Source: a virus
Virus record (IMG/VR): IMGVR_UViG_3300002460_000033
Location: 1-52,114 of that record
DNA length: 52,114 nt
Strand: one strand, 5' to 3'
Part shown: positions 1 through 52,114 of the stretch, one piece after another
How the letters are laid out: the number at the start of each line of letters is the position of its first letter
Position numbering within the stretch: the first letter of the stretch is position 1
The notes under the pieces: generated by a model
What the model saw: only the letters and a program-made list of their open reading frames with translations
What the model was told of the DNA's origin: nothing
Database searches by the model: none
Translations under genes and position numbers: made by a program

Positions 1-117
1 TTGGGAGGGGAGATAAGAATTGTATTTTTACCGACAAGTAATGTATTTTCTACCGCTTATGATGTATTTATAAGAGGGGTAGAAAAAGCGACCGCCGAAC
101 GCTTGCTAGCTGATTAA
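1..117 (+). CDS. C-terminal end of a truncated gene
   Basis: Reading frame 1 is open from the window edge to a TAA at 115-117 (38 codons). The visible tail is mixed hydrophobic and charged and ends in RLLAD. Too little remains to identify the protein; the start lies outside the window. It has the orientation of the early genes that follow. Confidence 0.5.
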   Translation: MGGEIRIVFLPTSNVFSTAYDVFIRGVEKATAERLLAD

Positions 118-124
118 AAAGCTC

Positions 125-149
125 TTGTTGACTAATCGCTTAGTCAACA
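125..149 (+). other. Intercistronic hairpin 1
   Basis: TGTTGACTAA and TTAGTCAACA form a perfect 10-bp stem around a TCGC loop. There is no T-run, so it does not look like a terminator. Similar hairpins stand before other genes of this cluster, each followed by an AT-rich leader and a purine-rich ribosome binding site. Confidence 0.6.
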
Positions 150-199
150 GGGACGGGATAATCAGTTAAAAATTAAAAATAGATTGAGAGGTGATAAAA

Positions 200-664
200 A
201 TGCAGATTAACAATCTTATAAACCAGAAAATACAGGAAAAAGAAAATGAAGCTAAACTAGCAAAATTAGAATTGGAATTATTAAAAAGGGAGCAAAAAGA
301 AGTAACAACTAAAAAAGGAATTGAAAAATGGCTGGGCTATGAGTTTGAAAGCTCAAGCGGACTTACGGAAGAGTTTGCAACCTTTGCAAGAGAATTAAAA
401 AATCATTTAAAAAAGGAATTGCAAAATAATTTTGAATTAGTAGGCGTATTAAGAGGACACTTTGAATTGTCAGGCTTTGTTAAAAATAAAAATACTGGAA
501 AGTACGCTTATTTTTCAATGAGTGATGTTAGATATTTTAATAATGAATGGTACGAGCATATTCTAGTAAGAGAAGCAAAGCATGATAAAGATTATACAGG
601 TGGCAGTAATTGGTTTACAGGAATGAAAGAGCTTCCGACTTCTCTTTTGAAGTTGACAGCATAA
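200..664 (+). CDS. Conserved-looking phage protein of unknown function
   Basis: I do not recognise a named family. The protein has 154 residues. Residues 5-40 are a charged helix rich in E, K and L, probably coiled coil; the C-terminal half is aromatic and ends in a motif with AKHDKDYTGG and NWF. The start is ATG at 200, eight bases after a GAGAGGTGA ribosome binding site; the in-frame GTG at 191 lies inside that site and is rejected. First gene of a string of small early genes. Confidence 0.75.
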   Translation: MQINNLINQKIQEKENEAKLAKLELELLKREQKEVTTKKGIEKWLGYEFESSSGLTEEFATFARELKNHLKKELQNNFELVGVLRGHFELSGFVKNKNTGKYAYFSMSDVRYFNNEWYEHILVREAKHDKDYTGGSNWFTGMKELPTSLLKLTA

Positions 665-666
665 GC

Positions 667-705
667 TCTTAATTCTACCTTGAAATTTTCAGGGTAGAAA
701 CTAGG
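667..705 (+). other. Intercistronic hairpin 2
   Basis: TTCTACC pairs with GGGTAGAA around an AT-rich loop, between the genes ending at 664 and starting at 744. Same layout as the hairpin at 125-149. No T-run follows. Confidence 0.5.
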
Positions 706-743
706 AACTTATAAATTAAAAATTCAGAAAGGTGGTGAAAAAC

Positions 744-914
744 ATGGCGGATAAAAAAGCTATAAAAAAAAGACTGGAATATTTGCGAGGTGAAATTAAC
801 GCCGAAAGAATTAGTTATAGCGAGATTTCAGAGTTGCAATCACTAGTTAAATATATAGATAAGAGTGATGTTCAACTACTGGAATGGGCTGGGGTAAAAG
901 AGTTTGAGGAATAA
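744..914 (+). CDS. Small early protein
   Basis: 56 residues, highly charged and helical (MADKKAIKKRLEYLRGEI), with acidic C-terminus. ATG at 744 follows AAAGGTGGTGA by six bases; upstream in-frame GTG codons sit in that site. No family recognised; operon context suggests a host-takeover or regulatory accessory. Confidence 0.65.
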   Translation: MADKKAIKKRLEYLRGEINAERISYSEISELQSLVKYIDKSDVQLLEWAGVKEFEE

Positions 915-950
915 TTATAAATTAGCAGTCAAGAAAGGAGAGTGATAATA

Positions 951-1133
951 ATGAATGAGCCTATAAAAGAATTGGAAAAAGCAACCGCCGACTTGGATTT
1001 TATTTATCAGGACGGTGTAATTTTCAATACTAGTGATGTTAAAAGTTTAAAAATTGTAGTTGGAATTATACAGGGAATTATAGACGATTTAGAAAATACT
1101 CAATTACAAAAGTATTTTAGACAGGTAAAATAA
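951..1133 (+). CDS. Small early protein
   Basis: 60 residues, acidic and hydrophobic mix (EPIKELEKATADLDFIYQDG), no cysteine, no membrane segment. ATG at 951 is preceded by GAAAGGAGAGTGA; the GTG at 942 is part of that site. Function unknown. Confidence 0.65.
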   Translation: MNEPIKELEKATADLDFIYQDGVIFNTSDVKSLKIVVGIIQGIIDDLENTQLQKYFRQVK

Positions 1134-1167
1134 TTATAAATTATTAATAGAAAGGCAGGTGAATAAA

Positions 1168-1446
1168 ATGGATTACTTTTTGAAATATACAATCAGGGAC
1201 GGCGAAACTGAATATGAAGATAATGCTCTAATTAAATCTAAAAAGCCTGTTTCATTGAAAAGTGAAAATAAGGTTTTTAAGAAATTTTTAGAAGAAAATT
1301 ATTGTGAGAAAGTAACCGAAAGTTTTGACGGCTTCGAGATTGGAAGTGATTATAGGATTTTTGAATTGGACGGTTTAATAGAAATAACAAAAGACGAGTT
1401 AAAGGTGATTGAAAAACTTGTTACAAGCTATACAATTGAGGTTTAG
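1168..1446 (+). CDS. Small early protein
   Basis: 92 residues, start ATG 1168 behind GAAAGGCAGGTGA. Alternating short beta-like and charged stretches; no recognisable motif. It ends in TAG, showing that TAG is used as a normal stop in this genome. Confidence 0.65.
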   Translation: MDYFLKYTIRDGETEYEDNALIKSKKPVSLKSENKVFKKFLEENYCEKVTESFDGFEIGSDYRIFELDGLIEITKDELKVIEKLVTSYTIEV

Positions 1447-1455
1447 TTTTTAACT

Positions 1456-1486
1456 AGACTACCGCCCGCTCGTCCGAGCGGTAGAC
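1456..1486 (+). other. Intercistronic hairpin 3
   Basis: CTACCGC pairs with GCGGTAG around a GC-rich loop. A near copy of the arms (CTACCGCC and GGCGGTAG) recurs at 1761-1786 between the next two genes, with a different loop: conserved stem, changed loop. Confidence 0.6.
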
Positions 1487-1519
1487 AGTTAGAAATTATT
1501 TAGAAAGGAAGTGATAATA

Positions 1520-1756
1520 ATGACAAAAATAAATTTTGAGGTTTGTCCGAATTGTAAAGAGAATTTTAAGGTAGACGGAATAGCCTATGTAGAAAATGGC
1601 TGTACTAATTATTTGAATTATAAAAAGGTGGGGAAAGAATGGATAATAGATTATGAAACAAACGGGGATAACTCAAGCGAAACCTACTATATATGTAGAG
1701 GCTGTCAGAAACAATTACCACCCGATTATCAGGAATATTTTGGGGATAATCTTTAA
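1520..1756 (+). CDS. Small zinc-ribbon-like protein
   Basis: 78 residues. Two CxxC knuckles (VCPNCKEN near the N-terminus and ICRGCQ about 50 residues later) would bind one zinc. ATG 1520 follows GAAAGGAAGTGA. Zinc ribbons of this size in phages are usually nucleic-acid or RNA-polymerase binding adaptors; the target here is unknown. Confidence 0.65.
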   Translation: MTKINFEVCPNCKENFKVDGIAYVENGCTNYLNYKKVGKEWIIDYETNGDNSSETYYICRGCQKQLPPDYQEYFGDNL

Positions 1757-1760
1757 CTGA

Positions 1761-1786
1761 ACTACCGCCCGACTACACAGGCGGTA
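1761..1786 (+). other. Intercistronic hairpin 4
   Basis: CTACCGCC and GGCGGTAG form an 8-bp stem around a 10-base loop. Same arms as the hairpin at 1456-1486. Confidence 0.65.
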
Positions 1787-1825
1787 GATAGTTAGAAATT
1801 ATAATTTTAGAAAGGTGGTGTAAAA

Positions 1826-2014
1826 ATGGATAATAAAAATATTGTGATAGTGGTCGAGGGGGGAGTAGTACAGGAAGTTAAAAATCTACCGCCCGATTGG
1901 ACATATGAGCTTGAGGATCACGATAGTTTGCCAAATTGTGAGGTTTGTGGTGAGCCAATTTTTGAAGATCAGGAAATAACAGCCGACGGGAAAAAGCACG
2001 TGATATGTAGTTAA
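1826..2014 (+). CDS. Small zinc-knuckle protein
   Basis: 62 residues. N-terminal half is beta-like (IVIVVEGGVVQEVKNLPPDW), followed by CEVCGEPI and a terminal HVIC, giving C-x2-C and a distal H/C pair for zinc. Start ATG behind AGAAAGGTGGTG. Unknown function. Confidence 0.65.
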   Translation: MDNKNIVIVVEGGVVQEVKNLPPDWTYELEDHDSLPNCEVCGEPIFEDQEITADGKKHVICS

Positions 2015-2047
2015 AAATTTTAAATTATAGAAAGGTAGGTGAATAAA

Positions 2048-2206
2048 ATGGAATATAACGAAATAATTTTGCCAGAGGAAATTGATTTAAGTACACCCGC
2101 GACGTTTAATTCAGACGACTATTTATTTAATTTTGATGAAGATGAATATAGAGCTGAATTAGAAGCGGAAAACCAGAGGGAAAAAGAACTGGGATTACAT
2201 TTTTAA
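2048..2206 (+). CDS. Small acidic protein
   Basis: 52 residues; start ATG behind AGAAAGGTAGGTGA. Very acidic (FNFDEDEYRAELEAEN), like small phage inhibitor or DNA-mimic peptides, but nothing specific can be claimed. Confidence 0.6.
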   Translation: MEYNEIILPEEIDLSTPATFNSDDYLFNFDEDEYRAELEAENQREKELGLHF

Positions 2207-2210
2207 TCAG

Positions 2211-2236
2211 TAGCTCCCACTAAGCGATTAGCGGGA
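2211..2236 (+). other. Intercistronic hairpin 5
   Basis: CTCCC and GGGAG enclose a loop carrying TAAGCGATTA. It closes the first early block just before a new promoter. No T-run follows. Confidence 0.5.
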
Positions 2237-2261
2237 GTTATCAGGTTAAAAATAGAATGAC

Positions 2262-2290
2262 TTGAAAAATGGAGTAAAGTATGGTATAAT
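2262..2290 (+). promoter_or_regulatory. Sigma70-type promoter
   Basis: TTGAAA (2262-2267), 17-base spacer, TATAAT (2285-2290). It opens a second early block with the zinc-finger and HTH genes. Confidence 0.7.
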
Positions 2291-2298
2291 TCGAGAGG

Positions 2299-2523
2299 AT
2301 AGAAAAGTATTTAAAAAACTTTGAAAAAGGTAAACAGTATCAATTTAAAAAAGGAACAAAAAGTAAGAGGGTTTATTTTTCCAGACAATCAGACGAAAAA
2401 GCCCGCCAGATTTTGACCGAGATAAATAAAAGATCAAGAGGTAGGTGTGAAATTTGCGGAACTTTTTACGAGAAAATTAGTAGCCATTTATTCAATAAGC
2501 ACGGACTAGTAAGAGTTAAATAA
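2299..2523 (+). CDS. Small C2H2-like zinc-finger protein
   Basis: An open frame with no ATG near its 5' end runs to TAA at 2521. It encodes a basic region followed by CEICG, about 12 residues, then H-x4-H, a C2H2 finger. The start is uncertain: the frame begins a few bases after the promoter's expected start site, so a leaderless non-AUG start (ATA at 2299 is used here) or a remnant are both possible. Confidence 0.45.
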   Translation: MEKYLKNFEKGKQYQFKKGTKSKRVYFSRQSDEKARQILTEINKRSRGRCEICGTFYEKISSHLFNKHGLVRVK

Positions 2524-2529
2524 AAAATT

Positions 2530-2841
2530 ATGAACCCATATAAAATAGATAAAATACCAATAAACAATAGAAGTCTTGATAAAAGATACGCCTTGAATGA
2601 CGATAGAAGAGATCAGATAAAAAATCTAAAAGGAAAAGCACGGGTAAAAGAGATTGCAATTTTGTTTGGTGTTTCGGAAAGTACAGTAAAAAGAATTTTT
2701 AATCCAGACAAAAAAAGAAAATCAAACTGGAAAAAATACTATAACAAAGAGAAAAGAAGAGGGTATATGAAAAAGTATAGAGATCATAAGAACAAGCTAT
2801 TTAAACAAGGATTATTAAAATCAGTTGACAATGGGAGTTGA
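2530..2841 (+). CDS. Helix-turn-helix DNA-binding protein
   Basis: 103 residues, strongly basic. Residues about 38-58 read as a helix-turn-helix (VKEIAILFGVSESTVKRIF), followed by a lysine/arginine-rich tail. It resembles the HTH part of homing-endonuclease or transposase-type regulators. Its end overlaps the -35 box of the next promoter, so it may govern the RNA block behind it. Confidence 0.65.
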   Translation: MNPYKIDKIPINNRSLDKRYALNDDRRDQIKNLKGKARVKEIAILFGVSESTVKRIFNPDKKRKSNWKKYYNKEKRRGYMKKYRDHKNKLFKQGLLKSVDNGS

Positions 2842-2853
2842 TTGTGATATAAT
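2825..2853 (+). promoter_or_regulatory. Promoter of a structured-RNA block
   Basis: TTGACA (2825-2830), 17 bases, TATAAT (2848-2853). About 340 bases without a gene follow, holding three folded RNAs. Confidence 0.8.
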
Positions 2854-2882
2854 GTAGACAGGATAGAAAAAAGCACTTTAAA

Positions 2883-2996
2883 ATTAAATTTTTGAAAGTT
2901 GGGGAAGAGCTTGGACAACAGCTAGCGCAAAGTTGAGATAGTCAATTGCGACACCCTCAAACATTTAGGCTCTTTTCCAACTTTTAGAAATTTAAT
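2883..2996 (+). ncRNA. Structured RNA A, AGCAC-flanked
   Basis: Closing stem ATTAAATTT with AAATTTAAT (9 bp), a TTG/TAG internal loop, then a 16-bp stem (AAAGTTGGGGAAGAGC with its partner, two G-U pairs). The apical part has a CGCAA/TTGCG hairpin enclosing TTGA/TCAA. AGCACTTTAAA stands directly before and AGCACTTTTAA directly after. No open frame. The long two-part closing stem recalls Y RNAs, but no Ro-binding sequence can be confirmed by eye. Confidence 0.6.
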
Positions 2997-3015
2997 AGCA
3001 CTTTTAAAAATCAGA

Positions 3016-3124
3016 GCTGGTGAATGAATAAAAGAGTCATTTAATGGTAGAGCTCAGAACAAAGTAGGTTTAAGCTAAAACAACTAACAAGTTGCAACCA
3101 AAACGGGAGATCGCACTACCAGCC
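3016..3124 (+). ncRNA. Structured RNA B, tRNA-like outline
   Basis: Ends pair as GCTGGTG with TACCAGC like an acceptor stem. Inside are hairpins AATGA/TCATT, a TAGCT-type stem and CAACT/AGTTG. A TAATGGTAGAGC stretch looks like a D-arm, but there is no TTC T-loop and no credible anticodon arm. Flanked by AGCACTTTTAA and AGCACTAAAAG. A tRNA-shaped RNA or degenerate tRNA. Confidence 0.45.
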
Positions 3125-3129
3125 AGCAC

Positions 3130-3180
3130 TAAAAGTAGGGATAGGTTATAAAATGCGTATCCCTACCTTTAGAAAGTTTA
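3130..3180 (+). ncRNA. Structured RNA C, single hairpin
   Basis: TAGGGATA pairs with TATCCCTA, extended by AAAG/CTTT with one bulge, around a 14-base loop. Bounded by AGCAC on both sides (3125 and 3184). No T-run, so not a clear terminator. Confidence 0.5.
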
Positions 3181-3215
3181 GGTAGCACAAAATACTCTTG
3201 ACAATGAGTGGGTAG

Positions 3216-3611
3216 GTGGATATGTTTACCTATATGGTAGACATAATTAAAAGAAGAGCTAGAGATAAAAAAAGATATGCTAATCCAGAATGGAAAAGGA
3301 AAAAATTAGCTTATCTCAAAGCTCACAGACAAACACCTAGAGGTAAATATTTAAGTTATATCAAAGGAGCAAAAGAAAGAAAGTTAAAATTTGAATTAAC
3401 CTTTGAAAATTATCTTTTTATTACCTCTCAACCCTGCTATTACTGCGGAGCACAAGAAAAAATAGGAATAGATAGAATGAATAATTCAATAGGATATATT
3501 CTATCAAACAGCACTTCTTGTTGCCCCACGTGTAATTATATGAAAAAAGCTATAAACAAAGATCAATTTATAGCTCACTGTCAAAAAATTATTCAAACGC
3601 TACACGCCTAG
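3216..3611 (+). CDS. HNH endonuclease (homing type)
   Basis: 131 residues. Basic N-terminus (AHRQTPRGKY) then CYYCG, GIDRMNN (the central D/N strand), and CCPTCN with a terminal H: the zinc-stabilised beta-beta-alpha-metal nuclease. Free-standing HNH genes of this type cut phage DNA and drive their own spread. It sits just after the RNA block. Several starts are possible near 3216. Confidence 0.85.
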   Translation: MDMFTYMVDIIKRRARDKKRYANPEWKRKKLAYLKAHRQTPRGKYLSYIKGAKERKLKFELTFENYLFITSQPCYYCGAQEKIGIDRMNNSIGYILSNSTSCCPTCNYMKKAINKDQFIAHCQKIIQTLHA

Positions 3612-3646
3612 ACTTTCGATTTATAATTTATAGTTAATAGTAAACC

Positions 3647-3742
3647 ATGAAAAAAAGACAATGTTTTAGTTGTGGAAAATATAAAAAAATAAAATCTGAT
3701 TTTTGTAATGTATGTAGAAAAAGAATAAAATCAGATAATTAA
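3647..3742 (+). CDS. 31-residue zinc-knuckle peptide
   Basis: MKKRQCFSCGKYKKIKSDFC-type peptide with two CxxC pairs, very basic; too short for most gene callers. No strong ribosome binding site, so translation is uncertain. Confidence 0.4.
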   Translation: MKKRQCFSCGKYKKIKSDFCNVCRKRIKSDN

Positions 3743-3760
3743 AAGTTTAACTAAATTTTT

Positions 3761-4234
3761 ATGGAAACATTTAAAATCAACAGAAACATCAGGATTGAAG
3801 CAGAATATTATGAAACCCGTAATTCTTGGGGACATAAAGCCTACTTATACGTTAAAAATCATCTCGTAGGCCAGAATAGGGTCAGATACTACAATCGAAC
3901 TTGGGAAAGATACACCTACCAGAGTATTATGCAAAATTTGGTAGAAAAAACACCATATTTAACAAAATACCAGAAAAGAATTTGCAAAAAGTTTTTGGAA
4001 AGTGGTAAAAGAGTCGAGAAAGATTTACAGCCATTAAAGACAACCGCCTTTGTTGCCAGTCTTGGTGATATATTTGGTGATATATTTGGAACTAATAAAA
4101 AAGAAAGTAATGACTGGAAAACCAGAATATTAAAAGCTGGGGTTTCAGGAATAGATATTCCAGATGATTGGGAAACACTCTCGGAAGCTGAAAAGGAAAA
4201 AAGACTAAATGGTGCTATTCAGGTTTTACAATAA
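3761..4234 (+). CDS. Unknown protein
   Basis: 157 residues. The first 80 residues are basic and aromatic; a short exact tandem (GDIFGDIFG) near residue 108 matches a repeated 12-base stretch in the DNA. The C-terminus (GIDIPDDWETLSEAEKEKRL) is an acidic helix. No family recognised. Confidence 0.6.
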   Translation: METFKINRNIRIEAEYYETRNSWGHKAYLYVKNHLVGQNRVRYYNRTWERYTYQSIMQNLVEKTPYLTKYQKRICKKFLESGKRVEKDLQPLKTTAFVASLGDIFGDIFGTNKKESNDWKTRILKAGVSGIDIPDDWETLSEAEKEKRLNGAIQVLQ

Positions 4235-4255
4235 TGAATATAAAATTTAGAAAAA

Positions 4256-4528
4256 ATGAATACTACCCTAGATAAAATTATAGAAGAAAGAAAGGAAGAT
4301 TTAAAAGAAGAAATAGAAAGAAAACTTCCTAAATTTAAAAGAATGATAAAGATTAACGCCGATAATATCATATTCCATCAAGACGCTTGGGCGGGGGATT
4401 ACCAATTTGAAGAATATATACTATTGGGAAAAGTAATAAAATATATTGGATTAACGGGAAAAACTATTACTATTATTGGTAAAAATGAAGAAACTTTGAG
4501 TAAAAAGACCGATAAGAAAATAGAGTAG
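4256..4528 (+). CDS. Unknown small protein
   Basis: 90 residues, charged N-terminal helix then a beta-like segment. No motif recognised; it follows the previous gene in the same direction and ends in TAG. Confidence 0.55.
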   Translation: MNTTLDKIIEERKEDLKEEIERKLPKFKRMIKINADNIIFHQDAWAGDYQFEEYILLGKVIKYIGLTGKTITIIGKNEETLSKKTDKKIE

Positions 4529-4561
4529 ATAAATAGAAAAATAGGGGATTAAAATTTGTAA

Positions 4562-4792
4562 ATGCGGGTTAAACTTATGATACACCAGCTATACCACCTA
4601 TACTATCAAGAGGTAAACAAACTACTTGGCTTTTTGCACTTCAACGGGACTGAATTAGCCGAAAAGATAAGAAATAAAATGTGGGATTTGGAATGGACTA
4701 TCGACTGCGAACAGGGAAAGGAATATAAATTAGACGAAACAAAAATAACGTGGACTCCCAACCGCCCCGCCCACTACAATAAACATCATTGA
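4562..4792 (+). CDS. Unknown small protein
   Basis: 76 residues, histidine and tyrosine rich, ending HYNKHH. Last gene before a strong terminator. Function unknown. Confidence 0.5.
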   Translation: MRVKLMIHQLYHLYYQEVNKLLGFLHFNGTELAEKIRNKMWDLEWTIDCEQGKEYKLDETKITWTPNRPAHYNKHH

Positions 4793-4805
4793 ATAAGCGC
4801 TTAGC

Positions 4806-4836
4806 ACCGCCAGTTTTAACATTGGCGGTTTTTTTG
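4806..4836 (+). terminator. Rho-independent terminator
   Basis: CCGCCA and TGGCGG pair around a 10-base loop and are followed by seven T. Ends the second early block. Confidence 0.9.
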
Positions 4837-4839
4837 TTA

Positions 4840-5181
4840 TCCTCTCGCGTAGACACCCCCCACTTGACAGATACAGTTTGATACAGTCTATTTTTCGGAT
4901 TAGCTTCATATCCCATAGTATTATCGGACGGCAACAGCCTAGTTTGATATAGTTTGATTTTTAACTAAAAAGTCATCTATTTTTCAATAATTTAGCCACG
5001 ATATTTTTAATCATTAGCCTCAAACTGAAAAATAAGGACTTGACAAGGTTTTTTTAACTACATTTAGCCTTAAACTTCTCTAAAAAGGTGTGTAGACATT
5101 CGTAAAAAAAACAGGGTGTATAATTAAGTATAGGGCAAAGTTAAGCTCTAAAGCACTTTAGCAGAAAGGAGGTGAGAAGGT
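4840..5181 (+). promoter_or_regulatory. Gene-free regulatory stretch with TTTGATA repeats
   Basis: No credible gene. Four copies of TTTGATA or TTTGATT lie in two pairs (around 4877-4890 and 4950-4970), three ATTAGCC/TTTAGCC words lie downstream, TTGACA occurs at two places, and TATAAT lies at about 5119 ahead of the next gene. AGCACTTTA, as seen beside the structured RNAs, recurs at about 5152. Probably operators for a phage repressor; possibly replication-related. Confidence 0.4.
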
Positions 5182-5412
5182 ATGGAAATGGGAATACCAC
5201 ATTGTATGGCGATGACTACAAGATATGTTCGCAATACAATCGGAAACTTTACCGATAAACAGTTTGAGGAAATTTGGTATGGAAAAACCAAAACAGAAAT
5301 CCTTGAATACTGTAAACAGCTTGATAAAGCGGGATATATTGCTATCCCGTCTTGTAAAAACTGTAATGAAAAGGGTATTTGTCAAGGACACCCTGAAGAA
5401 AAGATAGAATAA
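5182..5412 (+). CDS. Small cysteine-rich protein
   Basis: 76 residues. The end carries CKNCNEKGICQGH, reminiscent of the SPASM/CxxCxxxxxC iron-sulfur or zinc segments of radical-SAM partners, but the radical-SAM core is absent. A strong AGAAAGGAGGTGA fixes the start. Monocistronic: own leader and terminator. Confidence 0.65.
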   Translation: MEMGIPHCMAMTTRYVRNTIGNFTDKQFEEIWYGKTKTEILEYCKQLDKAGYIAIPSCKNCNEKGICQGHPEEKIE

Positions 5413-5420
5413 TTCTATCA

Positions 5421-5453
5421 TACCCGCTCTGAAATATGGGCGGGTATTTTTTT
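5421..5453 (+). terminator. Rho-independent terminator
   Basis: TACCCGC and GCGGGTA pair around a 12-base loop, followed by seven T. Confidence 0.9.
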
Positions 5454-5548
5454 GGCTAAATTTGACTCCACAATGACATCCTAGGTGTGTTTGGATATAA
5501 AGAGGTATGTTTGGACTACCGACTTTGTGGTGGGGCAATCAGTCAGAT

Positions 5549-5577
5549 TTGAAAAATTGAGATAAATATGATATAAT
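5549..5577 (+). promoter_or_regulatory. Promoter, leaderless gene
   Basis: TTGAAA (5549-5554), 17 bases, TATAAT (5572-5577). The GTG start of the next frame is at 5585, where transcription should begin. Confidence 0.75.
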
Positions 5578-5584
5578 ATATTTC

Positions 5585-5716
5585 GTGTCGATCTTCAAAC
5601 AAACAGGAGTTTTTCTTTTAGGCATAATATTTTCTATAATGATAATCTGGTCGTTAAGTCTAATTTTAGGATTATTCGTTCTGCTTTTCCTTCAAATATG
5701 GCAATTCAAAATATAA
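5585..5716 (+). CDS. Small two-helix membrane protein
   Basis: 43 codons from a leaderless GTG. Two hydrophobic stretches (GVFLLGIIFSIMIIW and LILGLFVLLFLQIW) make a membrane hairpin. Overlaps the next gene by 19 bases in another frame. Confidence 0.5.
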   Translation: MSIFKQTGVFLLGIIFSIMIIWSLSLILGLFVLLFLQIWQFKI

Positions 5717-5895
5717 TCAAACACTATCAAAAAATGAAAAAAATAATGGGGGTTGTGGAAAGGGGAGAATGGCGCCGTTACCCCACAATCTGCAAGATGA
5801 CATTGGAGCAAATAGAGAACATGAAGAAAACCATTTTAGAATTTGAAACATTAGGCATTAAAGAAGAAATAAAACAACGGAAAGAATATAATTAA
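5698..5895 (+). CDS. Unknown small protein
   Basis: 65 residues, basic (KHYQKMKKIMGVVERGEW). Translationally coupled to the membrane peptide before it. Function unknown. Confidence 0.5.
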   Translation: MAIQNIIKHYQKMKKIMGVVERGEWRRYPTICKMTLEQIENMKKTILEFETLGIKEEIKQRKEYN

Positions 5896-5897
5896 AT

Positions 5898-6137
5898 ATG
5901 AAAAACGACTTTTGGTTATTAATGATTTCTATAGCGAATATAGCCTTAATAGTTATATTGGCGATGATAACAATACGGAAAGATATAGAAAACTATCATC
6001 AATACGAATCCAAAGAAATCCTTAAATTAAAGTTTCTGATTCAAGATATAAAGGAAAAAAATAACAATACTTGTGTAGAAAAATATTACGAGATAGAAAA
6101 TACTTTGAATAAGATAAAAGTTAAATTAAGAATATGA
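5898..6137 (+). CDS. Membrane-anchored small protein
   Basis: 79 residues. One N-terminal membrane helix (residues 5-24) and a charged, probably coiled-coil tail, as in small phage spanin-like or superinfection-exclusion proteins. Stop overlaps the next ATG (ATGA). Confidence 0.6.
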   Translation: MKNDFWLLMISIANIALIVILAMITIRKDIENYHQYESKEILKLKFLIQDIKEKNNNTCVEKYYEIENTLNKIKVKLRI

Positions 6138-6259
6138 ATTATACAAAACTCGACTTTGATAAACTAATAACCTATTATCTTATCGACGCTAAAATCTCAA
6201 TATTGGTAGGGAGTATAACAATTTTTGTTTTAACAGTTATAATTTTAAAACTATTATGA
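6134..6259 (+). CDS. Small membrane peptide
   Basis: 41 residues; the second half is one membrane helix (ISILVGSITIFVLTVIIL). ATGA overlaps on both sides show tight translational coupling. Confidence 0.55.
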   Translation: MNYTKLDFDKLITYYLIDAKISILVGSITIFVLTVIILKLL

Positions 6260-6417
6260 AAAAGAAGATAATCACTATCGTTGCTTTTCAAGATGACGCA
6301 ACAAACAGCGTTGCCTACAAGAAATTCGAGGATATAGAGAAGGCAATAGAGTTTTATCGAAAGCAGTTGTTGAATGATAAGTGCAGAGCTATATCAACTC
6401 GTAAAGTAATTATATGA
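6256..6417 (+). CDS. Small protein
   Basis: 53 residues; strand-helix pattern (KKKIITIVAFQDD, then KKFEDIEKAIEFYRKQLLND) like a small alpha/beta domain. Coupled by ATGA to both neighbours. Confidence 0.55.
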   Translation: MKKKIITIVAFQDDATNSVAYKKFEDIEKAIEFYRKQLLNDKCRAISTRKVII

Positions 6418-6626
6418 TAATCCTCTATATGATTCTCTTTATTTTCCTTTTACTAGGTCTTTGGCTTTTGGCTCTTTATCTTTACCTAAAAGCATTTACG
6501 GAATGGCATGATAATAAGATTAGGGGCGTTACGAAGAAAGCCCAAAAGCATAAAAGATGGGTTGAGGACATAAATAGAGAATTTAGGAAGTTGGATAAAG
6601 TTAAAAGTTTAGCTCATAAAGAGTGA
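6414..6626 (+). CDS. Small membrane protein
   Basis: 70 residues; long N-terminal hydrophobic segment (residues 2-26) then a basic tail. Fifth gene of a coupled string of small membrane proteins. Confidence 0.6.
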   Translation: MIILYMILFIFLLLGLWLLALYLYLKAFTEWHDNKIRGVTKKAQKHKRWVEDINREFRKLDKVKSLAHKE

Positions 6627-6631
6627 TAGAG

Positions 6632-6874
6632 ATGAAAAAAATAAAAGACAGTCTGCCAAAGGATTATCACAGTCCAATAGGTAAAATTAAACAATTTATA
6701 GCTATGATGTTATTGCCTTATCATTGGGCCAGACATTCTGGATTTGTCGAGGGGGCAAAAAAACAAAGATATTTTGAGGGGTATGCTGACGGAACAAATG
6801 ATGTCCACAAGTGGTATATGGAGAATAGTATTTTTGAATTAAAAAAGAAATTAAAAGTTAAACCATCTAAGTAA
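6632..6874 (+). CDS. Unknown small protein
   Basis: 80 residues from ATG 6632; the GTG at 6623 overlapping the previous stop is an alternative. Contains HWARHSGFVEGAKKQRYFEG, a segment of the kind seen in small phage proteins of unknown role. Confidence 0.55.
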   Translation: MKKIKDSLPKDYHSPIGKIKQFIAMMLLPYHWARHSGFVEGAKKQRYFEGYADGTNDVHKWYMENSIFELKKKLKVKPSK

Positions 6875-6875
6875 G

Positions 6876-7154
6876 GTGAAACAGTCTTTAGAGGATAAAA
6901 AAACTATAAAAAAACAAAATTGGTATTTCACTTTTGGAAGTGGACAAGCACACGATGGTTGTTATATAACTTTTTATGGCAGCCAAGAAGAAACTAGGGA
7001 AAAAATGTTTAATGCATTTGGTAAAAAATGGAGTATGCAATATTCAGAGGAACAATGGAACAATCCAAGTGAACACAGTAAACAATTTAACGGTTTTGAG
7101 TTGAACGCAAAAGTTACAATGGCTGATGTTTGGGGATGGAAACAAATACATTAA
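6876..7154 (+). CDS. Phage accessory protein, GSGQ-type
   Basis: 92 residues, GTG start. The core NWYFTFGSGQAHDGCYITF followed by F-x2-FG-x2-W resembles a family of small phage and plasmid proteins, recognised here from the pattern only. Function unknown. Confidence 0.6.
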   Translation: MKQSLEDKKTIKKQNWYFTFGSGQAHDGCYITFYGSQEETREKMFNAFGKKWSMQYSEEQWNNPSEHSKQFNGFELNAKVTMADVWGWKQIH

Positions 7155-7169
7155 AAAGTTAAATAACCT

Positions 7170-7685
7170 ATGGGAAAACTAGAGGATAAAATAATAGAAA
7201 AATTTAATGACTATTATGGAAAAAACAATAGTACGGGTTTTTATAAGTATGTTTCTACTAACGAACAAAATGCTATTAAATCCTTCTTTCGCCAAGAGCT
7301 TTTATCTTACAGACGAGAGATAGAGAAAATAAATATTGAAGAAATAACTAAAAATATATACGAAGCAACACGATTAGAAGCAAAGTGGTCTGAAAGAAGT
7401 ATTGTTCCAGAGAAATGGGAAAGCAGAGAGGAAGCGTTTAAAAACCAAATGATTGACCTAATAGAAAAATATTTAAGTTTAAAACGATTACCAACTCCAA
7501 AAGAAGCTCATAATTCTTGGGTTAAAAGTTATTTAAAAATGGGGTGGCGGTATGGTAAGAAAAGAAGCGTAGCTTTAAAAACTCACCCTGATTTAATTTC
7601 TTATGATAAATTACCCAAAGACGAAAAAGACAAAGATGCAATATTCCTTGCCTTTGTAGAGTTGGTGAGGTTGTTAAAAGTTTAA
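7170..7685 (+). CDS. Unknown helical protein
   Basis: 171 residues, charged and helical; the C-terminal third has LPTPKEAHNSW and DLISYDKLPKDEKDKD, similar to the RyR-like domain (NxxxHxxWxxxKxxxGW then HP-x(4)-Y-x-L-x-x-E-x-x-D). Family link from motif only; role in the phage unknown. Confidence 0.55.
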   Translation: MGKLEDKIIEKFNDYYGKNNSTGFYKYVSTNEQNAIKSFFRQELLSYRREIEKINIEEITKNIYEATRLEAKWSERSIVPEKWESREEAFKNQMIDLIEKYLSLKRLPTPKEAHNSWVKSYLKMGWRYGKKRSVALKTHPDLISYDKLPKDEKDKDAIFLAFVELVRLLKV

Positions 7686-7695
7686 CTAATCAATA

Positions 7696-8088
7696 ATGAG
7701 AAATAAAAAATACCACTACTTCTATCCAACTAAAAACTACAATGCCTGTGAGTATTGTGGAATAAGTTCATTCAGTCACAGACATAAAGAAGGAAAACTT
7801 CCTAAAGACTTTGAGAGGATTGAGGAGAAGCCAGAAATGAAAAAAGATTATATAGGGTATGAAGCTTTGGGAAAAAATAAAAGCAGACATTTTATGAAAA
7901 ACGAAATAACCCGTCGTAAAAAAAGCTGGTTCTTTGTACTTTGTCGGAAATTAGGATATAATATAAACTTAGCAAAAGATCGAGCAAAAAAAAAATTTAG
8001 GTTAGAAAGTTTTTCCGACATTCAAGAACATCAACTCAATTACTTAATAGATATATTACTAACGGAACAAGATAAGGAGTGTGAATAA
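7696..8088 (+). CDS. Unknown zinc-knuckle protein
   Basis: 130 residues; CEYCG with H-x-H about nine residues on may bind zinc. The remainder is basic. No family recognised. Confidence 0.5.
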   Translation: MRNKKYHYFYPTKNYNACEYCGISSFSHRHKEGKLPKDFERIEEKPEMKKDYIGYEALGKNKSRHFMKNEITRRKKSWFFVLCRKLGYNINLAKDRAKKKFRLESFSDIQEHQLNYLIDILLTEQDKECE

Positions 8089-8090
8089 AT

Positions 8091-8366
8091 ATGACAACAT
8101 TATTAGCAGGGGGAGGAAAAGAACAAATGCCAACTCAAACACCAACGGCAACCCCAATAGCCACAATTTCACTATTGAAAGCAAGCCCAACCGCAACTAG
8201 ATCAGCTACAATAAAAGCAACAAACCCATTGGTTAAAACCTCTAGTTGGAAAAGCTGGACATTTTCTTTCGTTACAATCCTTTTATTTTTTCTACTTTTA
8301 ATTATTAGAAAATTAATAATAGGGCATAAAAAAGCCAAAAGAATAGCAGAACAAAAAAATATATGA
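8091..8366 (+). CDS. Thr/Pro-rich single-pass membrane protein
   Basis: 91 residues: a T/P/A-rich N-terminal half (TPTATPIATIS), one membrane helix (SFVTILLFFLLLIIRKLII), basic tail. A similar TPT/TPS linker occurs in the transglycosylase at 43019-43795. Likely envelope located. Confidence 0.55.
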   Translation: MTTLLAGGGKEQMPTQTPTATPIATISLLKASPTATRSATIKATNPLVKTSSWKSWTFSFVTILLFFLLLIIRKLIIGHKKAKRIAEQKNI

Positions 8367-8437
8367 GTACATTAAATTGGTATGCGGTATTAATAGGGGT
8401 AATTTTTGGATATTTAATTTATAGATTATTTATCTAA
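8363..8437 (+). CDS. 24-residue membrane peptide
   Basis: Hydrophobic throughout (WYAVLIGVIFGYLIYRLFI), ATGA-coupled to the preceding gene. Could be a holin-like or regulatory peptide. Confidence 0.4.
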   Translation: MSTLNWYAVLIGVIFGYLIYRLFI

Positions 8438-8438
8438 T

Positions 8439-8639
8439 ATGCCCGCTCCTAAAAAACAAGGACAAATACCCATATCTTCTGGTATAACTCATAATTCTAA
8501 ATTCAACTTTTGGGTGATTTATAAATGTTTTAATAAAAAAAATATAGCAGATGGGTGGGACTTTTTTTATTCCAAGGAAAAAGCTGAAGATCACTTTCGA
8601 ACAACAACTTCGGAGCCTATCCCTTCAACACAGGGATAA
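8439..8639 (+). CDS. Unknown small protein
   Basis: 66 residues; YSKEKAEDHF near the C-terminus resembles the end of small phage domains of unknown role. Starts right after the previous stop (TAATATG). Confidence 0.5.
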   Translation: MPAPKKQGQIPISSGITHNSKFNFWVIYKCFNKKNIADGWDFFYSKEKAEDHFRTTTSEPIPSTQG

Positions 8640-8723
8640 CTATTGACACATTTATTACCAGTTTATTACCTTAAATTGTATTTAGGTCGTCACAATAATA
8701 AAATGAAGGGAGGTGAAAAGCTG

Positions 8724-8750
8724 TTGACTCTGTGAGATTAGTGGTATAAT
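8724..8750 (+). promoter_or_regulatory. Promoter, leaderless gene
   Basis: TTGACT (8724-8729), a short 15-base spacer, TATAAT (8745-8750). The next ATG is five bases further, so the message should be leaderless. An unused GGGAGGTGA lies upstream of the promoter. Confidence 0.55.
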
Positions 8751-8755
8751 GGGGT

Positions 8756-9019
8756 ATGGCTGAAGAAAAGAAACTTGATATTGCTGTAAATACTGGCACA
8801 CACATTGGTAGTCGTTATGCACAAATAGTTGGTATTACAGTATCTGATGACGATACAATTACTCTTGATTTTGTATTTGTCCACCCAAGAGAAAAAAACA
8901 AGGGTGAAGTTGTTTCAAGAGTTACAGTACCTCGTAGAGTAGGAGAAGAATTAGCAAAACTAATACAGATAACAGTTAAGGCTCATGACCAAAAAAAGAA
9001 AGGAGTTCAACATGACTAA
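8756..9019 (+). CDS. DUF3467-like protein
   Basis: 87 residues. The pattern DDDTITLDFVFVHPRE, then VVSRVTVPRRVGEELAKLI matches the beta-strand and HPR core of DUF3467 proteins as I know the family. Function unknown; such genes are common in phages and bacteria. Overlaps the next gene by 8 bases. Confidence 0.6.
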   Translation: MAEEKKLDIAVNTGTHIGSRYAQIVGITVSDDDTITLDFVFVHPREKNKGEVVSRVTVPRRVGEELAKLIQITVKAHDQKKKGVQHD

Positions 9020-9281
9020 TTATATTTATGTTCCAACTTCTTCAGATTGGAGCGAACACGATTTCGGAAGAGTATCTGCAAAAGATGTAACGATTGAGGA
9101 TATTACCATAACTCATGATGATATTCCTTTAAATGAAGCAACCCCACGTAAAGAAGTAAAAGAAGCGTTCTTGGACGCAGGTTACACTAAAGCTGTTGTA
9201 GAAAGCATGATTAAAGGGCTTTCTGAACTACCTGAGTATGGTAAAAATACAGATAAGCAAGAACGCAGAGAAGAAGATTAA
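9012..9281 (+). CDS. Unknown acidic protein
   Basis: 89 residues; ATG 9012 lies behind AAAGAAAGGAG. Acidic, helical second half (KEVKEAFLDAGYTKAVVES). The upstream in-frame start at 8985 is less likely. Function unknown. Confidence 0.6.
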   Translation: MTNYIYVPTSSDWSEHDFGRVSAKDVTIEDITITHDDIPLNEATPRKEVKEAFLDAGYTKAVVESMIKGLSELPEYGKNTDKQERREED

Positions 9282-9283
9282 AA

Positions 9284-9340
9284 ATGGTTAATCAAGAAAC
9301 AGGCGAACCACATGAGCAAACAAAGTCCACAACTTTTTGA
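9284..9340 (+). CDS. Possible 18-residue peptide
   Basis: A short frame (MVNQETGEPHEQTKSTTF) directly behind the previous stop. No independent evidence of function; it runs towards the convergent methyltransferase gene. Confidence 0.2.
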   Translation: MVNQETGEPHEQTKSTTF

Positions 9341-9358
9341 TGTATTTCTGACATATAT

Positions 9359-10342
9359 TTATAGTAGCTGTTCCTTAACAGAAATTGCTAACGCCTCCAT
9401 CATAGGGACACACACAGAGTTTCCCAACTGCTTGTATAAATGTCCGTTTTTACTAATACGTTTGAAACTATCAGGAAAACCCATTAGCCTAAAGCATTCA
9501 TCGATTGTTAGCTTTCTAACTGTTTTATCATCGTATATCCAAAATCTTCCTGATGTTTCCTGCGAAGGTAGTGTTGGGTGTGTGCCATCGATATGATAAA
9601 TTCTGTTTGGTTGCTTATGAACTCTTGATAAATGTTCAGTATTTGGTCTAACACCTGCCTTTCTTATAGACCTATTTCTATGTCCGCAAAAGATTAAGCC
9701 ACTTTTTTGCGTCTTCCATAAGTGCTTCGGAAGAATGGTGTACTCACTCTTTGGTAAATACTCAAAGTTACCTTTTTTATCAAGAATGTCTTTGATGAGC
9801 TTATGTTCTTTTAATGTAATTTTATTAAAGTCAAACTTCGCCTTTTTTGAAGCAATTATGATAATTCTTTCTCTATTTTGAGCAACTCCGAAATCTAAAG
9901 CATTAAGCACTTTCCAAGTAACAAAATAGCCTTCATCTTCAAGTGCCTTTATAATTACCTTAAGGGTATTGCCTTTGTCGTGATACTTTAAGTGCTTAAC
10001 ATTTTCGAGAAAAACGACTTCTGGTTTTTTTGCTCTAACAATTTCTAAGATACTAAAGAACAGAGTACCTCTTGTGTCTTCAAATCCCTTCATCTTTCCA
10101 CTTATTGAGAATGGTTGACAAGGGAAGCCCGCACAAATAACACTATGATTAGGTATTGATTTATAAACTGTTTTCGTTATATCTCCATCAGGCGTTTCAT
10201 CAAAATTAGCCTCATATGTTTTGACGCACTCTGGTTCAATCTCTGATGAATAAACACAATAACCTCCTGCTTTTTCAAAGCCCAATCTAATACCGCCAAT
10301 TCCAGAGAATAGGTCTATAAAATGAAAACTCGCCTGTTTCAC
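9359..10342 (-). CDS. dcm: DNA cytosine-C5 methyltransferase
   Basis: Transfers methyl from S-adenosylmethionine to C5 of cytosine in DNA. 327 residues with the ordered motifs: I (DLFSGIGGIRLGFEKAGG), IV (GFPCQPFS with catalytic Cys), VI (FLENVKHL), VIII (NRERIIIIA), X (LGNSVCVP). The target-recognition region is short, as in phage enzymes. GTG start, overlapped by a leader peptide. Probably protects phage DNA from host restriction; the sequence methylated cannot be read from the protein. Confidence 0.95.
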   Translation of the reverse strand: MKQASFHFIDLFSGIGGIRLGFEKAGGYCVYSSEIEPECVKTYEANFDETPDGDITKTVYKSIPNHSVICAGFPCQPFSISGKMKGFEDTRGTLFFSILEIVRAKKPEVVFLENVKHLKYHDKGNTLKVIIKALEDEGYFVTWKVLNALDFGVAQNRERIIIIASKKAKFDFNKITLKEHKLIKDILDKKGNFEYLPKSEYTILPKHLWKTQKSGLIFCGHRNRSIRKAGVRPNTEHLSRVHKQPNRIYHIDGTHPTLPSQETSGRFWIYDDKTVRKLTIDECFRLMGFPDSFKRISKNGHLYKQLGNSVCVPMMEALAISVKEQLL

Positions 10343-10392
10343 TGCTTGCTCTTTTTTGTCCTGAATTGTCTGAGGCTAAATTTGTTATTCAT
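10339..10392 (-). CDS. Leader peptide coupled to the methyltransferase
   Basis: 17 codons (MNNKFSLRQFRTKKSKQ) starting where the promoter at 10399-10427 should begin transcription. Its TGA overlaps the methyltransferase GTG (GTGA). Looks like a leaderless upstream frame feeding ribosomes to the main gene. Confidence 0.4.
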   Translation of the reverse strand: MNNKFSLRQFRTKKSKQ

Positions 10393-10398
10393 AGCCTC

Positions 10399-10427
10399 AT
10401 TCTAACATAGCATTTCCCTGTTGTCAA
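10399..10427 (-). promoter_or_regulatory. Promoter of the methyltransferase
   Basis: Minus strand TTGACA (10427-10422), 17 bases, TAGAAT (10404-10399). Confidence 0.75.
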
Positions 10428-10491
10428 GGGATAAGTGCCACAACTTCTTCTTGACAAAACCTCTTTAGCAACATAACCTTAGATAAGGTGT

Positions 10492-10917
10492 ATGTTGAAT
10501 AAAATTATAAATCAACAAGGTCAAAAAGCATATCAAAGGGGAAATGACCGAGAAGATAGAAGTCTTGTTTATAGAGACTGGCTTCGAAGAATTGAAACAA
10601 ATGGTTTTTGGTGTGATTTGGACTTCGTAAAGTGGAAATATAAAGATGGACAACTTCAACCCGTCGCAGTAACCGACCTTACAAGAACCGATTCGGATAA
10701 TGTTTCTAGTGGATATTTATTTGCAATTATTCAACGCGTACTTTACCGCGATAAACAGGGAGCCATGCTTCAGAAAATAGGAGAACTTCTTAATATTCCA
10801 GTATTCTTAGTTTTGTATCCGAAATCAATGGGGTGGATTAAGACTTACTTTTTTAAAGAAGGAGAGTGGAAACATTTCTCCCTAAAAGAGTGGTCTAATT
10901 TTTTGACTACACTTTGA
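10492..10917 (+). CDS. PD-(D/E)XK nuclease-like protein
   Basis: 141 residues. Region CDLDFVKWKYKDGQLQPVAV, with a preceding RDWLRRIE helix and a final SFLTTL-like tail, has the layout of small PD-(D/E)XK enzymes of phages. The usual E-x-K is replaced by TDLTR, so it may be catalytically altered. TTGACA at 10451 with a weak TAACCT may drive it. Next to the methyltransferase: a paired restriction-type nuclease is possible but unproven. Confidence 0.45.
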   Translation: MLNKIINQQGQKAYQRGNDREDRSLVYRDWLRRIETNGFWCDLDFVKWKYKDGQLQPVAVTDLTRTDSDNVSSGYLFAIIQRVLYRDKQGAMLQKIGELLNIPVFLVLYPKSMGWIKTYFFKEGEWKHFSLKEWSNFLTTL

Positions 10918-10987
10918 GCCCCCACGAAGAGTCGAACTCCGAACTACTACTTACGAAGTAGCTGGTATACCTTTTACCTATAAGGGC
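10917..10987 (-). tRNA. tRNA-Thr(CGT)
   Basis: Acceptor GCCCTTA/TGGGGGC, anticodon loop TTCGTAA, T-loop TTCGACT. CCA not encoded. First of three threonine tRNAs with different anticodons in a row. Confidence 0.85.
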
Positions 10988-11062
10988 TGGAGCTAAAGGA
11001 CAGAATCGAACTGTCGGTCTTCCCCTTACCAAGGGGACATTTTGCCTCTAAACTACTCTAGC
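10988..11062 (-). tRNA. tRNA-Thr(GGT)
   Basis: Acceptor GCTAGAG/CTTTAGC, anticodon loop TTGGTAA in a TCCCC/GGGGA stem, T-loop TTCGATT, CCA encoded. Confidence 0.9.
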
Positions 11063-11064
11063 AC

Positions 11065-11139
11065 TGGAGCTATCAAGATGATTTGAACACCTCTACCCGC
11101 ATTACAAGAGCGGAATTTTTCCTACTAAATTATGATAGC
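11065..11139 (-). tRNA. tRNA-Thr(TGT)
   Basis: Acceptor GCTATCA/TGATAGC, loop CTTGTAA, T-loop TTCAAAT, CCA encoded. Position 31-39 is a T-T mismatch. Confidence 0.85.
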
Positions 11140-11213
11140 TGGTTACAAGGCTAGGAGTTGAACCTAGTCCAAAAGTTTATGAGGCTTTTATGCTAACCGT
11201 ACACCACCTTGTA
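11140..11213 (-). tRNA. tRNA-Met or Ile2 (CAT)
   Basis: Acceptor TACAAGG/CCTTGTA, loop CTCATAA, T-loop TTCAACT, CCA encoded. Lacks the three G-C pairs of initiators, so elongator Met or lysidine-type Ile. Confidence 0.85.
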
Positions 11214-11218
11214 ATTAG

Positions 11219-11290
11219 TAGCAACTGTGTGAATCGAACACACGACCAACCGCTTATGAAACGGTGATTCTACCACTAAATTAAGTTGCC
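11219..11290 (-). tRNA. tRNA-Met or Ile2 (CAT), second copy
   Basis: Acceptor GGCAACT/AGTTGCT, loop TTCATAA in an ACCGT/GCGGT stem, T-loop TTCGATT. Distinct sequence from its neighbour; CCA not encoded. Confidence 0.85.
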
Positions 11291-11331
11291 TAATCTATGT
11301 AAATTTTCAAATCTATGCAAATCTACGTATG

Positions 11332-11403
11332 CTCCTCCCCCGCGATTTGAACGCGGAACCTCAGAGTTAACAGCTCTTTGCTCAACCGTTGAGCTAGAGA
11401 GGA
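11332..11403 (-). tRNA. tRNA-Asn(GTT)
   Basis: Acceptor TCCTCTC/GGGAGGA, D-arm GCTC/GAGC with GG, loop CTGTTAA, T-loop TTCAAAT, discriminator G as usual for Asn. Confidence 0.9.
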
Positions 11404-11404
11404 T

Positions 11405-11426
11405 AAAAAAAACCGCCTTTCGGCGG
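11405..11426 (-). terminator. Rho-independent terminator inside the tRNA cluster
   Basis: CCGCC TTTC GGCGG hairpin followed on the minus strand by eight T, immediately upstream of tRNA-Asn. It would end or attenuate transcripts from the tRNAs to its right; the six tRNAs to its left then need read-through or another promoter. Confidence 0.8.
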
Positions 11427-11553
11427 GTGTTTTCAAATCGAAAAGACCACGCCTAAGCGCTTAGTGTCATATTATTAGTTGTGGTCGTTGAAATTTTCAT
11501 TTTCTAAAATTGGTAAATTTTACACACTGTATTTTCTATTATTATAGAAAACT

Positions 11554-11627
11554 TGGAGCGGAATGCGAGAATCGAACTCGCCACTATTCGTTGGCAACGA
11601 ATCGTACTGCCAATGTACTAATCCCGC
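11554..11627 (-). tRNA. tRNA-Gly(GCC)
   Basis: Acceptor GCGGGAT/ATTCCGC, loop TTGCCAA in ATTCG/CGAAT, T-loop TTCGATT, U73 and CCA encoded. Confidence 0.9.
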
Positions 11628-11971
11628 TTGTGTGGACAATAACCATAAAAACCGTAACTTTGATTACAATTGTGACAAAGAACCCTATATCCTGTTGGAA
11701 AATTATTTCTCTTTAACCAAAGATAAAAAGCCATTCCTCTCACAGTTTTTCTTTGTTGTGTCCCCCCACCATTAATGTGGTCTATTGATAAAAATTCAAC
11801 ATTATCTTCGGAACAACAATAACACTTTAATTCTCCCTTTCCATAATAGAGTAAAACTTGTTCTCGTAATTTTATTCTATATTTCCTACAGTCAGCTATG
11901 TTTTTTTCTCTATTTTTTTGACAATATTCCCGTTGATATTTAAGAAATTGTTGATGATCTTTATATGGCAT
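11618..11971 (-). CDS. HNH endonuclease
   Basis: 117 residues. Basic helix (KYQREYCQKNREKN), CYCC, SIDHINGGG, then LCHNCNQSYG: zinc-stabilised HNH nuclease. The stop lies inside tRNA-Gly, a typical homing position next to a tRNA. Closely resembles the larger HNH protein at 38884-39543, which shares IDHINGGG, WLKKNNFP and GCPHK. Confidence 0.9.
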   Translation of the reverse strand: MPYKDHQQFLKYQREYCQKNREKNIADCRKYRIKLREQVLLYYGKGELKCYCCSEDNVEFLSIDHINGGGTQQRKTVRGMAFYLWLKRNNFPTGYRVLCHNCNQSYGFYGYCPHKRD

Positions 11972-12017
11972 ATCAACAATTATACCACGGTTTTGTTATA
12001 AAGTCAACTAATCCCGC

Positions 12018-12509
12018 TTAATCAAACCATTTATAATATTCAAATTTCTCTTTCTCTTTTATTATAAGCAACGGTAAACCAATTTGCAAGCGGAACCAAT
12101 TCATAAAAATTCTGCCTGTCCTACCGTTTCCGTCAATAAAAGGGTGAATTCCTTCATACTGAACATGAAAACCTTGACTCAAATGTTCCCCTTCCTTCTC
12201 TTTCCACTTCTTTTTAAGTGCCTCATTAACTCTCTTTATCCATTCTCCAACTAATTCTTCAACCACAAACCAAGGTTTTGCTTTATGACCCCCGATGTAA
12301 ACGTCTTGCTTTCTAAATTTACCTCTTTCATTTGCTAAGAGTGGTCGGTTCTTCATCAAAATTTGGTGTGTCTTTAAAATAACATAGAAATTCATTTTAG
12401 GTTGTTTTTCTACGTACTCCCAAGCATAAAACGCCTGTAAAAGACTGTCCGCGCTCCACTCATTTTCAATCGCGTTACTCTCCTTGAGAAATTCTAAAAT
12501 CTCATTCAT
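12018..12509 (-). CDS. fic: Fic-domain protein (AMP- or phosphotransferase)
   Basis: 163 residues. The Fic motif HPFIDGNGRTGR is intact (catalytic His, anion-binding GNGR), so it should transfer AMP or a related group to protein hydroxyls. Near the N-terminus SNAIEN matches the inhibitory S-x-x-x-E-N helix motif, so it probably restrains itself. The ATG overlaps the encoded CCA of tRNA-Lys (CCATG), so the message begins at the tRNA end. Target unknown; may act on host translation or a defence factor. Confidence 0.9.
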   Translation of the reverse strand: MNEILEFLKESNAIENEWSADSLLQAFYAWEYVEKQPKMNFYVILKTHQILMKNRPLLANERGKFRKQDVYIGGHKAKPWFVVEELVGEWIKRVNEALKKKWKEKEGEHLSQGFHVQYEGIHPFIDGNGRTGRIFMNWFRLQIGLPLLIIKEKEKFEYYKWFD

Positions 12510-12585
12510 GGTGAGTCTCCTGAGACTCGAACTCAGATACTCCTGCTTAAAAGGCAGGCGCTACGGCCTGTTTAGCTAGAGACCC
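12509..12585 (-). tRNA. tRNA-Lys(TTT)
   Basis: Acceptor GGGTCTC/GAGACTC, loop CTTTTAA in CCTGC/GCAGG, T-loop TTCGAGT, A73 and CCA encoded. The CCA overlaps the fic start codon. Confidence 0.92.
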
Positions 12586-12748
12586 TTTCACAACTTTCCC
12601 AAAAATGTTTTAATTGGGAAATTATATTATAAAGATAAGTACCGCGTTCAGGTTCTTTTAACGCCTTCTTTACCCAATTTACTAATTCCCGATTATAAGA
12701 GTCAGATTCTTCTTTAGAAAGAGCCCTCATATAATTTGCCTGATTCAT
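12572..12748 (-). CDS. Small protein between tRNAs
   Basis: 58 residues, helical and charged (RALSKEESDSYNRELVNWVK). Ends 14 bases inside tRNA-Lys. Starts two bases after tRNA-Phe's CCA, with no ribosome binding site, so expression is uncertain. Confidence 0.4.
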   Translation of the reverse strand: MNQANYMRALSKEESDSYNRELVNWVKKALKEPERGTYLYNIISQLKHFWESCERVSS

Positions 12749-12749
12749 A

Positions 12750-12825
12750 TGGTGCCAACTGAACGAATCGAACGTTCCTGTTCCGCTCTTCAGGCGGACG
12801 CATAAACCATTGTTGCTAAATTGGC
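12750..12825 (-). tRNA. tRNA-Phe(GAA)
   Basis: Acceptor GCCAATT/AGTTGGC, loop CTGAAGA in TCCGC/GCGGA, T-loop TTCGATT, A73 and CCA encoded. Confidence 0.92.
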
Positions 12826-12928
12826 ATAGGAAGGGTTGATAGATACCGATTCAGAGTCACACTGACCTTAAAACTATGCTGTCTGGCGGAAACGCCGCCA
12901 CTTTCGTTTTTTAATTTCCCCTTCTCAG
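12826..12928 (-). other. Gene-free tRNA spacer with hairpin
   Basis: About 100 bases between tRNA-Phe and tRNA-Asp hold a GGCGG/CCGCC hairpin, then ACAGCATAG and ATCAAC words. Ends GAAGGG/CCCTTC could close a fold. No gene or tRNA can be built. Confidence 0.35.
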
Positions 12929-13000
12929 CGCTCCGTAGCGGTTACGCTCCGCTTATTTCGTTCGTGACAGGAACGCGTCTTACTAGTCGACCAACGAAGC
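12929..13000 (-). tRNA. tRNA-Asp(GTC) with altered elbow
   Basis: Acceptor GCTTCGT/ACGGAGC, loop CTGTCAC in CGTTC/GAACG, G73. The T-arm AGCGG/CCGCT is intact but its loop is AGCGTAA instead of TTCRANY, and the D-loop has TAGTAA with no GG pair. Directly follows the CCA of tRNA-Gln. Confidence 0.85.
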
Positions 13001-13074
13001 TGGTTACCCTAAATGGGGTTGAACCATTATTTTTAGTTTCAGAAACTAACGTCCTACCATTAGACGACTGGGTA
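13001..13074 (-). tRNA. tRNA-Gln(CTG)
   Basis: Acceptor TACCCAG/TAGGGTA (one A-A mismatch), loop TTCTGAA in TTAGT/ACTAA, T-loop TTCAACC, CCA encoded. Confidence 0.9.
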
Positions 13075-13109
13075 ATTTGGGAGCCCTTAAACTCCCAACA
13101 CTTCACTTG

Positions 13110-13385
13110 TTAGAAATTTCTAGGCGCTCTTGGTCTTGCAACATTAACAATAATTTTTCGTCCCTCTATATCCTTTCCATTAGCTTCTAATGCTTTTTGA
13201 GCATCTTCTTCTTTAGCAAACGTAACAAATCCAAAACCCTTTGACCTTCCAGACATTCTATCATTAATCACAATCGCCTCAACAATCTCACCGTAAGAAT
13301 CAAAAAATGCTTTCAAGGAGTCATTATTAACTGACCACGGGAGACCTCCCACAAACAATTTGTTTTTATCCATCTTTGTACTCAC
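13110..13385 (-). CDS. RNA-recognition-motif (RRM) protein
   Basis: 91 residues, a single RRM: RNP2 is LFVGGL (residues 10-15), RNP1 is KGFGFVTF near residue 50, with the aromatic residues that stack on RNA bases intact. Binds single-stranded RNA. Single-RRM proteins are known in cyanobacteria and other bacteria but are unusual in phages. Its place in the tRNA array points to tRNA or tmRNA handling, an inference from position only. Confidence 0.9.
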   Translation of the reverse strand: MSTKMDKNKLFVGGLPWSVNNDSLKAFFDSYGEIVEAIVINDRMSGRSKGFGFVTFAKEEDAQKALEANGKDIEGRKIIVNVARPRAPRNF

Positions 13386-13414
13386 CCCTATTCATAGTTT
13401 ATTGGTTAAACTAG

Positions 13415-13485
13415 TTCCGAGAGATGGGGTCGAACCACCGTTCAGACTTTCAAAGAGTCGAAGCCTACCATTAGCTGACCTCGGA
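13415..13485 (-). tRNA. tRNA-Gln(TTG)
   Basis: Acceptor TCCGAGG/TCTCGGA, loop CTTTGAA, T-loop TTCGACC. CCA not encoded. Confidence 0.9.
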
Positions 13486-13490
13486 ATATG

Positions 13491-13562
13491 TTTTCTGAGG
13501 AGAAATCGAATCTCCATCTCAGACTTAGGAAATCTGTGCTCTGTCCATTGAACTATCAGAAA
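13491..13562 (-). tRNA. tRNA-Arg(CCT)
   Basis: Acceptor TTTCTGA/TCAGAAA, loop TTCCTAA in CAGAT/GTCTG, T-loop TTCGATT. CCA not encoded. Confidence 0.9.
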
Positions 13563-13566
13563 TATG

Positions 13567-13638
13567 TGCCCCCAGAATGAATCGAACATTCAGCTAACCC
13601 TTAGAAGGGGTTCATTTTATCCGTTGAACTATGTGGGC
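13567..13638 (-). tRNA. tRNA-Arg(TCT)
   Basis: Acceptor GCCCACA/TGGGGGC, loop CTTCTAA in AACCC/GGGTT, T-loop TTCGATT. One A-G mismatch in the acceptor. Confidence 0.9.
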
Positions 13639-13898
13639 TATTCTTTTGGAACTTTATAATATTTCTTTTTTACTAATTTTCTAATATCATCCAATTCATC
13701 TTTTGTAACATCTTTAAAATCATACTCACTGCGAAATTTATCCCATTCTTTTGTTCTTTTACAAAAAAATCTTATTTCCTCTATATTATACTGTTCGGTG
13801 TCAATAAATACTTCTATTCTACCACCCGCCCAATCTTCATATTTAGGATTAAAAATACCTTCTTCAATAAATGATAAAAAATATTCTCCTTTTTTCAT
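13638..13898 (-). CDS. Unknown protein between tRNAs
   Basis: 86 residues, acidic N-terminal part, C-terminal lysine-rich helix. Squeezed between tRNA-Glu and tRNA-Arg with one base shared. No family recognised. Confidence 0.55.
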   Translation of the reverse strand: MKKGEYFLSFIEEGIFNPKYEDWAGGRIEVFIDTEQYNIEEIRFFCKRTKEWDKFRSEYDFKDVTKDELDDIRKLVKKKYYKVPKE

Positions 13899-13899
13899 G

Positions 13900-13970
13900 T
13901 GTTGCTTAAGGGTTCCGCCCCCTTCTTTGTAGAATGAGAATCTACTTTCCTACTACTAGAAGAAAGCAAC
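13900..13970 (-). tRNA. tRNA-Glu(CTC) with altered elbow
   Basis: Acceptor GTTGCTT/AAGCAAC, loop TTCTCAT in GTAGA/TCTAC. T-arm AAGGG/CCCTT carries loop GGCGGAA, not TTC; D-loop TAGTAGTAG lacks a canonical GG. Confidence 0.8.
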
Positions 13971-14052
13971 TGGGGTGTTCGACGGGATTCGAACCCGCGT
14001 GAAATGACCACTTTCACAGAGTGGCGACTTAAGCCTCTTGTCAACGAACACC
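13971..14052 (-). tRNA. tRNA-His(GTG)
   Basis: Acceptor GTGTTCG/CGAACAC with an extra G-1 facing C73 (the histidine identity pair), loop CTGTGAA in CCACT/AGTGG, T-loop TTCGAAT, CCA encoded. Confidence 0.93.
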
Positions 14053-14056
14053 AGAG

Positions 14057-14127
14057 TGCTCTAACGCGGTAACGCTCCGCGACTAAAAGGCTGAAAACCT
14101 ATTGTTCTGCTACTAAACTATTAGAGC
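14057..14127 (-). tRNA. tRNA-Glu(TTC) with altered elbow
   Basis: Acceptor GCTCTAA/TTAGAGC, loop TTTTCAG, T-arm CGCGG/CCGCG with loop AGCGTTA. D-loop TAGTAGCAG lacks GG. One T-T mismatch in the anticodon stem. Confidence 0.8.
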
Positions 14128-14213
14128 TGGTAGGCCCGAAAGGACTTGAACCTTCAATGCTTTTTAGGCACTTCCTTTTAAGAGAAGCGTGTTTTCCATT
14201 TCACCACAGGCCC
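14128..14213 (-). tRNA. tRNA-Leu(TAA)
   Basis: Class II tRNA with long variable arm, loop CTTAAAA in CTTCT/GGAAG, T-loop TTCAAGT, CCA encoded. Confidence 0.92.
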
Positions 14214-14217
14214 TTAG

Positions 14218-14292
14218 TAGCGACTAGATGATTCGAACATCTAAAATTCTGTTTCTAAAACAGACCTGTCTAGCCAGTTGCAGCAAGTCGCC
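14218..14292 (-). tRNA. tRNA-Leu(TAG)-like with short variable arm
   Basis: Acceptor GGCGACT/AGTCGCT, loop TTTAGAA in TCTGT/ACAGA, T-loop TTCGAAT. The D-arm is leucine-like, but the variable region is only four bases, so this is class I. The anticodon reads CTA. Confidence 0.8.
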
Positions 14293-14296
14293 AAAG

Positions 14297-14378
14297 TGCC
14301 GCTTAGAAGATTTGAACTCCTACGCTTTTTGGGCAAACGATTTTGAATCGTTCATGTCTACCATTCCACCAAAGCGGC
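14297..14378 (-). tRNA. tRNA-Leu(CAA)
   Basis: Class II, acceptor GCCGCTT/AAGCGGC, loop TTCAAAA in AACGA/TCGTT, long variable arm, T-loop TTCAAAT. Confidence 0.9.
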
Positions 14379-14464
14379 TGGTGCCGTTTAAGTGACTTGA
14401 ACACTTACGTTCTCTCGAACACTGCGCTCTTGACGCAGCTTGTCTACCATTCCAACAAAACGGC
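14379..14464 (-). tRNA. tRNA-Leu(AAG) with C33
   Basis: Class II, acceptor GCCGTTT/AAACGGC, stem CTGCG/CGCAG, loop TCAAGAG: position 33 is C instead of the near-universal U. Long variable arm, T-loop TTCAAGT, CCA encoded. Confidence 0.82.
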
Positions 14465-14552
14465 TATTTTTCCGACTATAATTTTTCTCTTGAGAGTGAC
14501 AATTAGAACAAATAAAACGTAAATTTTCTTTTCGATTATCAAACGGGTTTTC
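14465..14552 (-). pseudogene. HNH endonuclease remnant
   Basis: The minus strand encodes NRKENLRFICSNCHSQ, the typical C-terminal part of an HNH nuclease, with a TAG directly upstream and no N-terminal half. A decayed homing endonuclease between two tRNAs. Confidence 0.6.
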
Positions 14553-14559
14553 CTATTTG

Positions 14560-14633
14560 TCCTATTCTAACGAATTGAACGTTACTATTGGTATTTTACA
14601 GATACCCGCTCACAGCCAGCGAGCTCGAATAGG
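14560..14633 (-). tRNA. tRNA-Tyr(GTA), C1-G72, short variable arm
   Basis: Acceptor CCTATTC/GAATAGG, loop CTGTAAA in GGTAT/ATACC, five-base variable region, T-loop TTCAATT, A73. Most bacterial tRNA-Tyr have G1-C72 and a long variable arm; this has the archaeal/eukaryotic-type pair and a class I arm. Position 8 is G. Confidence 0.85.
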
Positions 14634-14638
14634 ATATG

Positions 14639-14711
14639 TGCCCTCTCGAGGCTATGCTCCTCGCGCCTTTCGGATGTAAGCCGATTGCTCTTCTGAATGA
14701 GCTAAGTGGGC
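14639..14711 (-). tRNA. tRNA-Val(TAC) with altered elbow
   Basis: Acceptor GCCCACT/AGAGGGC, loop CTTACAT, T-arm CGAGG/CCTCG with loop AGCATAG. D-loop ATTCAGAA lacks GG. Confidence 0.8.
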
Positions 14712-14719
14712 AAGCCGAC

Positions 14720-14861
14720 GGTTTTTTACGAGCTTATCCGCCGAAGCTGGTTTTTAGCGAGTAGTTCTCTCGATAGGTTTTTAGCGAGCTTTTGTGCCTA
14801 GCAGCTCAGTTGGGATTATAGAGTTTTTAAGACCAAGCAACTCTGTTGGTTTTTAAAGAGG
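14720..14861. repeat. Five short direct repeats GGTTTTTAGCGAG
   Basis: Copies at 14720 (one T longer), 14749, 14776, 14821 and 14848, the last two diverged (GAGTTTTTAAGACC, GGTTTTTAAAGAGG). Start spacing is 29, 27, 45 and 27. They fill a gene-free spacer between tRNA-Val and tRNA-Arg(GCG). A TAGCAGCTCAGTTGGGATTA stretch in the wide gap looks like a broken plus-strand D-arm. Confidence 0.6.
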
Positions 14862-14889
14862 TTTTAACCATACCTCTAGGGTGCATCCT

Positions 14890-14964
14890 TGGTTTGTCGC
14901 CGAAGAATTGAACTTCGAGTTGAACTTTCGCAAAGTTCCGTTTTATCCGTTGAACTAGCGACAA
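14890..14964 (-). tRNA. tRNA-Arg(GCG)
   Basis: Acceptor TTGTCGC/GCGACAA, loop TTGCGAA in GAACT/AGTTC, T-loop TTCAATT, CCA encoded. GCG is an unusual choice; bacteria normally use ACG for these codons. Confidence 0.88.
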
Positions 14965-14968
14965 TTTG

Positions 14969-15042
14969 TACTCTCAGAAGAGCATGATTCTTCAATCTCG
15001 TGGTTCGAAGCCACGCACTTTATCCAATTAAGCTATGAGAGT
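14969..15042 (-). tRNA. tRNA-Arg(TCG)
   Basis: Acceptor ACTCTCA/TGAGAGT, loop CTTCGAA in CGTGG/CCACG. T-loop ATCATGC differs from TTCRANY, but the D-loop keeps GG. Confidence 0.85.
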
Positions 15043-15046
15043 AATG

Positions 15047-15119
15047 TGAGCTTAGAACGACTCGAACGTTCAACAAGTTGCTTAAGGGGCAACTACTCTA
15101 CCTGTTGAGTTATAAGCCC
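15047..15119 (-). tRNA. tRNA-Lys(CTT) with C33
   Basis: Acceptor GGGCTTA/TAAGCTC, loop CCCTTAA in GTTGC/GCAAC, so position 33 is C. T-loop TTCGAGT. Confidence 0.82.
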
Positions 15120-15145
15120 TTACACCCACCTCTTCAAAAGTGTGT

Positions 15146-15223
15146 TGGTGGACTTGAGAGGATTCGAACCTCCAAAATCTCCTCATTGCAAATGAGGTGC
15201 GATGGCCGTTACGCTACAAGCCC
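15146..15223 (-). tRNA. tRNA-Ala(TGC)
   Basis: Acceptor GGGCTTG/CAAGTCC, loop TTTGCAA in CCTCA/TGAGG, T-loop TTCGAAT, CCA encoded. The third acceptor pair G3-C70 replaces the usual G3-U70; a G-U lies one pair further in. Confidence 0.85.
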
Positions 15224-15601
15224 TGGTGGAAATGGCGGGTACCGCCCCCGCGTGCATAAAATTTAATTTAATATTATTATTACAAGTTTTTTTTGAATCT
15301 TTACTCAAAAGCACTCATTTTATAGTAAATGAGAAAGCGGCCTTTTCGGGCTATCCATCTTATCAGGTTTTCGCCTTTCCCCTAAGGATAAGAAACTTAT
15401 GAGGAAGACGCAATCTCAATTGGCAAACGCAAAAGCGCCAGATTGAATACCCATGTAACCCGCGTGCTTGGCTATAAAAGCCTCGTCGCCTGATGTAAGG
15501 GCACTACCATTACTGTGTTTAGCAGTTAAAGTTTTGTTTAACGTCCCATAGGACGACTTGATAAAATTAAATAAAGATTATGTCGATTCTATTTCATTCC
15601 C
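15224..15601 (-). ncRNA. ssrA: Transfer-messenger RNA
   Basis: Rescues stalled ribosomes and tags their peptides. The tRNA-like part joins GGGAATG at the 5' end with CATTTCC, A73 and CCA at the 3' end. Its T-loop is GGCGGTA and the D-region reads CGACATAA where CGACGGGA is usual: the same altered elbow as the Asp, Glu and Val tRNAs. From the resume codon GCT (15523-15521) one frame runs 35 codons to TGA (15418-15416), starting AKHSNG and ending GAFAFAN. It heads the tRNA operon, directly behind the promoter. Confidence 0.85.
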
Positions 15602-15707
15602 AGTTTAATAATCTCTAAAAATTTATTTTTATCCAATTTTCTACAGTAAATGTCAACAAAATTTTAAAGAGCGAACTTAATCGAATCCCCGCATCCCCAA
15701 TCTTTAT

Positions 15708-15736
15708 ATTATATCAAAAATAACAACAACTGTCAA
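15708..15736 (-). promoter_or_regulatory. Promoter of the tmRNA-tRNA operon
   Basis: Minus strand TTGACA (15736-15731), 17 bases, TATAAT (15713-15708). Confidence 0.85.
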
Positions 15737-15751
15737 GGTTAATATAATATA

Positions 15752-17485
15752 TTATTTATCAAACATCAATGTATCATTATTTGTATCATTATCTGAAAAA
15801 CCTTGCAAAGTTAATTTATCGGACGGATTAGTAATTTGCACTAAAGCCTCATCTGGAGTCATAAGGACACCCTTATTATTGGAAAACCATACCTCAACCC
15901 TCCCGTTTGGTCCCGCTTTAGTTTTAACAACGTATATCCAACCTTTATTTGAAAGAATAAAATCTTCTGGATCGGTGCTATTTTTTTCTCTTTTAACAAT
16001 TAAAACTTCAGTTGAATCTTGCTTAAAAGCCCCCGATCCCGCAATATCATCCGCATCGGGAATATAGTTTTTTTTCTGGTTGGCGCTTCTTTTTCGAAGG
16101 TGGGCGACAAGAAGAATGGCGGTACGCTTGTCCTTGGCGAGCCACGCCAACTCTTTAATTAAATTAGATTGCTCCTGTATCCAATTCTCCTTATCTCTAA
16201 TAAAATAACCAATATGATCAACAATTATTAAATCATATCGTACTAACGAAAAACGCACAACTTCAAGTAAATTCTCAAGTTTGGTTATATCTCGTTTACC
16301 AAAAATATGAATATGGTCGTCGTCCAACGCTAAATCTTTATTAGTTAACTCAGAAAACATCTTACCAGTACGAGCGGAAGCTAAATAATCAACAACCGTA
16401 TTTTCAGGCTCAAGAGCAAAATATAGAACTTTTTTATCCTGTTTTGATACTCTAACAGCAAAATTGCAAGCTACAATCGTCTTTCCTACGTTTGTATCAC
16501 CTGTCATTGTATAAACATGCCCTGGAATAAAACCAATAATTAATGCGTCGAGTTCCGCATAACCAGTTTTAGGAGCTAATTTTTCCATATCTCTCTCTTT
16601 TCTTCTCTCATCAGCTACTTCTCTTATGGTTTTAGGAATGTATTTAGAAATTCTTAGAGGTTTTTTTTCGTCATTTTTAGAAGCAATAAATTTCATACAA
16701 TCGTGAATAAGCTTATCTACTTTTTGTGGGTTGGCAGGCGGGGTAAATTTGGCGGCGGCGGTTCTTATAAAGTCAATCGCAACATCCCATTCAATCTCAG
16801 GAAATCGAGCAAACATCTTTAAGGCAATCGTTCTTAAATTGTTATGTTGTTCTCCATGATTTGCCTTAAGGAGAGATTTTAATTCAACGGGTAATGTTAA
16901 CCCATTGGGGTGCAATCCCCGATATTTTTTTAAATTTTCTTCAGTAAGGGTGGGAAGTTTATCAAAACCACAAAGCTCCTCCCACTGATATTTACCAATA
17001 ATCAATTTACCAGTACTATCTGGATTTTGGACTTCGCTTGGAGGAAGAACAACAAACCCACCATCAGATTTAATCTCAATATTAATTCCAGGTCTCCACG
17101 CTGAAGTTTTAATTGGTTTTGTATATTTAAAAAAATGATGGTGGCCGCCGCGAGCTGTTTTAGACCTGAAGTGGCTAATAAAATCGAACTTCATCCCGTC
17201 TCCCTTATAAGAATCCTCATCCACTACAAATATTTTACTTATTTTACCCGTCACAACACCCAATCCTGTTAGTTTTAATTTTTTAAACCAATAGTCAAAT
17301 TCCATTTGAGTAGCGTGTCGCTCCTGTAGAACTTTCCATCCAAGCAACCACCCAAAATCTTCATGGTAAACTTCAACGCTGGCGGGGGACTTTGAGTATT
17401 TAAAAAGTGGTACGATATTCCACCCCACCCTACGATATGCAGTCGCCCATTCAGAAATTGTTTTGTATTTTTTATTGATATTCAT
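15752..17485 (-). CDS. Primase-polymerase / DnaB-like helicase fusion
   Basis: 577 residues, the replicative primase-helicase. N-terminal about 190 residues are an archaeo-eukaryotic primase (prim-pol): VVDEDSYKGDG gives the metal-binding acidic pair, TARGGHHHFF the basic/His motif, and SDGGFVVLPPS the third conserved segment. After a linker, residues about 310-560 form a RecA/DnaB motor: Walker A GDTNVGKT, Walker B YDLIIVDHIGYF, arginine-rich HLRKRS. It follows the repeat-bearing gene with a 4-base overlap. Confidence 0.92.
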   Translation of the reverse strand: MNINKKYKTISEWATAYRRVGWNIVPLFKYSKSPASVEVYHEDFGWLLGWKVLQERHATQMEFDYWFKKLKLTGLGVVTGKISKIFVVDEDSYKGDGMKFDFISHFRSKTARGGHHHFFKYTKPIKTSAWRPGINIEIKSDGGFVVLPPSEVQNPDSTGKLIIGKYQWEELCGFDKLPTLTEENLKKYRGLHPNGLTLPVELKSLLKANHGEQHNNLRTIALKMFARFPEIEWDVAIDFIRTAAAKFTPPANPQKVDKLIHDCMKFIASKNDEKKPLRISKYIPKTIREVADERRKERDMEKLAPKTGYAELDALIIGFIPGHVYTMTGDTNVGKTIVACNFAVRVSKQDKKVLYFALEPENTVVDYLASARTGKMFSELTNKDLALDDDHIHIFGKRDITKLENLLEVVRFSLVRYDLIIVDHIGYFIRDKENWIQEQSNLIKELAWLAKDKRTAILLVAHLRKRSANQKKNYIPDADDIAGSGAFKQDSTEVLIVKREKNSTDPEDFILSNKGWIYVVKTKAGPNGRVEVWFSNNKGVLMTPDEALVQITNPSDKLTLQGFSDNDTNNDTLMFDK

Positions 17486-18234
17486 AAAATACCCCTCTTA
17501 ATAGCTTCCTGCATTAGTCTGAAACTCCCTTCTTTTTTTTCGGGGGGTTCGTTTTTTAAGGTAGTAAAAACGTCATCGTTTAACTCGGTAATATATCCTT
17601 TTTCTTTTGACATCCTCAACCATTTGGTTAAAGTCCAAAAGACCGTTTTATGTTTTTTATATTTTTCCTGAAATTCACCCGTTTCTAATAATTCAAGAAT
17701 GGCGGTGTGTTTTTCTCTGACATCTGTTTCGGAAATCTTAAGTTTTATGGCAATTTCCCAGATTTCTTTTGGAGTACAAGCAATTAAACTACACTTAGAA
17801 CATTTTTTACAAAAATTATTTTTAGTACAAACTATATTATTAGTATTAATACTAATACTATTAATATTTTTATTATTAACATTATTACTACTATTACTAG
17901 TATTAGTATTAATAATTTTATTACTAATACTATTACTACTATTATTAGTATTAGTATTAATAATTTTATTACTAATACTATTACTACTATTACTAGTATT
18001 AGTATTAAAATTTTTACTAAACTCTAACCTATCCAATAACTTATTATTTATTAACTTGGCAATTCTTTCTTTGCTACTTTCTTTCTTTCTAATGATTTGG
18101 GGACCATATATTTTTTCTAAAACAACAACTATTTTTTTTCCATTTATTCCCGCAGACCCAAAAAAGTTAAAAACAAATTTTTCTAAAAGAAGGTTGACAT
18201 CCACGAGAAATTGTTTAATGATTGTTTCTTGCAT
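17482..18234 (-). CDS. Initiator-like protein carrying internal repeats
   Basis: 250 residues. N-terminal part (about 1-85) looks like a winged-helix type fold (FSLINKLL-like helices). Residues about 86-135 are three 16-residue Asn/Ser repeats (NTNTSNSSNSISNKII). Then a cysteine cluster (CTKNNFCKKCSKCSLIAC), possibly zinc-binding, and a helical tail. It lies just before the helicase gene, as in lambda, where gene O contains the origin and precedes the helicase loader. An origin-binding role is inferred from layout. Confidence 0.6.
   Translation of the reverse strand: MQETIIKQFLVDVNLLLEKFVFNFFGSAGINGKKIVVVLEKIYGPQIIRKKESSKERIAKLINNKLLDRLEFSKNFNTNTSNSSNSISNKIINTNTNNSSNSISNKIINTNTSNSSNNVNNKNINSISINTNNIVCTKNNFCKKCSKCSLIACTPKEIWEIAIKLKISETDVREKHTAILELLETGEFQEKYKKHKTVFWTLTKWLRMSKEKGYITELNDDVFTTLKNEPPEKKEGSFRLMQEAIKRGIL
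17836..18015. repeat. 48-bp AT-rich tandem repeats, candidate iterons
   Basis: Two full units (17884-17931, 17932-17979) differ at one base; a partial unit (17980-18015) and a diverged one (from 17836) flank them. Each unit holds AGTATTAGTATTAAT and its near inverse ATTACTAATACT, giving dyad symmetry. Almost no G or C. Confidence 0.8.
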
Positions 18235-18363
18235 AATAGTGAACGTTTAATGGGGAAATTTTTATATTATATCATTTCTATCATGTTTTTTCAATAATTT
18301 TATAAAAATGGCTAAGGAAACTTAACTGACTTTGGCCGTGGGATTATGTCGGACAACTTGATC

Positions 18364-18391
18364 TTGACATTATTAAACAATCTAATATAAT
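18364..18391 (+). promoter_or_regulatory. Promoter for tRNA-Trp
   Basis: TTGACA (18364-18369), 16 bases, TATAAT (18386-18391); the tRNA starts ten bases later. Confidence 0.8.
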
Positions 18392-18400
18392 ATTGTCATA

Positions 18401-18471
18401 GGAGATATAGGCTAATGGTAAACCGCTCGCCTCCAAAACGGGCTTTGTTGGTTCAAGTCCAGCTATCTCTG
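18401..18471 (+). tRNA. tRNA-Trp(CCA)
   Basis: Acceptor GGAGATA/TATCTCT (first pair G-U), loop CTCCAAA, T-loop TTCAAGT, discriminator G as expected for Trp. The D-arm is weak and pair 31-39 is C-A. Confidence 0.82.
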
Positions 18472-18573
18472 CTAATATATTTTTAATTGATCTACTTTAA
18501 TCTATTGACTTTTTTCCTTTTAATGGCATAAGATAACACTTACCATTATTAATAAAAACTAACCAATTATCTT

Positions 18574-20568
18574 ATGTCTACCGACTTTCCCGAAACTATC
18601 CCTGATATTGTAAAAATAGCTTTTGACGAGGCTAATAAATACTTTCCGACCCCCTTGCAACTTTTTCAATTTACAGATAAATATTCACGCTATGATTATG
18701 AGAAAAACCGCCGAGAAACTTGGGTTGAGACTGTTCAAAGAACTATTATTTTTTTAAAAAAACTTTCTAAAAATAAACTTTCTCCCGAAATCTACGATAA
18801 AATTCAGGATTTTATTCTCAATATGAAATCTGCTCCTTCAATGAGACTTCTTGCAATGGCTGGGTCGGCCGCTGAACGAAATAATATAGTAATTTATAAT
18901 TGTTCTTATCTTCCAATTGACTCAATAGACGCATTAGTTGAGGAACTTTTAATTGCAATGGCGGGGTGTGGCGTTGGATATTCGGTTGAAAGACAATATG
19001 TTGATAAACTACCGACAGTTAAACTTCAGACTAAGCGCTTATTACCGACTTTCACTATTCCAGACTCAACTGAGGGGTGGGCTGAGGCTTTTAAAAAAGG
19101 ACTAACCGCTTGGTTTAATGGGGATGATATTCAATTTGATTATTCCACAATAAGAAGAGCGGGAACACCACTTAAAATTAAGGGTGGAAGAGCTTCTGGA
19201 CCTGGGCCACTTCGAAGTCTTTTGGATTTTACAAAAAAAGTTATTTTAGAACAACAAGGAAAAAAATTAAAACCATTAAATGTTCACGATATAGCCTGTA
19301 AAGTTGGAGAAAGTATCGTCGCGGGTGGAGTTAGACGAACTGCACTTATTGCTTTTTTTGATATAGATGATGATGAAATGAGAAACTGTAAAAATGGTGA
19401 TTTAAGGGGAAATCAGCAAAGATGGATGGCTAATAATTCGGCGGTTTGGAATGAAGAATTACCTCAAGATAAGGTTCTAACCCAGATGTATGATATGTTC
19501 AAAGGTCAGCGGGGGGAGCCTGGAATTTTCAGTAGATTTAATGCTAATAATATTAAACCCAGAAGACGTGAAGAAGCTGTTTATGGGAGTAATCCTTGCG
19601 GGGAGATAAATCTTCGTCCTTATGAATTTTGTAATTTAAGCGTTGCAATAGCAAGACCAAATGACACCCTCGAAACCTTAGCTGAAAAAGTAAGAGTTGC
19701 TTCAATTATAGGAACAATTCAGGCAATGGGAACTTATTTCCCAGGGCTTCGACCTATTTGGAAGAAAAACTGCGAAGAGGAGAGGCTTTTAGGGGTAGAT
19801 ATTAATGGGTGGGTAGATACACCACTTCTTGCTCCTAAAAATCCCGAACTTGGAAAAAATTTACAATATTTTAAAAAAGTTGCGGTTGAAACAAATAAGA
19901 AATATGCTGAAATGTTAGGAATAAATCAGGCAGCGGCAGTTACTTGTGTTAAACCTTCAGGTAATTCCGCCCTCCTTTTCAATTGTTCATCTGGAATTCA
20001 TCCTCGCCATTATAGGTATTATGTGAGAAATGTAAGAGTCCAAAATGAATCTCCCTTAAAAAAATTATTTGAAAAGGCAGGTGTTCCAATGAGTCCAGAA
20101 AATGGTCAAAATAGGGATACAGCTAATACGTGGGTTATCCATTTTCCAATCAGATCACCAGAATACACAATAACAAAAAGAGAAATGTCGGCGGTTGAAC
20201 AGTGTGAATATTGGTTAGCCGCTAAATTAAACTGGACGGAACATAATCCTTCAGTAACCATAACTTATACCCCAGCTGAAATAATAGATTTAATCAAGTG
20301 GGTAAATGACCATAAAAAATACATCGGCGGGATGTCTTTCCTTCCCCTGGATGAGGCTCGATACGAACAAATGCCTTATGAACCAATAACAAGTGAAGAA
20401 TATGAGAAAAAACTGAAAGAATTTCCTGTAATTGATTACAGCGAACTTTATTTACTTGAAAAAACAGATTATACAAATCTTTCTCAGGAACTAGCTTGCA
20501 CGAGTGGATCTTGCTCTTTAGATGAGCATTTAGCCAAATCAACCGCCCAAAAACTTCAACTGATATAA
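18574..20568 (+). CDS. nrdJ: Class II (B12-dependent) ribonucleotide reductase
   Basis: 664 residues; reduces ribonucleoside triphosphates to deoxy forms with adenosylcobalamin, feeding phage DNA synthesis. Monomeric Lactobacillus-type: NPCGEI puts the thiyl-radical Cys at 342 with its partner Glu at 344, and ELACTSGSCS near the end provides the redox pair C642/C647 that reduces the active site. Also GSAAERNN and GCGVGYSVE near the first active-site cysteine. No intein. Works without oxygen, so the host supplies cobalamin. Confidence 0.95.
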   Translation: MSTDFPETIPDIVKIAFDEANKYFPTPLQLFQFTDKYSRYDYEKNRRETWVETVQRTIIFLKKLSKNKLSPEIYDKIQDFILNMKSAPSMRLLAMAGSAAERNNIVIYNCSYLPIDSIDALVEELLIAMAGCGVGYSVERQYVDKLPTVKLQTKRLLPTFTIPDSTEGWAEAFKKGLTAWFNGDDIQFDYSTIRRAGTPLKIKGGRASGPGPLRSLLDFTKKVILEQQGKKLKPLNVHDIACKVGESIVAGGVRRTALIAFFDIDDDEMRNCKNGDLRGNQQRWMANNSAVWNEELPQDKVLTQMYDMFKGQRGEPGIFSRFNANNIKPRRREEAVYGSNPCGEINLRPYEFCNLSVAIARPNDTLETLAEKVRVASIIGTIQAMGTYFPGLRPIWKKNCEEERLLGVDINGWVDTPLLAPKNPELGKNLQYFKKVAVETNKKYAEMLGINQAAAVTCVKPSGNSALLFNCSSGIHPRHYRYYVRNVRVQNESPLKKLFEKAGVPMSPENGQNRDTANTWVIHFPIRSPEYTITKREMSAVEQCEYWLAAKLNWTEHNPSVTITYTPAEIIDLIKWVNDHKKYIGGMSFLPLDEARYEQMPYEPITSEEYEKKLKEFPVIDYSELYLLEKTDYTNLSQELACTSGSCSLDEHLAKSTAQKLQLI

Positions 20569-20573
20569 TACTC

Positions 20574-20602
20574 TTGACATCATAAATTCATTATGATATA
20601 AT
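20574..20602 (+). promoter_or_regulatory. Promoter, leaderless gene
   Basis: TTGACA (20574-20579), 17 bases, TATAAT (20597-20602); the next ATG is seven bases on, at the expected transcription start. Confidence 0.85.
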
Positions 20603-20609
20603 ATAAGCT

Positions 20610-20858
20610 ATGGTAGACGTAGAACCAACTGGAGAAATAATTGTTACCTTAAACTCAAGCGAAAAACATTATGCTTATGATAGGTTAAGTGTTACATACG
20701 AATCAACAGATAAAGAAATATTAGATGCAGTTTCACCAGTATTACTTGAAGAAGAAGGTTTTGATGTAGAAAATGCAGATGAAACCTTTACCGTTAAAAG
20801 AGTAGAAGATTCAAAAAATATTTATATTTTTCCCAAAAGCGTTGCAGGGCTTTCCTAA
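20610..20858 (+). CDS. Small protein, possible beta-grasp (ubiquitin-like) fold
   Basis: 82 residues: two strands (EIIVTLNSS, RLSVTYES), a helix (KEILDAVSPVLLEEEGFD) and later strands ending NIYIFPKSVAG. This beta-beta-alpha-beta order and a terminal PKSVAG-type tail recall MoaD/ThiS-like proteins, but there is no final GG. Transcribed alone from its own leaderless promoter. Fold proposed from pattern only. Confidence 0.5.
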   Translation: MVDVEPTGEIIVTLNSSEKHYAYDRLSVTYESTDKEILDAVSPVLLEEEGFDVENADETFTVKRVEDSKNIYIFPKSVAGLS

Positions 20859-20867
20859 ATATACCGC

Positions 20868-20896
20868 TTGACAAAATTAAATCATTTTGATATAAT
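20868..20896 (+). promoter_or_regulatory. Promoter of the structured-RNA and permuted-tRNA block
   Basis: TTGACA (20868-20873), 17 bases, TATAAT (20891-20896). No other strong promoter or terminator is seen before 22.5 kb, so RNA D, the five units and possibly the HNH gene share one transcript. Confidence 0.85.
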
Positions 20897-20901
20897 ATAA
20901 A

Positions 20902-21100
20902 AGCACTTTAAATTATCTTTTAAGTTCTATATGCCTGAACAATTTCCTTAGTAGGGAAATAAGGGACACCCTACCACTCTGTGGTAAGAGACTGGGTGGT
21001 TGCCAAAGTACATATACAAATTACTACTACTTTGCTTATGAGGGTTTACCCATGGTAAAAATTTACCCTCATTGTAGAACTTAACAGATAATCGCACTTT
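20902..21100 (+). ncRNA. Structured RNA D, AGCAC-flanked
   Basis: Closing stem in two parts: ATTATCT/AGATAAT and AAGTTCTA/TAGAACTT with a TTT/AAC internal loop. Inside: TTTCC/GGGAAA hairpin, CACCC-TACCAC with GTGGTA-GGGTG hairpin, AAAGTA/TACTTT, and ATGAGGGT/ACCCTCAT enclosing TTTACC/GGTAAA. Flanks AGCACTTTAAA and CGCACTTTTAAA match those of RNA A at 2.9 kb. It lies 1.4 kb upstream of the Ro60 gene, so a Y-like RNA is a candidate identity. Confidence 0.65.
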
Positions 21101-21108
21101 TAAATAAT

Positions 21109-21258
21109 GCCGAAGTGGTGTAATGGAAAACACACAACTCTTTTTAAGTTGCAAAACTCATAATAAATAACACTTACATGACTAGTCATGTCGCAGTTAC
21201 TTATTTACAAGCATCATCTCATAAATGATAAATCTAGGTTCGATTCCTAGCTTCGGCA
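21109..21258 (+). tRNA. tRNA-Met(CAT) with about 78-base insertion
   Basis: 5' part: acceptor GCCGAAG, D-arm GTGT/ACAC. 3' part: anticodon arm ATCAT/ATGAT with loop CTCATAA, T-arm CTAGG/CCTAG with TTCGATT, acceptor CTTCGGC. Between position 26 and the anticodon stem lies 21135-21212. The insertion has a decoy anticodon-like hairpin (CAACT/AGTTG) and then the shared core: helix AATAAATAAC/GTTACTTATT, internal loop ACTT/CGCA, hairpin ACATGAC/GTCATGT, ending TACAAGC. Confidence 0.7.
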
Positions 21259-21262
21259 CTAA

Positions 21263-21402
21263 GGTTATTCCGCAGACATTTATTTACAAGCAAATCGGGA
21301 TCTTATAGAGCTGGTTCAACTCCAGCATCCCCAGCCATGGGGATTAGTTCAACGTCAGAACATAAGAATTTTACTTAAACAATAAATTTCACTTGAATAA
21401 CC
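21263..21402 (+). tRNA. Circularly permuted tRNA-Pro(CGG)
   Basis: The 3' half comes first: CGGGA, TCTTA (anticodon stem), T-arm GCTGG/CCAGC with TTCAACT, acceptor ATCCCCA, G73, CCA (21335-21337). The 5' half follows with no gap: acceptor TGGGGAT, TA, D-arm GTTC/GAAC, A26, TAAGA. TAAGA pairs with TCTTA, and joining gives loop ATCGGGA, a proline anticodon with G37. Outside lie the core parts: GGTTATTC, CGCA and helix at the left; helix, ACTT and GAATAACC at the right. Only proline tRNA found. The exact joint is ambiguous by two bases. Confidence 0.75.
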
Positions 21403-21406
21403 ATTT

Positions 21407-21545
21407 GCCAGAGTAGCTCAAAGGTAGAGCATACTGTTCTAAAGTAGTTTCGCCTTGCGTAATTTATTACGCCGATTGAAGTTACTCACAAGCAATTTTC
21501 ACTGCAAATGAAAAGGCGTCAGTTCGATTCTGACCTCTGGCTCCA
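21407..21545 (+). tRNA. tRNA-Cys(GCA) with about 65-base insertion
   Basis: Acceptor GCCAGAG/CTCTGGC, D-arm GCTC/GAGC with GG, anticodon arm TTTCA/TGAAA with loop CTGCAAA, T-arm GTCAG/CTGAC with TTCGATT, U73 (Cys identity) and CCA encoded. Inserted at 21432-21495: TACT/AGTA decoy hairpin, helix AGTAGTTTC/GAAGTTACT, internal loop GCCTT/CGATT, hairpin GCGTAAT/ATTACGC, ending CACAAGC. A second, uninterrupted tRNA-Cys lies at 37451. Confidence 0.72.
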
Positions 21546-21549
21546 CGTA

Positions 21550-21709
21550 CTGTTCCTTAGATAATGATTTACAAGCTTAGCTCATTTGGTAGAGCAATTC
21601 TTTGATAAAGAATCGGTAGCGAGTTCAACTCTCGCAGCATAGTGAACACCCAGCACTCAAACTTGGGTGGCCGTCGAAAGACAAACAATAATCATTATCA
21701 CTTGAACAG
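21550..21709 (+). ncRNA. Permuted tRNA-Ile(GAT)-like RNA
   Basis: Flanks CTGTTC and GAACAG pair, as do GATAATGATT and AATCATTATC, with internal loop CTTA/ACTT and TACAAGC at the left joint. Inside: D-arm GCTC/GAGC with GG, anticodon arm ATTCT/AGAAT with loop TTGATAA, T-arm GCGAG/CTCGC with TTCAACT. Only three acceptor pairs (GCT/AGC) exist and no CCA. Then CACCCA/TGGGTG and GTC-GAAA-GAC hairpins. Joining would give a circle with a tRNA-like domain: a tRNA mimic or Y-like RNA rather than a working tRNA. Confidence 0.55.
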
Positions 21710-21734
21710 AACTCTTTAAGAATTAAATTTCGAA

Positions 21735-21868
21735 GTATCTCTTCGGAAACTATTTACAAGCATATTTGGGGTAACCCGAATCTCTCCCCCCAGATGTCTC
21801 TAAGGCCCGAGCAACTTTGGAGGCGACTTGGGGGAGTGTTCTTGAAATAATAGTCCCCACTTAGATAC
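21735..21868 (+). ncRNA. Permuted unit around a non-tRNA RNA
   Basis: GTATCT (21735) pairs with AGATAC (21863) and ACTATT with AATAGT; the internal loop has ACTT on the right, and the left joint ends TACAAGC like the other units. The enclosed RNA has GGGGT/ACCC and a long CTCCCCC/GGGGGAG stem but no tRNA arms. Ends 20 bases before the HNH gene. Confidence 0.5.
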
Positions 21869-21888
21869 CTCGTAATTTAGTTCTTATT

Positions 21889-22479
21889 ATGGACACTATC
21901 AGTCTTGGCGACATAAATCTTCTTGAGATTGGAAGCGAAATTCAAATCGCTGGAACCATTTGGAGCGGCAAAGGTTTAAACTTCGTAACTTTAATTCCTG
22001 GAAAAGAACCAATTGAAAAATTAAAATTCATGCCCCTTAATCTTGAGGAATGGGAAAAACTTCTTCGACAAGCAGACCTTCTCGAAACTGAAATGTTTCA
22101 AAAAGACCCAACTGGTAAATTAGTAAAAGTAATTTTTAGAAAAACTCAAAGACAAATTGATGCCTATACTATGTGGGCCACGTTTAAAAGAGATCAATAC
22201 CGATGCCAGTATTGTTGGAGAGAAGGAATTCCTTTAACGATAGATCATGTTGATATTTGGGAAGAGGGAGGAGCTACTATCCTTGATAATTTATTATCAA
22301 CTTGTAGGTCTTGTAATAAAGACAGGGGTAAAATTAAATATGAAAGTTGGATAAATTCTAATGTTTATAAAAATAAATCTAAAAATCTTCCAGAAAATAT
22401 TAAACAAAAAAATATAGATAGAATAAAAGATTTATCCAGACTTGAATCTTTACGTGTTTATCACGTAAGAAGTAGATAA
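21889..22479 (+). CDS. HNH endonuclease beside the permuted units
   Basis: 196 residues. Residues 1-85 are a beta-rich domain not typical of HNH genes. Then CQYCWREG, TIDHVDIWEEGG, NLLSTCRSCNKDRG: complete zinc-stabilised HNH fold. Basic tail. It may be the mobility factor of the RNA elements just upstream, or an ordinary homing gene. No ribosome binding site is obvious before ATG 21889. Confidence 0.88.
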   Translation: MDTISLGDINLLEIGSEIQIAGTIWSGKGLNFVTLIPGKEPIEKLKFMPLNLEEWEKLLRQADLLETEMFQKDPTGKLVKVIFRKTQRQIDAYTMWATFKRDQYRCQYCWREGIPLTIDHVDIWEEGGATILDNLLSTCRSCNKDRGKIKYESWINSNVYKNKSKNLPENIKQKNIDRIKDLSRLESLRVYHVRSR

Positions 22480-22499
22480 AATAACGTATAATTTAAGAC

Positions 22500-22528
22500 T
22501 TGATAATAAATATTATATTTGATATAAT
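22500..22528 (+). promoter_or_regulatory. Promoter of the Ro60 gene, leaderless
   Basis: TTGATA (22500-22505), 17 bases, TATAAT (22523-22528); ATG at 22537 is at the expected start site. Confidence 0.8.
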
Positions 22529-22536
22529 ATAAAATT

Positions 22537-24108
22537 ATGACAGTCTTGGCAAAAGAAAGTTTACCTTTCCTATCATCTGAGGATCGACTAAGCGCTTATT
22601 CAATAATTCTTGAAGGTTGTTCTCACATCTACTCAAAAAATAAACTCCAACAAGACAAGGCTCTAAAAATTCTTGAACTTTTAATCCCATTAACTAAAAA
22701 TGACCCTTACTTTCTAGCTCATTTTACATCCTACGCATTAACTAAATCAAAATCAAAAGACCTTCACGTCTTCTTAACTTATGTTTCGGCTCTCTCTTCA
22801 GCTGACGGCACACCATTCTCTCATGGCTCAAAATATAAGAAACCAAATTTAAGATATATTTCAGCCGCCGCCCTTCACAGATTAGACCCAAAACTTGCGA
22901 ATCGAGTGATGGAACTGGCAAGCATGAAATTTAGCATTACAGGGTACTTAAATGAAGCCCGACACTTTCCAACGACACTTCGTACCTCTTTTGAGAAATA
23001 CCTCAAATATAGGGAGTTAAACCTCGAAATTATGAAGGGAATAAAGAAAGCTGGATTAGGGAATACAATTAAGATACTCTATAAGGCATTACATAAAGGA
23101 CCAACTGAAGATGTTGCTAAAATACTCCGCTGGCAGCAAAAGAATAAAAAAATTAAATTTGATAAACCTCTTTTTGATTTTAAGGGAATGACTGATGAAG
23201 ATATTGCTAGAAAAATTCAAAAAGAAAAACTTCCAGTCTTAGGGGTTTTGGGTGCTTTACCCAGAACCGTTTCTCCAGTAATTGCGGTCGCTCTCCTTGA
23301 ACAAGCGACTGGAAATCAGACTGTTATTCTACGCAAAACATTTGAAGACGCGGGAGTTTTGAAAGATAAGGAAGTTTTCAAATTATTTGAAGAAAAGATA
23401 AAAACCGCAAAAACCGCTCTAGATAGAGTTGAAATAATATCTCAAAACGCATCAGAAGAAGTTAAAAGGGTAATGGTTTCGGCGCGATCCGATTCAAGAA
23501 AGAAAGAGATGAAAGGTCTTGGAAAAATTTATGTACATATTGACGATTCTGGATCAATGCAAGCGGCAAGAGAATTTGCAATTGAGAGGGGAGCAATTTT
23601 AGCCGAGTGTGTAAATGATCCTAAAAATAACTTTGGATGGGGTATTTTTTCAGGTCAAGGTATACCCCTAGATCTTCCTCAAGAATTTGTTAAGGATGCG
23701 TTCAAAGCTGTATTATTTGGGGTACGTGGAGGAGGATCGACTGATTGTTTTGCTTTATATCCCGAAGCGAGAAAGTTTGGAGCAAGTGTTGATATTTTTG
23801 TTTCAGACCAACAGCATACAGATGGAGATTTAGAATATAAAATAAAACACTTCCATAGTCAAAACCCAAATATTCCAAAACCAAGGGTTTGTGCAATAGT
23901 AGACTTTGGCGGTGGCCAACGTGGAACTCTTAAATTAGCTTATGAATCAAATAATATTCCAGTTGCCCTTCTTAATCCAGATAAATTAGTTGAATCGGCA
24001 TTAGTAGTTGATGCGGTAAAAGCTGTAATTCAGGGTCCAATAGTTGTGATTGATGAAATTATGAATACTGAACTTTTACGATTACCAGATTATTATTACA
24101 CCCTATAA
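22537..24108 (+). CDS. rsr: Ro60 / TROVE-domain RNA-binding protein
   Basis: 523 residues. Residues about 1-340 are the helical-repeat TROVE ring (DPYFLAHFTSYALTKSKSKD, YISAAALHRLDP) that threads RNA ends and binds Y RNAs on its outer face. Residues about 345-520 are a von Willebrand A domain with the metal site D-D-S-G-S (IDDSGSM) and GGGSTD. Bacterial Rsr works with Y RNAs and PNPase in RNA decay and rRNA maturation. Its position behind the tRNA-like RNAs suggests they are ligands (inference). Confidence 0.93.
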   Translation: MTVLAKESLPFLSSEDRLSAYSIILEGCSHIYSKNKLQQDKALKILELLIPLTKNDPYFLAHFTSYALTKSKSKDLHVFLTYVSALSSADGTPFSHGSKYKKPNLRYISAAALHRLDPKLANRVMELASMKFSITGYLNEARHFPTTLRTSFEKYLKYRELNLEIMKGIKKAGLGNTIKILYKALHKGPTEDVAKILRWQQKNKKIKFDKPLFDFKGMTDEDIARKIQKEKLPVLGVLGALPRTVSPVIAVALLEQATGNQTVILRKTFEDAGVLKDKEVFKLFEEKIKTAKTALDRVEIISQNASEEVKRVMVSARSDSRKKEMKGLGKIYVHIDDSGSMQAAREFAIERGAILAECVNDPKNNFGWGIFSGQGIPLDLPQEFVKDAFKAVLFGVRGGGSTDCFALYPEARKFGASVDIFVSDQQHTDGDLEYKIKHFHSQNPNIPKPRVCAIVDFGGGQRGTLKLAYESNNIPVALLNPDKLVESALVVDAVKAVIQGPIVVIDEIMNTELLRLPDYYYTL

Positions 24109-24139
24109 CCTTTAAAAATTAAAAGGGTAATAAAAAAAT

Positions 24140-24712
24140 ATGAGATATGTATTGACGGTTCTTGGAGGTTTTTTATTAATTGGTTTAATTTTCTTCTCTT
24201 GGATTACAGGAACATATAATGGATTAGTAACTCAAAGAACTGAGTTCCAAACTCAACAAGGACAAGTTGAAGCACAACTTCAAAGACGTTTTGACTTGGT
24301 TCCAAATTTGGTTGGGGCAGTAAAGGGAGCGATGGCGCAAGAACAAAAAGTATTTAAAGATATTGCTGACGCTAGAACTCATTATGCAGGAACTCCAGCT
24401 GGGACTCCTGAAAAAATAGAAGCTACCAATCAATTTGAAGGAGCTCTTTCAAGATTGTTGGTAATTATGGAAAATTATCCACAATTAAAGTCAATTGATA
24501 CAGTTCAAGCTTTAATGACTCAACTTGAGGGAACTGAAAACAGAATCAGTGTGGCAAGACAAAGATATAACGAAGCTGTCCAGCCATATAATAATTCAGT
24601 TCAAATGTTTCCAGGCAATATAATTGCTGGAATGTTGGGCTTTAAATATCAACCTTTTTATAAAGGTCAAGCGGGATCAGAATTTGCGCCCAGAGTTGAT
24701 TTAACAAAATAA
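24140..24712 (+). CDS. lemA: LemA family membrane protein
   Basis: 190 residues. N-terminal membrane helix (residues 5-25), then the LemA helical bundle with its diagnostic Q-x-EAQLQRRFDLVPNLV-type segment and YPQLKS. Family members are membrane anchored with a helical domain; function poorly known. First of three genes (LemA, TPM, SPFH) often found together in bacteria, here in one phage operon. Confidence 0.92.
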   Translation: MRYVLTVLGGFLLIGLIFFSWITGTYNGLVTQRTEFQTQQGQVEAQLQRRFDLVPNLVGAVKGAMAQEQKVFKDIADARTHYAGTPAGTPEKIEATNQFEGALSRLLVIMENYPQLKSIDTVQALMTQLEGTENRISVARQRYNEAVQPYNNSVQMFPGNIIAGMLGFKYQPFYKGQAGSEFAPRVDLTK

Positions 24713-24713
24713 T

Positions 24714-25469
24714 ATGAAGAAAATTTTAGGATTAGTCTTAGGACTCTTTTTATTCGCGGGAGTAGTTCAGGCAATTAATTATCTAGACTATACAGGATAT
24801 GTTAATGATTTTGCTAAAGTTTTAAGCAAAGATTTTGTTGAAAAACAGAACTTAAAGTTAAAGGAATTTGACGAAAAAACAACCAACCAAATTGCGGTTG
24901 TTACCGTTGAAACCACTTCCCCCGAATCAATTGAAGAATATTCAATTCATTTAGCTGATAAATGGAAGCCAGGACAAAAGGGAAAAGATAATGGAATAAT
25001 TTTTTTGACAGCAACAAAAGATCGAGAAATGAGAATTGAGGTTGGGCGGGGGCTTGAGGGAGATTTGACTGATTTAGAGTCAAAACAAATATTAGAGAAT
25101 GTAGTTAAATTAGAGTACAAACAAGGGAATTGGGAAGCTGGAATAGATAAAGGCGTCAACGCCATAATGATACAAATCAGTCCAGAAGTTGGAGAAAAAA
25201 TAGCAACTATTTCGGCAAGCGAAGCAGATAATATAGATGGTTCTGGATCAGCTGTTGTTGTTACTCTTATTCTAATAGCTCTTATTTTCATTATTATTAT
25301 TGTGGCAGCTTCCCCCTATACACCAATTGGAGGATAGGGAACTTGGGGAATAACTAGTCCCTATCGTTCAACAGGTGGTGGGTTTTTTAGTACTGGTAAC
25401 TTAAGCTCTAGTAGTACAAGTTTTGGCGGTGGATCATTCTCGGGAGGAGGCGCCAGTAGCAAATTTTAA
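24714..25469 (+). CDS. TPM-domain (YgcG-like) protein with in-frame TAG
   Basis: Signal peptide (MKKILGLVLGLFLFAGVVQA), then a TPM domain (NQIAVVTVETT, KWKPGQKGKDNGIIFLTATKD, MRIEVGRGLEG) and a membrane helix (VVVTLILIALIFIIIIVAAS). The frame meets TAG at 25335-25337, then continues for 43 codons to TAA at 25467. That tail (FGGGSFSGGGASSKF) is the usual Gly/Ser-rich YgcG ending, so it belongs to the gene. Either the TAG is read through, or it is a recent mutation leaving a 207-residue product. Confidence 0.85.
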
Positions 25470-25470
25470 T

Positions 25471-25608
25471 ATGAGAGCAGTAGAAGGAATTGTTTTTGGA
25501 ATATTTCTAGGAATAGCTATGGCAAGCTTAGTCTATTTATTTGCAACCTCTTTAATTGAGTACGGAAAACATTTAAAGAAGAAAAGAGGGGGTGAAAATC
25601 ATGGATAA
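25471..25608 (+). CDS. Small membrane protein
   Basis: 45 residues from ATG 25471, one base after the TPM frame's TAA. One membrane helix (IVFGIFLGIAMASLVYLFA) and a basic tail. The close spacing suggests translation really reaches the TAA, supporting read-through of the upstream TAG. Confidence 0.6.
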   Translation: MRAVEGIVFGIFLGIAMASLVYLFATSLIEYGKHLKKKRGGENHG

Positions 25609-26416
25609 TTTAGAACCAGGATTTAAGGTAGCTATTTGGGGATTTGGATTATTGGTTGTTTTTATAATTGGTCTAATGCTTTTACCCTTCACCATTATTG
25701 GTGCGGGAGAAAGAGGCGTAACTTTAAAATTAGGACAGGTACAAACTAATGTTCTAAATGAAGGAATGCACTTTAGAACGCCCTTTGTTGATGATATTAA
25801 AAAAATTAATGTAAAAACCCGAACAACCAAAATTGAGGGAGTCGCGGGTTCTTCAGATTCTCAGGTAGTTACATTCACAGCTCAGGTAAACTGGAGAATG
25901 AATGCTAATAATGTTGCAAAAACCTACCAGAGTTTGGGAGATGAAAGGGCGGTTGAAGAAAATTATATAGTAACAAAAGGCCCTGATGCAATAAAAGAGG
26001 CAGTTTCAAAAACAACTGCTGTTTTATTTCAACAAAATCGTGAAAAAGTTCGAAACCTTGCTATTGCTAACTTGAAAAAAAGAATGGGAAATACAGCTTC
26101 GGTTGAAGATATTTCCTTTACTAATATTGATTTTTCTAAGGAATTTAATGAGGCAATAGAGGCTAAGGTTACCGCCGAACAAGAGGCGCAGGCTCAAAAA
26201 AATAGATTGGAATCTATAGAATATCAAGCACAGCAAAAAGTTACAACAGCTCAAGCTGAGGCTACTGCTATTAAGATAAAGAATGAAGCTTTAGCTCTAA
26301 ATCCAGCACTTATTGAGTATGAAAAAGCTCTTGCATTAAAAATTAATGCAGAGAAGTTTCCGATTGTACCTCATACGGTACTTGGTGGAGCAGTTCCACT
26401 TGTAAATTTACCATAA
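25601..26416 (+). CDS. SPFH / prohibitin-like membrane protein
   Basis: 271 residues from ATG 25601 behind GAGGGGGTGA. Membrane helix (residues 8-30), then an SPFH domain (GERGVTLKLGQVQTNVLNEG, RTPFVDDIKKINVKTRTTK) and a long Ala/Glu-rich coiled coil. Builds ring-shaped membrane scaffolds; in bacteria often tied to FtsH protease control, and a T4 or host parallel is lysogeny control by HflK/C. Role here unknown. Confidence 0.93.
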   Translation: MDNLEPGFKVAIWGFGLLVVFIIGLMLLPFTIIGAGERGVTLKLGQVQTNVLNEGMHFRTPFVDDIKKINVKTRTTKIEGVAGSSDSQVVTFTAQVNWRMNANNVAKTYQSLGDERAVEENYIVTKGPDAIKEAVSKTTAVLFQQNREKVRNLAIANLKKRMGNTASVEDISFTNIDFSKEFNEAIEAKVTAEQEAQAQKNRLESIEYQAQQKVTTAQAEATAIKIKNEALALNPALIEYEKALALKINAEKFPIVPHTVLGGAVPLVNLP

Positions 26417-26463
26417 AAATCATTGGTGATGGGGCGACGCATATCTAAAACGCGCAATTAAAA

Positions 26464-27306
26464 ATGATAGATTTGGAACGATTTGTAAAAGAGAAGGAAG
26501 TAGTCGTTCCAATAGTTGAAGGTTGGGGGCAATATGACGGACGAAAAATATATGCACCAAACATCGAGGCTAGTTACTATAGGGCAACTCTTAGAAACTC
26601 TGCACTGTTACATGGACGCGCCAGCCCGCTCGAAGTACAGAAAACTCTTACTGGAAGAGGCGGGCATAGATTCAAGATTTTTGCAATCGGAGAAGAGGGG
26701 GTTGCTACCAACTTTGACACATTTCTTAGGAAGGGTTTTGGGGAATCGGTAAAAGTTAATTTTTTAAATGTTCGGCTTTTTGAGGTTGTAGAAATAGTTT
26801 TATGGGAAGACGGACGCTTTTATTTTTATGACACAATCTTACCCAAGAATAGAGCCGTTATACAACAAGTTAAACAGTGTTTTGAGTCCGACCAAGAACT
26901 TACCAACATTAAGGGAATTTCTCCAGAGCTCCGCTACTTTTTTTTACTCGCAAGTTTACAACGTCAAGGATTTAGAGCAGCAGAAGAAATGGAGAAGTAT
27001 AAGCTTTCCGAACTTGAACGGGAAAAGCGCGTCGCCGAATTTAACGCAAGTTTTCCAGGGAGGCTTAAAAATACTGTCACAAGGGCGGGCGGGAAGTTTA
27101 TCAGGTATAGTAGGTTTGGTAATGGATACCTTGTTGAATGGAAATTGGGACATCAACTTATCAAATCAACAATAAAAGACAATATGAGAATTATAAATGC
27201 AGGATTCTGTTTATCGGGAGATGATAAAAAACATACCATTGCATCTGTTGTAAATTTAGCAAAATTATTTAGGCGTGATGCGCCATTATATATTACAAGA
27301 GAATGA
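26464..27306 (+). CDS. Unknown protein leading the ubiquitin-like operon
   Basis: 280 residues. I do not recognise it. First half alternates beta strands (VKVNFLNVRLFEVVEIVLWE, GRFYFYDTI), second half has a helix (RQGFRAAEEMEKYKLSELER) and more strands; no membrane segment. Its GC-richer codons (ACGGACGAA, GCGCCAGCC) stand out from neighbours, hinting at a separate origin. ATGA-coupled to the next gene, so likely part of the conjugation operon. Confidence 0.6.
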   Translation: MIDLERFVKEKEVVVPIVEGWGQYDGRKIYAPNIEASYYRATLRNSALLHGRASPLEVQKTLTGRGGHRFKIFAIGEEGVATNFDTFLRKGFGESVKVNFLNVRLFEVVEIVLWEDGRFYFYDTILPKNRAVIQQVKQCFESDQELTNIKGISPELRYFFLLASLQRQGFRAAEEMEKYKLSELEREKRVAEFNASFPGRLKNTVTRAGGKFIRYSRFGNGYLVEWKLGHQLIKSTIKDNMRIINAGFCLSGDDKKHTIASVVNLAKLFRRDAPLYITRE

Positions 27307-27590
27307 AACTTTTATTATCAGCTTTAATTTTAGGAAGCTTTGCGGCTTTTACCTATTGGAGTTTCACGGTAATAAAAAGAACACTATTTTTTCTTGAATT
27401 TCAACTATGTCGTTTTTATGATTGGTTAAAAATTACACTTCCCAAAATTCCTAAAAATTTAAGAATGATTTGGTATAACAAATTTAGATTACCAAATCTG
27501 AAAGAAAGAAGTAGAAAAGGAGATGCTTGGGCAATAGCGGAAAGATTAAAACACGTAAAAGTTAACAGGTGGGAAGAACCAAAAGACTAA
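27303..27590 (+). CDS. Small membrane-anchored protein
   Basis: 95 residues: N-terminal membrane helix (residues 3-20) and a basic cytoplasmic tail (RNLKERSRKGD-like). ATGA overlap upstream and one-base gap downstream place it firmly in the operon; it could tether the conjugation machinery to the membrane. Confidence 0.6.
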   Translation: MKLLLSALILGSFAAFTYWSFTVIKRTLFFLEFQLCRFYDWLKITLPKIPKNLRMIWYNKFRLPNLKERSRKGDAWAIAERLKHVKVNRWEEPKD

Positions 27591-27591
27591 T

Positions 27592-28053
27592 ATGAACCAT
27601 AAATTTAATAATGAGGTCGGAATTATTTTATCAGAGGAATGGGACCCGTTGGTATTTATTGAAGGAAACCCTGGTTCGGTTGATTTTCCATCAGAATTTA
27701 TTTTAGATGCTCATAAAAGAAGAAATGGATTTGTTCATGTTTTAATGCACACACACCCGCCAGGAATGACTGGATTAAGTTTTAGGGATGAATTGACTTT
27801 AAAAACTTTAGCGTTCACCCTATATCCTTTTCCAATCAGAATGGGAACTTTAACTTTAACTGGAAAAGAAACCTTTATTGAAACAACTTATTTAGCACTT
27901 TTAGAACCAAAAGAACTCTGGGAAAAAGGAAAAATAAGAAAGTTCAGTATTGAAAAAGAACACGTTTATGATTTTGTAGAACCGATTGGATTTTGGAGAA
28001 AAAAAGCCATTGAAATGAGCTACAAAAAGTTTGACAAAATTAGTGAATTATGA
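27592..28053 (+). CDS. JAB/JAMM metalloprotease 1 (deubiquitinase-like)
   Basis: 153 residues. JAMM zinc motif H53-x-H55-x7-S63-x2-D66 (HTHPPGMTGLSFRDE), with an upstream Glu in EEWDPLVFIEGN. Proteases of this family free the GG end of ubiquitin-like proteins or cut their conjugates. Short, a single catalytic domain. Next gene is E1-like, the classic pairing. Confidence 0.88.
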   Translation: MNHKFNNEVGIILSEEWDPLVFIEGNPGSVDFPSEFILDAHKRRNGFVHVLMHTHPPGMTGLSFRDELTLKTLAFTLYPFPIRMGTLTLTGKETFIETTYLALLEPKELWEKGKIRKFSIEKEHVYDFVEPIGFWRKKAIEMSYKKFDKISEL

Positions 28054-28058
28054 TATAA
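28031..28058 (+). promoter_or_regulatory. Internal promoter of the conjugation operon
   Basis: TTGACA (28031-28036), 16 bases, TATAAT (28053-28058), inside the JAMM gene end; serves the E1, Ubl and E2-like genes. Confidence 0.8.
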
Positions 28059-28075
28059 TATATATATCATAAGAT

Positions 28076-28744
28076 ATGAACGATAATAAGGTTTTTTCTC
28101 GCCAACTCGATTTAGTAAAACCAGATGAATTAGACTTTCCAATCTTAATAATTGGAGCTGGTGGAATAGGAAGTTGGACCACTTTAGCTCTTGCTAAAAT
28201 GGGATGTCATAATATTACGGTTGTTGATTTTGATAAAGTAGAAGATCACAATATTCCCTCTCAAATTTATACTTTTAAATACAAAGGGGAATTTAAAGTT
28301 AATGCTTTAAAAGATATAGTGAAAGAACTCACTTCAGTAGAAATAATCCCAGTCTCCCAAAAATTTCAGGATTGGTACACTCCAGATAAACAGTTTAATG
28401 CAATTATTAGTGGGGTGGATTCAGTGGAATCCCGCCGAAAAATCTGGAAGAAAATTTCAACAGATATTCCTCTTAAATTTGACGTCTACTTTGACGGAAG
28501 AATGGCTGGGGAATTTTTAAGAATTATAACTATAAGTCCGCTAAACGCTTATTCAATCAACTCCTATCAGAAAAATTTATTTGCTGATAAGCCAGTAGAC
28601 GACACTCCTTGTACCGCCCGTTCTGTAGTTTACAACACCTTCCTTTGCGGTGGTCTAATGGCAAGTTTCATTAAAAAATATGCTAAAAAAGAATTTGTAA
28701 AAGCAAACATTAATTTTGATATTACAAATACTCAAATATTATGA
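28076..28744 (+). CDS. E1-like activating enzyme 1 (ThiF family)
   Basis: 222 residues, one Rossmann adenylation domain: G27-x-G29-G-I-G32 (GAGGIGSW), acidic adenine-binding strand (VVDFDKVEDHNIPSQIY), and a candidate catalytic cysteine C179 in PCTARS. Would adenylate the C-terminal glycine of the Ubl and carry it as thioester. No CxxC zinc pairs of MoeB type. Ends in an ATGA overlap with the Ubl frame. Confidence 0.9.
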   Translation: MNDNKVFSRQLDLVKPDELDFPILIIGAGGIGSWTTLALAKMGCHNITVVDFDKVEDHNIPSQIYTFKYKGEFKVNALKDIVKELTSVEIIPVSQKFQDWYTPDKQFNAIISGVDSVESRRKIWKKISTDIPLKFDVYFDGRMAGEFLRIITISPLNAYSINSYQKNLFADKPVDDTPCTARSVVYNTFLCGGLMASFIKKYAKKEFVKANINFDITNTQIL

Positions 28745-28794
28745 ATTTGTTAAACATTTTTAATAAAAAAAAGAAGAAGGGGGGTGAAAAAGAT

Positions 28795-29040
28795 ATGGGA
28801 AAAAAGAACAAAAAGGGAGATGCTGATATAACCGTTAAGGTCTGTCGAGCTCCAGGAAAAGTAGTTGAAATAGCTCTAAACGGTGGAAGAACTGTAGACG
28901 ATGCTTTAAAAGCCGCAGGACTTGTAAAAAAAGAATCTGAAGTTATACAGGTTAATAGTGAAGAGGTGGACGACATATATTACGAATTGGAAGATGGAGA
29001 CCGAGTAGTTTTAGCTAAAAACATTCAAGGGGGTAGATAA
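28795..29040 (+). CDS. Ubiquitin-like protein ending in GGR
   Basis: 81 residues from ATG 28795, which follows AAGGGGGGTGA; an upstream in-frame ATG at 28741 is less likely. Beta-grasp pattern: ITVKVCRAPGKVVEIALNGG, helix TVDDALKAAGL, final strand DRVVLAKNIQGGR. The chain ends GG plus one Arg, so one residue must be trimmed to expose GG, a job for a JAMM protease. MoaD/ThiS size, single domain. Confidence 0.88.
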   Translation: MGKKNKKGDADITVKVCRAPGKVVEIALNGGRTVDDALKAAGLVKKESEVIQVNSEEVDDIYYELEDGDRVVLAKNIQGGR

Positions 29041-29042
29041 AC

Positions 29043-30752
29043 ATGGCTGCATGGTTTAATGGAAATATTGGGGTCCCTGAAGATAGTAGTGTTACTGTAT
29101 ATAATACGTCGGACGGGACCTATATCCATAACAAATATACTGTTGAGAATGCTATTGATTATACTATGGTAAGTAATTATATTTCCACTGAAGGATTACA
29201 ACAATTAGCCCAACAGCAAGTAATGAATGCTCCGTTGGGAAGTTTAGCTTCACCTTCTCCTTTTCAGCGAGAAGTAAAACAAATGTCTTATGGAGTAAAA
29301 CCTGAAAAGAAAGTTAAAAAGAAAAAGGTTGGAGTGTCTATTGCAATTGCTGATTTTGCCCAGGAAAAAGCAGAAAATCTGAAAGCCAAATTAAGTCTTG
29401 AAAAATTAACTCTCCAGACAAATAAAAAACTAATCGAGGATAATAAAAAAAAGATGAGAGTCATGGAAGATAAGGTTGTTAATCTTGAACAAAAATATAA
29501 TTCTTTAACTCAGGTCAAACGGTCTGAATTAGTTTCAAAATATAGAAAAATTATTACTCTTTTGAAAAAGTCTCCTGAAATTGAAAAGTTTGAGACAGAC
29601 ATTGATAAAAGAGTAATTATTACAACTAAACCACTATTTGTCCAAAAGACAACATGGGACAAGCCGCGGGAAATAGGTAGATTTCAAATTAGAATAGATT
29701 TTTCTAAGACCGAAATAAGTGGGGGAGGAGTTCAAATATTAAATATAACCCAGCGTTACCAAAGCTACGACAACCCGACCATTAATAATACGAGTCCTTG
29801 TTGGGGAAATATTGGACCCGATATAACAAATGAATTTCAAACCCAAGATTTATATGAATTAGTTTTAGATTTAATTGATTACATCAGAAGTCCTAATGAG
29901 TCTTCTGGATTTTTAGGAAAAAACGGAGATAAAACACTGGGGTGGGAGCAATTTTTTGAAGGAGCAACCAAACAACCAGAAAATTTTTCCTTTTATAAAT
30001 ATGACCAGCTACAAAAATCAAAAAATGTTAAAGGGGTGGTTGTTGGGGGTAGTACGTTGGAGTGGACATTAGATAACCCAACCGAAAGATTTGCTCAAGA
30101 ATACGGGCAATATGTGAGATTTACAAATGAAGTCGGAATGACAACAAATGTTGCGGTTAGCCCACAAGCCGCGGGAGTTTTACAAGAAGCCGTAGAACAT
30201 CGGCGTGAAATTCATAATGATGGTGAATCAAGAGATATGCACGAAGAAATGGCGCGCCGATTAAGGGAAAGAAATATTAGTGAAGATAATTATCAAGTAA
30301 TGAGGGTTTTTAGGGATTTTGGGATGACTGAGCGCGCCGCTTATTATTTTATGGGTTTGTTAAATGAAGAACCAATAAGAAGCGGGGAAGTGGTAACACG
30401 TTGTGAGGTACGAGCGTCAGGTGGACAAATTTCAGTTTTTTTTCATATAGAAAACTCACGACAGATACAAAATATGACAGTAACTACCGCACCCCAACCA
30501 GATGACCAAATAAGAGTATTACGTTATTTTGCAAATGAAAGAGATTTTAAACCAAGATTTTTAGACCGATTACGACACGCGGGAGTAATTCAATTTTTAA
30601 TGCCAAATAGATTATCGACTCACACACATCAAACAACCGAAGCGAGAGAAACATCTATTCGTGAACAAACAGTAAGACAAACAAGGGAAACGTTAGAATC
30701 ACTCAGTCTGAATAGTATAAATAACAGAATTTTACCACCTTACGAAGGATAA
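29043..30752 (+). CDS. Large protein with E2-like segment
   Basis: 569 residues. Residues about 95-170 are coiled coil (lysine/glutamate heptads). Residues about 215-290 resemble an E2 fold: strands RFQIRIDFSKTEISGGGVQIL, then NPTINNTSPCWGN with candidate catalytic Cys253, then helix DLYELVLDLIDYIRSPNES. This Cys-W-G plus helix layout fits prokaryotic E2-like proteins of JAMM/E1 operons. The last 280 residues are unassigned (MARRLRERNISEDNYQVMR). ATG two bases after the Ubl stop. Confidence 0.7.
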   Translation: MAAWFNGNIGVPEDSSVTVYNTSDGTYIHNKYTVENAIDYTMVSNYISTEGLQQLAQQQVMNAPLGSLASPSPFQREVKQMSYGVKPEKKVKKKKVGVSIAIADFAQEKAENLKAKLSLEKLTLQTNKKLIEDNKKKMRVMEDKVVNLEQKYNSLTQVKRSELVSKYRKIITLLKKSPEIEKFETDIDKRVIITTKPLFVQKTTWDKPREIGRFQIRIDFSKTEISGGGVQILNITQRYQSYDNPTINNTSPCWGNIGPDITNEFQTQDLYELVLDLIDYIRSPNESSGFLGKNGDKTLGWEQFFEGATKQPENFSFYKYDQLQKSKNVKGVVVGGSTLEWTLDNPTERFAQEYGQYVRFTNEVGMTTNVAVSPQAAGVLQEAVEHRREIHNDGESRDMHEEMARRLRERNISEDNYQVMRVFRDFGMTERAAYYFMGLLNEEPIRSGEVVTRCEVRASGGQISVFFHIENSRQIQNMTVTTAPQPDDQIRVLRYFANERDFKPRFLDRLRHAGVIQFLMPNRLSTHTHQTTEARETSIREQTVRQTRETLESLSLNSINNRILPPYEG

Positions 30753-30754
30753 AT

Positions 30755-31402
30755 ATGAAAATTATATTACCAGTCAAGGGTTACCAAAAATTCCGTTCCT
30801 ACATCAACGGAACACAATACGAAATTAGTGGATTGGGAAAAATAAGTCGGGTTGACGACGAATTTACTATAGAAGATGTCAAAATATTTAAACAATATGT
30901 TTCGTCGGGTGAAACAGTTCTTGATAGAAGAGAATTAGGAAAATTTTATGATGAGACGATACAAAAGAATGAGGATTTATCAAAATGGAAACTCTGGTGG
31001 CATTCCCATGCCGACTTCAACGTTTTTTATAGCGGGACGGATGAAGATACTATAAAAGATTTTGATAACGAAACACATATTGATAACTGGATGCTTTCAA
31101 TTGTCTCCAACCATAAAGCCGAGATGTTGGCACGGCTGGATATTTTTTATCCTTTAAGATGCACTATTTCAGAAATAGATTGGGAAATTTCTTTTGAAGA
31201 TAGGGAAATTAAATTAAATGCTTTAGATGAAATTATAGAAAAACTTATTCCAAGGGAAGGATTTAGACAACAAAAAAAGAGTGAAATAGATTTTAGTAAG
31301 AGAAAAGTTCCTTTATTTCCCTTAACAAAAACAGCAGTTAATATTGGAGAAGTTATAGATCCGAATACTGGATTGCCATTTGTAGATTTTACGGATTTAT
31401 GA
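30755..31402 (+). CDS. JAB/JAMM metalloprotease 2
   Basis: 215 residues. H83-x-H85-x7-S93-x2-D96 (HSHADFNVFYSGTDED), with E23 in YEISGLG as the upstream catalytic Glu: a complete JAMM site. Distinct in sequence from the first JAMM protein, so processing and deconjugation may be split. C-terminus ends in an acidic/Phe tail. Confidence 0.9.
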   Translation: MKIILPVKGYQKFRSYINGTQYEISGLGKISRVDDEFTIEDVKIFKQYVSSGETVLDRRELGKFYDETIQKNEDLSKWKLWWHSHADFNVFYSGTDEDTIKDFDNETHIDNWMLSIVSNHKAEMLARLDIFYPLRCTISEIDWEISFEDREIKLNALDEIIEKLIPREGFRQQKKSEIDFSKRKVPLFPLTKTAVNIGEVIDPNTGLPFVDFTDL

Positions 31403-31626
31403 AAACTTTAGGTTATAGCAGAATGAGATTTGTAGGCAAAAATAGTTTAGGTTATATATATGGAAAAGAATATGCTTTAGAATTTTTACATCCTAATTTT
31501 TATGAAAGAAATGTTTTAGGATTTTCTTTTTATATTAAAGATATGAATGGCAACGGTTTGTTGTGCCCCTATTCAAGTGTTGTTACTTTTTTAATGAATT
31601 GGGAAGCAACCAAATCAGCAATATGA
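31399..31626 (+). CDS. Small operon protein of unknown function
   Basis: 75 residues, aromatic and glycine rich (YGKEYALEFLHPNFYERNVL). ATGA-coupled to the JAMM gene. Its beta-rich character and position suggest a small accessory, but no family is recognised. Confidence 0.55.
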   Translation: MKTLGYSRMRFVGKNSLGYIYGKEYALEFLHPNFYERNVLGFSFYIKDMNGNGLLCPYSSVVTFLMNWEATKSAI

Positions 31627-31637
31627 AAATCTTAAAC

Positions 31638-31666
31638 TTGACACAATATAAAAAAAGCTTTATAAT
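31638..31666 (+). promoter_or_regulatory. Promoter of the NUMOD-HNH gene, leaderless
   Basis: TTGACA (31638-31643), 17 bases, TATAAT (31661-31666); ATG at 31673. Confidence 0.8.
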
Positions 31667-31672
31667 GGAGCT

Positions 31673-32311
31673 ATGGGAAGAAAAAAAGGAAGTATTCCCT
31701 GGAATAAGGGAATTAAATATACTAAAAAACTTAAAAAAAGACTAAATCTAGAAGGATTAAAAAAGGGAAGGGGATTATTTAAAGGTAAAAAAAATTGGTG
31801 GGGTTTAGGAAGGGATAACCCAATGAATAGAAAGGAAATTAAAAAGAAAGTTCATTCCAACCCCAATGTAAAAGCAACTTATTTTAAAAAGGGACATATA
31901 CCTTGGAATAAGGGTAAAAAAGGTATTCATTTTAGTCCAAACACAGAATTTAAAGAAGGAATAACAACGGGTAAAAATCATCCCAGTTGGAAAGGTGGTA
32001 TCACCCCAGAAAATTTAAGAATAAGAGGAACTAAAAAATTTATTGAATGGAGGAGAAGGGTTTTTGAGAGGGATGATTATACTTGTCAGATGTGTAATAA
32101 AAAAGGTGGAAAAATACACGCAAATCATATTAGAAAATTTAGTGATTATCCAAAATTAAGATTTAGTGTGGATAATGGAATTACTCTTTGTAAATTTTGT
32201 CATTTAAAAATTATAACTTGGAAAGAAGAAAAATGGGAAAAATTATTTTTTATATTATTAAAACAACAAAATAAACTATGCGAATCTTGGTCGCAGGAAT
32301 TGGTGCGCTAG
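31673..32311 (+). CDS. NUMOD3-HNH homing endonuclease
   Basis: 212 residues. Repeated IPWNKG motifs (residues about 8, 75) are NUMOD3 DNA-binding units; residues 125-190 are HNH: CQMCNKKGG, HANHIRKFSD, GITLCKFCH. Has its own promoter and splits the conjugation operon; its end overlaps the next E1 gene by 34 bases in another frame. A late invader. Confidence 0.92.
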   Translation: MGRKKGSIPWNKGIKYTKKLKKRLNLEGLKKGRGLFKGKKNWWGLGRDNPMNRKEIKKKVHSNPNVKATYFKKGHIPWNKGKKGIHFSPNTEFKEGITTGKNHPSWKGGITPENLRIRGTKKFIEWRRRVFERDDYTCQMCNKKGGKIHANHIRKFSDYPKLRFSVDNGITLCKFCHLKIITWKEEKWEKLFFILLKQQNKLCESWSQELVR

Positions 32312-32856
32312 GCAGTAACTTAGTTCGAAGTCTTATTCCTGACCTGAAGGGAGAACATAAAATTACCATATTGGATAAAGACAAAGTTGAAGAAAGAAAT
32401 ATAACCGCAGGAACTCAAGCTTACACTCGCGACCAGATTGGAATCCCTAAAGTTGAAGCGCTCCAATTTAATATTTATAAGTGGTATGACAGAGAAATTG
32501 AAATTTTTAATAATGATATTAGAAAATTTTTAGTGGGGCGTCCTGGGCAGGATTTAATTATAGATTGTTTTGATAATAGTGAGGCACGAGCAATATTACA
32601 AAGAAATTATCTTGATTTTGTCCCCCTACTCCATCTCGGTTTTTCTAATAATTATACTTTTACCATAGAATGGGCGGAAAACTATAAAACCCCCTCTGAT
32701 TTGACATCAGGCTTCGATATTTGCACCCTTCCAGGGGCAGCCGCATTTGTTTCAAGTGTGGCTGCGCTTGGCAGTTTGGTGGCCGAAGAATTTATTCTTC
32801 ATGGTAAAAAATTAGAAATTACTGGGGGGAAGTATATTCATTCATTAATAAAATGA
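32278..32856 (+). CDS. E1-like enzyme 2 (ThiF family)
   Basis: 192 residues. Rossmann start G7-I-G9-A-L-G12, ITILDKDKVEERNITAGTQ, and C149 in FDICTLPGAA as candidate catalytic cysteine. Shorter than a normal E1 and divergent from the first one. Could be a dedicated partner for a second Ubl or the second half of a heterodimer, as in eukaryotic E1s. Confidence 0.85.
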   Translation: MRILVAGIGALGSNLVRSLIPDLKGEHKITILDKDKVEERNITAGTQAYTRDQIGIPKVEALQFNIYKWYDREIEIFNNDIRKFLVGRPGQDLIIDCFDNSEARAILQRNYLDFVPLLHLGFSNNYTFTIEWAENYKTPSDLTSGFDICTLPGAAAFVSSVAALGSLVAEEFILHGKKLEITGGKYIHSLIK

Positions 32857-33044
32857 CAAGAGTTGAAATATTAGAAGAAATTGATAAGGCTTACGATGAA
32901 ATTTATTATCTAATGAATGATTCATATGAAAGAAATCAATTTAATTCTAATTATTTCAAACCAAAGTTTAAAAAGTGGTTTGCTCAGAAGTTGGATGAGT
33001 TAGAAAAAAAACTTCTAAACACATCTTTCTCACACTCCAAATGA
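32853..33044 (+). CDS. Small helical protein
   Basis: 63 residues, acidic helix first (VEILEEIDKAYDEIYYLMND), basic end. ATGA-coupled to E1 number 2. Function unknown. Confidence 0.5.
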   Translation: MTRVEILEEIDKAYDEIYYLMNDSYERNQFNSNYFKPKFKKWFAQKLDELEKKLLNTSFSHSK

Positions 33045-33055
33045 AAGCTAATCAT

Positions 33056-33084
33056 TTGACAAATAAAGTATATGTTGATATAAT
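33056..33084 (+). promoter_or_regulatory. Promoter of the recombination genes
   Basis: TTGACA (33056-33061), 17 bases, TATAAT (33079-33084). Confidence 0.82.
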
Positions 33085-33097
33085 ATAGAATACAAAT

Positions 33098-34129
33098 ATG
33101 AAGAAGAAAAAGGTTAGTAAATTGGCAAATAATTGGTCTGTTTCTGGGGTTTGGAATGATCTGCTTGTTGCCGAAAGAAAACCCGCCGCCCGCGCTTATA
33201 TTAGAGCTTCTGAAATTGGTTCTCCTTTTTTAGATAGATATTTAAAAATGAAAGGTAAAAAATATACCAATCCTTATACTGCTCGGGTTCTGCGAGTGTT
33301 TGATACGGGACATATATTTGAGAAAGATGTTGTTGAGAGAATTTTTAAATTACTTGGATTGTGGATAAGTACGCAGAAAGAATTAATAATTGAAAAAGAA
33401 GGATTACTTCCTGTCGTGGGACATCATGATCCAAAGGTGGGGGGGAAGATTAAATATTGGCAAACAATGAAAAGAATCAAGGGGAGAAGTGTTTCTCCAT
33501 GGATGAGAGTAAGAGTCCTTACCTTAATGCAAATTCTTAGAAAAAAGTATCCTAATGGATTGAAAAAATTGATTACTGAAATTAAAACTGTAAACTCTAT
33601 GGCTTTTTGGGCTCCTAGAAATCAGGACTCAAAGACTCACTTTTTTAAAGGTTATCCGCATCATAAATTACAGTTATGGACATATTTACAGAGAGGAAGA
33701 GAAAATGAGGGTCGGTTGTTCTATCTATCAAAAGATGATCTCACTCTTCAAGAAACCCCTGTTTTTAAAGATGATAAAGAACTTGAACGATTATGGATAA
33801 ATGATGTGGCAGAAATGACTAGAATATGGAAAAGTAAAAAGGAGCCACCACATGAGCCCTACATTGTTTTTAATGAAGATAAGCAGATTTTTGAGTTTAA
33901 TTGGAGAATAAAACGCTCAAATTATTTCACCTACATTACTGGATTTAACGATATTAAAGTGTGGGAAAAAAAATATTATCCTGAACTTAAGGTTCAAAAT
34001 AGCAAACCCTGTAAAAAATGTAATATCATATTTCAATTACAAACATTAAATAAAAATCAAGGATACTGTGGGCGGTGTATAACCGCTCTCGGAATAAAAA
34101 AGAATGGGGGTGAAAATAATAATGGTTGA
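33098..34129 (+). CDS. PD-(D/E)XK nuclease, RecB/Cas4-like
   Basis: 343 residues. Catalytic GHHDPK (first Asp) and, after an insert, ITEIKTVNS (E-x-K), followed by PHHKLQLWTYL, the conserved Q-x-x-x-Y helix of RecB-family exonucleases. C-terminal CKKC and CGRC form a zinc finger. Probably an exonuclease for recombination or end processing, next to SSB and RusA. Ends overlapping the SSB leader. Confidence 0.88.
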   Translation: MKKKKVSKLANNWSVSGVWNDLLVAERKPAARAYIRASEIGSPFLDRYLKMKGKKYTNPYTARVLRVFDTGHIFEKDVVERIFKLLGLWISTQKELIIEKEGLLPVVGHHDPKVGGKIKYWQTMKRIKGRSVSPWMRVRVLTLMQILRKKYPNGLKKLITEIKTVNSMAFWAPRNQDSKTHFFKGYPHHKLQLWTYLQRGRENEGRLFYLSKDDLTLQETPVFKDDKELERLWINDVAEMTRIWKSKKEPPHEPYIVFNEDKQIFEFNWRIKRSNYFTYITGFNDIKVWEKKYYPELKVQNSKPCKKCNIIFQLQTLNKNQGYCGRCITALGIKKNGGENNNG

Positions 34130-34508
34130 TATTTGGAAAAAACTTAATGAAGACATAGATCAGGAGTTAACAGATAGTTGGAAACCACAGGTTAATGACG
34201 AATTGATTGGCGTATATGTTTCCAAGAAAGAGAACGTTGGTCGCTATCATAAAAATCTCTATATTTTAAAAAGGGAAGACGGAGAAAAAATAGCGGTCTG
34301 GGGTTCAACTCAAATTGATAGGGAATTCATTACTGCCCAAAAGGGAGATAAAATTAAACTTGTATATTTAGGCAAAATAAATAATCCAAAAACAGGAAAT
34401 AGTTTTCATAGTTATGACGTTTTTGTTAAGACTGGTGAAGAACCAACAACGGCAAAAAAGAAAACTACTACTAAGAAAGATAAGAATGGAGACGATATTC
34501 CATTCTAA
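34122..34508 (+). CDS. SSB-like OB-fold protein
   Basis: 128 residues from ATG 34122 behind GGGGGTGA. Beta-rich body, then a Thr/Lys linker (TTAKKKTTTKKDKNG) and a final DDIPF, the acidic tip by which bacterial SSB recruits partners. Probably coats single-stranded DNA during replication. Confidence 0.78.
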   Translation: MVDIWKKLNEDIDQELTDSWKPQVNDELIGVYVSKKENVGRYHKNLYILKREDGEKIAVWGSTQIDREFITAQKGDKIKLVYLGKINNPKTGNSFHSYDVFVKTGEEPTTAKKKTTTKKDKNGDDIPF

Positions 34509-34540
34509 TAAAATTATTCTTAATAAATGGGGGGGGAATT

Positions 34541-34651
34541 ATGAGAAATTTCTCATATATTACTGTGGGAAAAATCCTTAAAGAATTAAAAAGAAATATG
34601 CACTCCATAAATAATTTGAATATGGAGATACAATGTTTAGATTTATATTAA
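34541..34651 (+). CDS. Possible 36-residue peptide
   Basis: ATG behind a run of eight G; encodes a basic then acidic peptide. Between 34509 and 34806 nothing else firm is present apart from a 25-codon frame at 34749-34826. No function can be suggested. Confidence 0.3.
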   Translation: MRNFSYITVGKILKELKRNMHSINNLNMEIQCLDLY

Positions 34652-34806
34652 CAATAGGTTAAAACGCTTCTATTTTCTTCAAACTAGCTTCAAATATACT
34701 TTAGAAATATTCTTGTATTAAACGACGTAGTATGATAGTTTAATATATATGGGAAATAATGGAGTATCAGAGACAGCTAAGAAACTCTTTCTTTTCTTAA
34801 TTTACT

Positions 34807-35004
34807 ATGGTAAAAAAGTGTATTGAATGTAATACTATTCTTATAAAACGACCCCACGAAAGTAAAAAAAGATTTGGGAATAAGAGATTTTGTTCATCAT
34901 CTTGTTCTCATGTCTACTTAAGAGAACATAAAATGGGTTGGTGGTCTATTGAAAACAAAAGTTTTAATTATCCAATTCCTAGCATTGATGACGATCTTAT
35001 ATGA
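34807..35004 (+). CDS. Zinc-ribbon protein
   Basis: 65 residues: C-x2-C (CIECN) and C-x3-C (FCSSSCSH) 22 residues apart. Overlaps the resolvase start (ATGA). Small zinc ribbons often precede phage nuclease genes. Confidence 0.65.
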   Translation: MVKKCIECNTILIKRPHESKKRFGNKRFCSSSCSHVYLREHKMGWWSIENKSFNYPIPSIDDDLI

Positions 35005-35366
35005 AATTTATCTTATCAAAACCACCGAGTATCAATCATTTATATGGGTACACGGCTCGCGGGGGTTTTGCCCACTCCTATATTACTAAAGAAGGAACAG
35101 CATGGTTCCAAGAATCAGGATATAGAATAAACTCTCAAAAACAAGGAATGACTACCATTACTACACCAGTTTCCGCAACCATTAAACTTTATACATTTTA
35201 TAAAAGAGATATTGATAACTTTCTTAAACCAGTTTTAGATGTTTTACAAAAACAATCAATTATTAAAAATGATGCTTTGGTGGTAGAACTGCACGTAAGT
35301 AAACATAAAACTTCAAAAGATAAGGAAAGAGTTGAAATTGAACTTGAAAAGAGTCGTTTAATGTGA
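35001..35366 (+). CDS. rusA: RusA-family Holliday junction resolvase
   Basis: 121 residues. KPPSINHLYG at the N-terminus and the catalytic block KRDIDNFLKPVLDVL with IKNDALV (three acidic residues) are the RusA signature. Cuts four-way DNA junctions before packaging. Family-typical length. Confidence 0.93.
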   Translation: MKFILSKPPSINHLYGYTARGGFAHSYITKEGTAWFQESGYRINSQKQGMTTITTPVSATIKLYTFYKRDIDNFLKPVLDVLQKQSIIKNDALVVELHVSKHKTSKDKERVEIELEKSRLM

Positions 35367-35372
35367 TATAAT
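35344..35372 (+). promoter_or_regulatory. Promoter of a short RNA
   Basis: TTGAAA (35344-35349), 17 bases, TATAAT (35367-35372), directly before the hairpin RNA. Confidence 0.6.
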
Positions 35373-35377
35373 ATATG

Positions 35378-35464
35378 AAAAGACAGAAGATGAATCTACA
35401 TAATGCTTCTTGAGGTTTCCTCAACCAGTGCTTGTTTTTTCTATCCTAACTTCTGTCTTTTTTT
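35378..35464 (+). ncRNA. Short hairpin RNA / convergent terminator
   Basis: AAAAGACAGAAG pairs with CTTCTGTCTTTT over 12 bp; an inner GAGG-TTT-CCTC hairpin sits in a 60-base loop. A T-run ends it. With a promoter whose start should be at the stem base, it may be an independent RNA of about 87 bases, besides ending the plus and minus operons that meet here. Confidence 0.5.
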
Positions 35465-35494
35465 ATGGGATTTAAAGAAAAATATAAAAATAAA

Positions 35495-36112
35495 TTAGGG
35501 AGATTTTTCTTGATAATTATTTTTTTCATGCAGTTGGGCCATCTGATCCGCAATCATTAATAGTTGAACTAAAGGATATTTGTCTAAACTTTGTCTAAAA
35601 GGAATACCTGATGGATAAGAAAAATGTGTTCCGCCTTCAGAAAACCCCATATGCCATCTAATAGCTAACATTTCAGCGATTGTTAAAGGGATGTAACGAA
35701 TAGCTAAAATTGTAGATTTTTCTCCATGTCCCAATGGTACTTGGTCATCTATTTTATAAACAAACTTTTTCCTCCATTTATTAGTCTTTTCCTTCCATTC
35801 TTTATCCCATTCTTCTCCCTTAATATAATAATTAACTTTGCATAAATCATGTAACAATGTAGTTATAACAATACTTTCATCTGATTCTTTTAGATTTAAT
35901 TCTTTATTAACCACGCGACCAAATTTTAAAACATTAAGAGAATGTTCTGCCAACCCCCCATTTATGGAAAGATGAAATTTTGTTGAGGCGGGACAAGTTT
36001 TAAAATCACAGCTTTCTAAATAAGCAATTAGTTTTTCTATACCAGGTCGTAGGGTTTTTTTTAGTAGTTTCGTTATCTCACCCCAATTTTTTTCAGGATC
36101 TATTTTTTTCAT
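35495..36112 (-). CDS. HD-domain phosphohydrolase
   Basis: 205 residues from ATG 36112 (TAATATG after the upstream gene). HD metal site: GLAEHSLNV (first His), TTLLHDLCK (HD pair), GHGEKS and AIRWHMG. Likely hydrolyses a nucleotide or cyclic nucleotide; such phage HD proteins can strip host signalling or remodel nucleotide pools. Substrate not readable. Confidence 0.85.
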   Translation of the reverse strand: MKKIDPEKNWGEITKLLKKTLRPGIEKLIAYLESCDFKTCPASTKFHLSINGGLAEHSLNVLKFGRVVNKELNLKESDESIVITTLLHDLCKVNYYIKGEEWDKEWKEKTNKWRKKFVYKIDDQVPLGHGEKSTILAIRYIPLTIAEMLAIRWHMGFSEGGTHFSYPSGIPFRQSLDKYPLVQLLMIADQMAQLHEKNNYQEKSP

Positions 36113-36113
36113 A

Positions 36114-36467
36114 TTATTCAGAAATACTTTTGTCATATTTTTTAAAATTCACTTTTATTTTTTTAGCTACTATTTTTTCTATTTTTGTAGCAAACTGGTG
36201 GGCAAACCTATAGGGACAATCTTTTTCAAATCCTGGATCTTCAGAATTACTATGTAAATCATAATTAGTCGCCTCTTGTTCTGAAATGTCATTAAAATAA
36301 CAAAGCATTAATTCTATAAATTCATGTAAGGCTACTAAAAACTCATATTTTTCATTATAGTTTCGTGAAACGGTAATTAACCAACTGTTTCCATTATCTT
36401 TCCAATCTCCAGTTGTATTGTATCTTTGTTTTTTATGAGGAATTGTTTTAATGGTAATGTTTTTCAT
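36114..36467 (-). CDS. Zincin-like small protein
   Basis: 117 residues from ATG 36467, overlapping the previous stop (ATGA). ALHEFIELMLCYF carries H-E-x-x-E-L, and HSNSEDPGFEKDCPYRFAH follows. This resembles a phage family with a metal-binding helix but without full HExxH. Function unknown. Confidence 0.6.
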   Translation of the reverse strand: MKNITIKTIPHKKQRYNTTGDWKDNGNSWLITVSRNYNEKYEFLVALHEFIELMLCYFNDISEQEATNYDLHSNSEDPGFEKDCPYRFAHQFATKIEKIVAKKIKVNFKKYDKSISE

Positions 36468-37087
36468 TTTTTTCCATATATAAAATCTAAAATAAAAAGA
36501 TAACAATTTTCATGTAATTCTAAACGTGAAATATGTTTTTTATTTCCTGGAGAATACAGCACCCATTTTATCACATCGCCCGTATTTTTCCCACAATGAT
36601 TACATTTTTTAAACGGGTCTCCTAATATTTCTTTTTGTTTCATTCTTTGAATTTGGTCTTGAAGTTCTCTGGTTGAAAGATTTTCATCTCCCGCCTTATG
36701 TATCCACCCAAATCTTCTATCTGTTAAAAAGGTTGCCGTTTTATTATCATATTCATCAGCAAATGAGGCTTGAAAATGGTGGGAAAAAGAAACCCCTACG
36801 TCTCTTTGATCTGTTGGGAAGGCTTTTGCTGTTCGAACATAATTAATTATGGTACTTCTCGGTTGACGAATATCTTTTGCTAGGGCTTGTATCCCTCCTA
36901 ATCCTAATTTATTAGTCATATGAAGCAAAAGGTCTGCTTTTACCCAAGATACAACGGTTGAAGCTTGATCTAATTGAATATAATAAGCAAGAAAATCTTC
37001 ATAAGTTTGGAGTCCATTTATAATTTCAGGAGTTAGCTGTAGAAGGATATTTTCCGTAGGGATTATGGCGTTTTTCTCCGTAACCAT
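36464..37087 (-). CDS. ParB/KorB-type helix-turn-helix protein with zinc finger
   Basis: 207 residues. Residues about 65-95 (GIQALAKDIRQPRSTIINYVRTAKAF) form an HTH of ParB/DUF type; C-terminal CNHCG and a later HENC may hold zinc. Likely a DNA-binding regulator; first gene of the leftward operon and behind its own promoter. Confidence 0.65.
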   Translation of the reverse strand: MVTEKNAIIPTENILLQLTPEIINGLQTYEDFLAYYIQLDQASTVVSWVKADLLLHMTNKLGLGGIQALAKDIRQPRSTIINYVRTAKAFPTDQRDVGVSFSHHFQASFADEYDNKTATFLTDRRFGWIHKAGDENLSTRELQDQIQRMKQKEILGDPFKKCNHCGKNTGDVIKWVLYSPGNKKHISRLELHENCYLFILDFIYGKK

Positions 37088-37096
37088 ATAGTCTAT

Positions 37097-37125
37097 ATTA
37101 TATTAAACTTAGTAGTCTTTTTCAA
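37097..37125 (-). promoter_or_regulatory. Promoter of the leftward regulatory operon
   Basis: Minus strand TTGAAA (37125-37120), 17 bases, TATAAT (37102-37097); the ATG at 37087 is close to the expected start. Confidence 0.75.
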
Positions 37126-37147
37126 TGACTCAAAACGTATCATTTTG

Positions 37148-37219
37148 TTGAGATGATAGGAATCGAACCTATGTTAACTTATTTATAAGATAAGCGCCTT
37201 ACCTCTTGGCGACATCTCA
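37148..37219 (-). tRNA. tRNA-Ile(TAT)
   Basis: Acceptor TGAGATG/CATCTCA, loop CTTATAA in CTTAT/ATAAG, T-loop TTCGATT. Reads the AUA codon, which AT-rich phages use heavily; bacteria usually read it with a modified CAT. Confidence 0.88.
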
Positions 37220-37345
37220 ATATTCCGCCAATTATTATTTCGTTTACCCGTTCTAATAGAATGATAATTGGCACAGACTACTTCACATTTTTCTATTTCT
37301 TTAAAAATTTTGTTCGTACTCCACGCTTGTCTTAACATTGCTCCT
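37220..37345 (-). pseudogene. HNH endonuclease remnant
   Basis: The minus strand encodes AWSTNKIFKEIEKCEVVCAN followed by YHSIRTGKR, the end of a common phage HNH family in which the second knuckle is normally CANCH; here a Tyr replaces one Cys. A TAA stands upstream and the N-terminal half is missing. Runs into tRNA-Ile(TAT). Confidence 0.65.
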
Positions 37346-37376
37346 ATAAAGTCAAGTGCTTTTTATAAATTATTTG

Positions 37377-37449
37377 TACTTCCTCTAGGAATCGAACCTA
37401 GTCATCTCCTACTTATCAGATAGGCGTTTTCCCACTAAACCAAGGAAGT
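37377..37449 (-). tRNA. tRNA-Ile(GAT)
   Basis: Acceptor ACTTCCT/AGGAAGT, loop CTGATAA in CCTAT/GTAGG, T-loop TTCGATT. Confidence 0.9.
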
Positions 37450-37450
37450 A

Positions 37451-37527
37451 TGGAGGCCAGTAGAGGATTTGCACCTCTGCATATCTACTTTGCAGGTAGA
37501 TGACTTAAACTACTTGTCTAACGGGCC
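37451..37527 (-). tRNA. tRNA-Cys(GCA) with altered elbow
   Basis: Acceptor GGCCCGT/ACTGGCC, loop CTGCAAA in TCTAC/GTAGA, U73 and CCA encoded. T-arm AGAGG/CCTCT has loop TGCAAAT (G55), and the D-loop AAGTAGTTTAA lacks GG: the same paired change as in Asp, Glu and Val. Confidence 0.85.
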
Positions 37528-37530
37528 ATT

Positions 37531-37622
37531 CAGACATTCCTAAATCTTCGAACGTCCTTTATTCTAGGTGTATACCCTACGCGAGACGGACTATCCATAG
37601 GAGCCTATCTCGTTCGGTTGTC
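37531..37622 (-). ncRNA. Structured RNA between tRNA-Cys and tRNA-Ser
   Basis: Ends GACA/TGTC and, inside, CGAACG/CGTTCG close a fold holding CGAGA/TCTCG with TAGG/CCTA and GGA/TCC stems. No anticodon arm or T-loop. Its 5' end is the base after tRNA-Ser's CCA. Confidence 0.5.
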
Positions 37623-37707
37623 TGGCGGAAGTTAGATGAATCGAACATCTCTAACCCGAAGGTTGAGCTTTTCAAGAGCCCTGGAACCCAGTATCCTTTA
37701 AACTTCC
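37623..37707 (-). tRNA. tRNA-Ser(TGA)
   Basis: Class II, acceptor GGAAGTT/AACTTCC, loop CTTGAAA, variable arm AACC-TTCG-GGTT, T-loop TTCGATT, G73, CCA encoded. Confidence 0.92.
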
Positions 37708-37948
37708 TGTTGGTGGTTTTCGTGACACCTCACGAGATTAAAATGATTGAGTTTTGTTATCGGAATCTGATAGTTAGCCTACTTCACACGCCATAAGAAC
37801 AAATTCTAAGCGTATACCTTGCGGAATTCTTCTCGAACTAGGGACGTCCCAGTTCGAAAAGTATTATCTCTCCCCTGACTAACAGGGTAGTGTAAGATGG
37901 TGTTCCCCATCTCCCCAACCTCACCGCATGTCCTTCTAATTTAATCTG
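37708..37948 (-). ncRNA. Structured RNA, about 240 bases
   Basis: No gene. Perfect hairpins in a row: GATGG/CCATC, CCCTG/CAGGG, TCGAACT/AGTTCGA enclosing GGGACGTCCC, TATC/GATA and CGTGA/TCACG. No RNase P, 6S or SRP hallmark recognised. Lies between tRNA-Gly and tRNA-Ser in one transcript. Confidence 0.5.
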
Positions 37949-38021
37949 AGCGAATGATGAGATTCGAACTCACGATAACTTGTTTGGAAAACAAGCATTC
38001 TAGCCGCTGAATTACATTCGC
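37949..38021 (-). tRNA. tRNA-Gly(TCC)
   Basis: Acceptor GCGAATG/CATTCGC, loop TTTCCAA in CTTGT/ACAAG, T-loop TTCGAAT, U73. Confidence 0.92.
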
Positions 38022-38297
38022 TTAACTAAACCAATCAAAACCTTTTGTTTCTATTTTCTTTTTACCACAAAGACAAGCATATTGTTTCCATTTCCCCTTC
38101 TTCCAATGTTTATGCCACCAATCAGAAGATTGAGGAATCTTTTCTATAAAAATATGCTCACCTTTTGTTTTAATACAATATCGTTTTCTTTTTGATGGTA
38201 AGCGGGTTGGTTCTTCAAATTGATGTTTACGCAACATCACTTCTTCTTGAATATATTTTGGCGTGCCCCACTCAATCATCTTTTTCATGTCTGTCAA
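38022..38297 (-). CDS. Unknown basic protein
   Basis: 91 residues, lysine and tryptophan rich (DWWHKHWKKGKWKQYACLCG) with a CxC near the end, possibly RNA binding. Abuts tRNA-Gly with no gap and lies inside a tRNA transcript. Confidence 0.55.
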   Translation of the reverse strand: MTDMKKMIEWGTPKYIQEEVMLRKHQFEEPTRLPSKRKRYCIKTKGEHIFIEKIPQSSDWWHKHWKKGKWKQYACLCGKKKIETKGFDWFS

Positions 38298-38570
38298 GGT
38301 TAATGGTACTGCCCCATTTGTCTCGAAGTCCCAAGCTTCGCGGGATACTTTTTCCCCAAACCCTGATTAAACGACCGAATTCCCTATGTCACGGTCTTAG
38401 TCCTTATCTTTGTGAATATTAGGACGAGCTCCCACAAAGCGCCCCGCAGGACGTTAGAATCAAAGCTCCAAGTCTGTTTTTGAAAAGCCCGTATAACTGC
38501 TTCTACCAATAAACCTTACGGAAATGTTACAAAGACTAACGTGAAACTAAACTCTTCATGGACTTGACTT
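38298..38570 (-). ncRNA. Structured RNA, about 270 bases
   Basis: No gene. Long-range pairs CAAGTC/GACTTG and ACGTTAG/CTAACGT interleave like a pseudoknot. Local hairpins: GTCCT/AGGAC, GACCG/CGGTC, CGAAG/CTTCG with a 7-base loop. Directly behind tRNA-Ser(GCT). Unidentified class. Confidence 0.5.
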
Positions 38571-38655
38571 TGGCGGAAGGAAAGCGATTCGAACGCTTGG
38601 TACCCAAAGGTACGCTGATTTAGCAAACCAGCTTGGATGGCCACTCCACCCTTCC
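38571..38655 (-). tRNA. tRNA-Ser(GCT)
   Basis: Class II, acceptor GGAAGGG/TCCTTCC, loop TTGCTAA in CTGGT/ATCAG, GTACC variable arm, T-loop TTCGAAT, G73, CCA encoded. Confidence 0.92.
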
Positions 38656-38668
38656 TATAATATGATAC

Positions 38669-38698
38669 ATTATAATATGATAGAAAGATTTTTGTCAA
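38669..38698 (-). promoter_or_regulatory. Promoter of the right tRNA cluster
   Basis: Minus strand TTGACA (38698-38693), 18 bases, TATAAT (38674-38669). The transcript would begin just before tRNA-Ser(GCT). Confidence 0.82.
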
Positions 38699-38704
38699 TA
38701 GTAT

Positions 38705-38887
38705 ATGAAAGAATCCACCCCCAAACCAGTAAACAACCAAAATCATCTTCACAATTTATCCCTTGCTGACGGGATATATTATCATGGAGTATATTGGAGA
38801 CGGGGAGAAGCACAACCTAATAAGAAAAAGAAAAAGTTACCAATTTTTCAAAATATCTTCAAATACAAACCTAAAAATGGTCGCTAA
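38705..38887 (+). CDS. Possible small basic protein
   Basis: 60 residues, Asn/His rich start and KKKKKLP centre. The only plus-strand frame here, facing the HNH gene, with its start over the opposite promoter; no ribosome binding site. Weak. Confidence 0.3.
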   Translation: MKESTPKPVNNQNHLHNLSLADGIYYHGVYWRRGEAQPNKKKKKLPIFQNIFKYKPKNGR

Positions 38888-39543
38888 GCGCTTATTTTGT
38901 GTGGACAACCACTAAAATGACCTTTTGCAAAATTGCAATTCATACACAACAATTGATAACCTTGTGGAAAATTATTTTTTTTTAACCAAGCATACATATA
39001 TGTTCCACCTTTAGTGTCTTTACCAAAAAGTTCTTTCCTGTGTTTGTTTCCTCCGCCATTAATATGGTCTATAGTTAAAAATTCTGTATGAGTTTCTCCA
39101 CAACAAACACATCTATTTCCGTAATGATTAAATACTTCTTTTTTTAACAAAAATCTATATCTTTTTCCCTGATTAGTCGTTAATATTTTATGATTTTTAC
39201 ATACTTGTCCGTGAGTGGCAATTTGAGGGCAATATAAACATTCTTTATTTAATATTTTCTTTTGACGAAGAGCTTTAGTATAAGACCATATCTTTTGGTT
39301 AATCTCTTTTTTATTCTTCTGATAATAATGACGTTTTCTAATCTGTTCAGATTCTTTATTTATCTCTCTCCAAATACGATTTTTAGAGTTAATTATATTT
39401 TTATTATGAATGTAGTAGAAGTGACTTTTAGTCGCTACACATTTTTTACAACAACTTACAGTACCACGTTTATTTGTTTTAGTTTTATGAAAGTTAATAG
39501 ATGGTTGTTCTCGTTGACATTTAGTACAAATTTGTGATTTCAT
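38884..39543 (-). CDS. HNH endonuclease, two zinc modules
   Basis: 219 residues. N-terminal CTKCQREQ...CCKKC zinc module, basic middle, then CVCCGETH, TIDHINGGG, LCMNCNFAKG: HNH core. Shares its C-terminal third with the HNH at 11618-11971, so two copies of one homing family flank the two tRNA clusters. Confidence 0.92.
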   Translation of the reverse strand: MKSQICTKCQREQPSINFHKTKTNKRGTVSCCKKCVATKSHFYYIHNKNIINSKNRIWREINKESEQIRKRHYYQKNKKEINQKIWSYTKALRQKKILNKECLYCPQIATHGQVCKNHKILTTNQGKRYRFLLKKEVFNHYGNRCVCCGETHTEFLTIDHINGGGNKHRKELFGKDTKGGTYMYAWLKKNNFPQGYQLLCMNCNFAKGHFSGCPHKISA

Positions 39544-39583
39544 ACTATAAGAGTATAGAACTAAATCTATAATGTCAAGTATA

Positions 39584-39931
39584 TTATTTTTTTTCCATCT
39601 CTTCTATTAAAATTATAGTAAGCAAACAATAAACTGACATATCGGAAAGTGTATCCACCATCTTTTCATCTTTAACTAAGGCTTTTTTCCCACTCGCTAA
39701 TTGAGTTATTCTTGCAAATTTATCTGTTATCCTAACTAACGCACCTTTCCATGCAGGTACACCGAATCTTTCACATTCTTTTAGATTAGATAAAGGGTCA
39801 GCATCTTTTGCGTAATCATGATTCTTATTAGCATGAAGTTCTGCAATTTGAAATAGAAGTTCGTAGAAGCGCGGGTGTCCGCCGAGGTTTTTCATACCCT
39901 CAATTTTTTTAATTAAATCTTGAGAGTCCAT
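39584..39931 (-). CDS. All-alpha NTP pyrophosphatase-like protein
   Basis: 115 residues. HANKNHDYAKDADPLSNLKE with later DKFARI and DTLSDMSVY is the pattern of phage DUF1599-like/MazG-related pyrophosphatases (acidic metal residues on two helices). Probably cleans or tunes the dNTP pool. Confidence 0.75.
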   Translation of the reverse strand: MDSQDLIKKIEGMKNLGGHPRFYELLFQIAELHANKNHDYAKDADPLSNLKECERFGVPAWKGALVRITDKFARITQLASGKKALVKDEKMVDTLSDMSVYCLLTIILIEEMEKK

Positions 39932-39960
39932 ACCTCATTATAGTTATTCCAAATATCTTG

Positions 39961-40434
39961 TCAAGAGGAATATTCATGATCTCCATAGCCATTTTTAGGA
40001 TATTTTTTCACCCATTCTTTCTTTGCTTGTTGTTGTGCCTCCATATGACTTAATCCACTCGCCCGAAGTTCTCTCATTCTGGTAAAGTTATATTTTTGAA
40101 AATTAATATTTATTTTTTCATTAAAAAGGTTCTGAGCATCAAATCCCAAAGAATCTAAAATTCCGAGCGCAATAATAATAGTATCAATAGTTTCACCAGC
40201 GACAGCCCTTGAAAACTTCCAGTCGGTCTCGCAAAAAGTATCAAATTCTTGCGGGGTTTTATCCTGAAGGAGTTCTCCTAATTCTTGCGCCTCCTCCATA
40301 AATCTAGATACCCGCCCAGCGGGAGTTCTATCTTCTGGGGCTGTAATTTCAGACTCAAAAAGTCTTTGAATTACTTGTGCTTCATTCAAATTTATTCTTC
40401 CCACGGGAGGAGGCTTTAAAATTAGTTTTTCCAT
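39961..40434 (-). CDS. MazG-like NTP pyrophosphohydrolase
   Basis: 157 residues from ATG 40434 (TAATATG). E-E-x-x-E (MEEAQELGEL) and E-x-x-D (AGETIDTIII) on two helices, then NINFQKY: MazG fold. In phages MazG proteins hydrolyse NTPs or lower ppGpp to keep the host active. Confidence 0.85.
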   Translation of the reverse strand: MEKLILKPPPVGRINLNEAQVIQRLFESEITAPEDRTPAGRVSRFMEEAQELGELLQDKTPQEFDTFCETDWKFSRAVAGETIDTIIIALGILDSLGFDAQNLFNEKININFQKYNFTRMRELRASGLSHMEAQQQAKKEWVKKYPKNGYGDHEYSS

Positions 40435-40435
40435 A

Positions 40436-40969
40436 TTATTTTCTATGGGTATGACTCGGAAACTCACTACCTCCCTGAGTTTTCCAACGAGTAATAGTAT
40501 TTTGAGCTAATCTTTCAAGGTTGCTTTGCCATCTGGTATTCCAATAAGGAACCCCCGAATAAGTCATCATTTGTCTTCTATCTTGTAATTGTCCAAAAGC
40601 AAATTCATTATGGTTGTAGATATAATCGGTTAAAGCATATACTTGATCGGGATGTAAACAATCTTCGGTTCCTCTTTTGCCAACATGGGCGTCGGCACAA
40701 AGAGGGATACCATTGGTTTCCGAATCAACTTCTTCCTCTGCCATTCCCTGAGAGTACGCCCACATTTGCGGGGTAATATGATGAATCTGTAGGTCACTAC
40801 CACACTTGTGCTTCATTCCAATATTTCTACCCTGACATTTACCTTTATAGACTTGTATAAACCAATCCCTTTGCCTTTGAGAAAAAGCCATTCCAAAGGC
40901 AATTGGAATAATCCAGGCAAAAGCTTCAACTCCTATTTTTATTTGTTCTGGTGTAATATCATATTCCAT
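40436..40969 (-). CDS. HNH endonuclease-like protein
   Basis: 177 residues. CQGRNIGMKHKCG, LQIHHITPQ and NGIPLCADAH give the HNH layout; the tail has RWQSNLERLAQNTITRWK. N-terminal 30 residues hold a hydrophobic segment (FAWIIPIAFGMAF), unusual for HNH. Coupled to MazG. Confidence 0.75.
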   Translation of the reverse strand: MEYDITPEQIKIGVEAFAWIIPIAFGMAFSQRQRDWFIQVYKGKCQGRNIGMKHKCGSDLQIHHITPQMWAYSQGMAEEEVDSETNGIPLCADAHVGKRGTEDCLHPDQVYALTDYIYNHNEFAFGQLQDRRQMMTYSGVPYWNTRWQSNLERLAQNTITRWKTQGGSEFPSHTHRK

Positions 40970-41262
40970 TATATGGATACTGTTTTTTTCTTTAGTTGAT
41001 AATTTTTAAATACTAAATTCCAAATATTAGAAAGCCTAATATCTTTTTTAACCTCTTTTTTCCTTTTAGGTTTTTGGATTATTTGATCTTTAAGAATTAG
41101 GCCGTGAGTTGAAGAAATTTGTTTACGATAAAGAAGTTTTAATTGTTGTTCCTCTTTTTCACGATATAAAGACGTACCATCAAAAATACGTCCCGAGGTC
41201 GGAAAAGAGGGGTTTTTTAACCACTCCCGTAGAGTTTCTAAGGTAGACCTTATTTCTATCAT
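40969..41262 (-). CDS. Unknown basic protein
   Basis: 97 residues, lysine rich (IIQKPKRKKEVKKDIR). Overlaps the next start by one base. No family recognised. Confidence 0.5.
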   Translation of the reverse strand: MIEIRSTLETLREWLKNPSFPTSGRIFDGTSLYREKEEQQLKLLYRKQISSTHGLILKDQIIQKPKRKKEVKKDIRLSNIWNLVFKNYQLKKKTVSI

Positions 41263-41289
41263 GTCTTAACCCCCGAGCAACTAATAATT

Positions 41290-41553
41290 TTATTTAATTC
41301 TTTTTAGAACGACCTCGCGAATACCCGATTTTGCCCAATAAGTGTAATAGGTTGTTTGAGCGGCGGCAAAAACTATAGCTGCATTACCTAAAAGTTCTTG
41401 CGGATTATTTAACTTACCGAAGTTTACTAAAATACCAATTGTAAATGAAATTGCCATTGCAACCCAATAACGTGCTTTTGCATTTTGTACTCGTGTATTA
41501 ACAAAATCAATAACTGGTGGTAAAATAAAACCGATTAAATTTTGATATGGCAT
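41290..41553 (-). CDS. Candidate holin
   Basis: 87 residues with two or three hydrophobic segments (LIGFILPPVIDFV, YWVAMAISFTIGILVNF, NAAIVFAAAQTTYYTYW) and a charged C-terminus, directly downstream of the endolysin gene: the size and place of a holin. No sequence family confirmed. Confidence 0.6.
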   Translation of the reverse strand: MPYQNLIGFILPPVIDFVNTRVQNAKARYWVAMAISFTIGILVNFGKLNNPQELLGNAAIVFAAAQTTYYTYWAKSGIREVVLKRIK

Positions 41554-41559
41554 AATTCG

Positions 41560-42552
41560 TCACCTCTTTCCTAAAATTTTGTCAAATTTTTCTAAAATAC
41601 TAATGAATAAAGCTTTTAATACGTTCTTTTTTAAATCCTCGTTTTCTTTTTTGAGTTGTCCGATTATTCTATTATAGGTTTTTTCCTGTTCTGTCCATCT
41701 TTCTTTTTGTTTTTCTAATTCCGCTAATAATTCTTTTAATTTAGGTACTTGTTTAGCTTGTTTTGATAAGCTATCTGTTTGAGTATTAAGATTTAGCACT
41801 TGATCCCTAAGAGTGCTAATTTGTCCGTTTAATTGAATTATATCGTTATTCCTATCATTTATTTGCTGATTCAAATTGTCTATAACATCCTGCTTACTTT
41901 TAATTTCTATTTCAGAAGTGGTTAAACGATTAGCAATAATCTCATCAATTCTTCTATATTCAGTAAACATCGAAGCGTTAATATCCAACCCTTTTTGTAT
42001 TGCCATTTCTTTCCAGTTTTCGGCATAATGTTCAAATCCCGCAGGCAACATTGAAGGAGGAATAGTTGGGTTAGGCATAAGACCACCAAGTTTCCATTCA
42101 ATTAAATTACTATCTAGAATATTCAAGAATCCCTGATAGCCATTATTAGTGTTAAGCCTATTTCCCCGAATATCTGTTTCAACAAAGTTGGCATGAAGGT
42201 GGGTGCCTGAAGTATTTCCCGTATTATCTGTTTCACCAAGAATGTCTCCCCTCTTACCTGTTTGATTTATAGAAACATTATTTTTTAAAAGATGGGCATA
42301 CCATACCGCACACTTTTGAACTGGGTCCCAACAAACAAGATGTGTCCCGTAAGCACCACTCTTTGGGTCGTCTGTATCTCTTACAATTTTATAGTCAAAA
42401 GGAGCTAGAACTTTAGTTCCAGTTGGGGTAGCCCAATCCACTCCCTCATGACCTGCAAAACCAAACTGTTTGTAATAGTTAGGGTTATTTCCATATCTTT
42501 GTGAAATTGGATAATTACCCTCAAATATGTCCGATAGTATATATTTTGCCAT
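41560..42552 (-). CDS. M23 metallopeptidase endolysin
   Basis: 330 residues. Residues 30-150 are an M23 domain: GHEGVDWA (zinc His and Asp), YAHL and GTHLHANF (H-x-H). Residues about 200-310 are a coiled coil (KQDVIDNLNQQINDRNNDII). Would cut peptidoglycan cross-bridges; paired with the holin candidate. No signal peptide, so release needs the holin. Confidence 0.9.
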   Translation of the reverse strand: MAKYILSDIFEGNYPISQRYGNNPNYYKQFGFAGHEGVDWATPTGTKVLAPFDYKIVRDTDDPKSGAYGTHLVCWDPVQKCAVWYAHLLKNNVSINQTGKRGDILGETDNTGNTSGTHLHANFVETDIRGNRLNTNNGYQGFLNILDSNLIEWKLGGLMPNPTIPPSMLPAGFEHYAENWKEMAIQKGLDINASMFTEYRRIDEIIANRLTTSEIEIKSKQDVIDNLNQQINDRNNDIIQLNGQISTLRDQVLNLNTQTDSLSKQAKQVPKLKELLAELEKQKERWTEQEKTYNRIIGQLKKENEDLKKNVLKALFISILEKFDKILGKR

Positions 42553-42555
42553 AGT

Positions 42556-42888
42556 TTATTGAGTTAACTCCTGTCTAAGTTGTATGTGTTGTTCTATAAT
42601 AGTGTCGACTTTTCCCTCAATTCTTTTTACACTTGCTTCTGTTCCAGCCACCTTTTCCTCAATTTTAAAAAATCTCTCAACTAATGGGTCAGTTTTAGTA
42701 TTTCTTATTTCAATAGCCTCAACCCTACTCGTAAGAGAAGTTATATTTTGGACAAGAGGAGAAAGTTTAATAGTAATGAAAAGATTAAATATAGTAATAA
42801 GTAGACCAACACCCGACAATATAAGTTGCAACGCATGGCGTTCAATAAGTCTTTCCAAAAATTCTTTAGATGTTTCATTTTTTTTCAT
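42556..42888 (-). CDS. Membrane protein with coiled coil, lysis accessory
   Basis: 110 residues from ATG 42888; earlier in-frame codons overlap a terminator stem. Membrane helix LILSGVGLLITIFNLFITI, then coiled coil ending RIEGKVDTIIEQHI. Shape fits a holin or a small-tail scaffold; first gene of the lysis operon. Confidence 0.6.
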   Translation of the reverse strand: MKKNETSKEFLERLIERHALQLILSGVGLLITIFNLFITIKLSPLVQNITSLTSRVEAIEIRNTKTDPLVERFFKIEEKVAGTEASVKRIEGKVDTIIEQHIQLRQELTQ

Positions 42889-42902
42889 ATTTTTGACACA
42901 AT

Positions 42903-42936
42903 AAAAAAAGGCCATTTTTTAATAAAACGGCCTTTA
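42903..42936 (-). terminator. Terminator between virion and lysis operons
   Basis: AAAGGCC/GGCCTTT hairpin with an AT-rich loop and following T-run on the minus strand. Lies just downstream of the lysis promoter, so it may also attenuate that promoter's transcript. Confidence 0.75.
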
Positions 42937-42982
42937 TAACGGCGGTGCGCACCTGAGAAAAAGCTTCTCTGAACTTAATTTA

Positions 42983-43012
42983 ATAATATCCGACTACAAA
43001 TCACGATGTCAA
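42983..43012 (-). promoter_or_regulatory. Promoter of the lysis genes
   Basis: Minus strand TTGACA (43012-43007), 18 bases, TATTAT (42988-42983). Confidence 0.7.
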
Positions 43013-43018
43013 GACTAA

Positions 43019-43795
43019 TTATTTTTTCTTCTTTTGTTTTTTGAGTTTATTAATCATTTCTTGTAAATTAATTTCTTTTCCTAATGGCGGCGGTTGCCAG
43101 CCGTACCACCATCCCCACGGTATTCCACCTCCCATAATTTCTCTTTGATGTGCCAGTAATGCCACTTGCGCATTTATATTGGGGTCAAGTAAAACCGTAT
43201 ATGGAGTATTTTCATTTATTCCCAACGTTGCCATTCTGTCTTTCCAATAAGGAGCGGTTCTTAATCCGTCAAAAGTCCCAGAATTTACTTGCCAAATTCC
43301 GTAATCTTTAGTTGTTGGCTTACCCTGTTTATTGTAATTTTGTCCTATAGCCGTAGGATTATATTTAGCATTTTCAGCCCAAGCAACGGCTGCCGCTGGA
43401 GTAGCTTCATTTGTCGGACCAAAAATTTTCCATATTACGTTGGCTATGTTTTTTGGAGGTTGAGGAATAGTTTTACCTTCAAAACCTGGTGCTTTTATTT
43501 TATATTCAGAAAAATCCAATATATTAGAATTGTTTGTAGTTATTGGAGTAGGAGAAGTTTTCATGGTCGCGGTGGAAGTTGGCGTTAAAGTGGGAGAAAC
43601 GGAGGGAATGGCTGTAGGAGTACGAGTTATAAATGGGTTTTTCTCTGGCTTGCCCCAATAAACTTCTGTTCCTGTGGTGGTTTGTCTTCTCCATGGAGAC
43701 GGGGTGGGGGTAATTGGAATAGGAGATTTAAGTTTTTCTACTCCTACTATTTTTTGTACCCATTCCCACGCCTGTTCCAATGCACTTTTTTTCAT
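43019..43795 (-). CDS. Lytic transglycosylase-like virion protein
   Basis: 258 residues. Pro/Thr-rich linker (residues 25-90), then AAAVAWAENAKYNPTAIGQN with catalytic Glu in WAEN and DYGIWQVNSGTFD, the SLT/lysozyme-like core. Basic C-terminal KKQKKKK. Likely opens the wall during DNA entry; its stop adjoins the lysis promoter and its start is coupled to the zincin. Confidence 0.82.
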   Translation of the reverse strand: MKKSALEQAWEWVQKIVGVEKLKSPIPITPTPSPWRRQTTTGTEVYWGKPEKNPFITRTPTAIPSVSPTLTPTSTATMKTSPTPITTNNSNILDFSEYKIKAPGFEGKTIPQPPKNIANVIWKIFGPTNEATPAAAVAWAENAKYNPTAIGQNYNKQGKPTTKDYGIWQVNSGTFDGLRTAPYWKDRMATLGINENTPYTVLLDPNINAQVALLAHQREIMGGGIPWGWWYGWQPPPLGKEINLQEMINKLKKQKKKK

Positions 43796-44739
43796 GATTT
43801 TTTGTGTTTAATTTTTAATTTTTGTTGACCCGAAAATAATTGATTCATAGCAGAATTAAAATATCTATTGGTTGGATAAATTGGTGAAAAATTAATATTT
43901 TTATTAATTGGTGTAAATATTCGATTATACCAACCTCCTTGGGGGGAAAGCAATGCCTCGTCCCTCGTCGTCCCATATTGGGCAAAAGATTCAACATCTT
44001 GCATATAGGGATTCTTTGTAGATTGAGGATAACGAGCTAAAAATTCTTCAATCTGTTTCTTAACTTTTTGAGATTCTTTACTTTGTGTCTGTGGATAAAA
44101 ACCAAAACTATCGGCAGAGTATTTACCACGAGGAAGATAAGAGGCTTCGGCATTCGCATTAATATTTGCATCTAAGGCGTGTAACATTTCATGTGTCATA
44201 ACTTCAGCTGGGGTCGTACCCGACCAACTTAAAACTTGCGGATTAATGCCTATTCTTGACGGTTTTAATTTTGGTCTATAACCTGACATATAACTTCTAT
44301 TGATCGGTTCAGCGGATTCCCGATTATAATATGTTCCTACCGACCCAGGAATCGACCCAACACTCAAAGGAATGGTTCTGAGATAAGCCGCGGCTTGAGG
44401 GGTAAAAGCATATTGATTAATAACATTTTCTCTTAATGTTTTTAATTGTTGTTTATAGCGAAGAGATTTTTCTGTATCTCTAACCGACCCATCTGAAAAT
44501 AATAACGTTCCGTCTGCTTTATTTGCAATTGGGTAGGCTCCTTTTTGAATACGAGATTGCTTATTAGGAAGAAGACTGGTAGGGTTGAAAGTATTGATTG
44601 CTTCTTGTAATGCTCCTCCTAATGTTCGTGGATTAATAACGGTTTTTACTTTTATAGGCATTGATTCGACAAATTGTTTACCTTGATTAGCTATATTTAT
44701 AATTTGATCCCAAATTTTATTAGAAATAGTACTTTTCAT
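43792..44739 (-). CDS. Zincin metallopeptidase-like virion protein
   Basis: 315 residues. EVMTHEMLHALD is an HExxH zinc site with a following Asp; SFAQYGTTRDEAL may give the third ligand. Coupled by 4-base overlaps to both neighbours. Possibly a virion protease or wall peptidase. Confidence 0.72.
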   Translation of the reverse strand: MKSTISNKIWDQIINIANQGKQFVESMPIKVKTVINPRTLGGALQEAINTFNPTSLLPNKQSRIQKGAYPIANKADGTLLFSDGSVRDTEKSLRYKQQLKTLRENVINQYAFTPQAAAYLRTIPLSVGSIPGSVGTYYNRESAEPINRSYMSGYRPKLKPSRIGINPQVLSWSGTTPAEVMTHEMLHALDANINANAEASYLPRGKYSADSFGFYPQTQSKESQKVKKQIEEFLARYPQSTKNPYMQDVESFAQYGTTRDEALLSPQGGWYNRIFTPINKNINFSPIYPTNRYFNSAMNQLFSGQQKLKIKHKKS

Positions 44740-47700
44740 CTTGCTCCTCCTAATTCTCCCAAAGTTTGAATTGGTGTACGAATTCTAAAGCTAGGAGTAT
44801 TAAATCTTACACTTCGATAAGTAGTTCTAGTTGGAAGGCGGGGTTTAGCTACTATTTTTTTCTGAAGAGGTTTAAATGTTATTTGTTTAGGCTCGGATAA
44901 CTTAAATTTTGGCGTTGTAATTGTTCTTTTAGGAACACTAATTTTAAAAGCTGATTTTTTAATGGTTGACTTTGGCGGATTGTATTCAAAGGTTTTATCT
45001 GTACTATTCCAATCAACCGCCTTCAAATAATCAGCTAGACTATCGGTTAAATAACCTTCTTTATTTAATTTATTTATTAAAGTATCAGTAAGAAGCGGTT
45101 TTCGTGTCCCTTCAGAAACTTTACGATAAGAAATAAGAGTTCTCCTCATTGAATCATAATCCAAGTCCCCTATGCTGCTTATAATTTCATCGTATTGAAC
45201 GTCGTCTGGAAGTGCGGTTTTTTCATCATAATAATAATCTTTAGGCGCAATGTTATACTTGTTCATTGCCTCACTTATTAAATTACTATACAACCCACTA
45301 TTTTGATCTTTTTTAAAAAGCGTTCTAATATATTTGAACTCGTTAGACCGTTCTAATTTATCAATTGCTTCACTCGATAAACCCTGGGTACTGATTTGAG
45401 TATCTTTGTTAAGGTATTGTTGATAACCTTCCGTAAAATCATATCCTCGTTCTTCAATCGTTTGGCGAATTTTTGCTCTAATTTGCTCATCGTCAACCGT
45501 ATCGTAGGTTTCATATAACCCTTCTAAGAATTTCTTTGTTGCCGCGACCCCTTCTTTACCACCTACGACAGTCCCCAGTTTGACGGCAGTTTCTACTCTA
45601 GTGGCCACTTCCTTCTTGAATTTATTTAAAACAGCATTCTGTTGTAATTCCTGTCTTCTGGATTGAAGAGTTGGTTCAAAAGCATCTGTCCCATAACCAA
45701 CTCCGTAAGGCGCAATAAAATTGCTAAGATTTCTTGAAGCGGGTTGCCCATAACCCGTCATAATCGGTGGAAGTTGTTTACTGTAGCCTGGGATACTTCT
45801 CAAAAATTCACTGGTAAAAGTCTTACTCTCTCGATAAATTGGGTCGACAATGTTAGAAACGAAAGACAAGAATCCTTCAAGTGGAACAACCTGTCCTGCG
45901 GTAAATCCTAATTGTCTGCCTGTTGTATAGGTTTGATCTCCGCGTGCCATATCCACCCATCCCTGAAGACCCTCAATTGGAGTTTGTCCAGTCCAATAGT
46001 TAATAAATCCTCCCAAAGATTTACCTATTTTTATAAGATCACTATCGGTAAGGGCTGTTTTAGTTTCGTCAGAATAATATTTAAAAGCAGTGGGAAGTGC
46101 AAAAGAATAACCAAGTTCTCCCATATAGTTCATCGGTATCCACGCATAATCATATTTATCCTTATAGGATCCAGGTAGGTTCGCCATCCAACTTAACATT
46201 GAATTATTGTCAACTCTTACCGAGAATGGCTTGCGACCCGAATCATAAAAAATCTGTTTTTCTTTTTTATCGGTTGGCGCCATCCAAGTGGTTTCGCCCG
46301 ATGAAGCTTTTACTGCACCTGCTAATAAGAATAATGTTCCTAAAAGTGCCTTACCCGCCTGTTCCTGACCGTTATTAGCTTTATAAATTGTAGTCAAACC
46401 AAGCGGACTATATTCAAATCCAGCTTTCGCAACCGCCATTGGAACTCTAACGAATGGTAAAAACCAACTTCCAAAAGGCATTTTACCCCTAAATTGAAGT
46501 ATCGCGTCTGTTGCTTTATCAAACCCAGATAATACCATTCCCTGTCCGCTGGAATTAGTTGGATCAAGTTTTTTTCTGTATAGATAACGGGCAGCAGTAA
46601 GATATGCCTGATTTTTAGCGTTAGCATCACTTAATCCTTTATTTTTAAGAACATAATATTCGGAATTGGCAATAAGTTCAGTAAAGAATAAATCCGCACC
46701 CTCCAACATATTTCCTGCAACCCTCAAAACTCCTGGAATATTTTCTCTTCTCACCGCTTGAGAAAGAGTTTTTAGTTGTCCATATGGAGTATCAATGTAT
46801 TTTCCTGCATTTCCGCTTTCTCCCTTCATCGCCTGCCACCACTGTTCGGCTCCTCTTTTTACTCCACCTACAAGATGATAATAATAATTTCCCGCACCCT
46901 TTAAATCTCCCGATGCAGCCAAATTCAAAGGACGAAGCACAACAGCATTCTTAAGGTTGTGATAAATGTTTCTAAGTTGGGTTAAAGGATTAATCAACAT
47001 ATTCTGGTAACGATAAGCAGTCGTTAATTCAAGAATTGAAGGAGGAATATCTTTTACAACTTCTCTCATTAATTTATGCATTACTGCAAGTTTAAGATCT
47101 TCGTCTTTGATTCTGTTAATTTGTGTCATTTCAGCTATAATTCTCTTTTCCATATTCGATGTTAACTCTAATTTATATGTTTGGCCCGTTACCCTCTTTA
47201 ATAATCGACTTGGACTTAAAGCTCCAAGTTGATTAGCTTCAGAATATATTTTTCTTGCCCATCTAAGTATTGATTGGGGAGAACGATCAACCCAATTACG
47301 CATAAATTGTAAAACTTGAGCGCCTGGAGTTAACTTTTCTGCTAAATTATTTTCAATTTGGGCAAGTTGGTCATCGTAGAGAGCAGCTTCTTTTACGTTA
47401 CCAGATGTTTCTGCCGTATCCGCTAATTGAGTTAGTTTTTTATTAAGACCATAATGTATCCCCGCGAGCTCATTTGAGAGGGGTTCGGCAGAAAGCGCCC
47501 TCTCCTTAGCTGTTTCAAAATTCTTTTCAACATAGTCTGCTCCATATCGGATTCTTCCCTCGTCAGTTTCCATATTATAATTACCCGCTATTTCTTTTTT
47601 AACACCTGGACGGACATCTGATCTTTCTCTAACTGTTGTTACGTGGCCGCGCTCCCGTTGTCCAACGGTTGGGGTTTCTTTTGAAGCTTGAGGAATAGTT

Positions 47701-50420
47701 GTTATTGAAGGAGGAACGGCTGGTTTGCCTGTAATTGTTTTTGCAGTCTTTACGTCTGGAATAGTTGGTGTTTCTTCTACTGGAGTTGGCGGTTGTTCAA
47801 TTGTTTCTCCCCGCATTTTTCTTAATTGCTGCATTGCCAACTCTTCATTAGTTGGAACAATTGGAGCTTTTTCTCTAGTTACGGTTTCCGCACTGAGAGT
47901 TTTAATTTGGCTATTAACTTCTTTAAGACTTTTAGTTAAATCACTTCTAACTTGTTTTAACGCAGTTTTAGTTAAAAATCTCGTTTTACCTTCAATAATA
48001 GGTATTTTTCCTTCTTTTCCTTGAGCAAAGGATTGAATTTTATTAAGAAGATTTCGAAGAGGAATATTTACTTGCTCTCTTTCTACTGTTGCGAGAATGT
48101 CACCTTCGGTTTTAGCTTTGAATAGATCATAATTTTTAAGAATACCGTCAATATGGTCAATTTGAGATTGAAAATCTTCCTTCATCGCTTCAAATTCACG
48201 AATTCTGATTTTATTTCCGCGTTTTAATACTTGTTCTGTTTCAACTGAAGTGGTTTTTGGGGTAAACCCCCGCCATTTATTAAGATTGGCGAGATTGAAG
48301 GCTTCTTCTTCTGGAGTTATTTTAAAGGGTGTAGTTAAACCTATTTGGGTTGCTTGGGTTGTTCCTGCTCTGGTTTTCTGTTGATAAAGAATATTTCCGC
48401 CTCCACCTGCTTCTGTTGTTGTGGTTGGGAGACTGGTTGAGGTTTGATATTCTTGGATGATTTTATCATAATCTTTTTTTTCGAGGAACTCAACGGTTCC
48501 TTTTATAACTTTTAATAAAGAATTTGTTGCCTTACTTAATTGTACCACATTATTCTGTAAACTACCATCCATATCCCAAATTGATAAGACACCTGTTTTT
48601 TTATTAAATGTGGCTCCTGATATACCATTATTTTTTAAATTTTGAATTACCACGTCAGGATTCTGTACACGTGATAGCTCATATTTAAAGCCTGTTCCAT
48701 TCTGGTCTTGAACAAATATACCAGCAGCATCCTGATTTCCTTTCATTCCGTGATCTGCTGTATAAGCCCTAATAGCATTAATATTACCTTTTGCTTTGAC
48801 AATGTATGACGGCTCCAAATTTCCCTCCCATACTCCAGCGCTTTTTTCGACCTTTATTTGCAATCCATAGTCTTGAGCTTTAGTTGTTAATGATTTTTCG
48901 AATCCCTTAGCTCTGGTTGTTCCATAATAAACATCACTATCTGCAATTGTTTTTACTGGTTGTCCTCTAAATGAAGTTATTCCTACACTTGTTACTGCTG
49001 GAGGGATAGTTACCCCTACTTCTCCCTGTATTGGGGGTAATCTTTGAGGTTGGGTGGGTACTCCGTCCTGTACTACGGTGATTGGTTGTGTACTTGTTAT
49101 TTGTTTTGGATACGGAGAGTATTTTTCAATAAACTTATCTGGGTTTTTATTAAATTCTTTAACAAGTTTTCTAGCCTCTTTCATCATTCCTACGGTTCCT
49201 TTAATATTTTTTACCTCAGTCGTAGCTTGAATAAGTCTATTTTTCACTTCTGCTTTATAATCTTTTGAGTTTAAATTCTCCCAACCTGGAAAAATAAGAA
49301 ATCCTGATTGTAGATTTTTACCTTTAAAAGAAGCTTTAATAATTCCTTTTCCTCTTGGATAAGCAAAACTTAACCCAGTTCCTAATATTTCCGATCCGAC
49401 TGAGAACGCTACACCAGTTATAAATCCTTCTTTAATTCTTGCAATTCTTTCCTCGGGCGTTTTGGCTGGTCCCAAACCTTCATATACTCCAAAACCCGTC
49501 CCTCCAGAAATTGCCTTAGCTACCAAATTTCTGCCAAATCTATTTACAGCTTCCTTTGCAACCGCAAAAGAGGCTTCACGGGTTGGGGCTTTCTTCATAG
49601 CCCTAATCCAAGCATTAATATTTCCTAATTCCTTAGGAGCAATAAGTTTTAGCGCGGGAGATAGAATAAATTCGGCAGCCGCAGAAAGAGGAGCCATTTT
49701 AGCACCAAATTCAACCCCTTCAGGAAGAGAATCAAGAAGCTCTTTTTTTGTCGGCAATCTTTTTTCCAATAGTGCCCCACCAGATACAAATAATGGGTTA
49801 AATGCCGTCATTGATGCCACCTGTCCAGGAAAAGCTACAGCACCGACGGTTGAGGCAATATCCCCAATTTTTTCATACGTTGAATTGTTTTTGAAAAAAG
49901 TAGAGGGCCCCTTTAAAAGTGCTTTTCCATAACTACCGACAACCCTACCTGGAAGATCTGTCCCATATGCTTTCCGTGAAACATTAGTAGAATATTGAGC
50001 AAAATTCTCAGGAATATTCTTCATTAATTTTGTTATGAATTGATTGGGAGTTTTAATTTTCTGTTTAGCTAATGATACTTTAGCAGTCTGATAGAGTCGG
50101 GGAACATTAAGCATTTGTGTTATTCTGTCCCGTTCTGTTAGGGGTTTGGCGGTAGTAAAATCCCGCGTTATATTAGTTTTTGTAGTATTAAGAAAAGCTT
50201 TTACTCCTTCAGCAAATTCACCTATTTTTTGACGTTGAATAATATCTTGTTTTTGTTGTTGTTGTACATAATTCCGATAATCTTGTTTGAAGCGACTGTA
50301 AAAATTACCGAAGGTGTTGGAAGTTTGCTGTTTTATTCCACCATAAATATTAGAAGTGGTCTTCCCAACCTTCTGAAGAGAATTTTCTAAAACTGTTTTT
50401 TTCTTTGATTTTATTGCCAT
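44736..50420 (-). CDS. Giant virion / polyvalent protein, 1894 residues
   Basis: The largest gene. N-terminal 150 residues basic with QQQQKQ; 180-370 contain Gly/Ala-rich hydrophobic stretches; about 500-640 hold a compact domain (SDVYYGTTRAKGFE, ADHGMKGNQDAAGIF) like polyvalent-protein toxin or ADP-ribosyl folds; about 770-960 are coiled coil and Pro/Thr linker; about 1050-1500 are helical with membrane-like parts (AGKALLGTLFLLAGAVKA); the end is basic. Resembles ejected internal proteins of large phages. Assignments are by pattern only. Confidence 0.7.
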   Translation of the reverse strand: MAIKSKKKTVLENSLQKVGKTTSNIYGGIKQQTSNTFGNFYSRFKQDYRNYVQQQQKQDIIQRQKIGEFAEGVKAFLNTTKTNITRDFTTAKPLTERDRITQMLNVPRLYQTAKVSLAKQKIKTPNQFITKLMKNIPENFAQYSTNVSRKAYGTDLPGRVVGSYGKALLKGPSTFFKNNSTYEKIGDIASTVGAVAFPGQVASMTAFNPLFVSGGALLEKRLPTKKELLDSLPEGVEFGAKMAPLSAAAEFILSPALKLIAPKELGNINAWIRAMKKAPTREASFAVAKEAVNRFGRNLVAKAISGGTGFGVYEGLGPAKTPEERIARIKEGFITGVAFSVGSEILGTGLSFAYPRGKGIIKASFKGKNLQSGFLIFPGWENLNSKDYKAEVKNRLIQATTEVKNIKGTVGMMKEARKLVKEFNKNPDKFIEKYSPYPKQITSTQPITVVQDGVPTQPQRLPPIQGEVGVTIPPAVTSVGITSFRGQPVKTIADSDVYYGTTRAKGFEKSLTTKAQDYGLQIKVEKSAGVWEGNLEPSYIVKAKGNINAIRAYTADHGMKGNQDAAGIFVQDQNGTGFKYELSRVQNPDVVIQNLKNNGISGATFNKKTGVLSIWDMDGSLQNNVVQLSKATNSLLKVIKGTVEFLEKKDYDKIIQEYQTSTSLPTTTTEAGGGGNILYQQKTRAGTTQATQIGLTTPFKITPEEEAFNLANLNKWRGFTPKTTSVETEQVLKRGNKIRIREFEAMKEDFQSQIDHIDGILKNYDLFKAKTEGDILATVEREQVNIPLRNLLNKIQSFAQGKEGKIPIIEGKTRFLTKTALKQVRSDLTKSLKEVNSQIKTLSAETVTREKAPIVPTNEELAMQQLRKMRGETIEQPPTPVEETPTIPDVKTAKTITGKPAVPPSITTIPQASKETPTVGQRERGHVTTVRERSDVRPGVKKEIAGNYNMETDEGRIRYGADYVEKNFETAKERALSAEPLSNELAGIHYGLNKKLTQLADTAETSGNVKEAALYDDQLAQIENNLAEKLTPGAQVLQFMRNWVDRSPQSILRWARKIYSEANQLGALSPSRLLKRVTGQTYKLELTSNMEKRIIAEMTQINRIKDEDLKLAVMHKLMREVVKDIPPSILELTTAYRYQNMLINPLTQLRNIYHNLKNAVVLRPLNLAASGDLKGAGNYYYHLVGGVKRGAEQWWQAMKGESGNAGKYIDTPYGQLKTLSQAVRRENIPGVLRVAGNMLEGADLFFTELIANSEYYVLKNKGLSDANAKNQAYLTAARYLYRKKLDPTNSSGQGMVLSGFDKATDAILQFRGKMPFGSWFLPFVRVPMAVAKAGFEYSPLGLTTIYKANNGQEQAGKALLGTLFLLAGAVKASSGETTWMAPTDKKEKQIFYDSGRKPFSVRVDNNSMLSWMANLPGSYKDKYDYAWIPMNYMGELGYSFALPTAFKYYSDETKTALTDSDLIKIGKSLGGFINYWTGQTPIEGLQGWVDMARGDQTYTTGRQLGFTAGQVVPLEGFLSFVSNIVDPIYRESKTFTSEFLRSIPGYSKQLPPIMTGYGQPASRNLSNFIAPYGVGYGTDAFEPTLQSRRQELQQNAVLNKFKKEVATRVETAVKLGTVVGGKEGVAATKKFLEGLYETYDTVDDEQIRAKIRQTIEERGYDFTEGYQQYLNKDTQISTQGLSSEAIDKLERSNEFKYIRTLFKKDQNSGLYSNLISEAMNKYNIAPKDYYYDEKTALPDDVQYDEIISSIGDLDYDSMRRTLISYRKVSEGTRKPLLTDTLINKLNKEGYLTDSLADYLKAVDWNSTDKTFEYNPPKSTIKKSAFKISVPKRTITTPKFKLSEPKQITFKPLQKKIVAKPRLPTRTTYRSVRFNTPSFRIRTPIQTLGELGGAR

Positions 50421-50438
50421 TTTTCATTTTTTATTTTA

Positions 50439-51548
50439 TTAGAGATTAACTAATCCCGCTGCCCTTAGGTCATCTTGATTTCTTAAATTTGGATTATATT
50501 GGAAAGGACTAATTGACGTTGTGGTCGCGCCAGGTCCTAAATTAATTCCAAAATCTGCCATATGCGCGACTATTTCTTTAGGGGTGAACACACGACCCGA
50601 AATCTCCTGCATCTGTGAAATTGCCGCTAATCCCAACTGTTGTCTAAACTGTTTATCCTGATCTGCTATGGATCGGGCTTGGTTAATTACATCTTGTAAT
50701 ACATTCCTTTTATCGTTTGCTTTGTTTGCTTCAATATCTCCTTTTCTCATACCTATTTCGTTTATTTTCTCTTGAAATTGTTGTTTAAGTTTGAATAATA
50801 TATCTTTTTTGTATACTTCCAAATCATCAAGTTTTTGTCGAACATATGTTTTAATTCTTCCCTTTTCTCTTATAAATTCTTGAGTCCCCTCCGCTTGTTT
50901 TTGGCCAATTTGACCCTGTTGGCGGAAAAACTCCTGACTTGCAAGTTCACCAACGGCCTGACCCGTTGAAGAGCCAAAACCAAATCTAGATTTTGCTTGT
51001 TGTTGAAGAGCATTAAAAGCTCTCAACGCATCCTCTAAAGCAGTTCTTATAACATTAGTATATTTATCTTCTTGTACCCCAACATCTCCCAATAGTTGCT
51101 CTTGTTCTCCTGTATATTTTTTGGCTTCATTTTCGACTTGAGATTCTAAAAGAGTTTGTTCTTCAGGATAATCTGCTCTAACCTGAGCTTCTTGTTCACT
51201 TAAAACTTGAAGACCTGAAGCATAAATATCACTAATCTGTTGATTAAAATCTTGTCCGCCCCCCCCACCTTCAATTAAAAGTCCTTGTTGTCTAAGTTTA
51301 TTAACATCTAACCCTTCAGTGATTGCTTGATCGTTAGTATAGCCTTGTTGTCCGCCCCCCCCACTTTTTCTAGTTGCAGCGCCTTCTACCTGACCAATCG
51401 CAGGTTGTACAACCGTTCCACCTATTCTTGGAGTATAAATATAAGGATTACCCGTTTGTTTGGAGGCTAATAAACCTATCTTTTTAGCTCCTTCTGGTGT
51501 TTGCCAAGTTAGTCCTGGATTTGCAAAATCTGCAAAAGTTAATGCCAT
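50439..51548 (-). CDS. Virion coiled-coil protein
   Basis: 369 residues. Gly-rich N-terminal third (GGGGQQG, EGGGGGQD), then a long Gln/Glu/Lys coiled coil (residues 110-320), and an ordered end with ISGRVFTPKEIVAHMADFGI. Probably an internal or tail-associated virion protein co-operating with the 1894-residue protein. Confidence 0.65.
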   Translation of the reverse strand: MALTFADFANPGLTWQTPEGAKKIGLLASKQTGNPYIYTPRIGGTVVQPAIGQVEGAATRKSGGGGQQGYTNDQAITEGLDVNKLRQQGLLIEGGGGGQDFNQQISDIYASGLQVLSEQEAQVRADYPEEQTLLESQVENEAKKYTGEQEQLLGDVGVQEDKYTNVIRTALEDALRAFNALQQQAKSRFGFGSSTGQAVGELASQEFFRQQGQIGQKQAEGTQEFIREKGRIKTYVRQKLDDLEVYKKDILFKLKQQFQEKINEIGMRKGDIEANKANDKRNVLQDVINQARSIADQDKQFRQQLGLAAISQMQEISGRVFTPKEIVAHMADFGINLGPGATTTSISPFQYNPNLRNQDDLRAAGLVNL

Positions 51549-51552
51549 GTTA

Positions 51553-51581
51553 TTGATTTAAAATATTAATTATGATATAAT
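51553..51581 (+). promoter_or_regulatory. Promoter, leaderless gene
   Basis: TTGATT (51553-51558), 17 bases, TATAAT (51576-51581); ATG at 51589 is at the expected start. It diverges from the virion gene at 51548. Confidence 0.65.
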
Positions 51582-51588
51582 ATATAAT

Positions 51589-51753
51589 ATGAAAATTTTA
51601 ACTATTCTATTTTTAATGATAACTATTCTTCTTCTTGTTAGAGTTAAATTTACTCAACCTATAAATACTAATTGTGATACTCTAGATTATTCCGACTTTT
51701 TAAAAGCCGTTAAGTCTGGAGCAATTACTATTAATTCAACCCCCAACCTATAA
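51589..51753 (+). CDS. Small membrane or secreted protein
   Basis: 54 residues: N-terminal hydrophobic helix (ILTILFLMITILLLV) and an outer acidic part with one Cys. The only plus-strand gene amid minus-strand virion genes, leaderless. Possible superinfection-exclusion or lysis-control peptide. Confidence 0.5.
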   Translation: MKILTILFLMITILLLVRVKFTQPINTNCDTLDYSDFLKAVKSGAITINSTPNL

Positions 51754-51784
51754 AAAAAACCGCCCTTTTAAAATACAGGCGGTT
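51753..51784 (-). terminator. Terminator, possibly bidirectional
   Basis: AACCGCC/GGCGGTT hairpin. On the minus strand it is followed by eight T. About 70 bases after a minus promoter, so that transcript could end here as a short RNA or be attenuated. Confidence 0.75.
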
Positions 51785-51821
51785 AATCGGTATTGTTTAC
51801 CTAAAATAACTTAATATAACT

Positions 51822-51851
51822 ATTTTATTTCACTACTCTTATCTTTGTCAA
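51822..51851 (-). promoter_or_regulatory. Minus-strand promoter before the coiled-coil virion gene
   Basis: Minus strand TTGACA (51851-51846), 18 bases, TAAAAT (51827-51822). Separated from the virion gene at 51548 by a terminator hairpin. Confidence 0.55.
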
Positions 51852-51958
51852 GAGGAAAAAGCTTTTAAATATTCTACCTTAGCTAACTTAGCTAATAATA
51901 ATTCTATGTTATCAGTTAATTATTAATATTAACTGCTCTTAACGTGATTAAGTTTCCA

Positions 51959-52114
51959 TTATCCCATTGGACCTCCTACGGTTTGTGGAGGAGCCATTGC
52001 TTGTAATTGTTCTTGATCTTGTGGAATTTTTGCTGTTTGTTCTTCCTGATCTTTAGCTATAAGTTTAGTTAAAAGTGCAATCACGGAACGGGCAATCATA
52101 ATGTTATCACTATT
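51959..52114 (-). CDS. C-terminal end of a virion gene
   Basis: 51 codons visible, cut by the window edge. Helical (IARSVIALLTKLIAKDQEEQ) and ending APPQTVGGPMG. Position next to virion genes would suit a portal or head protein; not identifiable from the tail. Confidence 0.5.
   Translation of the reverse strand, partial: NSDNIMIARSVIALLTKLIAKDQEEQTAKIPQDQEQLQAMAPPQTVGGPMG

What the first reader, a model, noticed from the sequence alone, without database searches (positions are those of the whole stretch)
21109..21868. Five adjacent units of one small RNA core that interrupts or turns tRNAs inside out
Each unit has two helices around an internal loop (right or 5' side CACTT/ACTT; other side CGCA, CGAT or CTTA) and a joint ending TACAAGC or CACAAGC. 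Helix sequences differ between units while pairing is kept (AATAAATAAC/GTTACTTATT, AATAAAT/ATTTATT, AGTAGTTTC/GAAGTTACT, AATCATTATC/GATAATGATT, AATAGT/ACTATT), which is good evidence for a real structure. Units 1 and 3 are ordinary insertions (tRNA-Met, tRNA-Cys). Units 2, 4 and 5 have the core split to the outside, so joining would make circles. Units are spaced 4-5 bases apart behind one promoter. At about 60-80 bases they are far too small for group I or II introns. This could be a new minimal self-splicing or ligase-dependent element.
Basis: partly seen in the sequence, partly recalled or inferred. Interest (0 to 1): 0.95.

Follow-up and report, generated by a model that had tools for sequence, protein, structure and literature searches.

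The report
Phage Y-RNA-like stems grafted onto tRNAs
Next to a gene for a Ro60-like RNA-chaperone protein, this virus encodes a row of small RNAs in which one conserved, covarying stem is either inserted into a tRNA or wrapped around an inside-out tRNA; the layout matches Y RNAs (the RNA partners of Ro60) better than it matches a new self-splicing intron.

Summary
Five copies of one core (two helices around an ACUU/CGCA-type internal loop, then YACAAGC) lie at 21109-21872. Across related phages the helices covary strongly: 13 cores, 54 compensatory cells against 17.5 expected, 0/500 shuffles. An independent set of 17 cores gives the same result. A covariance model built without the window finds both of its linear units (E=1.3e-7 and 1.2e-4). 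The same units occur in five other phages, including the published 595-kb phage LR756511. There they cluster beside a Ro60-like gene, and a scan of that whole record gave no other significant match.

The self-splicing reading is not supported. The core has the geometry of a Y RNA's Ro60-binding stem: helix, CGNA/ACUU loop, 9-bp helix. Inside-out tRNAs with a capped acceptor are the layout of bacterial YrlA Y RNAs. The neighbouring protein's predicted fold matches Ro60/Rsr. Some cores cap loops of only 16-28 nt with no tRNA, which an intron would not need.

What is new is the number of units, full tRNA modules with anticodons, stems grafted at about six different tRNA positions, and linear 'armed' tRNAs. 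Splicing of the linear units is not excluded.

The parts
20868..20896 (+). sigma-70 promoter TTGACA-N17-TATAAT, the only perfect one in the region, ahead of the RNA cluster
   Evidence: 12/12; no terminator-like site on the + strand of the cluster
20922..21082 (+). separate structured RNA (closing stem AAGTTCTA/TAGAACTT with several internal hairpins); a similarly organised RNA lies in the same cluster of G002 (L088:7236-7436 -)
   Evidence: folds, z -4.05 and -4.69
21109..21258 (+). Unit 1: tRNA with the core inserted; core 21163-21212 (H1 21163-21171, ACTT 21172-21175, H2 hairpin 21176-21191, CGCA 21192-21195, H1' 21196-21204, tail TACAAGC 21206-21212)
   Evidence: (R3, built without the window, E=1.3e-7)
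21263..21402 (+). Unit 2: inside-out tRNA. Leader strand GGTTATTC-CGCA-GACATTTAT-T-TACAAGC (21263-21291), 3' half 21294-21333, GCCA cap, 5' half from 21338, trailing strand ATAAATTTC-ACTT-GAATAACC (21382-21402); the stem leaves from the anticodon loop
21407..21545 (+). Unit 3: tRNA-Cys (GCA, U73, encoded CCA) with the core inserted between D and anticodon arms; core 21444-21493, tail CACAAGC
   Evidence: Cys, score 119; E=1.2e-4
21550..21709 (+). Unit 4: leader strand CTGTTC-CTTA-GATAATGAT-T-TACAAGC (21550-21576), tRNA-Ile(GAU)-like body 21577-21642, trailing strand ATCATTATC-ACTT-GAACAG (21691-21709)
   Evidence: (tRNA, 49 bits)
21731..21872 (+). Unit 5: leader strand CGAAGTATCT-CTTC-GGAAACTAT-T-TACAAGC (21731-21761), acceptor/T-arm-like body without anticodon arm (21762-21849), trailing strand ATAGTCCCC-ACTT-AGATACC (21850-21872); similar units in G002 (f) and L235 (i)
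21889..22476 (+). HNH protein found beside the units in the window, G001, G002, L235 and L238
   Evidence: (PF01844)
22537..24105 (+). Ro60/Rsr-like protein (helical-repeat plus VWA domain), the probable protein partner
   Evidence: the seven best PDB fold matches are Ro60/Rsr, E 9e-6 to 4e-4 (model pLDDT 60.5); no Pfam TROVE match

Best explanation
The units are phage-encoded Y-RNA-like RNAs for the phage's own Ro60 homologue. The core (helix H2, CGNA/ACUU internal loop, 9-bp helix H1) is the Ro60-binding stem; the attached body is a tRNA or tRNA mimic. In units 2, 4 and 5 the RNA's own 5' and 3' ends form the Ro stem and the tRNA body is circularly permuted, with its acceptor strands joined by a linker (short in unit 2), as in bacterial YrlA. 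In units 1 and 3 the same stem is grafted into a tRNA as an extra arm. Ro60 would bind the stem and hold the tRNA-like body, as an effector module, as chaperoned or protected tRNA, or as a lure for tRNA-binding enzymes. No splicing is needed. Shown here: the structure, its covariation, its restriction to Ro60-like loci, the permuted tRNA layout and the Ro60-like predicted fold. Inferred: Ro60 binding, absence of splicing, and function.
For: Covariation in two sets with no core in common. Cognate pairing of split strands. Units lie within a few kb of a Ro60-like gene in the window, G001, G002 and L235 (one family) and in L238 and LR756511 (a diverged VWA protein; H17 matches L238's at 29%). In LR756511 (595 kb) every R1 hit at E<=1 lies beside that gene. 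Ro60/Rsr are the top seven fold matches. Bacterial YrlA is described as 90-150 nt, with a stem made by the 5' and 3' ends that tethers Rsr and a tRNA-like domain resembling D, T and acceptor arms (PMC8394870). An actinophage Ro gene (MZ820085) has, just upstream, inside-out tRNA modules on CGAA-containing stems, one hit by Rfam YrlA at E=0.0067. GNRA-type caps join acceptor strands (GAAA in L238 unit k, GCAA in LR756511 n5; read from sequence). Three LR756511 cores enclose only 16-28 nt with no tRNA.
Against: Rfam's YrlA and Y_RNA models do not match the window or LR756511, although YrlA also scored the actinophage RNA below its cut-off (28.8 against 69 bits). Model R1 does not find the actinophage Y RNAs. 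The loop differs in detail: CGCA, CGAT or CTTA instead of CGAA, no GC before ACUU, and YACAARC where Y RNAs and actinophage RNAs have (G)UUAUC. Linear units with sensible anticodons, Cys U73 and encoded CCA look like real tRNAs, in which an unspliced arm at position 26 or in the anticodon loop should disturb function. The Ro60 assignment rests on a medium-confidence model (pLDDT 60.5) and fold comparison, not a sequence profile. The human Y1 comparison is from memory. Binding was not tested.
Confidence: 0.7

Rival explanations
1. The core is a very small intron-like element: exons are joined after its removal. Linear units give mature tRNAs directly; split units give circular pre-tRNAs that RNase P opens at the acceptor, as in algae and archaea. 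Catalysis would be by the RNA itself or by an unknown phage or host nuclease and ligase.
For: Removing the core restores good tRNAs for several units (Cys, Phe, Tyr, Met, Ile, Lys and Arg readings score 118-126 in ARAGORN). Anticodon loops are mostly normal. Fixed spacing between loop, 9-nt strand and YACAARC. Insert positions are diverse, as for mobile introns. In LR756511 three cores may interrupt short reading frames; a spliced product is weakly DnaB-N-like (E=0.059).
Against: Best joints vary from 0 to 20 nt before H1 and from -8 to +10 nt around the tail. Cores enclosing 16-28 nt have no exon to mature. No archaeal splicing endonuclease or RtcB in any of 8 records; RNA ligase only in LR756511 and LR756500 (several records are fragments). 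No BHB motif. Every occurrence lies at a Ro60-like locus, which an intron would not need.
Confidence: 0.2
2. Both: genuine tRNAs carry a Ro60-binding arm, and after Ro-assisted folding or repair the arm is cut out and the tRNA sealed, so the stem is a handle as well as an intervening sequence.
For: Explains Ro60 linkage and good anticodons together; Ro/Y RNA genes sit in RNA-repair operons with RtcB in some bacteria (PMC8394870).
Against: No RtcB in these genomes; joints not constant; a host ligase would be needed.
Confidence: 0.1

Closest known systems
Bacterial Y RNA YrlA with Rsr (Ro60)
   Same: Stem formed by the RNA's 5' and 3' ends with a tRNA-like module (D, T and acceptor arms) on it; gene next to a Ro60 homologue
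   Different: Here 3-15 units per phage (two in G001), many with full anticodon arms; the stem attaches at about six tRNA positions; some units are linear (stem inserted, acceptor ends free); the Rfam model does not match
Vertebrate Y RNAs (human Y1)
   Same: Helix, CGAA / ACUU internal loop, 9-bp helix
   Different: Human Y1 has GC before ACUU and no tRNA module; sequence recalled from memory
Ro-like genes and upstream Y-like RNAs of actinophages (e.g. Mycobacterium phage ScoobyDoobyDoo)
   Same: Phage Ro gene preceded by inside-out tRNA modules on CGAA-containing stems
   Different: Different loop sequences and (G)UUAUC in place of YACAARC; the Ro protein there is annotated as Ro-like, while ours is recognised only by fold
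Circularly permuted tRNA genes of algae and archaea
   Same: 3' half precedes 5' half, acceptor strands joined by a short linker
   Different: Those are joined through BHB motifs by a splicing endonuclease; no BHB and no such enzyme here
Introns of Lak megaphage tRNAs
   Same: Unclassified insertions in phage tRNAs
   Different: No core, no significant R1 match, different sequences

Membership tests
Y RNA (YrlA type) | Encoded with and bound by a Ro60/Rsr protein | tested here: inconclusive
   Neighbouring gene is Ro60-like by fold; a related or diverged VWA protein lies beside the units in all six genomes; binding not testable
Y RNA (YrlA type) | Ro-binding stem formed by the RNA's ends, with a conserved CGAA/ACUU-type internal loop | tested here: met
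   Split units: covariation and cognate pairing; loop similar, not identical; linear units carry the stem internally
Y RNA (YrlA type) | tRNA-like module with D, T and acceptor arms, permuted and capped | tested here: met
   U2, g, j, k, l and n5 read from sequence; acceptor strands joined by 4-6 nt in most, longer in l
Y RNA (YrlA type) | Match to Rfam YrlA (RF02553) or Y_RNA model | tested here: not met
   No match at E<=5 in window 20500-22400 or at E<=0.5 in L246 1500-6000. So it is not filed as a YrlA family member, only as Y-RNA-like
BHB-type tRNA introns / permuted tRNAs | Bulge-helix-bulge motif at the joint | tested here: not met
   0 strict BHB in 8 of 9 linear units, 1 in the ninth; shuffled 0.1-0.5 per unit
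BHB-type tRNA introns / permuted tRNAs | tRNA-splicing endonuclease (PF01974) in the genome | tested here: not met
   0 of 8 records; a host enzyme is not excluded
Group I / group II introns | Catalytic core recognised by Rfam; over 200 nt | tested here: not met
   No hit; core 50-56 nt
Self-splicing element | RNA is excised and exons joined | not testable with these tools
   No RNA data; joints inferred from tRNA folding are not constant
Lak phage tRNA introns | Shared sequence or structure | tested here: not met

The most novel reading that the evidence does not exclude
The Ro-type stem is also a new, roughly 55-nt intervening element that is excised from the linear units (and joins split ones through a circle), which would be a new splicing system in bacterial viruses coupling Ro60, Y RNA architecture and tRNA maturation.
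Probability: 0.22. Interest if true: 0.95.

Novelty: new variant of a known kind. Interest (0 to 1): 0.68.

Why it matters
Bacterial Y RNAs mimic tRNA, but how that mimicry arose and what it is for is open. These phages carry arrays in which the Ro-type stem is attached to recognisable tRNAs with anticodons, at many positions and in both topologies, which looks like the evolutionary route from tRNA to Y RNA laid out in one locus. It gives a compact experimental system (one Ro60-like protein, up to about 15 natural RNAs) and a covariance model for finding Y-RNA-like RNAs that Rfam misses. It also warns that some 'permuted' or 'intron-bearing' phage tRNAs may be Ro ligands rather than spliced tRNAs.

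Tried and rejected
Group I/II introns and small ribozymes: no Rfam hit. BHB splicing: no motif, no endonuclease. RtcB-type repair: no RtcB in 8 records. Lak megaphage tRNA introns: different. Pseudoknot CTT/AAG between loop and tail: AAG becomes ATG in L235 and L238 without a matching change. Fixed splice-joint rule: six acceptor-type units lean towards a cut after the fifth tail letter (YACAA|GC), but the sums over cut positions are nearly flat; not claimed. Duplicated ordinary tRNAs to fix exon borders: the canonical tRNAs of these phages are not close copies. HNH and Ro-like genes in bacterial genomes: none. Five other huge phages: no units. First Ro structure model (pLDDT 45) was uninformative.

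Full report
WHAT IS THERE. Written once, the core is: H1 (9 nt), NCUU, H2, loop or open ends, H2', a 4-nt loop (CGCA, CGAT, CTTA or CTTC), H1' (9 nt), one base, YACAAGC. In units 1 and 3 it is inserted in a tRNA; in units 2, 4 and 5 the two strands lie outside the tRNA-like body. A perfect sigma-70 promoter lies at 20868-20896.

HOMOLOGUES. The ribonucleotide reductase upstream led to two related phages with the same locus: G001 (L004) with two units and G002 (L005) with six recognisable cores. An alignment of the HNH protein added L235 and L238. The small 82-aa protein upstream (not checked in L238), the HNH gene and a VWA protein keep the same order. tblastn against named phages gave the 595-kb phage LR756511.1.

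COVARIATION. On 13 cores from the window, G001 and G002, 86.5% of cells pair (shuffled 62.8), 54 cells show double changes (17.5), and the covariation score is 0.761 (0.299); 0 of 500 shuffles reach the observed values, and sliding the partners destroys the signal. The structure was read partly from these sequences, so I repeated it on 17 cores from LR756511 and L235: 86.7% paired (66.3), score 0.670 (0.272), 0/500. Some short loops were inserted by hand to join split units; only helix and conserved-loop columns carry the claim. Over 15 split units, leader and trailing strands pair with their own partner better than in any of 100,000 re-pairings.

MODEL TESTS. Model R1 (13 cores) finds eight units in LR756511, best E=9.4e-6 for the whole 595-kb record, all within 3 kb beside its VWA/Ro-like gene. 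Model R2 (LR756511 and L235 only) finds units of G002 and one of G001 (best E 2.4e-5) but not those of the window. Model R3, with no window sequence, finds unit 1 (E=1.3e-7) and unit 3 (E=1.2e-4); weaker hits are pieces of the same cluster. Five other huge phages give nothing.

FIXED GEOMETRY. In 12 of the first 13 cores exactly 9 nt plus one separate the 4-nt loop from YACAAGC (read from alignment A5). LR756511 has TACAAAC and strands of 9-11 nt (A9); L238 has TACATG. Insert position varies: near the acceptor (U4, h, e, n3, n13), positions 7-9 (b), D loop (L004-A, g, j), position 26 (U1, U3, n1), anticodon loop (U2), variable loop (l, n5). In LR756511 three cores (n11, n12, n14) enclose only 16-28 nt without a tRNA.

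THE NEIGHBOUR. The protein at 22537-24105 has no Pfam match for its function. An AlphaFold model from five homologues (pLDDT 60.5) gives Ro60 and Rsr as the seven best PDB fold matches (E 9e-6 to 4e-4). L238 and LR756511 carry a more distant VWA protein in the same place; its Ro60 nature was not tested by fold. An actinophage record has a gene annotated Ro-like preceded by inside-out tRNA modules on CGAA stems, one of them an Rfam YrlA hit at E=0.0067. Virus Rctr197k has a distant Ro relative after some 30 tRNA genes, without cores.

INTERPRETATION. Read in the orientation of the split units (H2', CGNA, H1' ... H1, ACUU, H2) the core has the layout of the Ro60-binding stem of Y RNAs. A search written for the element returns exactly that stem in human Y1 (9 of 9 and 6 of 6 pairs; sequence from memory, so a lead). 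Bacterial YrlA is described as a stem of the RNA's 5' and 3' ends tethering Rsr, with a domain like the D, T and acceptor arms of tRNA (PMC8394870). Split units are therefore YrlA-like in architecture, including acceptors joined by short, often GNRA-type caps (GAAA, GCAA; GCCA in unit 2). Linear units are the same stem grafted into a tRNA, a form I have not found described. I commit to Ro60-binding Y-RNA-like RNAs (0.7).

WHY NOT A NEW INTRON. Joints that give the best tRNA are not at constant distance from the core. There is no BHB, no RtcB and no splicing endonuclease, and no intron family. Cores around 16-28 nt have nothing to mature, and the Ro60 linkage is unexplained. Still, normal anticodon loops, Cys U73 and encoded CCA in unit 3 suggest some linear units derive from working tRNAs, so splicing is kept at about 0.2. 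Three LR756511 cores may interrupt short reading frames; that evidence is weak.

MEMBERSHIP. Rfam YrlA and Y_RNA do not match, and Ro binding was not tested, so these are filed as Y-RNA-like, not as members of the YrlA family. Literature searches found no earlier report of such RNAs in phages, within an open-access library only.

Noticed in passing
window 20922-21082; L088:7236-7436 (-): A 160-200 nt RNA with a closing stem and several hairpins (z -4.1 and -4.7) just before, or within, the unit cluster in two phages with little sequence in common; possibly another Ro-associated RNA.
   Followed up: partly
window 21731-21872; L088 6.38-6.51 kb (-); L235 about 2640-2790: Unit 5 and its counterparts have an acceptor-like stem ending CCA and a hairpin but no anticodon arm, and lie next to the HNH gene in all three phages.
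   Followed up: partly
L246 3500-3950 (LR756511.1): Three tandem cores appear to interrupt short reading frames; a spliced product is weakly DnaB-N-like (E=0.059).
   Followed up: partly
L273 1941-2455 (MZ820085.1): Unannotated Y-RNA-like units with inside-out tRNA modules upstream of a mycobacteriophage Ro-like gene; Rfam YrlA scores one at 28.8 bits, below its cut-off.
   Followed up: partly
window 27592-32856: Genes resembling ThiF/E1, JAB-type protease and ubiquitin-like proteins, read by eye from the translations, downstream of the Ro60-like gene.
   Followed up: no
L238 4772-5938: A TnpB-like transposon protein gene (by eye) has split the HNH gene of this phage's locus.
   Followed up: no
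L101 7632-9638: A fourth relative keeps the small protein and Ro60-like gene side by side but has no units and no HNH gene there.
   Followed up: yes
window 10916-15223 and 37147-38655: A near-complete set of 33 ordinary tRNAs plus a tmRNA (15224-15601), nearly all on the opposite strand; no ordinary tRNA-Pro was found in the window or the rest of the record.
   Followed up: no
L247 725-4554 (KX853510.1): Virus Rctr197k has a distant Ro relative directly after an array of about 30 tRNA genes.
   Followed up: no

Follow-up and report, generated by a model that had tools for sequence, protein, structure and literature searches.

Ubiquitin-like protein (Ubl) conjugation in prokaryotes is known mostly as a host defence. 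The Bub system comprises a Ubl (BubA), an E2 (BubB) and a fused JAMM-E1 protein (BubCD), and the Bil system (BilABCD) encodes its Ubl, E2, JAMM and E1 as separate genes. E1, JAB and Ubl genes are also carried on mobile elements as the PRTRC system, and TtuB, Urm1, ThiS and MoaD are sulfur carriers that are thiocarboxylated by E1-like enzymes. To our knowledge, no Ubl, E1 or JAMM has been recorded alongside Ro60. According to PMC12660748, which cites Hoer 2024, Bil defends the host by interfering with the assembly of phages. Bacterial sets of Ub, JAB, E1 and E2 genes, in which some E2s lack the classical His, have been described as operons 6c-6e (Iyer, Burroughs and Aravind 2006, PMC1779556). 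A review of 224 jumbo phages (PMC7824862) records TROVE in a small subset, and the terms JAB, Ub-like and E1-like are absent from the text searched.

Here, we describe a computational analysis of a 52,114-nucleotide stretch of viral DNA (the window). Our main reading, to which we give a probability of roughly 0.7, is that the phage encodes two parallel Ubl conjugation pathways, modules A and B, organized on the same plan. An earlier note on this DNA had placed a complete Ubl conjugation operon at positions 27592-32856, and its six genes do form one coupled operon on the + strand, in the order JAMM1, E1a, Ubl-A, 569-aa protein, JAMM2 and E1b, with 4-nt overlaps or gaps of 1-22 nt and a single HNH insertion as the sole exception. 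The limits given to the operon enclose these six genes but are too narrow, because a 280-aa protein, a Ro60-like protein and a second Ubl also belong to the set; module B extends partly beyond them (26464-27306, 22537-24108 and 20610-20858). The carrier is a phage, as had been supposed, with families of virion and tail proteins at 52-57 kb, and chance does not account for the gene grouping, which is seen again in dozens of unrelated contigs. Neither phage Ubl system, in crAss-like phages or otherwise, was found described in the literature searched, which covers subscription journals partially. The genes of the locus are as follows.

20610..20858, + strand: Ubl-B, 82 aa, module B; C-terminus PKSVAG-LS, with two residues after the Gly
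22537..24108, + strand: Ro60/TROVE-vWA-like RNA-binding protein, 523 aa, module B; assigned by family profile
25592..26416, + strand: SPFH/Band-7 protein (Pfam Band_7 2e-26), adjoining module B
26464..27306, + strand: 280-aa protein, candidate E2 of module B; OB-like domain, coiled coil and C-terminal RWD/E2-like domain
27303..27590, + strand: 95-aa membrane-like protein with a hydrophobic N-terminus, coupled (4-nt overlap) between the 280-aa protein and JAMM1
27592..28053, + strand: JAMM1 metalloprotease, 153 aa, module B; HTHPPGMTGLSFRD (HxH-x7-SxxD), from motif and family alignment
28076..28744, + strand: E1a, ThiF/E1-like adenylating enzyme, 222 aa, module A; Pfam ThiF 1.2e-20
28741..29040, + strand: Ubl-A, beta-grasp modifier, 99 aa, module A; C-terminus QGGR (GG-R)
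29043..30752, + strand: E2-like conjugating enzyme, 569 aa, module A; predicted E2 fold, C253 in PCWGN
30755..31402, + strand: JAMM2 metalloprotease, 215 aa, module A; HSHADFNVFYSGTD; PADLOC JAB 1.1e-4
31399..31626, + strand: 75-aa protein, coupled to JAMM2
31673..32311, + strand: HNH (homing-type) endonuclease, phrog_8446 2.1e-17, inserted between module A and E1b
32278..32856, + strand: E1b, short E1-like enzyme, 192 aa, module B; Pfam ThiF 2.9e-13

No family was found for the 95-aa protein, and a search for relatives of the 75-aa protein returned none. The HNH endonuclease is an insertion and lies outside the mechanism; endonuclease-like genes also interrupt the same module in loci L010 and L044. 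By eye, an SPFH/Band-7 gene adjoins module B in L044 as well (2577-3353).

The earlier note had taken the E1 and JAMM genes to be duplicates within one system. This is rejected, because the E1a and E1b families form two separate clades in the E1 tree (branch support 100/100) and because L044, L038, L039 and many huge phages carry module B but lack module A. The window carries two different Ubl systems, module A (E1a, Ubl-A, E2 and JAMM2) and module B. Like PRTRC, the phage set includes E1, JAB and Ubl proteins, but assignment to that system was rejected, as E1a and E1b score 32.4 and 24.2 bits against a PRTRC_ThiF cut-off of 144.75; a search for PRTRC_B in related phages found none. Identification of either E1 as a ThiF/MoeB cofactor enzyme was likewise rejected, every ThiF/MoeB equivalog model being far below its cut-off.

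In module A, E1a has the ATP-site residues and catalytic Cys expected of an E1 (alignment and profiles); R9, the DFD motif (D51, D53), N59, Q63, K74, D115 and C179 are invariant in the aligned phage family, whose profile matches UBA5 (5e-17), MoeB (6.5e-13), BubCD (1.5e-10) and Cap2 (about 2e-9) in the PDB. Ubl-A matches Ub-Mut7C at 1.7e-4, slightly short of the Pfam threshold, and the profile of its family hits MoaD (3e-5), SAMP2 (3.1e-5), ThiS and TtuB; its relatives end in G-N, G-A, G-ACAS or longer tails. JAMM2 conserves E23, H83, H85, S93 and D96 throughout its family alignment, the profile of which matches an Rpn11-like protein (8.8e-8) and P. furiosus JAMM1, and E1 adjoins JAMM in 24/24 module A loci not cut at the E1. 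The module is found again in crAss-like phages, Flavobacterium phages and uncultured phages, where genes for replication or recombination lie nearby; these encode RusA and a Cas4-type exonuclease in the window and DnaB, Pol A and SbcCD-like proteins at other loci. A scan of genome contigs with E1a found six ThiF-family genes, with no match to the module A JAMM or E2 profiles nearby; by eye these are housekeeping MoeB/ThiF-like genes.

C253 of the 569-aa protein had been put forward as a candidate E2 cysteine, with structure prediction as the test that could refute it. The AF2 model comprises a long helix (95-175), an E2 fold (157-316; core pLDDT about 90 or more) and a poorly predicted C-terminal region, and all 50 of the 50 matches listed in a VIA structure comparison are E2-fold enzymes (Z 7.1-8.4). 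In the model, C253 follows the beta-meander and lies immediately ahead of the post-flap helix, and it is kept in all 20 aligned relatives. The prediction thus bears out the earlier proposal, and the 569-aa protein is a predicted E2 whose catalytic position is occupied by C253. The HPN/HPH motif is degenerate in the window, with NPT before the Cys versus HPH in most relatives, and the window E2 could therefore be weak or diverged. By sequence, the family profile matched no E2 and nothing meaningful in PDB or Pfam, and comparison of the model with BFVD structures returned no named E2. Used directly as the query against viral sequences, the 569-aa protein retrieved no relative; tblastn in phages likewise returned none for this protein or for the 280-aa protein of module B.

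Module A shares its four functions with Bub, and E1a resembles BubCD as noted above. Assignment to Bub was rejected, however, since the phage operon encodes E1 and JAMM separately rather than as a fusion; the phage E2 also lacks a sequence match to any solved protein. The separate Ubl, E2, JAMM and E1 genes recall Bil, but Bil defends the host whereas the present set belongs to the phage itself and its E2 has a long coiled coil; a PADLOC search of the window for Bil-specific families matched only partial E1-E2 and JAB models. Type II CBASS (Cap2/Cap3) has an E1 domain and a JAMM in common with the phage set, but Cap2 is an E2-E1 fusion whereas E1a (222 aa) and the E2 (569 aa) are separate here, on which ground that assignment was rejected; no CD-NTase was recognised in the phage operon. 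Operons 6c-6e share the gene logic, including E2s without the classical His, but are bacterial, and the phages of the same study have a TAPI Ubl and JAB only, in tail operons (PMC1779556). The chemistry and order of transfer that we infer for module A would begin with the trimming of Ubl-A to its glycine by JAMM2. E1a would then adenylate Ubl-A with ATP and receive it on C179, from which C253 of the E2-fold protein would accept it for transfer to a substrate amine, and JAMM2 would undo the Ubl-substrate bond.

Module B would follow the same plan with Ubl-B, E1b and JAMM1, the 280-aa protein (C249) probably acting as the E2. It is a conserved five-gene cassette (Ro60-like, 280-aa protein, JAMM, Ubl and E1), complete in 36/41 phage loci; JAMM is present in 41/41 and a Ro60-like homologue, in the same place, in 39/41. 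Many carriers are huge phages of up to 619 kb. The window Ubl-B matches the L039 Ubl (E 1.5e-12, phmmer against window ORFs), and only its location, its size and a marginal profile match (P 0.012) tie it to the huge-phage Ubl-B family, which has RPKTPFG ends. Across 44 sequences, Ubl-B is conserved exactly through RPKxxFG and then carries a variable tail of 0 to >15 residues; these tails, together with module A Ubls that end in G plus a short tail, are as expected for JAMM-trimmed precursors. The Ro60-like family profile matches RO60 (2.7e-6) and TROVE-domain proteins (1.8e-5) in the PDB; the TROVE half is the weaker assignment, because a Pfam search of relatives detected vWA and no TROVE.

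The AF2 model of the 280-aa protein (mean pLDDT 83) has an OB-like domain (63-145) and a C-terminal alpha-4beta-C249-alpha domain; in VIA the protein matches OB folds (Z up to 6.1), and the C-terminal domain weakly resembles RWD domains (Z 4-4.8). C249 is invariant (42/42 sequences). A profile comparison of the C-terminal domain with the module A E2 core was not significant, and no relative of the 280-aa protein was confirmed when 84,980 bacterial and archaeal genomes were scanned by pattern.

Module B is located in the tRNA islands of dozens of giant phages, and tRNA genes are enriched 6.9-fold around it in 19 phages (16/19 above expectation), a link of neighbourhood only. In Rfam searches of eight module B loci, the matches listed were tRNA, tRNA-Sec and tmRNA, with no Y RNA among them. 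RtcB-like RNA ligase genes adjoin the module in 4 loci, so that it shares with Ro60/TROVE RNPs and RtcB-type repair a TROVE-vWA protein near tRNAs and, at some loci, an RtcB-like gene.

Two other readings bear on these data and appear unlikely. The E1s might thiocarboxylate the Ubls, as in the sulfur-carrier pathways that supply tRNA thiolation or cofactor synthesis, with protein conjugation secondary; the sulfur carriers among the Ubl-A profile matches, the ThiF/MoeB models that are the best NCBIfam matches of both E1s, albeit below cut-off, and the tRNA genes around module B are consistent with this. However, sulfur carriers have no need of an E2-fold enzyme with an invariant Cys such as that of module A, and inspection by eye of the clustered genes around module B revealed no sulfurtransferase, rhodanese or PP-loop thiolase. 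It is similarly improbable that module B is an RNA-repair island whose Ubl enzymes are scaffolds without conjugation and whose 280-aa member is not an E2 but an RWD protein that binds RNA. The OB-like domain with its weak RWD likeness, the RtcB-like ligases and the missing N-terminal helix of E1b would fit such an island, but the JAMM motif, K58, D99 and C149 of E1b (alignment) and C249 are kept throughout the family, and the tails of Ubl-B vary in a way that implies processing.

Sabotage of host Bil, Bub or type II CBASS, with JAMM stripping conjugates and E1/E2 decoys, had been raised earlier and is quite unlikely. Host Ubl-conjugating defences exist, phage proteases against them are plausible, and the many JAMM proteases of Borg elements have been proposed to counter host tagging (PMC12660748), but this possibility is not favoured because a pure antagonist would have no use for the Ubl and E2 that this phage itself encodes; moreover, the five-gene module B recurs as a set and module A retains its catalytic residues. 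Tagging of the phage's structural proteins as virions assemble, also suggested earlier, has a phage carrier and the TAPI-JAB pairs of lambda-type tail operons (PMC1779556) in its favour but is very improbable, because the neighbours of module A are genes for replication and recombination, and module B occupies tRNA islands.

Under the preferred reading of two conjugation pathways, the association of module B with a Ro60-like protein and tRNA islands suggests that it probably serves either to label proteins that bind small RNAs, including phage tRNA or damaged tRNA, or to control the Ro60 particle. A more specific version, offered tentatively and itself doubtful, is a phage-specific Ubl pathway around a Ro60 particle for the quality control of tRNA or small RNAs. 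Its OB-plus-RWD enzyme would load Ubl onto proteins bound to RNA, or even onto the RNA itself.

With intact-looking E1, Ubl and JAMM proteins and a predicted E2, phages would themselves own Ubl pathways, and two at once. Relatives of module A occur in the cultured Bacteroides phage DAC15 and Flavobacterium phage FpV4, and its chemistry is therefore open to immediate testing. Module B connects Ubl conjugation, Ro60 and the tRNA islands of giant phages, and may provide a handle on why these phages carry many tRNAs and how the tRNAs are protected.

Modules A and B are two systems: in a maximum-likelihood tree, a branch supported at 100/100 separates 27 module A E1 proteins from 33 module B E1 proteins. 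Module A of the window sits inside module B, between JAMM1 and E1b.

Genes of the two modules and the interrupting endonuclease gene in the window
20610-20858, Ubl-B (module B)
22537-24108, Ro60-like protein (module B)
26464-27306, 280-residue protein with C249 (module B)
27592-28053, JAMM1 (module B)
28076-28744, E1a (module A)
28741-29040, Ubl-A (module A)
29043-30752, 569-residue E2-like protein with C253 (module A)
30755-31402, JAMM2 (module A)
31673-32311, endonuclease-like (HNH or homing-type), within module B
32278-32856, E1b (module B)

The six genes from JAMM1 to E1b, regarded in the earlier note as one complete conjugation operon with duplicated E1 and JAMM, are indeed encoded where it placed them, all on the same strand and spaced by 4-nt overlaps or gaps of 1-22 nt, with the HNH endonuclease gene as the sole interruption. 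Family searches confirmed that E1a (1.2e-20) and E1b (2.9e-13) belong to the ThiF superfamily. JAMM2 is matched by a PADLOC model (1.1e-4), and the JAMM family profile matches Rpn11 (8.8e-8) and JAMM1 of P. furiosus (1.4e-6) in the PDB. Ubl-A is a beta-grasp protein; its family profile matches MoaD and SAMP2 at 3e-5, and it matches Ub-Mut7C at 1.7e-4, slightly below the Pfam cut-off. The full virus record comprises 59,442 bases and encodes virion and tail proteins at its end. Endonuclease-like (HNH or homing-type) genes occupy differing positions within module B of related phages (2346-2822 and 3368-4384 in L010, the nearest relative; 255-1103 in the viral locus L044).

The cysteine equivalent to C253 is invariant in 20 aligned proteins, and positions -8 (P) and +2 (G) are almost so; most read PH[IV]...C.G, and the HPH position is NPT in the window protein and HPC in L010. 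An AlphaFold2 model of the 569-residue protein (17 sequences) is highly confident between residues ~100 and ~320 and predicts a long helix, a beta-meander and then C253 directly ahead of helix 255-266. Foldseek gave weak E-values, the top match (0.09) being an E2. All 50 VIA-align matches listed for residues 157-316 are E2-fold enzymes, single or in complexes, at Z 7.1-8.4 across ~130 residues, scores that are not decisive taken alone. Together, this uniform match list and the invariant cysteine are decisive, and C253, proposed earlier as a candidate E2 cysteine, lies within an E2 fold in the predicted structure.

A tblastn search with E1a matched 82 phage records, including crAss-like and Flavobacterium phages, in which the gene preceding E1 has the JAMM motif HSHxxMxxFFSGTD and the second gene before E1 an E2-like C-x-G motif. 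Scanning viral contigs with E1 sequences added loci L007-L042; in L010, E1b, E1a, Ubl, E2 and JAMM2 are consecutive. Leaving aside loci where the contig breaks off at E1, all 24 module A loci have a JAMM gene near E1. The E2 profile matches 19 of these, most of which had contributed to its construction; the E2 of locus L026, outside the profile-building set, scores 2e-42. Module A is surrounded by genes for Pol A, DnaB, primase, SbcCD-like proteins and exonucleases, and in the window by a Cas4-type exonuclease and RusA.

Two module A sets apiece occur in L007 and L015, with zinc-finger-like cysteines after the second E2. Several CxxC pairs follow E2-like proteins (L007 11673-13727, L015 14031-16442, L013 6736-8019, L037 7636-8316) and are perhaps built-in zinc-finger E3 parts. 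L015 12207-12887 encodes one protein with three Ubl-like repeats, the second and third ending KVQGA, which reads from its sequence as a phage poly-Ubl precursor. In the crAss-like and Flavobacterium phage loci L003-L006, a protein encoded upstream of the E2-like gene has a Ubl-looking N-terminal part, continues with KSG(G) and ends in a long extension. Reverse transcriptase genes lie close to one module A clade (L022, L025, L029, L030, L031), where 6 neighbours match RVT_1; these are possibly diversity-generating retroelements.

Neighbour clustering and profile searches across 41 loci, on contigs of up to 619 kb, retrieved by a scan with the 280-residue family, defined module B as five same-strand genes: Ro60/TROVE-vWA (39/41), the 280-residue protein (41/41), JAMM (41/41), Ubl-B (40/41) and E1b (36/41), all five being present in 36 of the 41. 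Ro60 was assigned from a family profile that matches RO60 at 2.7e-6 and TROVE proteins at 1.8e-5. The 280-residue protein, encoded just before the six genes in the window, co-occurs with JAMM1 and E1b in the absence of module A in L038, L039, L040, L044, Rctr197k and a 595-kb phage; a query with its family over 84,980 genomes of bacteria and archaea found none. Across 44 sequences, Ubl-B has a conserved C-terminal RPKxxFG-type motif followed by unrelated tails of 0 to >15 residues. The window Ubl-B was located with the L039 protein (1.5e-12), its sequence tie to the huge-phage family being marginal. Between the Ro60-like and 280-residue genes, window 24140-26416 (+) encodes LemA-like and TPM-like proteins, recognized by eye, and then a Band-7 protein, a possible membrane-stress cluster.

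The C-terminal domain of the 280-residue protein (model mean pLDDT 83) has the order alpha-4beta-Cys-alpha, and its matches include the RWD domains of Ctf19/Mcm21 and Knl1 (Z 4-4.8); C249 is invariant (42/42). Since RWD domains share the E2 fold, this protein is, from its model, a plausible candidate E2. It also has an OB-like domain matching aIF5A, RNase R, S17 and aIF1A (Z up to 6.1).

Module B is associated with tRNA genes, which are found in 37 of 41 loci, with a maximum of 40 within 16 kb. In 19 phages chosen irrespective of tRNA count, 219 of 556 tRNAs fall in module B loci, which make up 5.7% of the sequence, an enrichment of 6.9-fold that is approximate, locus counts coming from ARAGORN and record counts from Infernal; the count exceeds expectation in 16 of the 19. 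RtcB-like ligases are close to module B in 4 loci. The window phage carries at least 33 tRNAs and a tmRNA, some of the tRNAs lying in the interval from Ubl-B to the Ro60-like gene. The tmRNA (15224-15601, minus strand; RF00023, 62.5 bits) lies where an array of 26 tRNAs ends, and a tmRNA is close to module B in L061 and L079 as well. Rfam tRNA matches at 21109-21258 and 21407-21542 (plus strand) span 150 and 136 nt without an ARAGORN call, as if they carried insertions of ~65-80 nt.

Bacterial Ub/JAB/E1/E2 operons were described by Iyer et al. 2006, who reported in phages only TAPI Ubl and JAB, within tail operons (PMC1779556). A review of 224 jumbo phages records TROVE in a small subset, and its searched text does not contain the terms JAB, Ub-like or E1-like (PMC7824862). 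We found no published description of either phage module in a literature of incomplete coverage, and because that search is incomplete both are likely, rather than proven, to be new. The analysis itself shows the gene sets and their linkage, the conserved residues, the folds as predicted and the clustering of tRNAs; in the mechanism that we propose, JAMM would mature the Ubl, which would be adenylated, relayed as a thioester from E1 to E2 and conjugated to its substrates.
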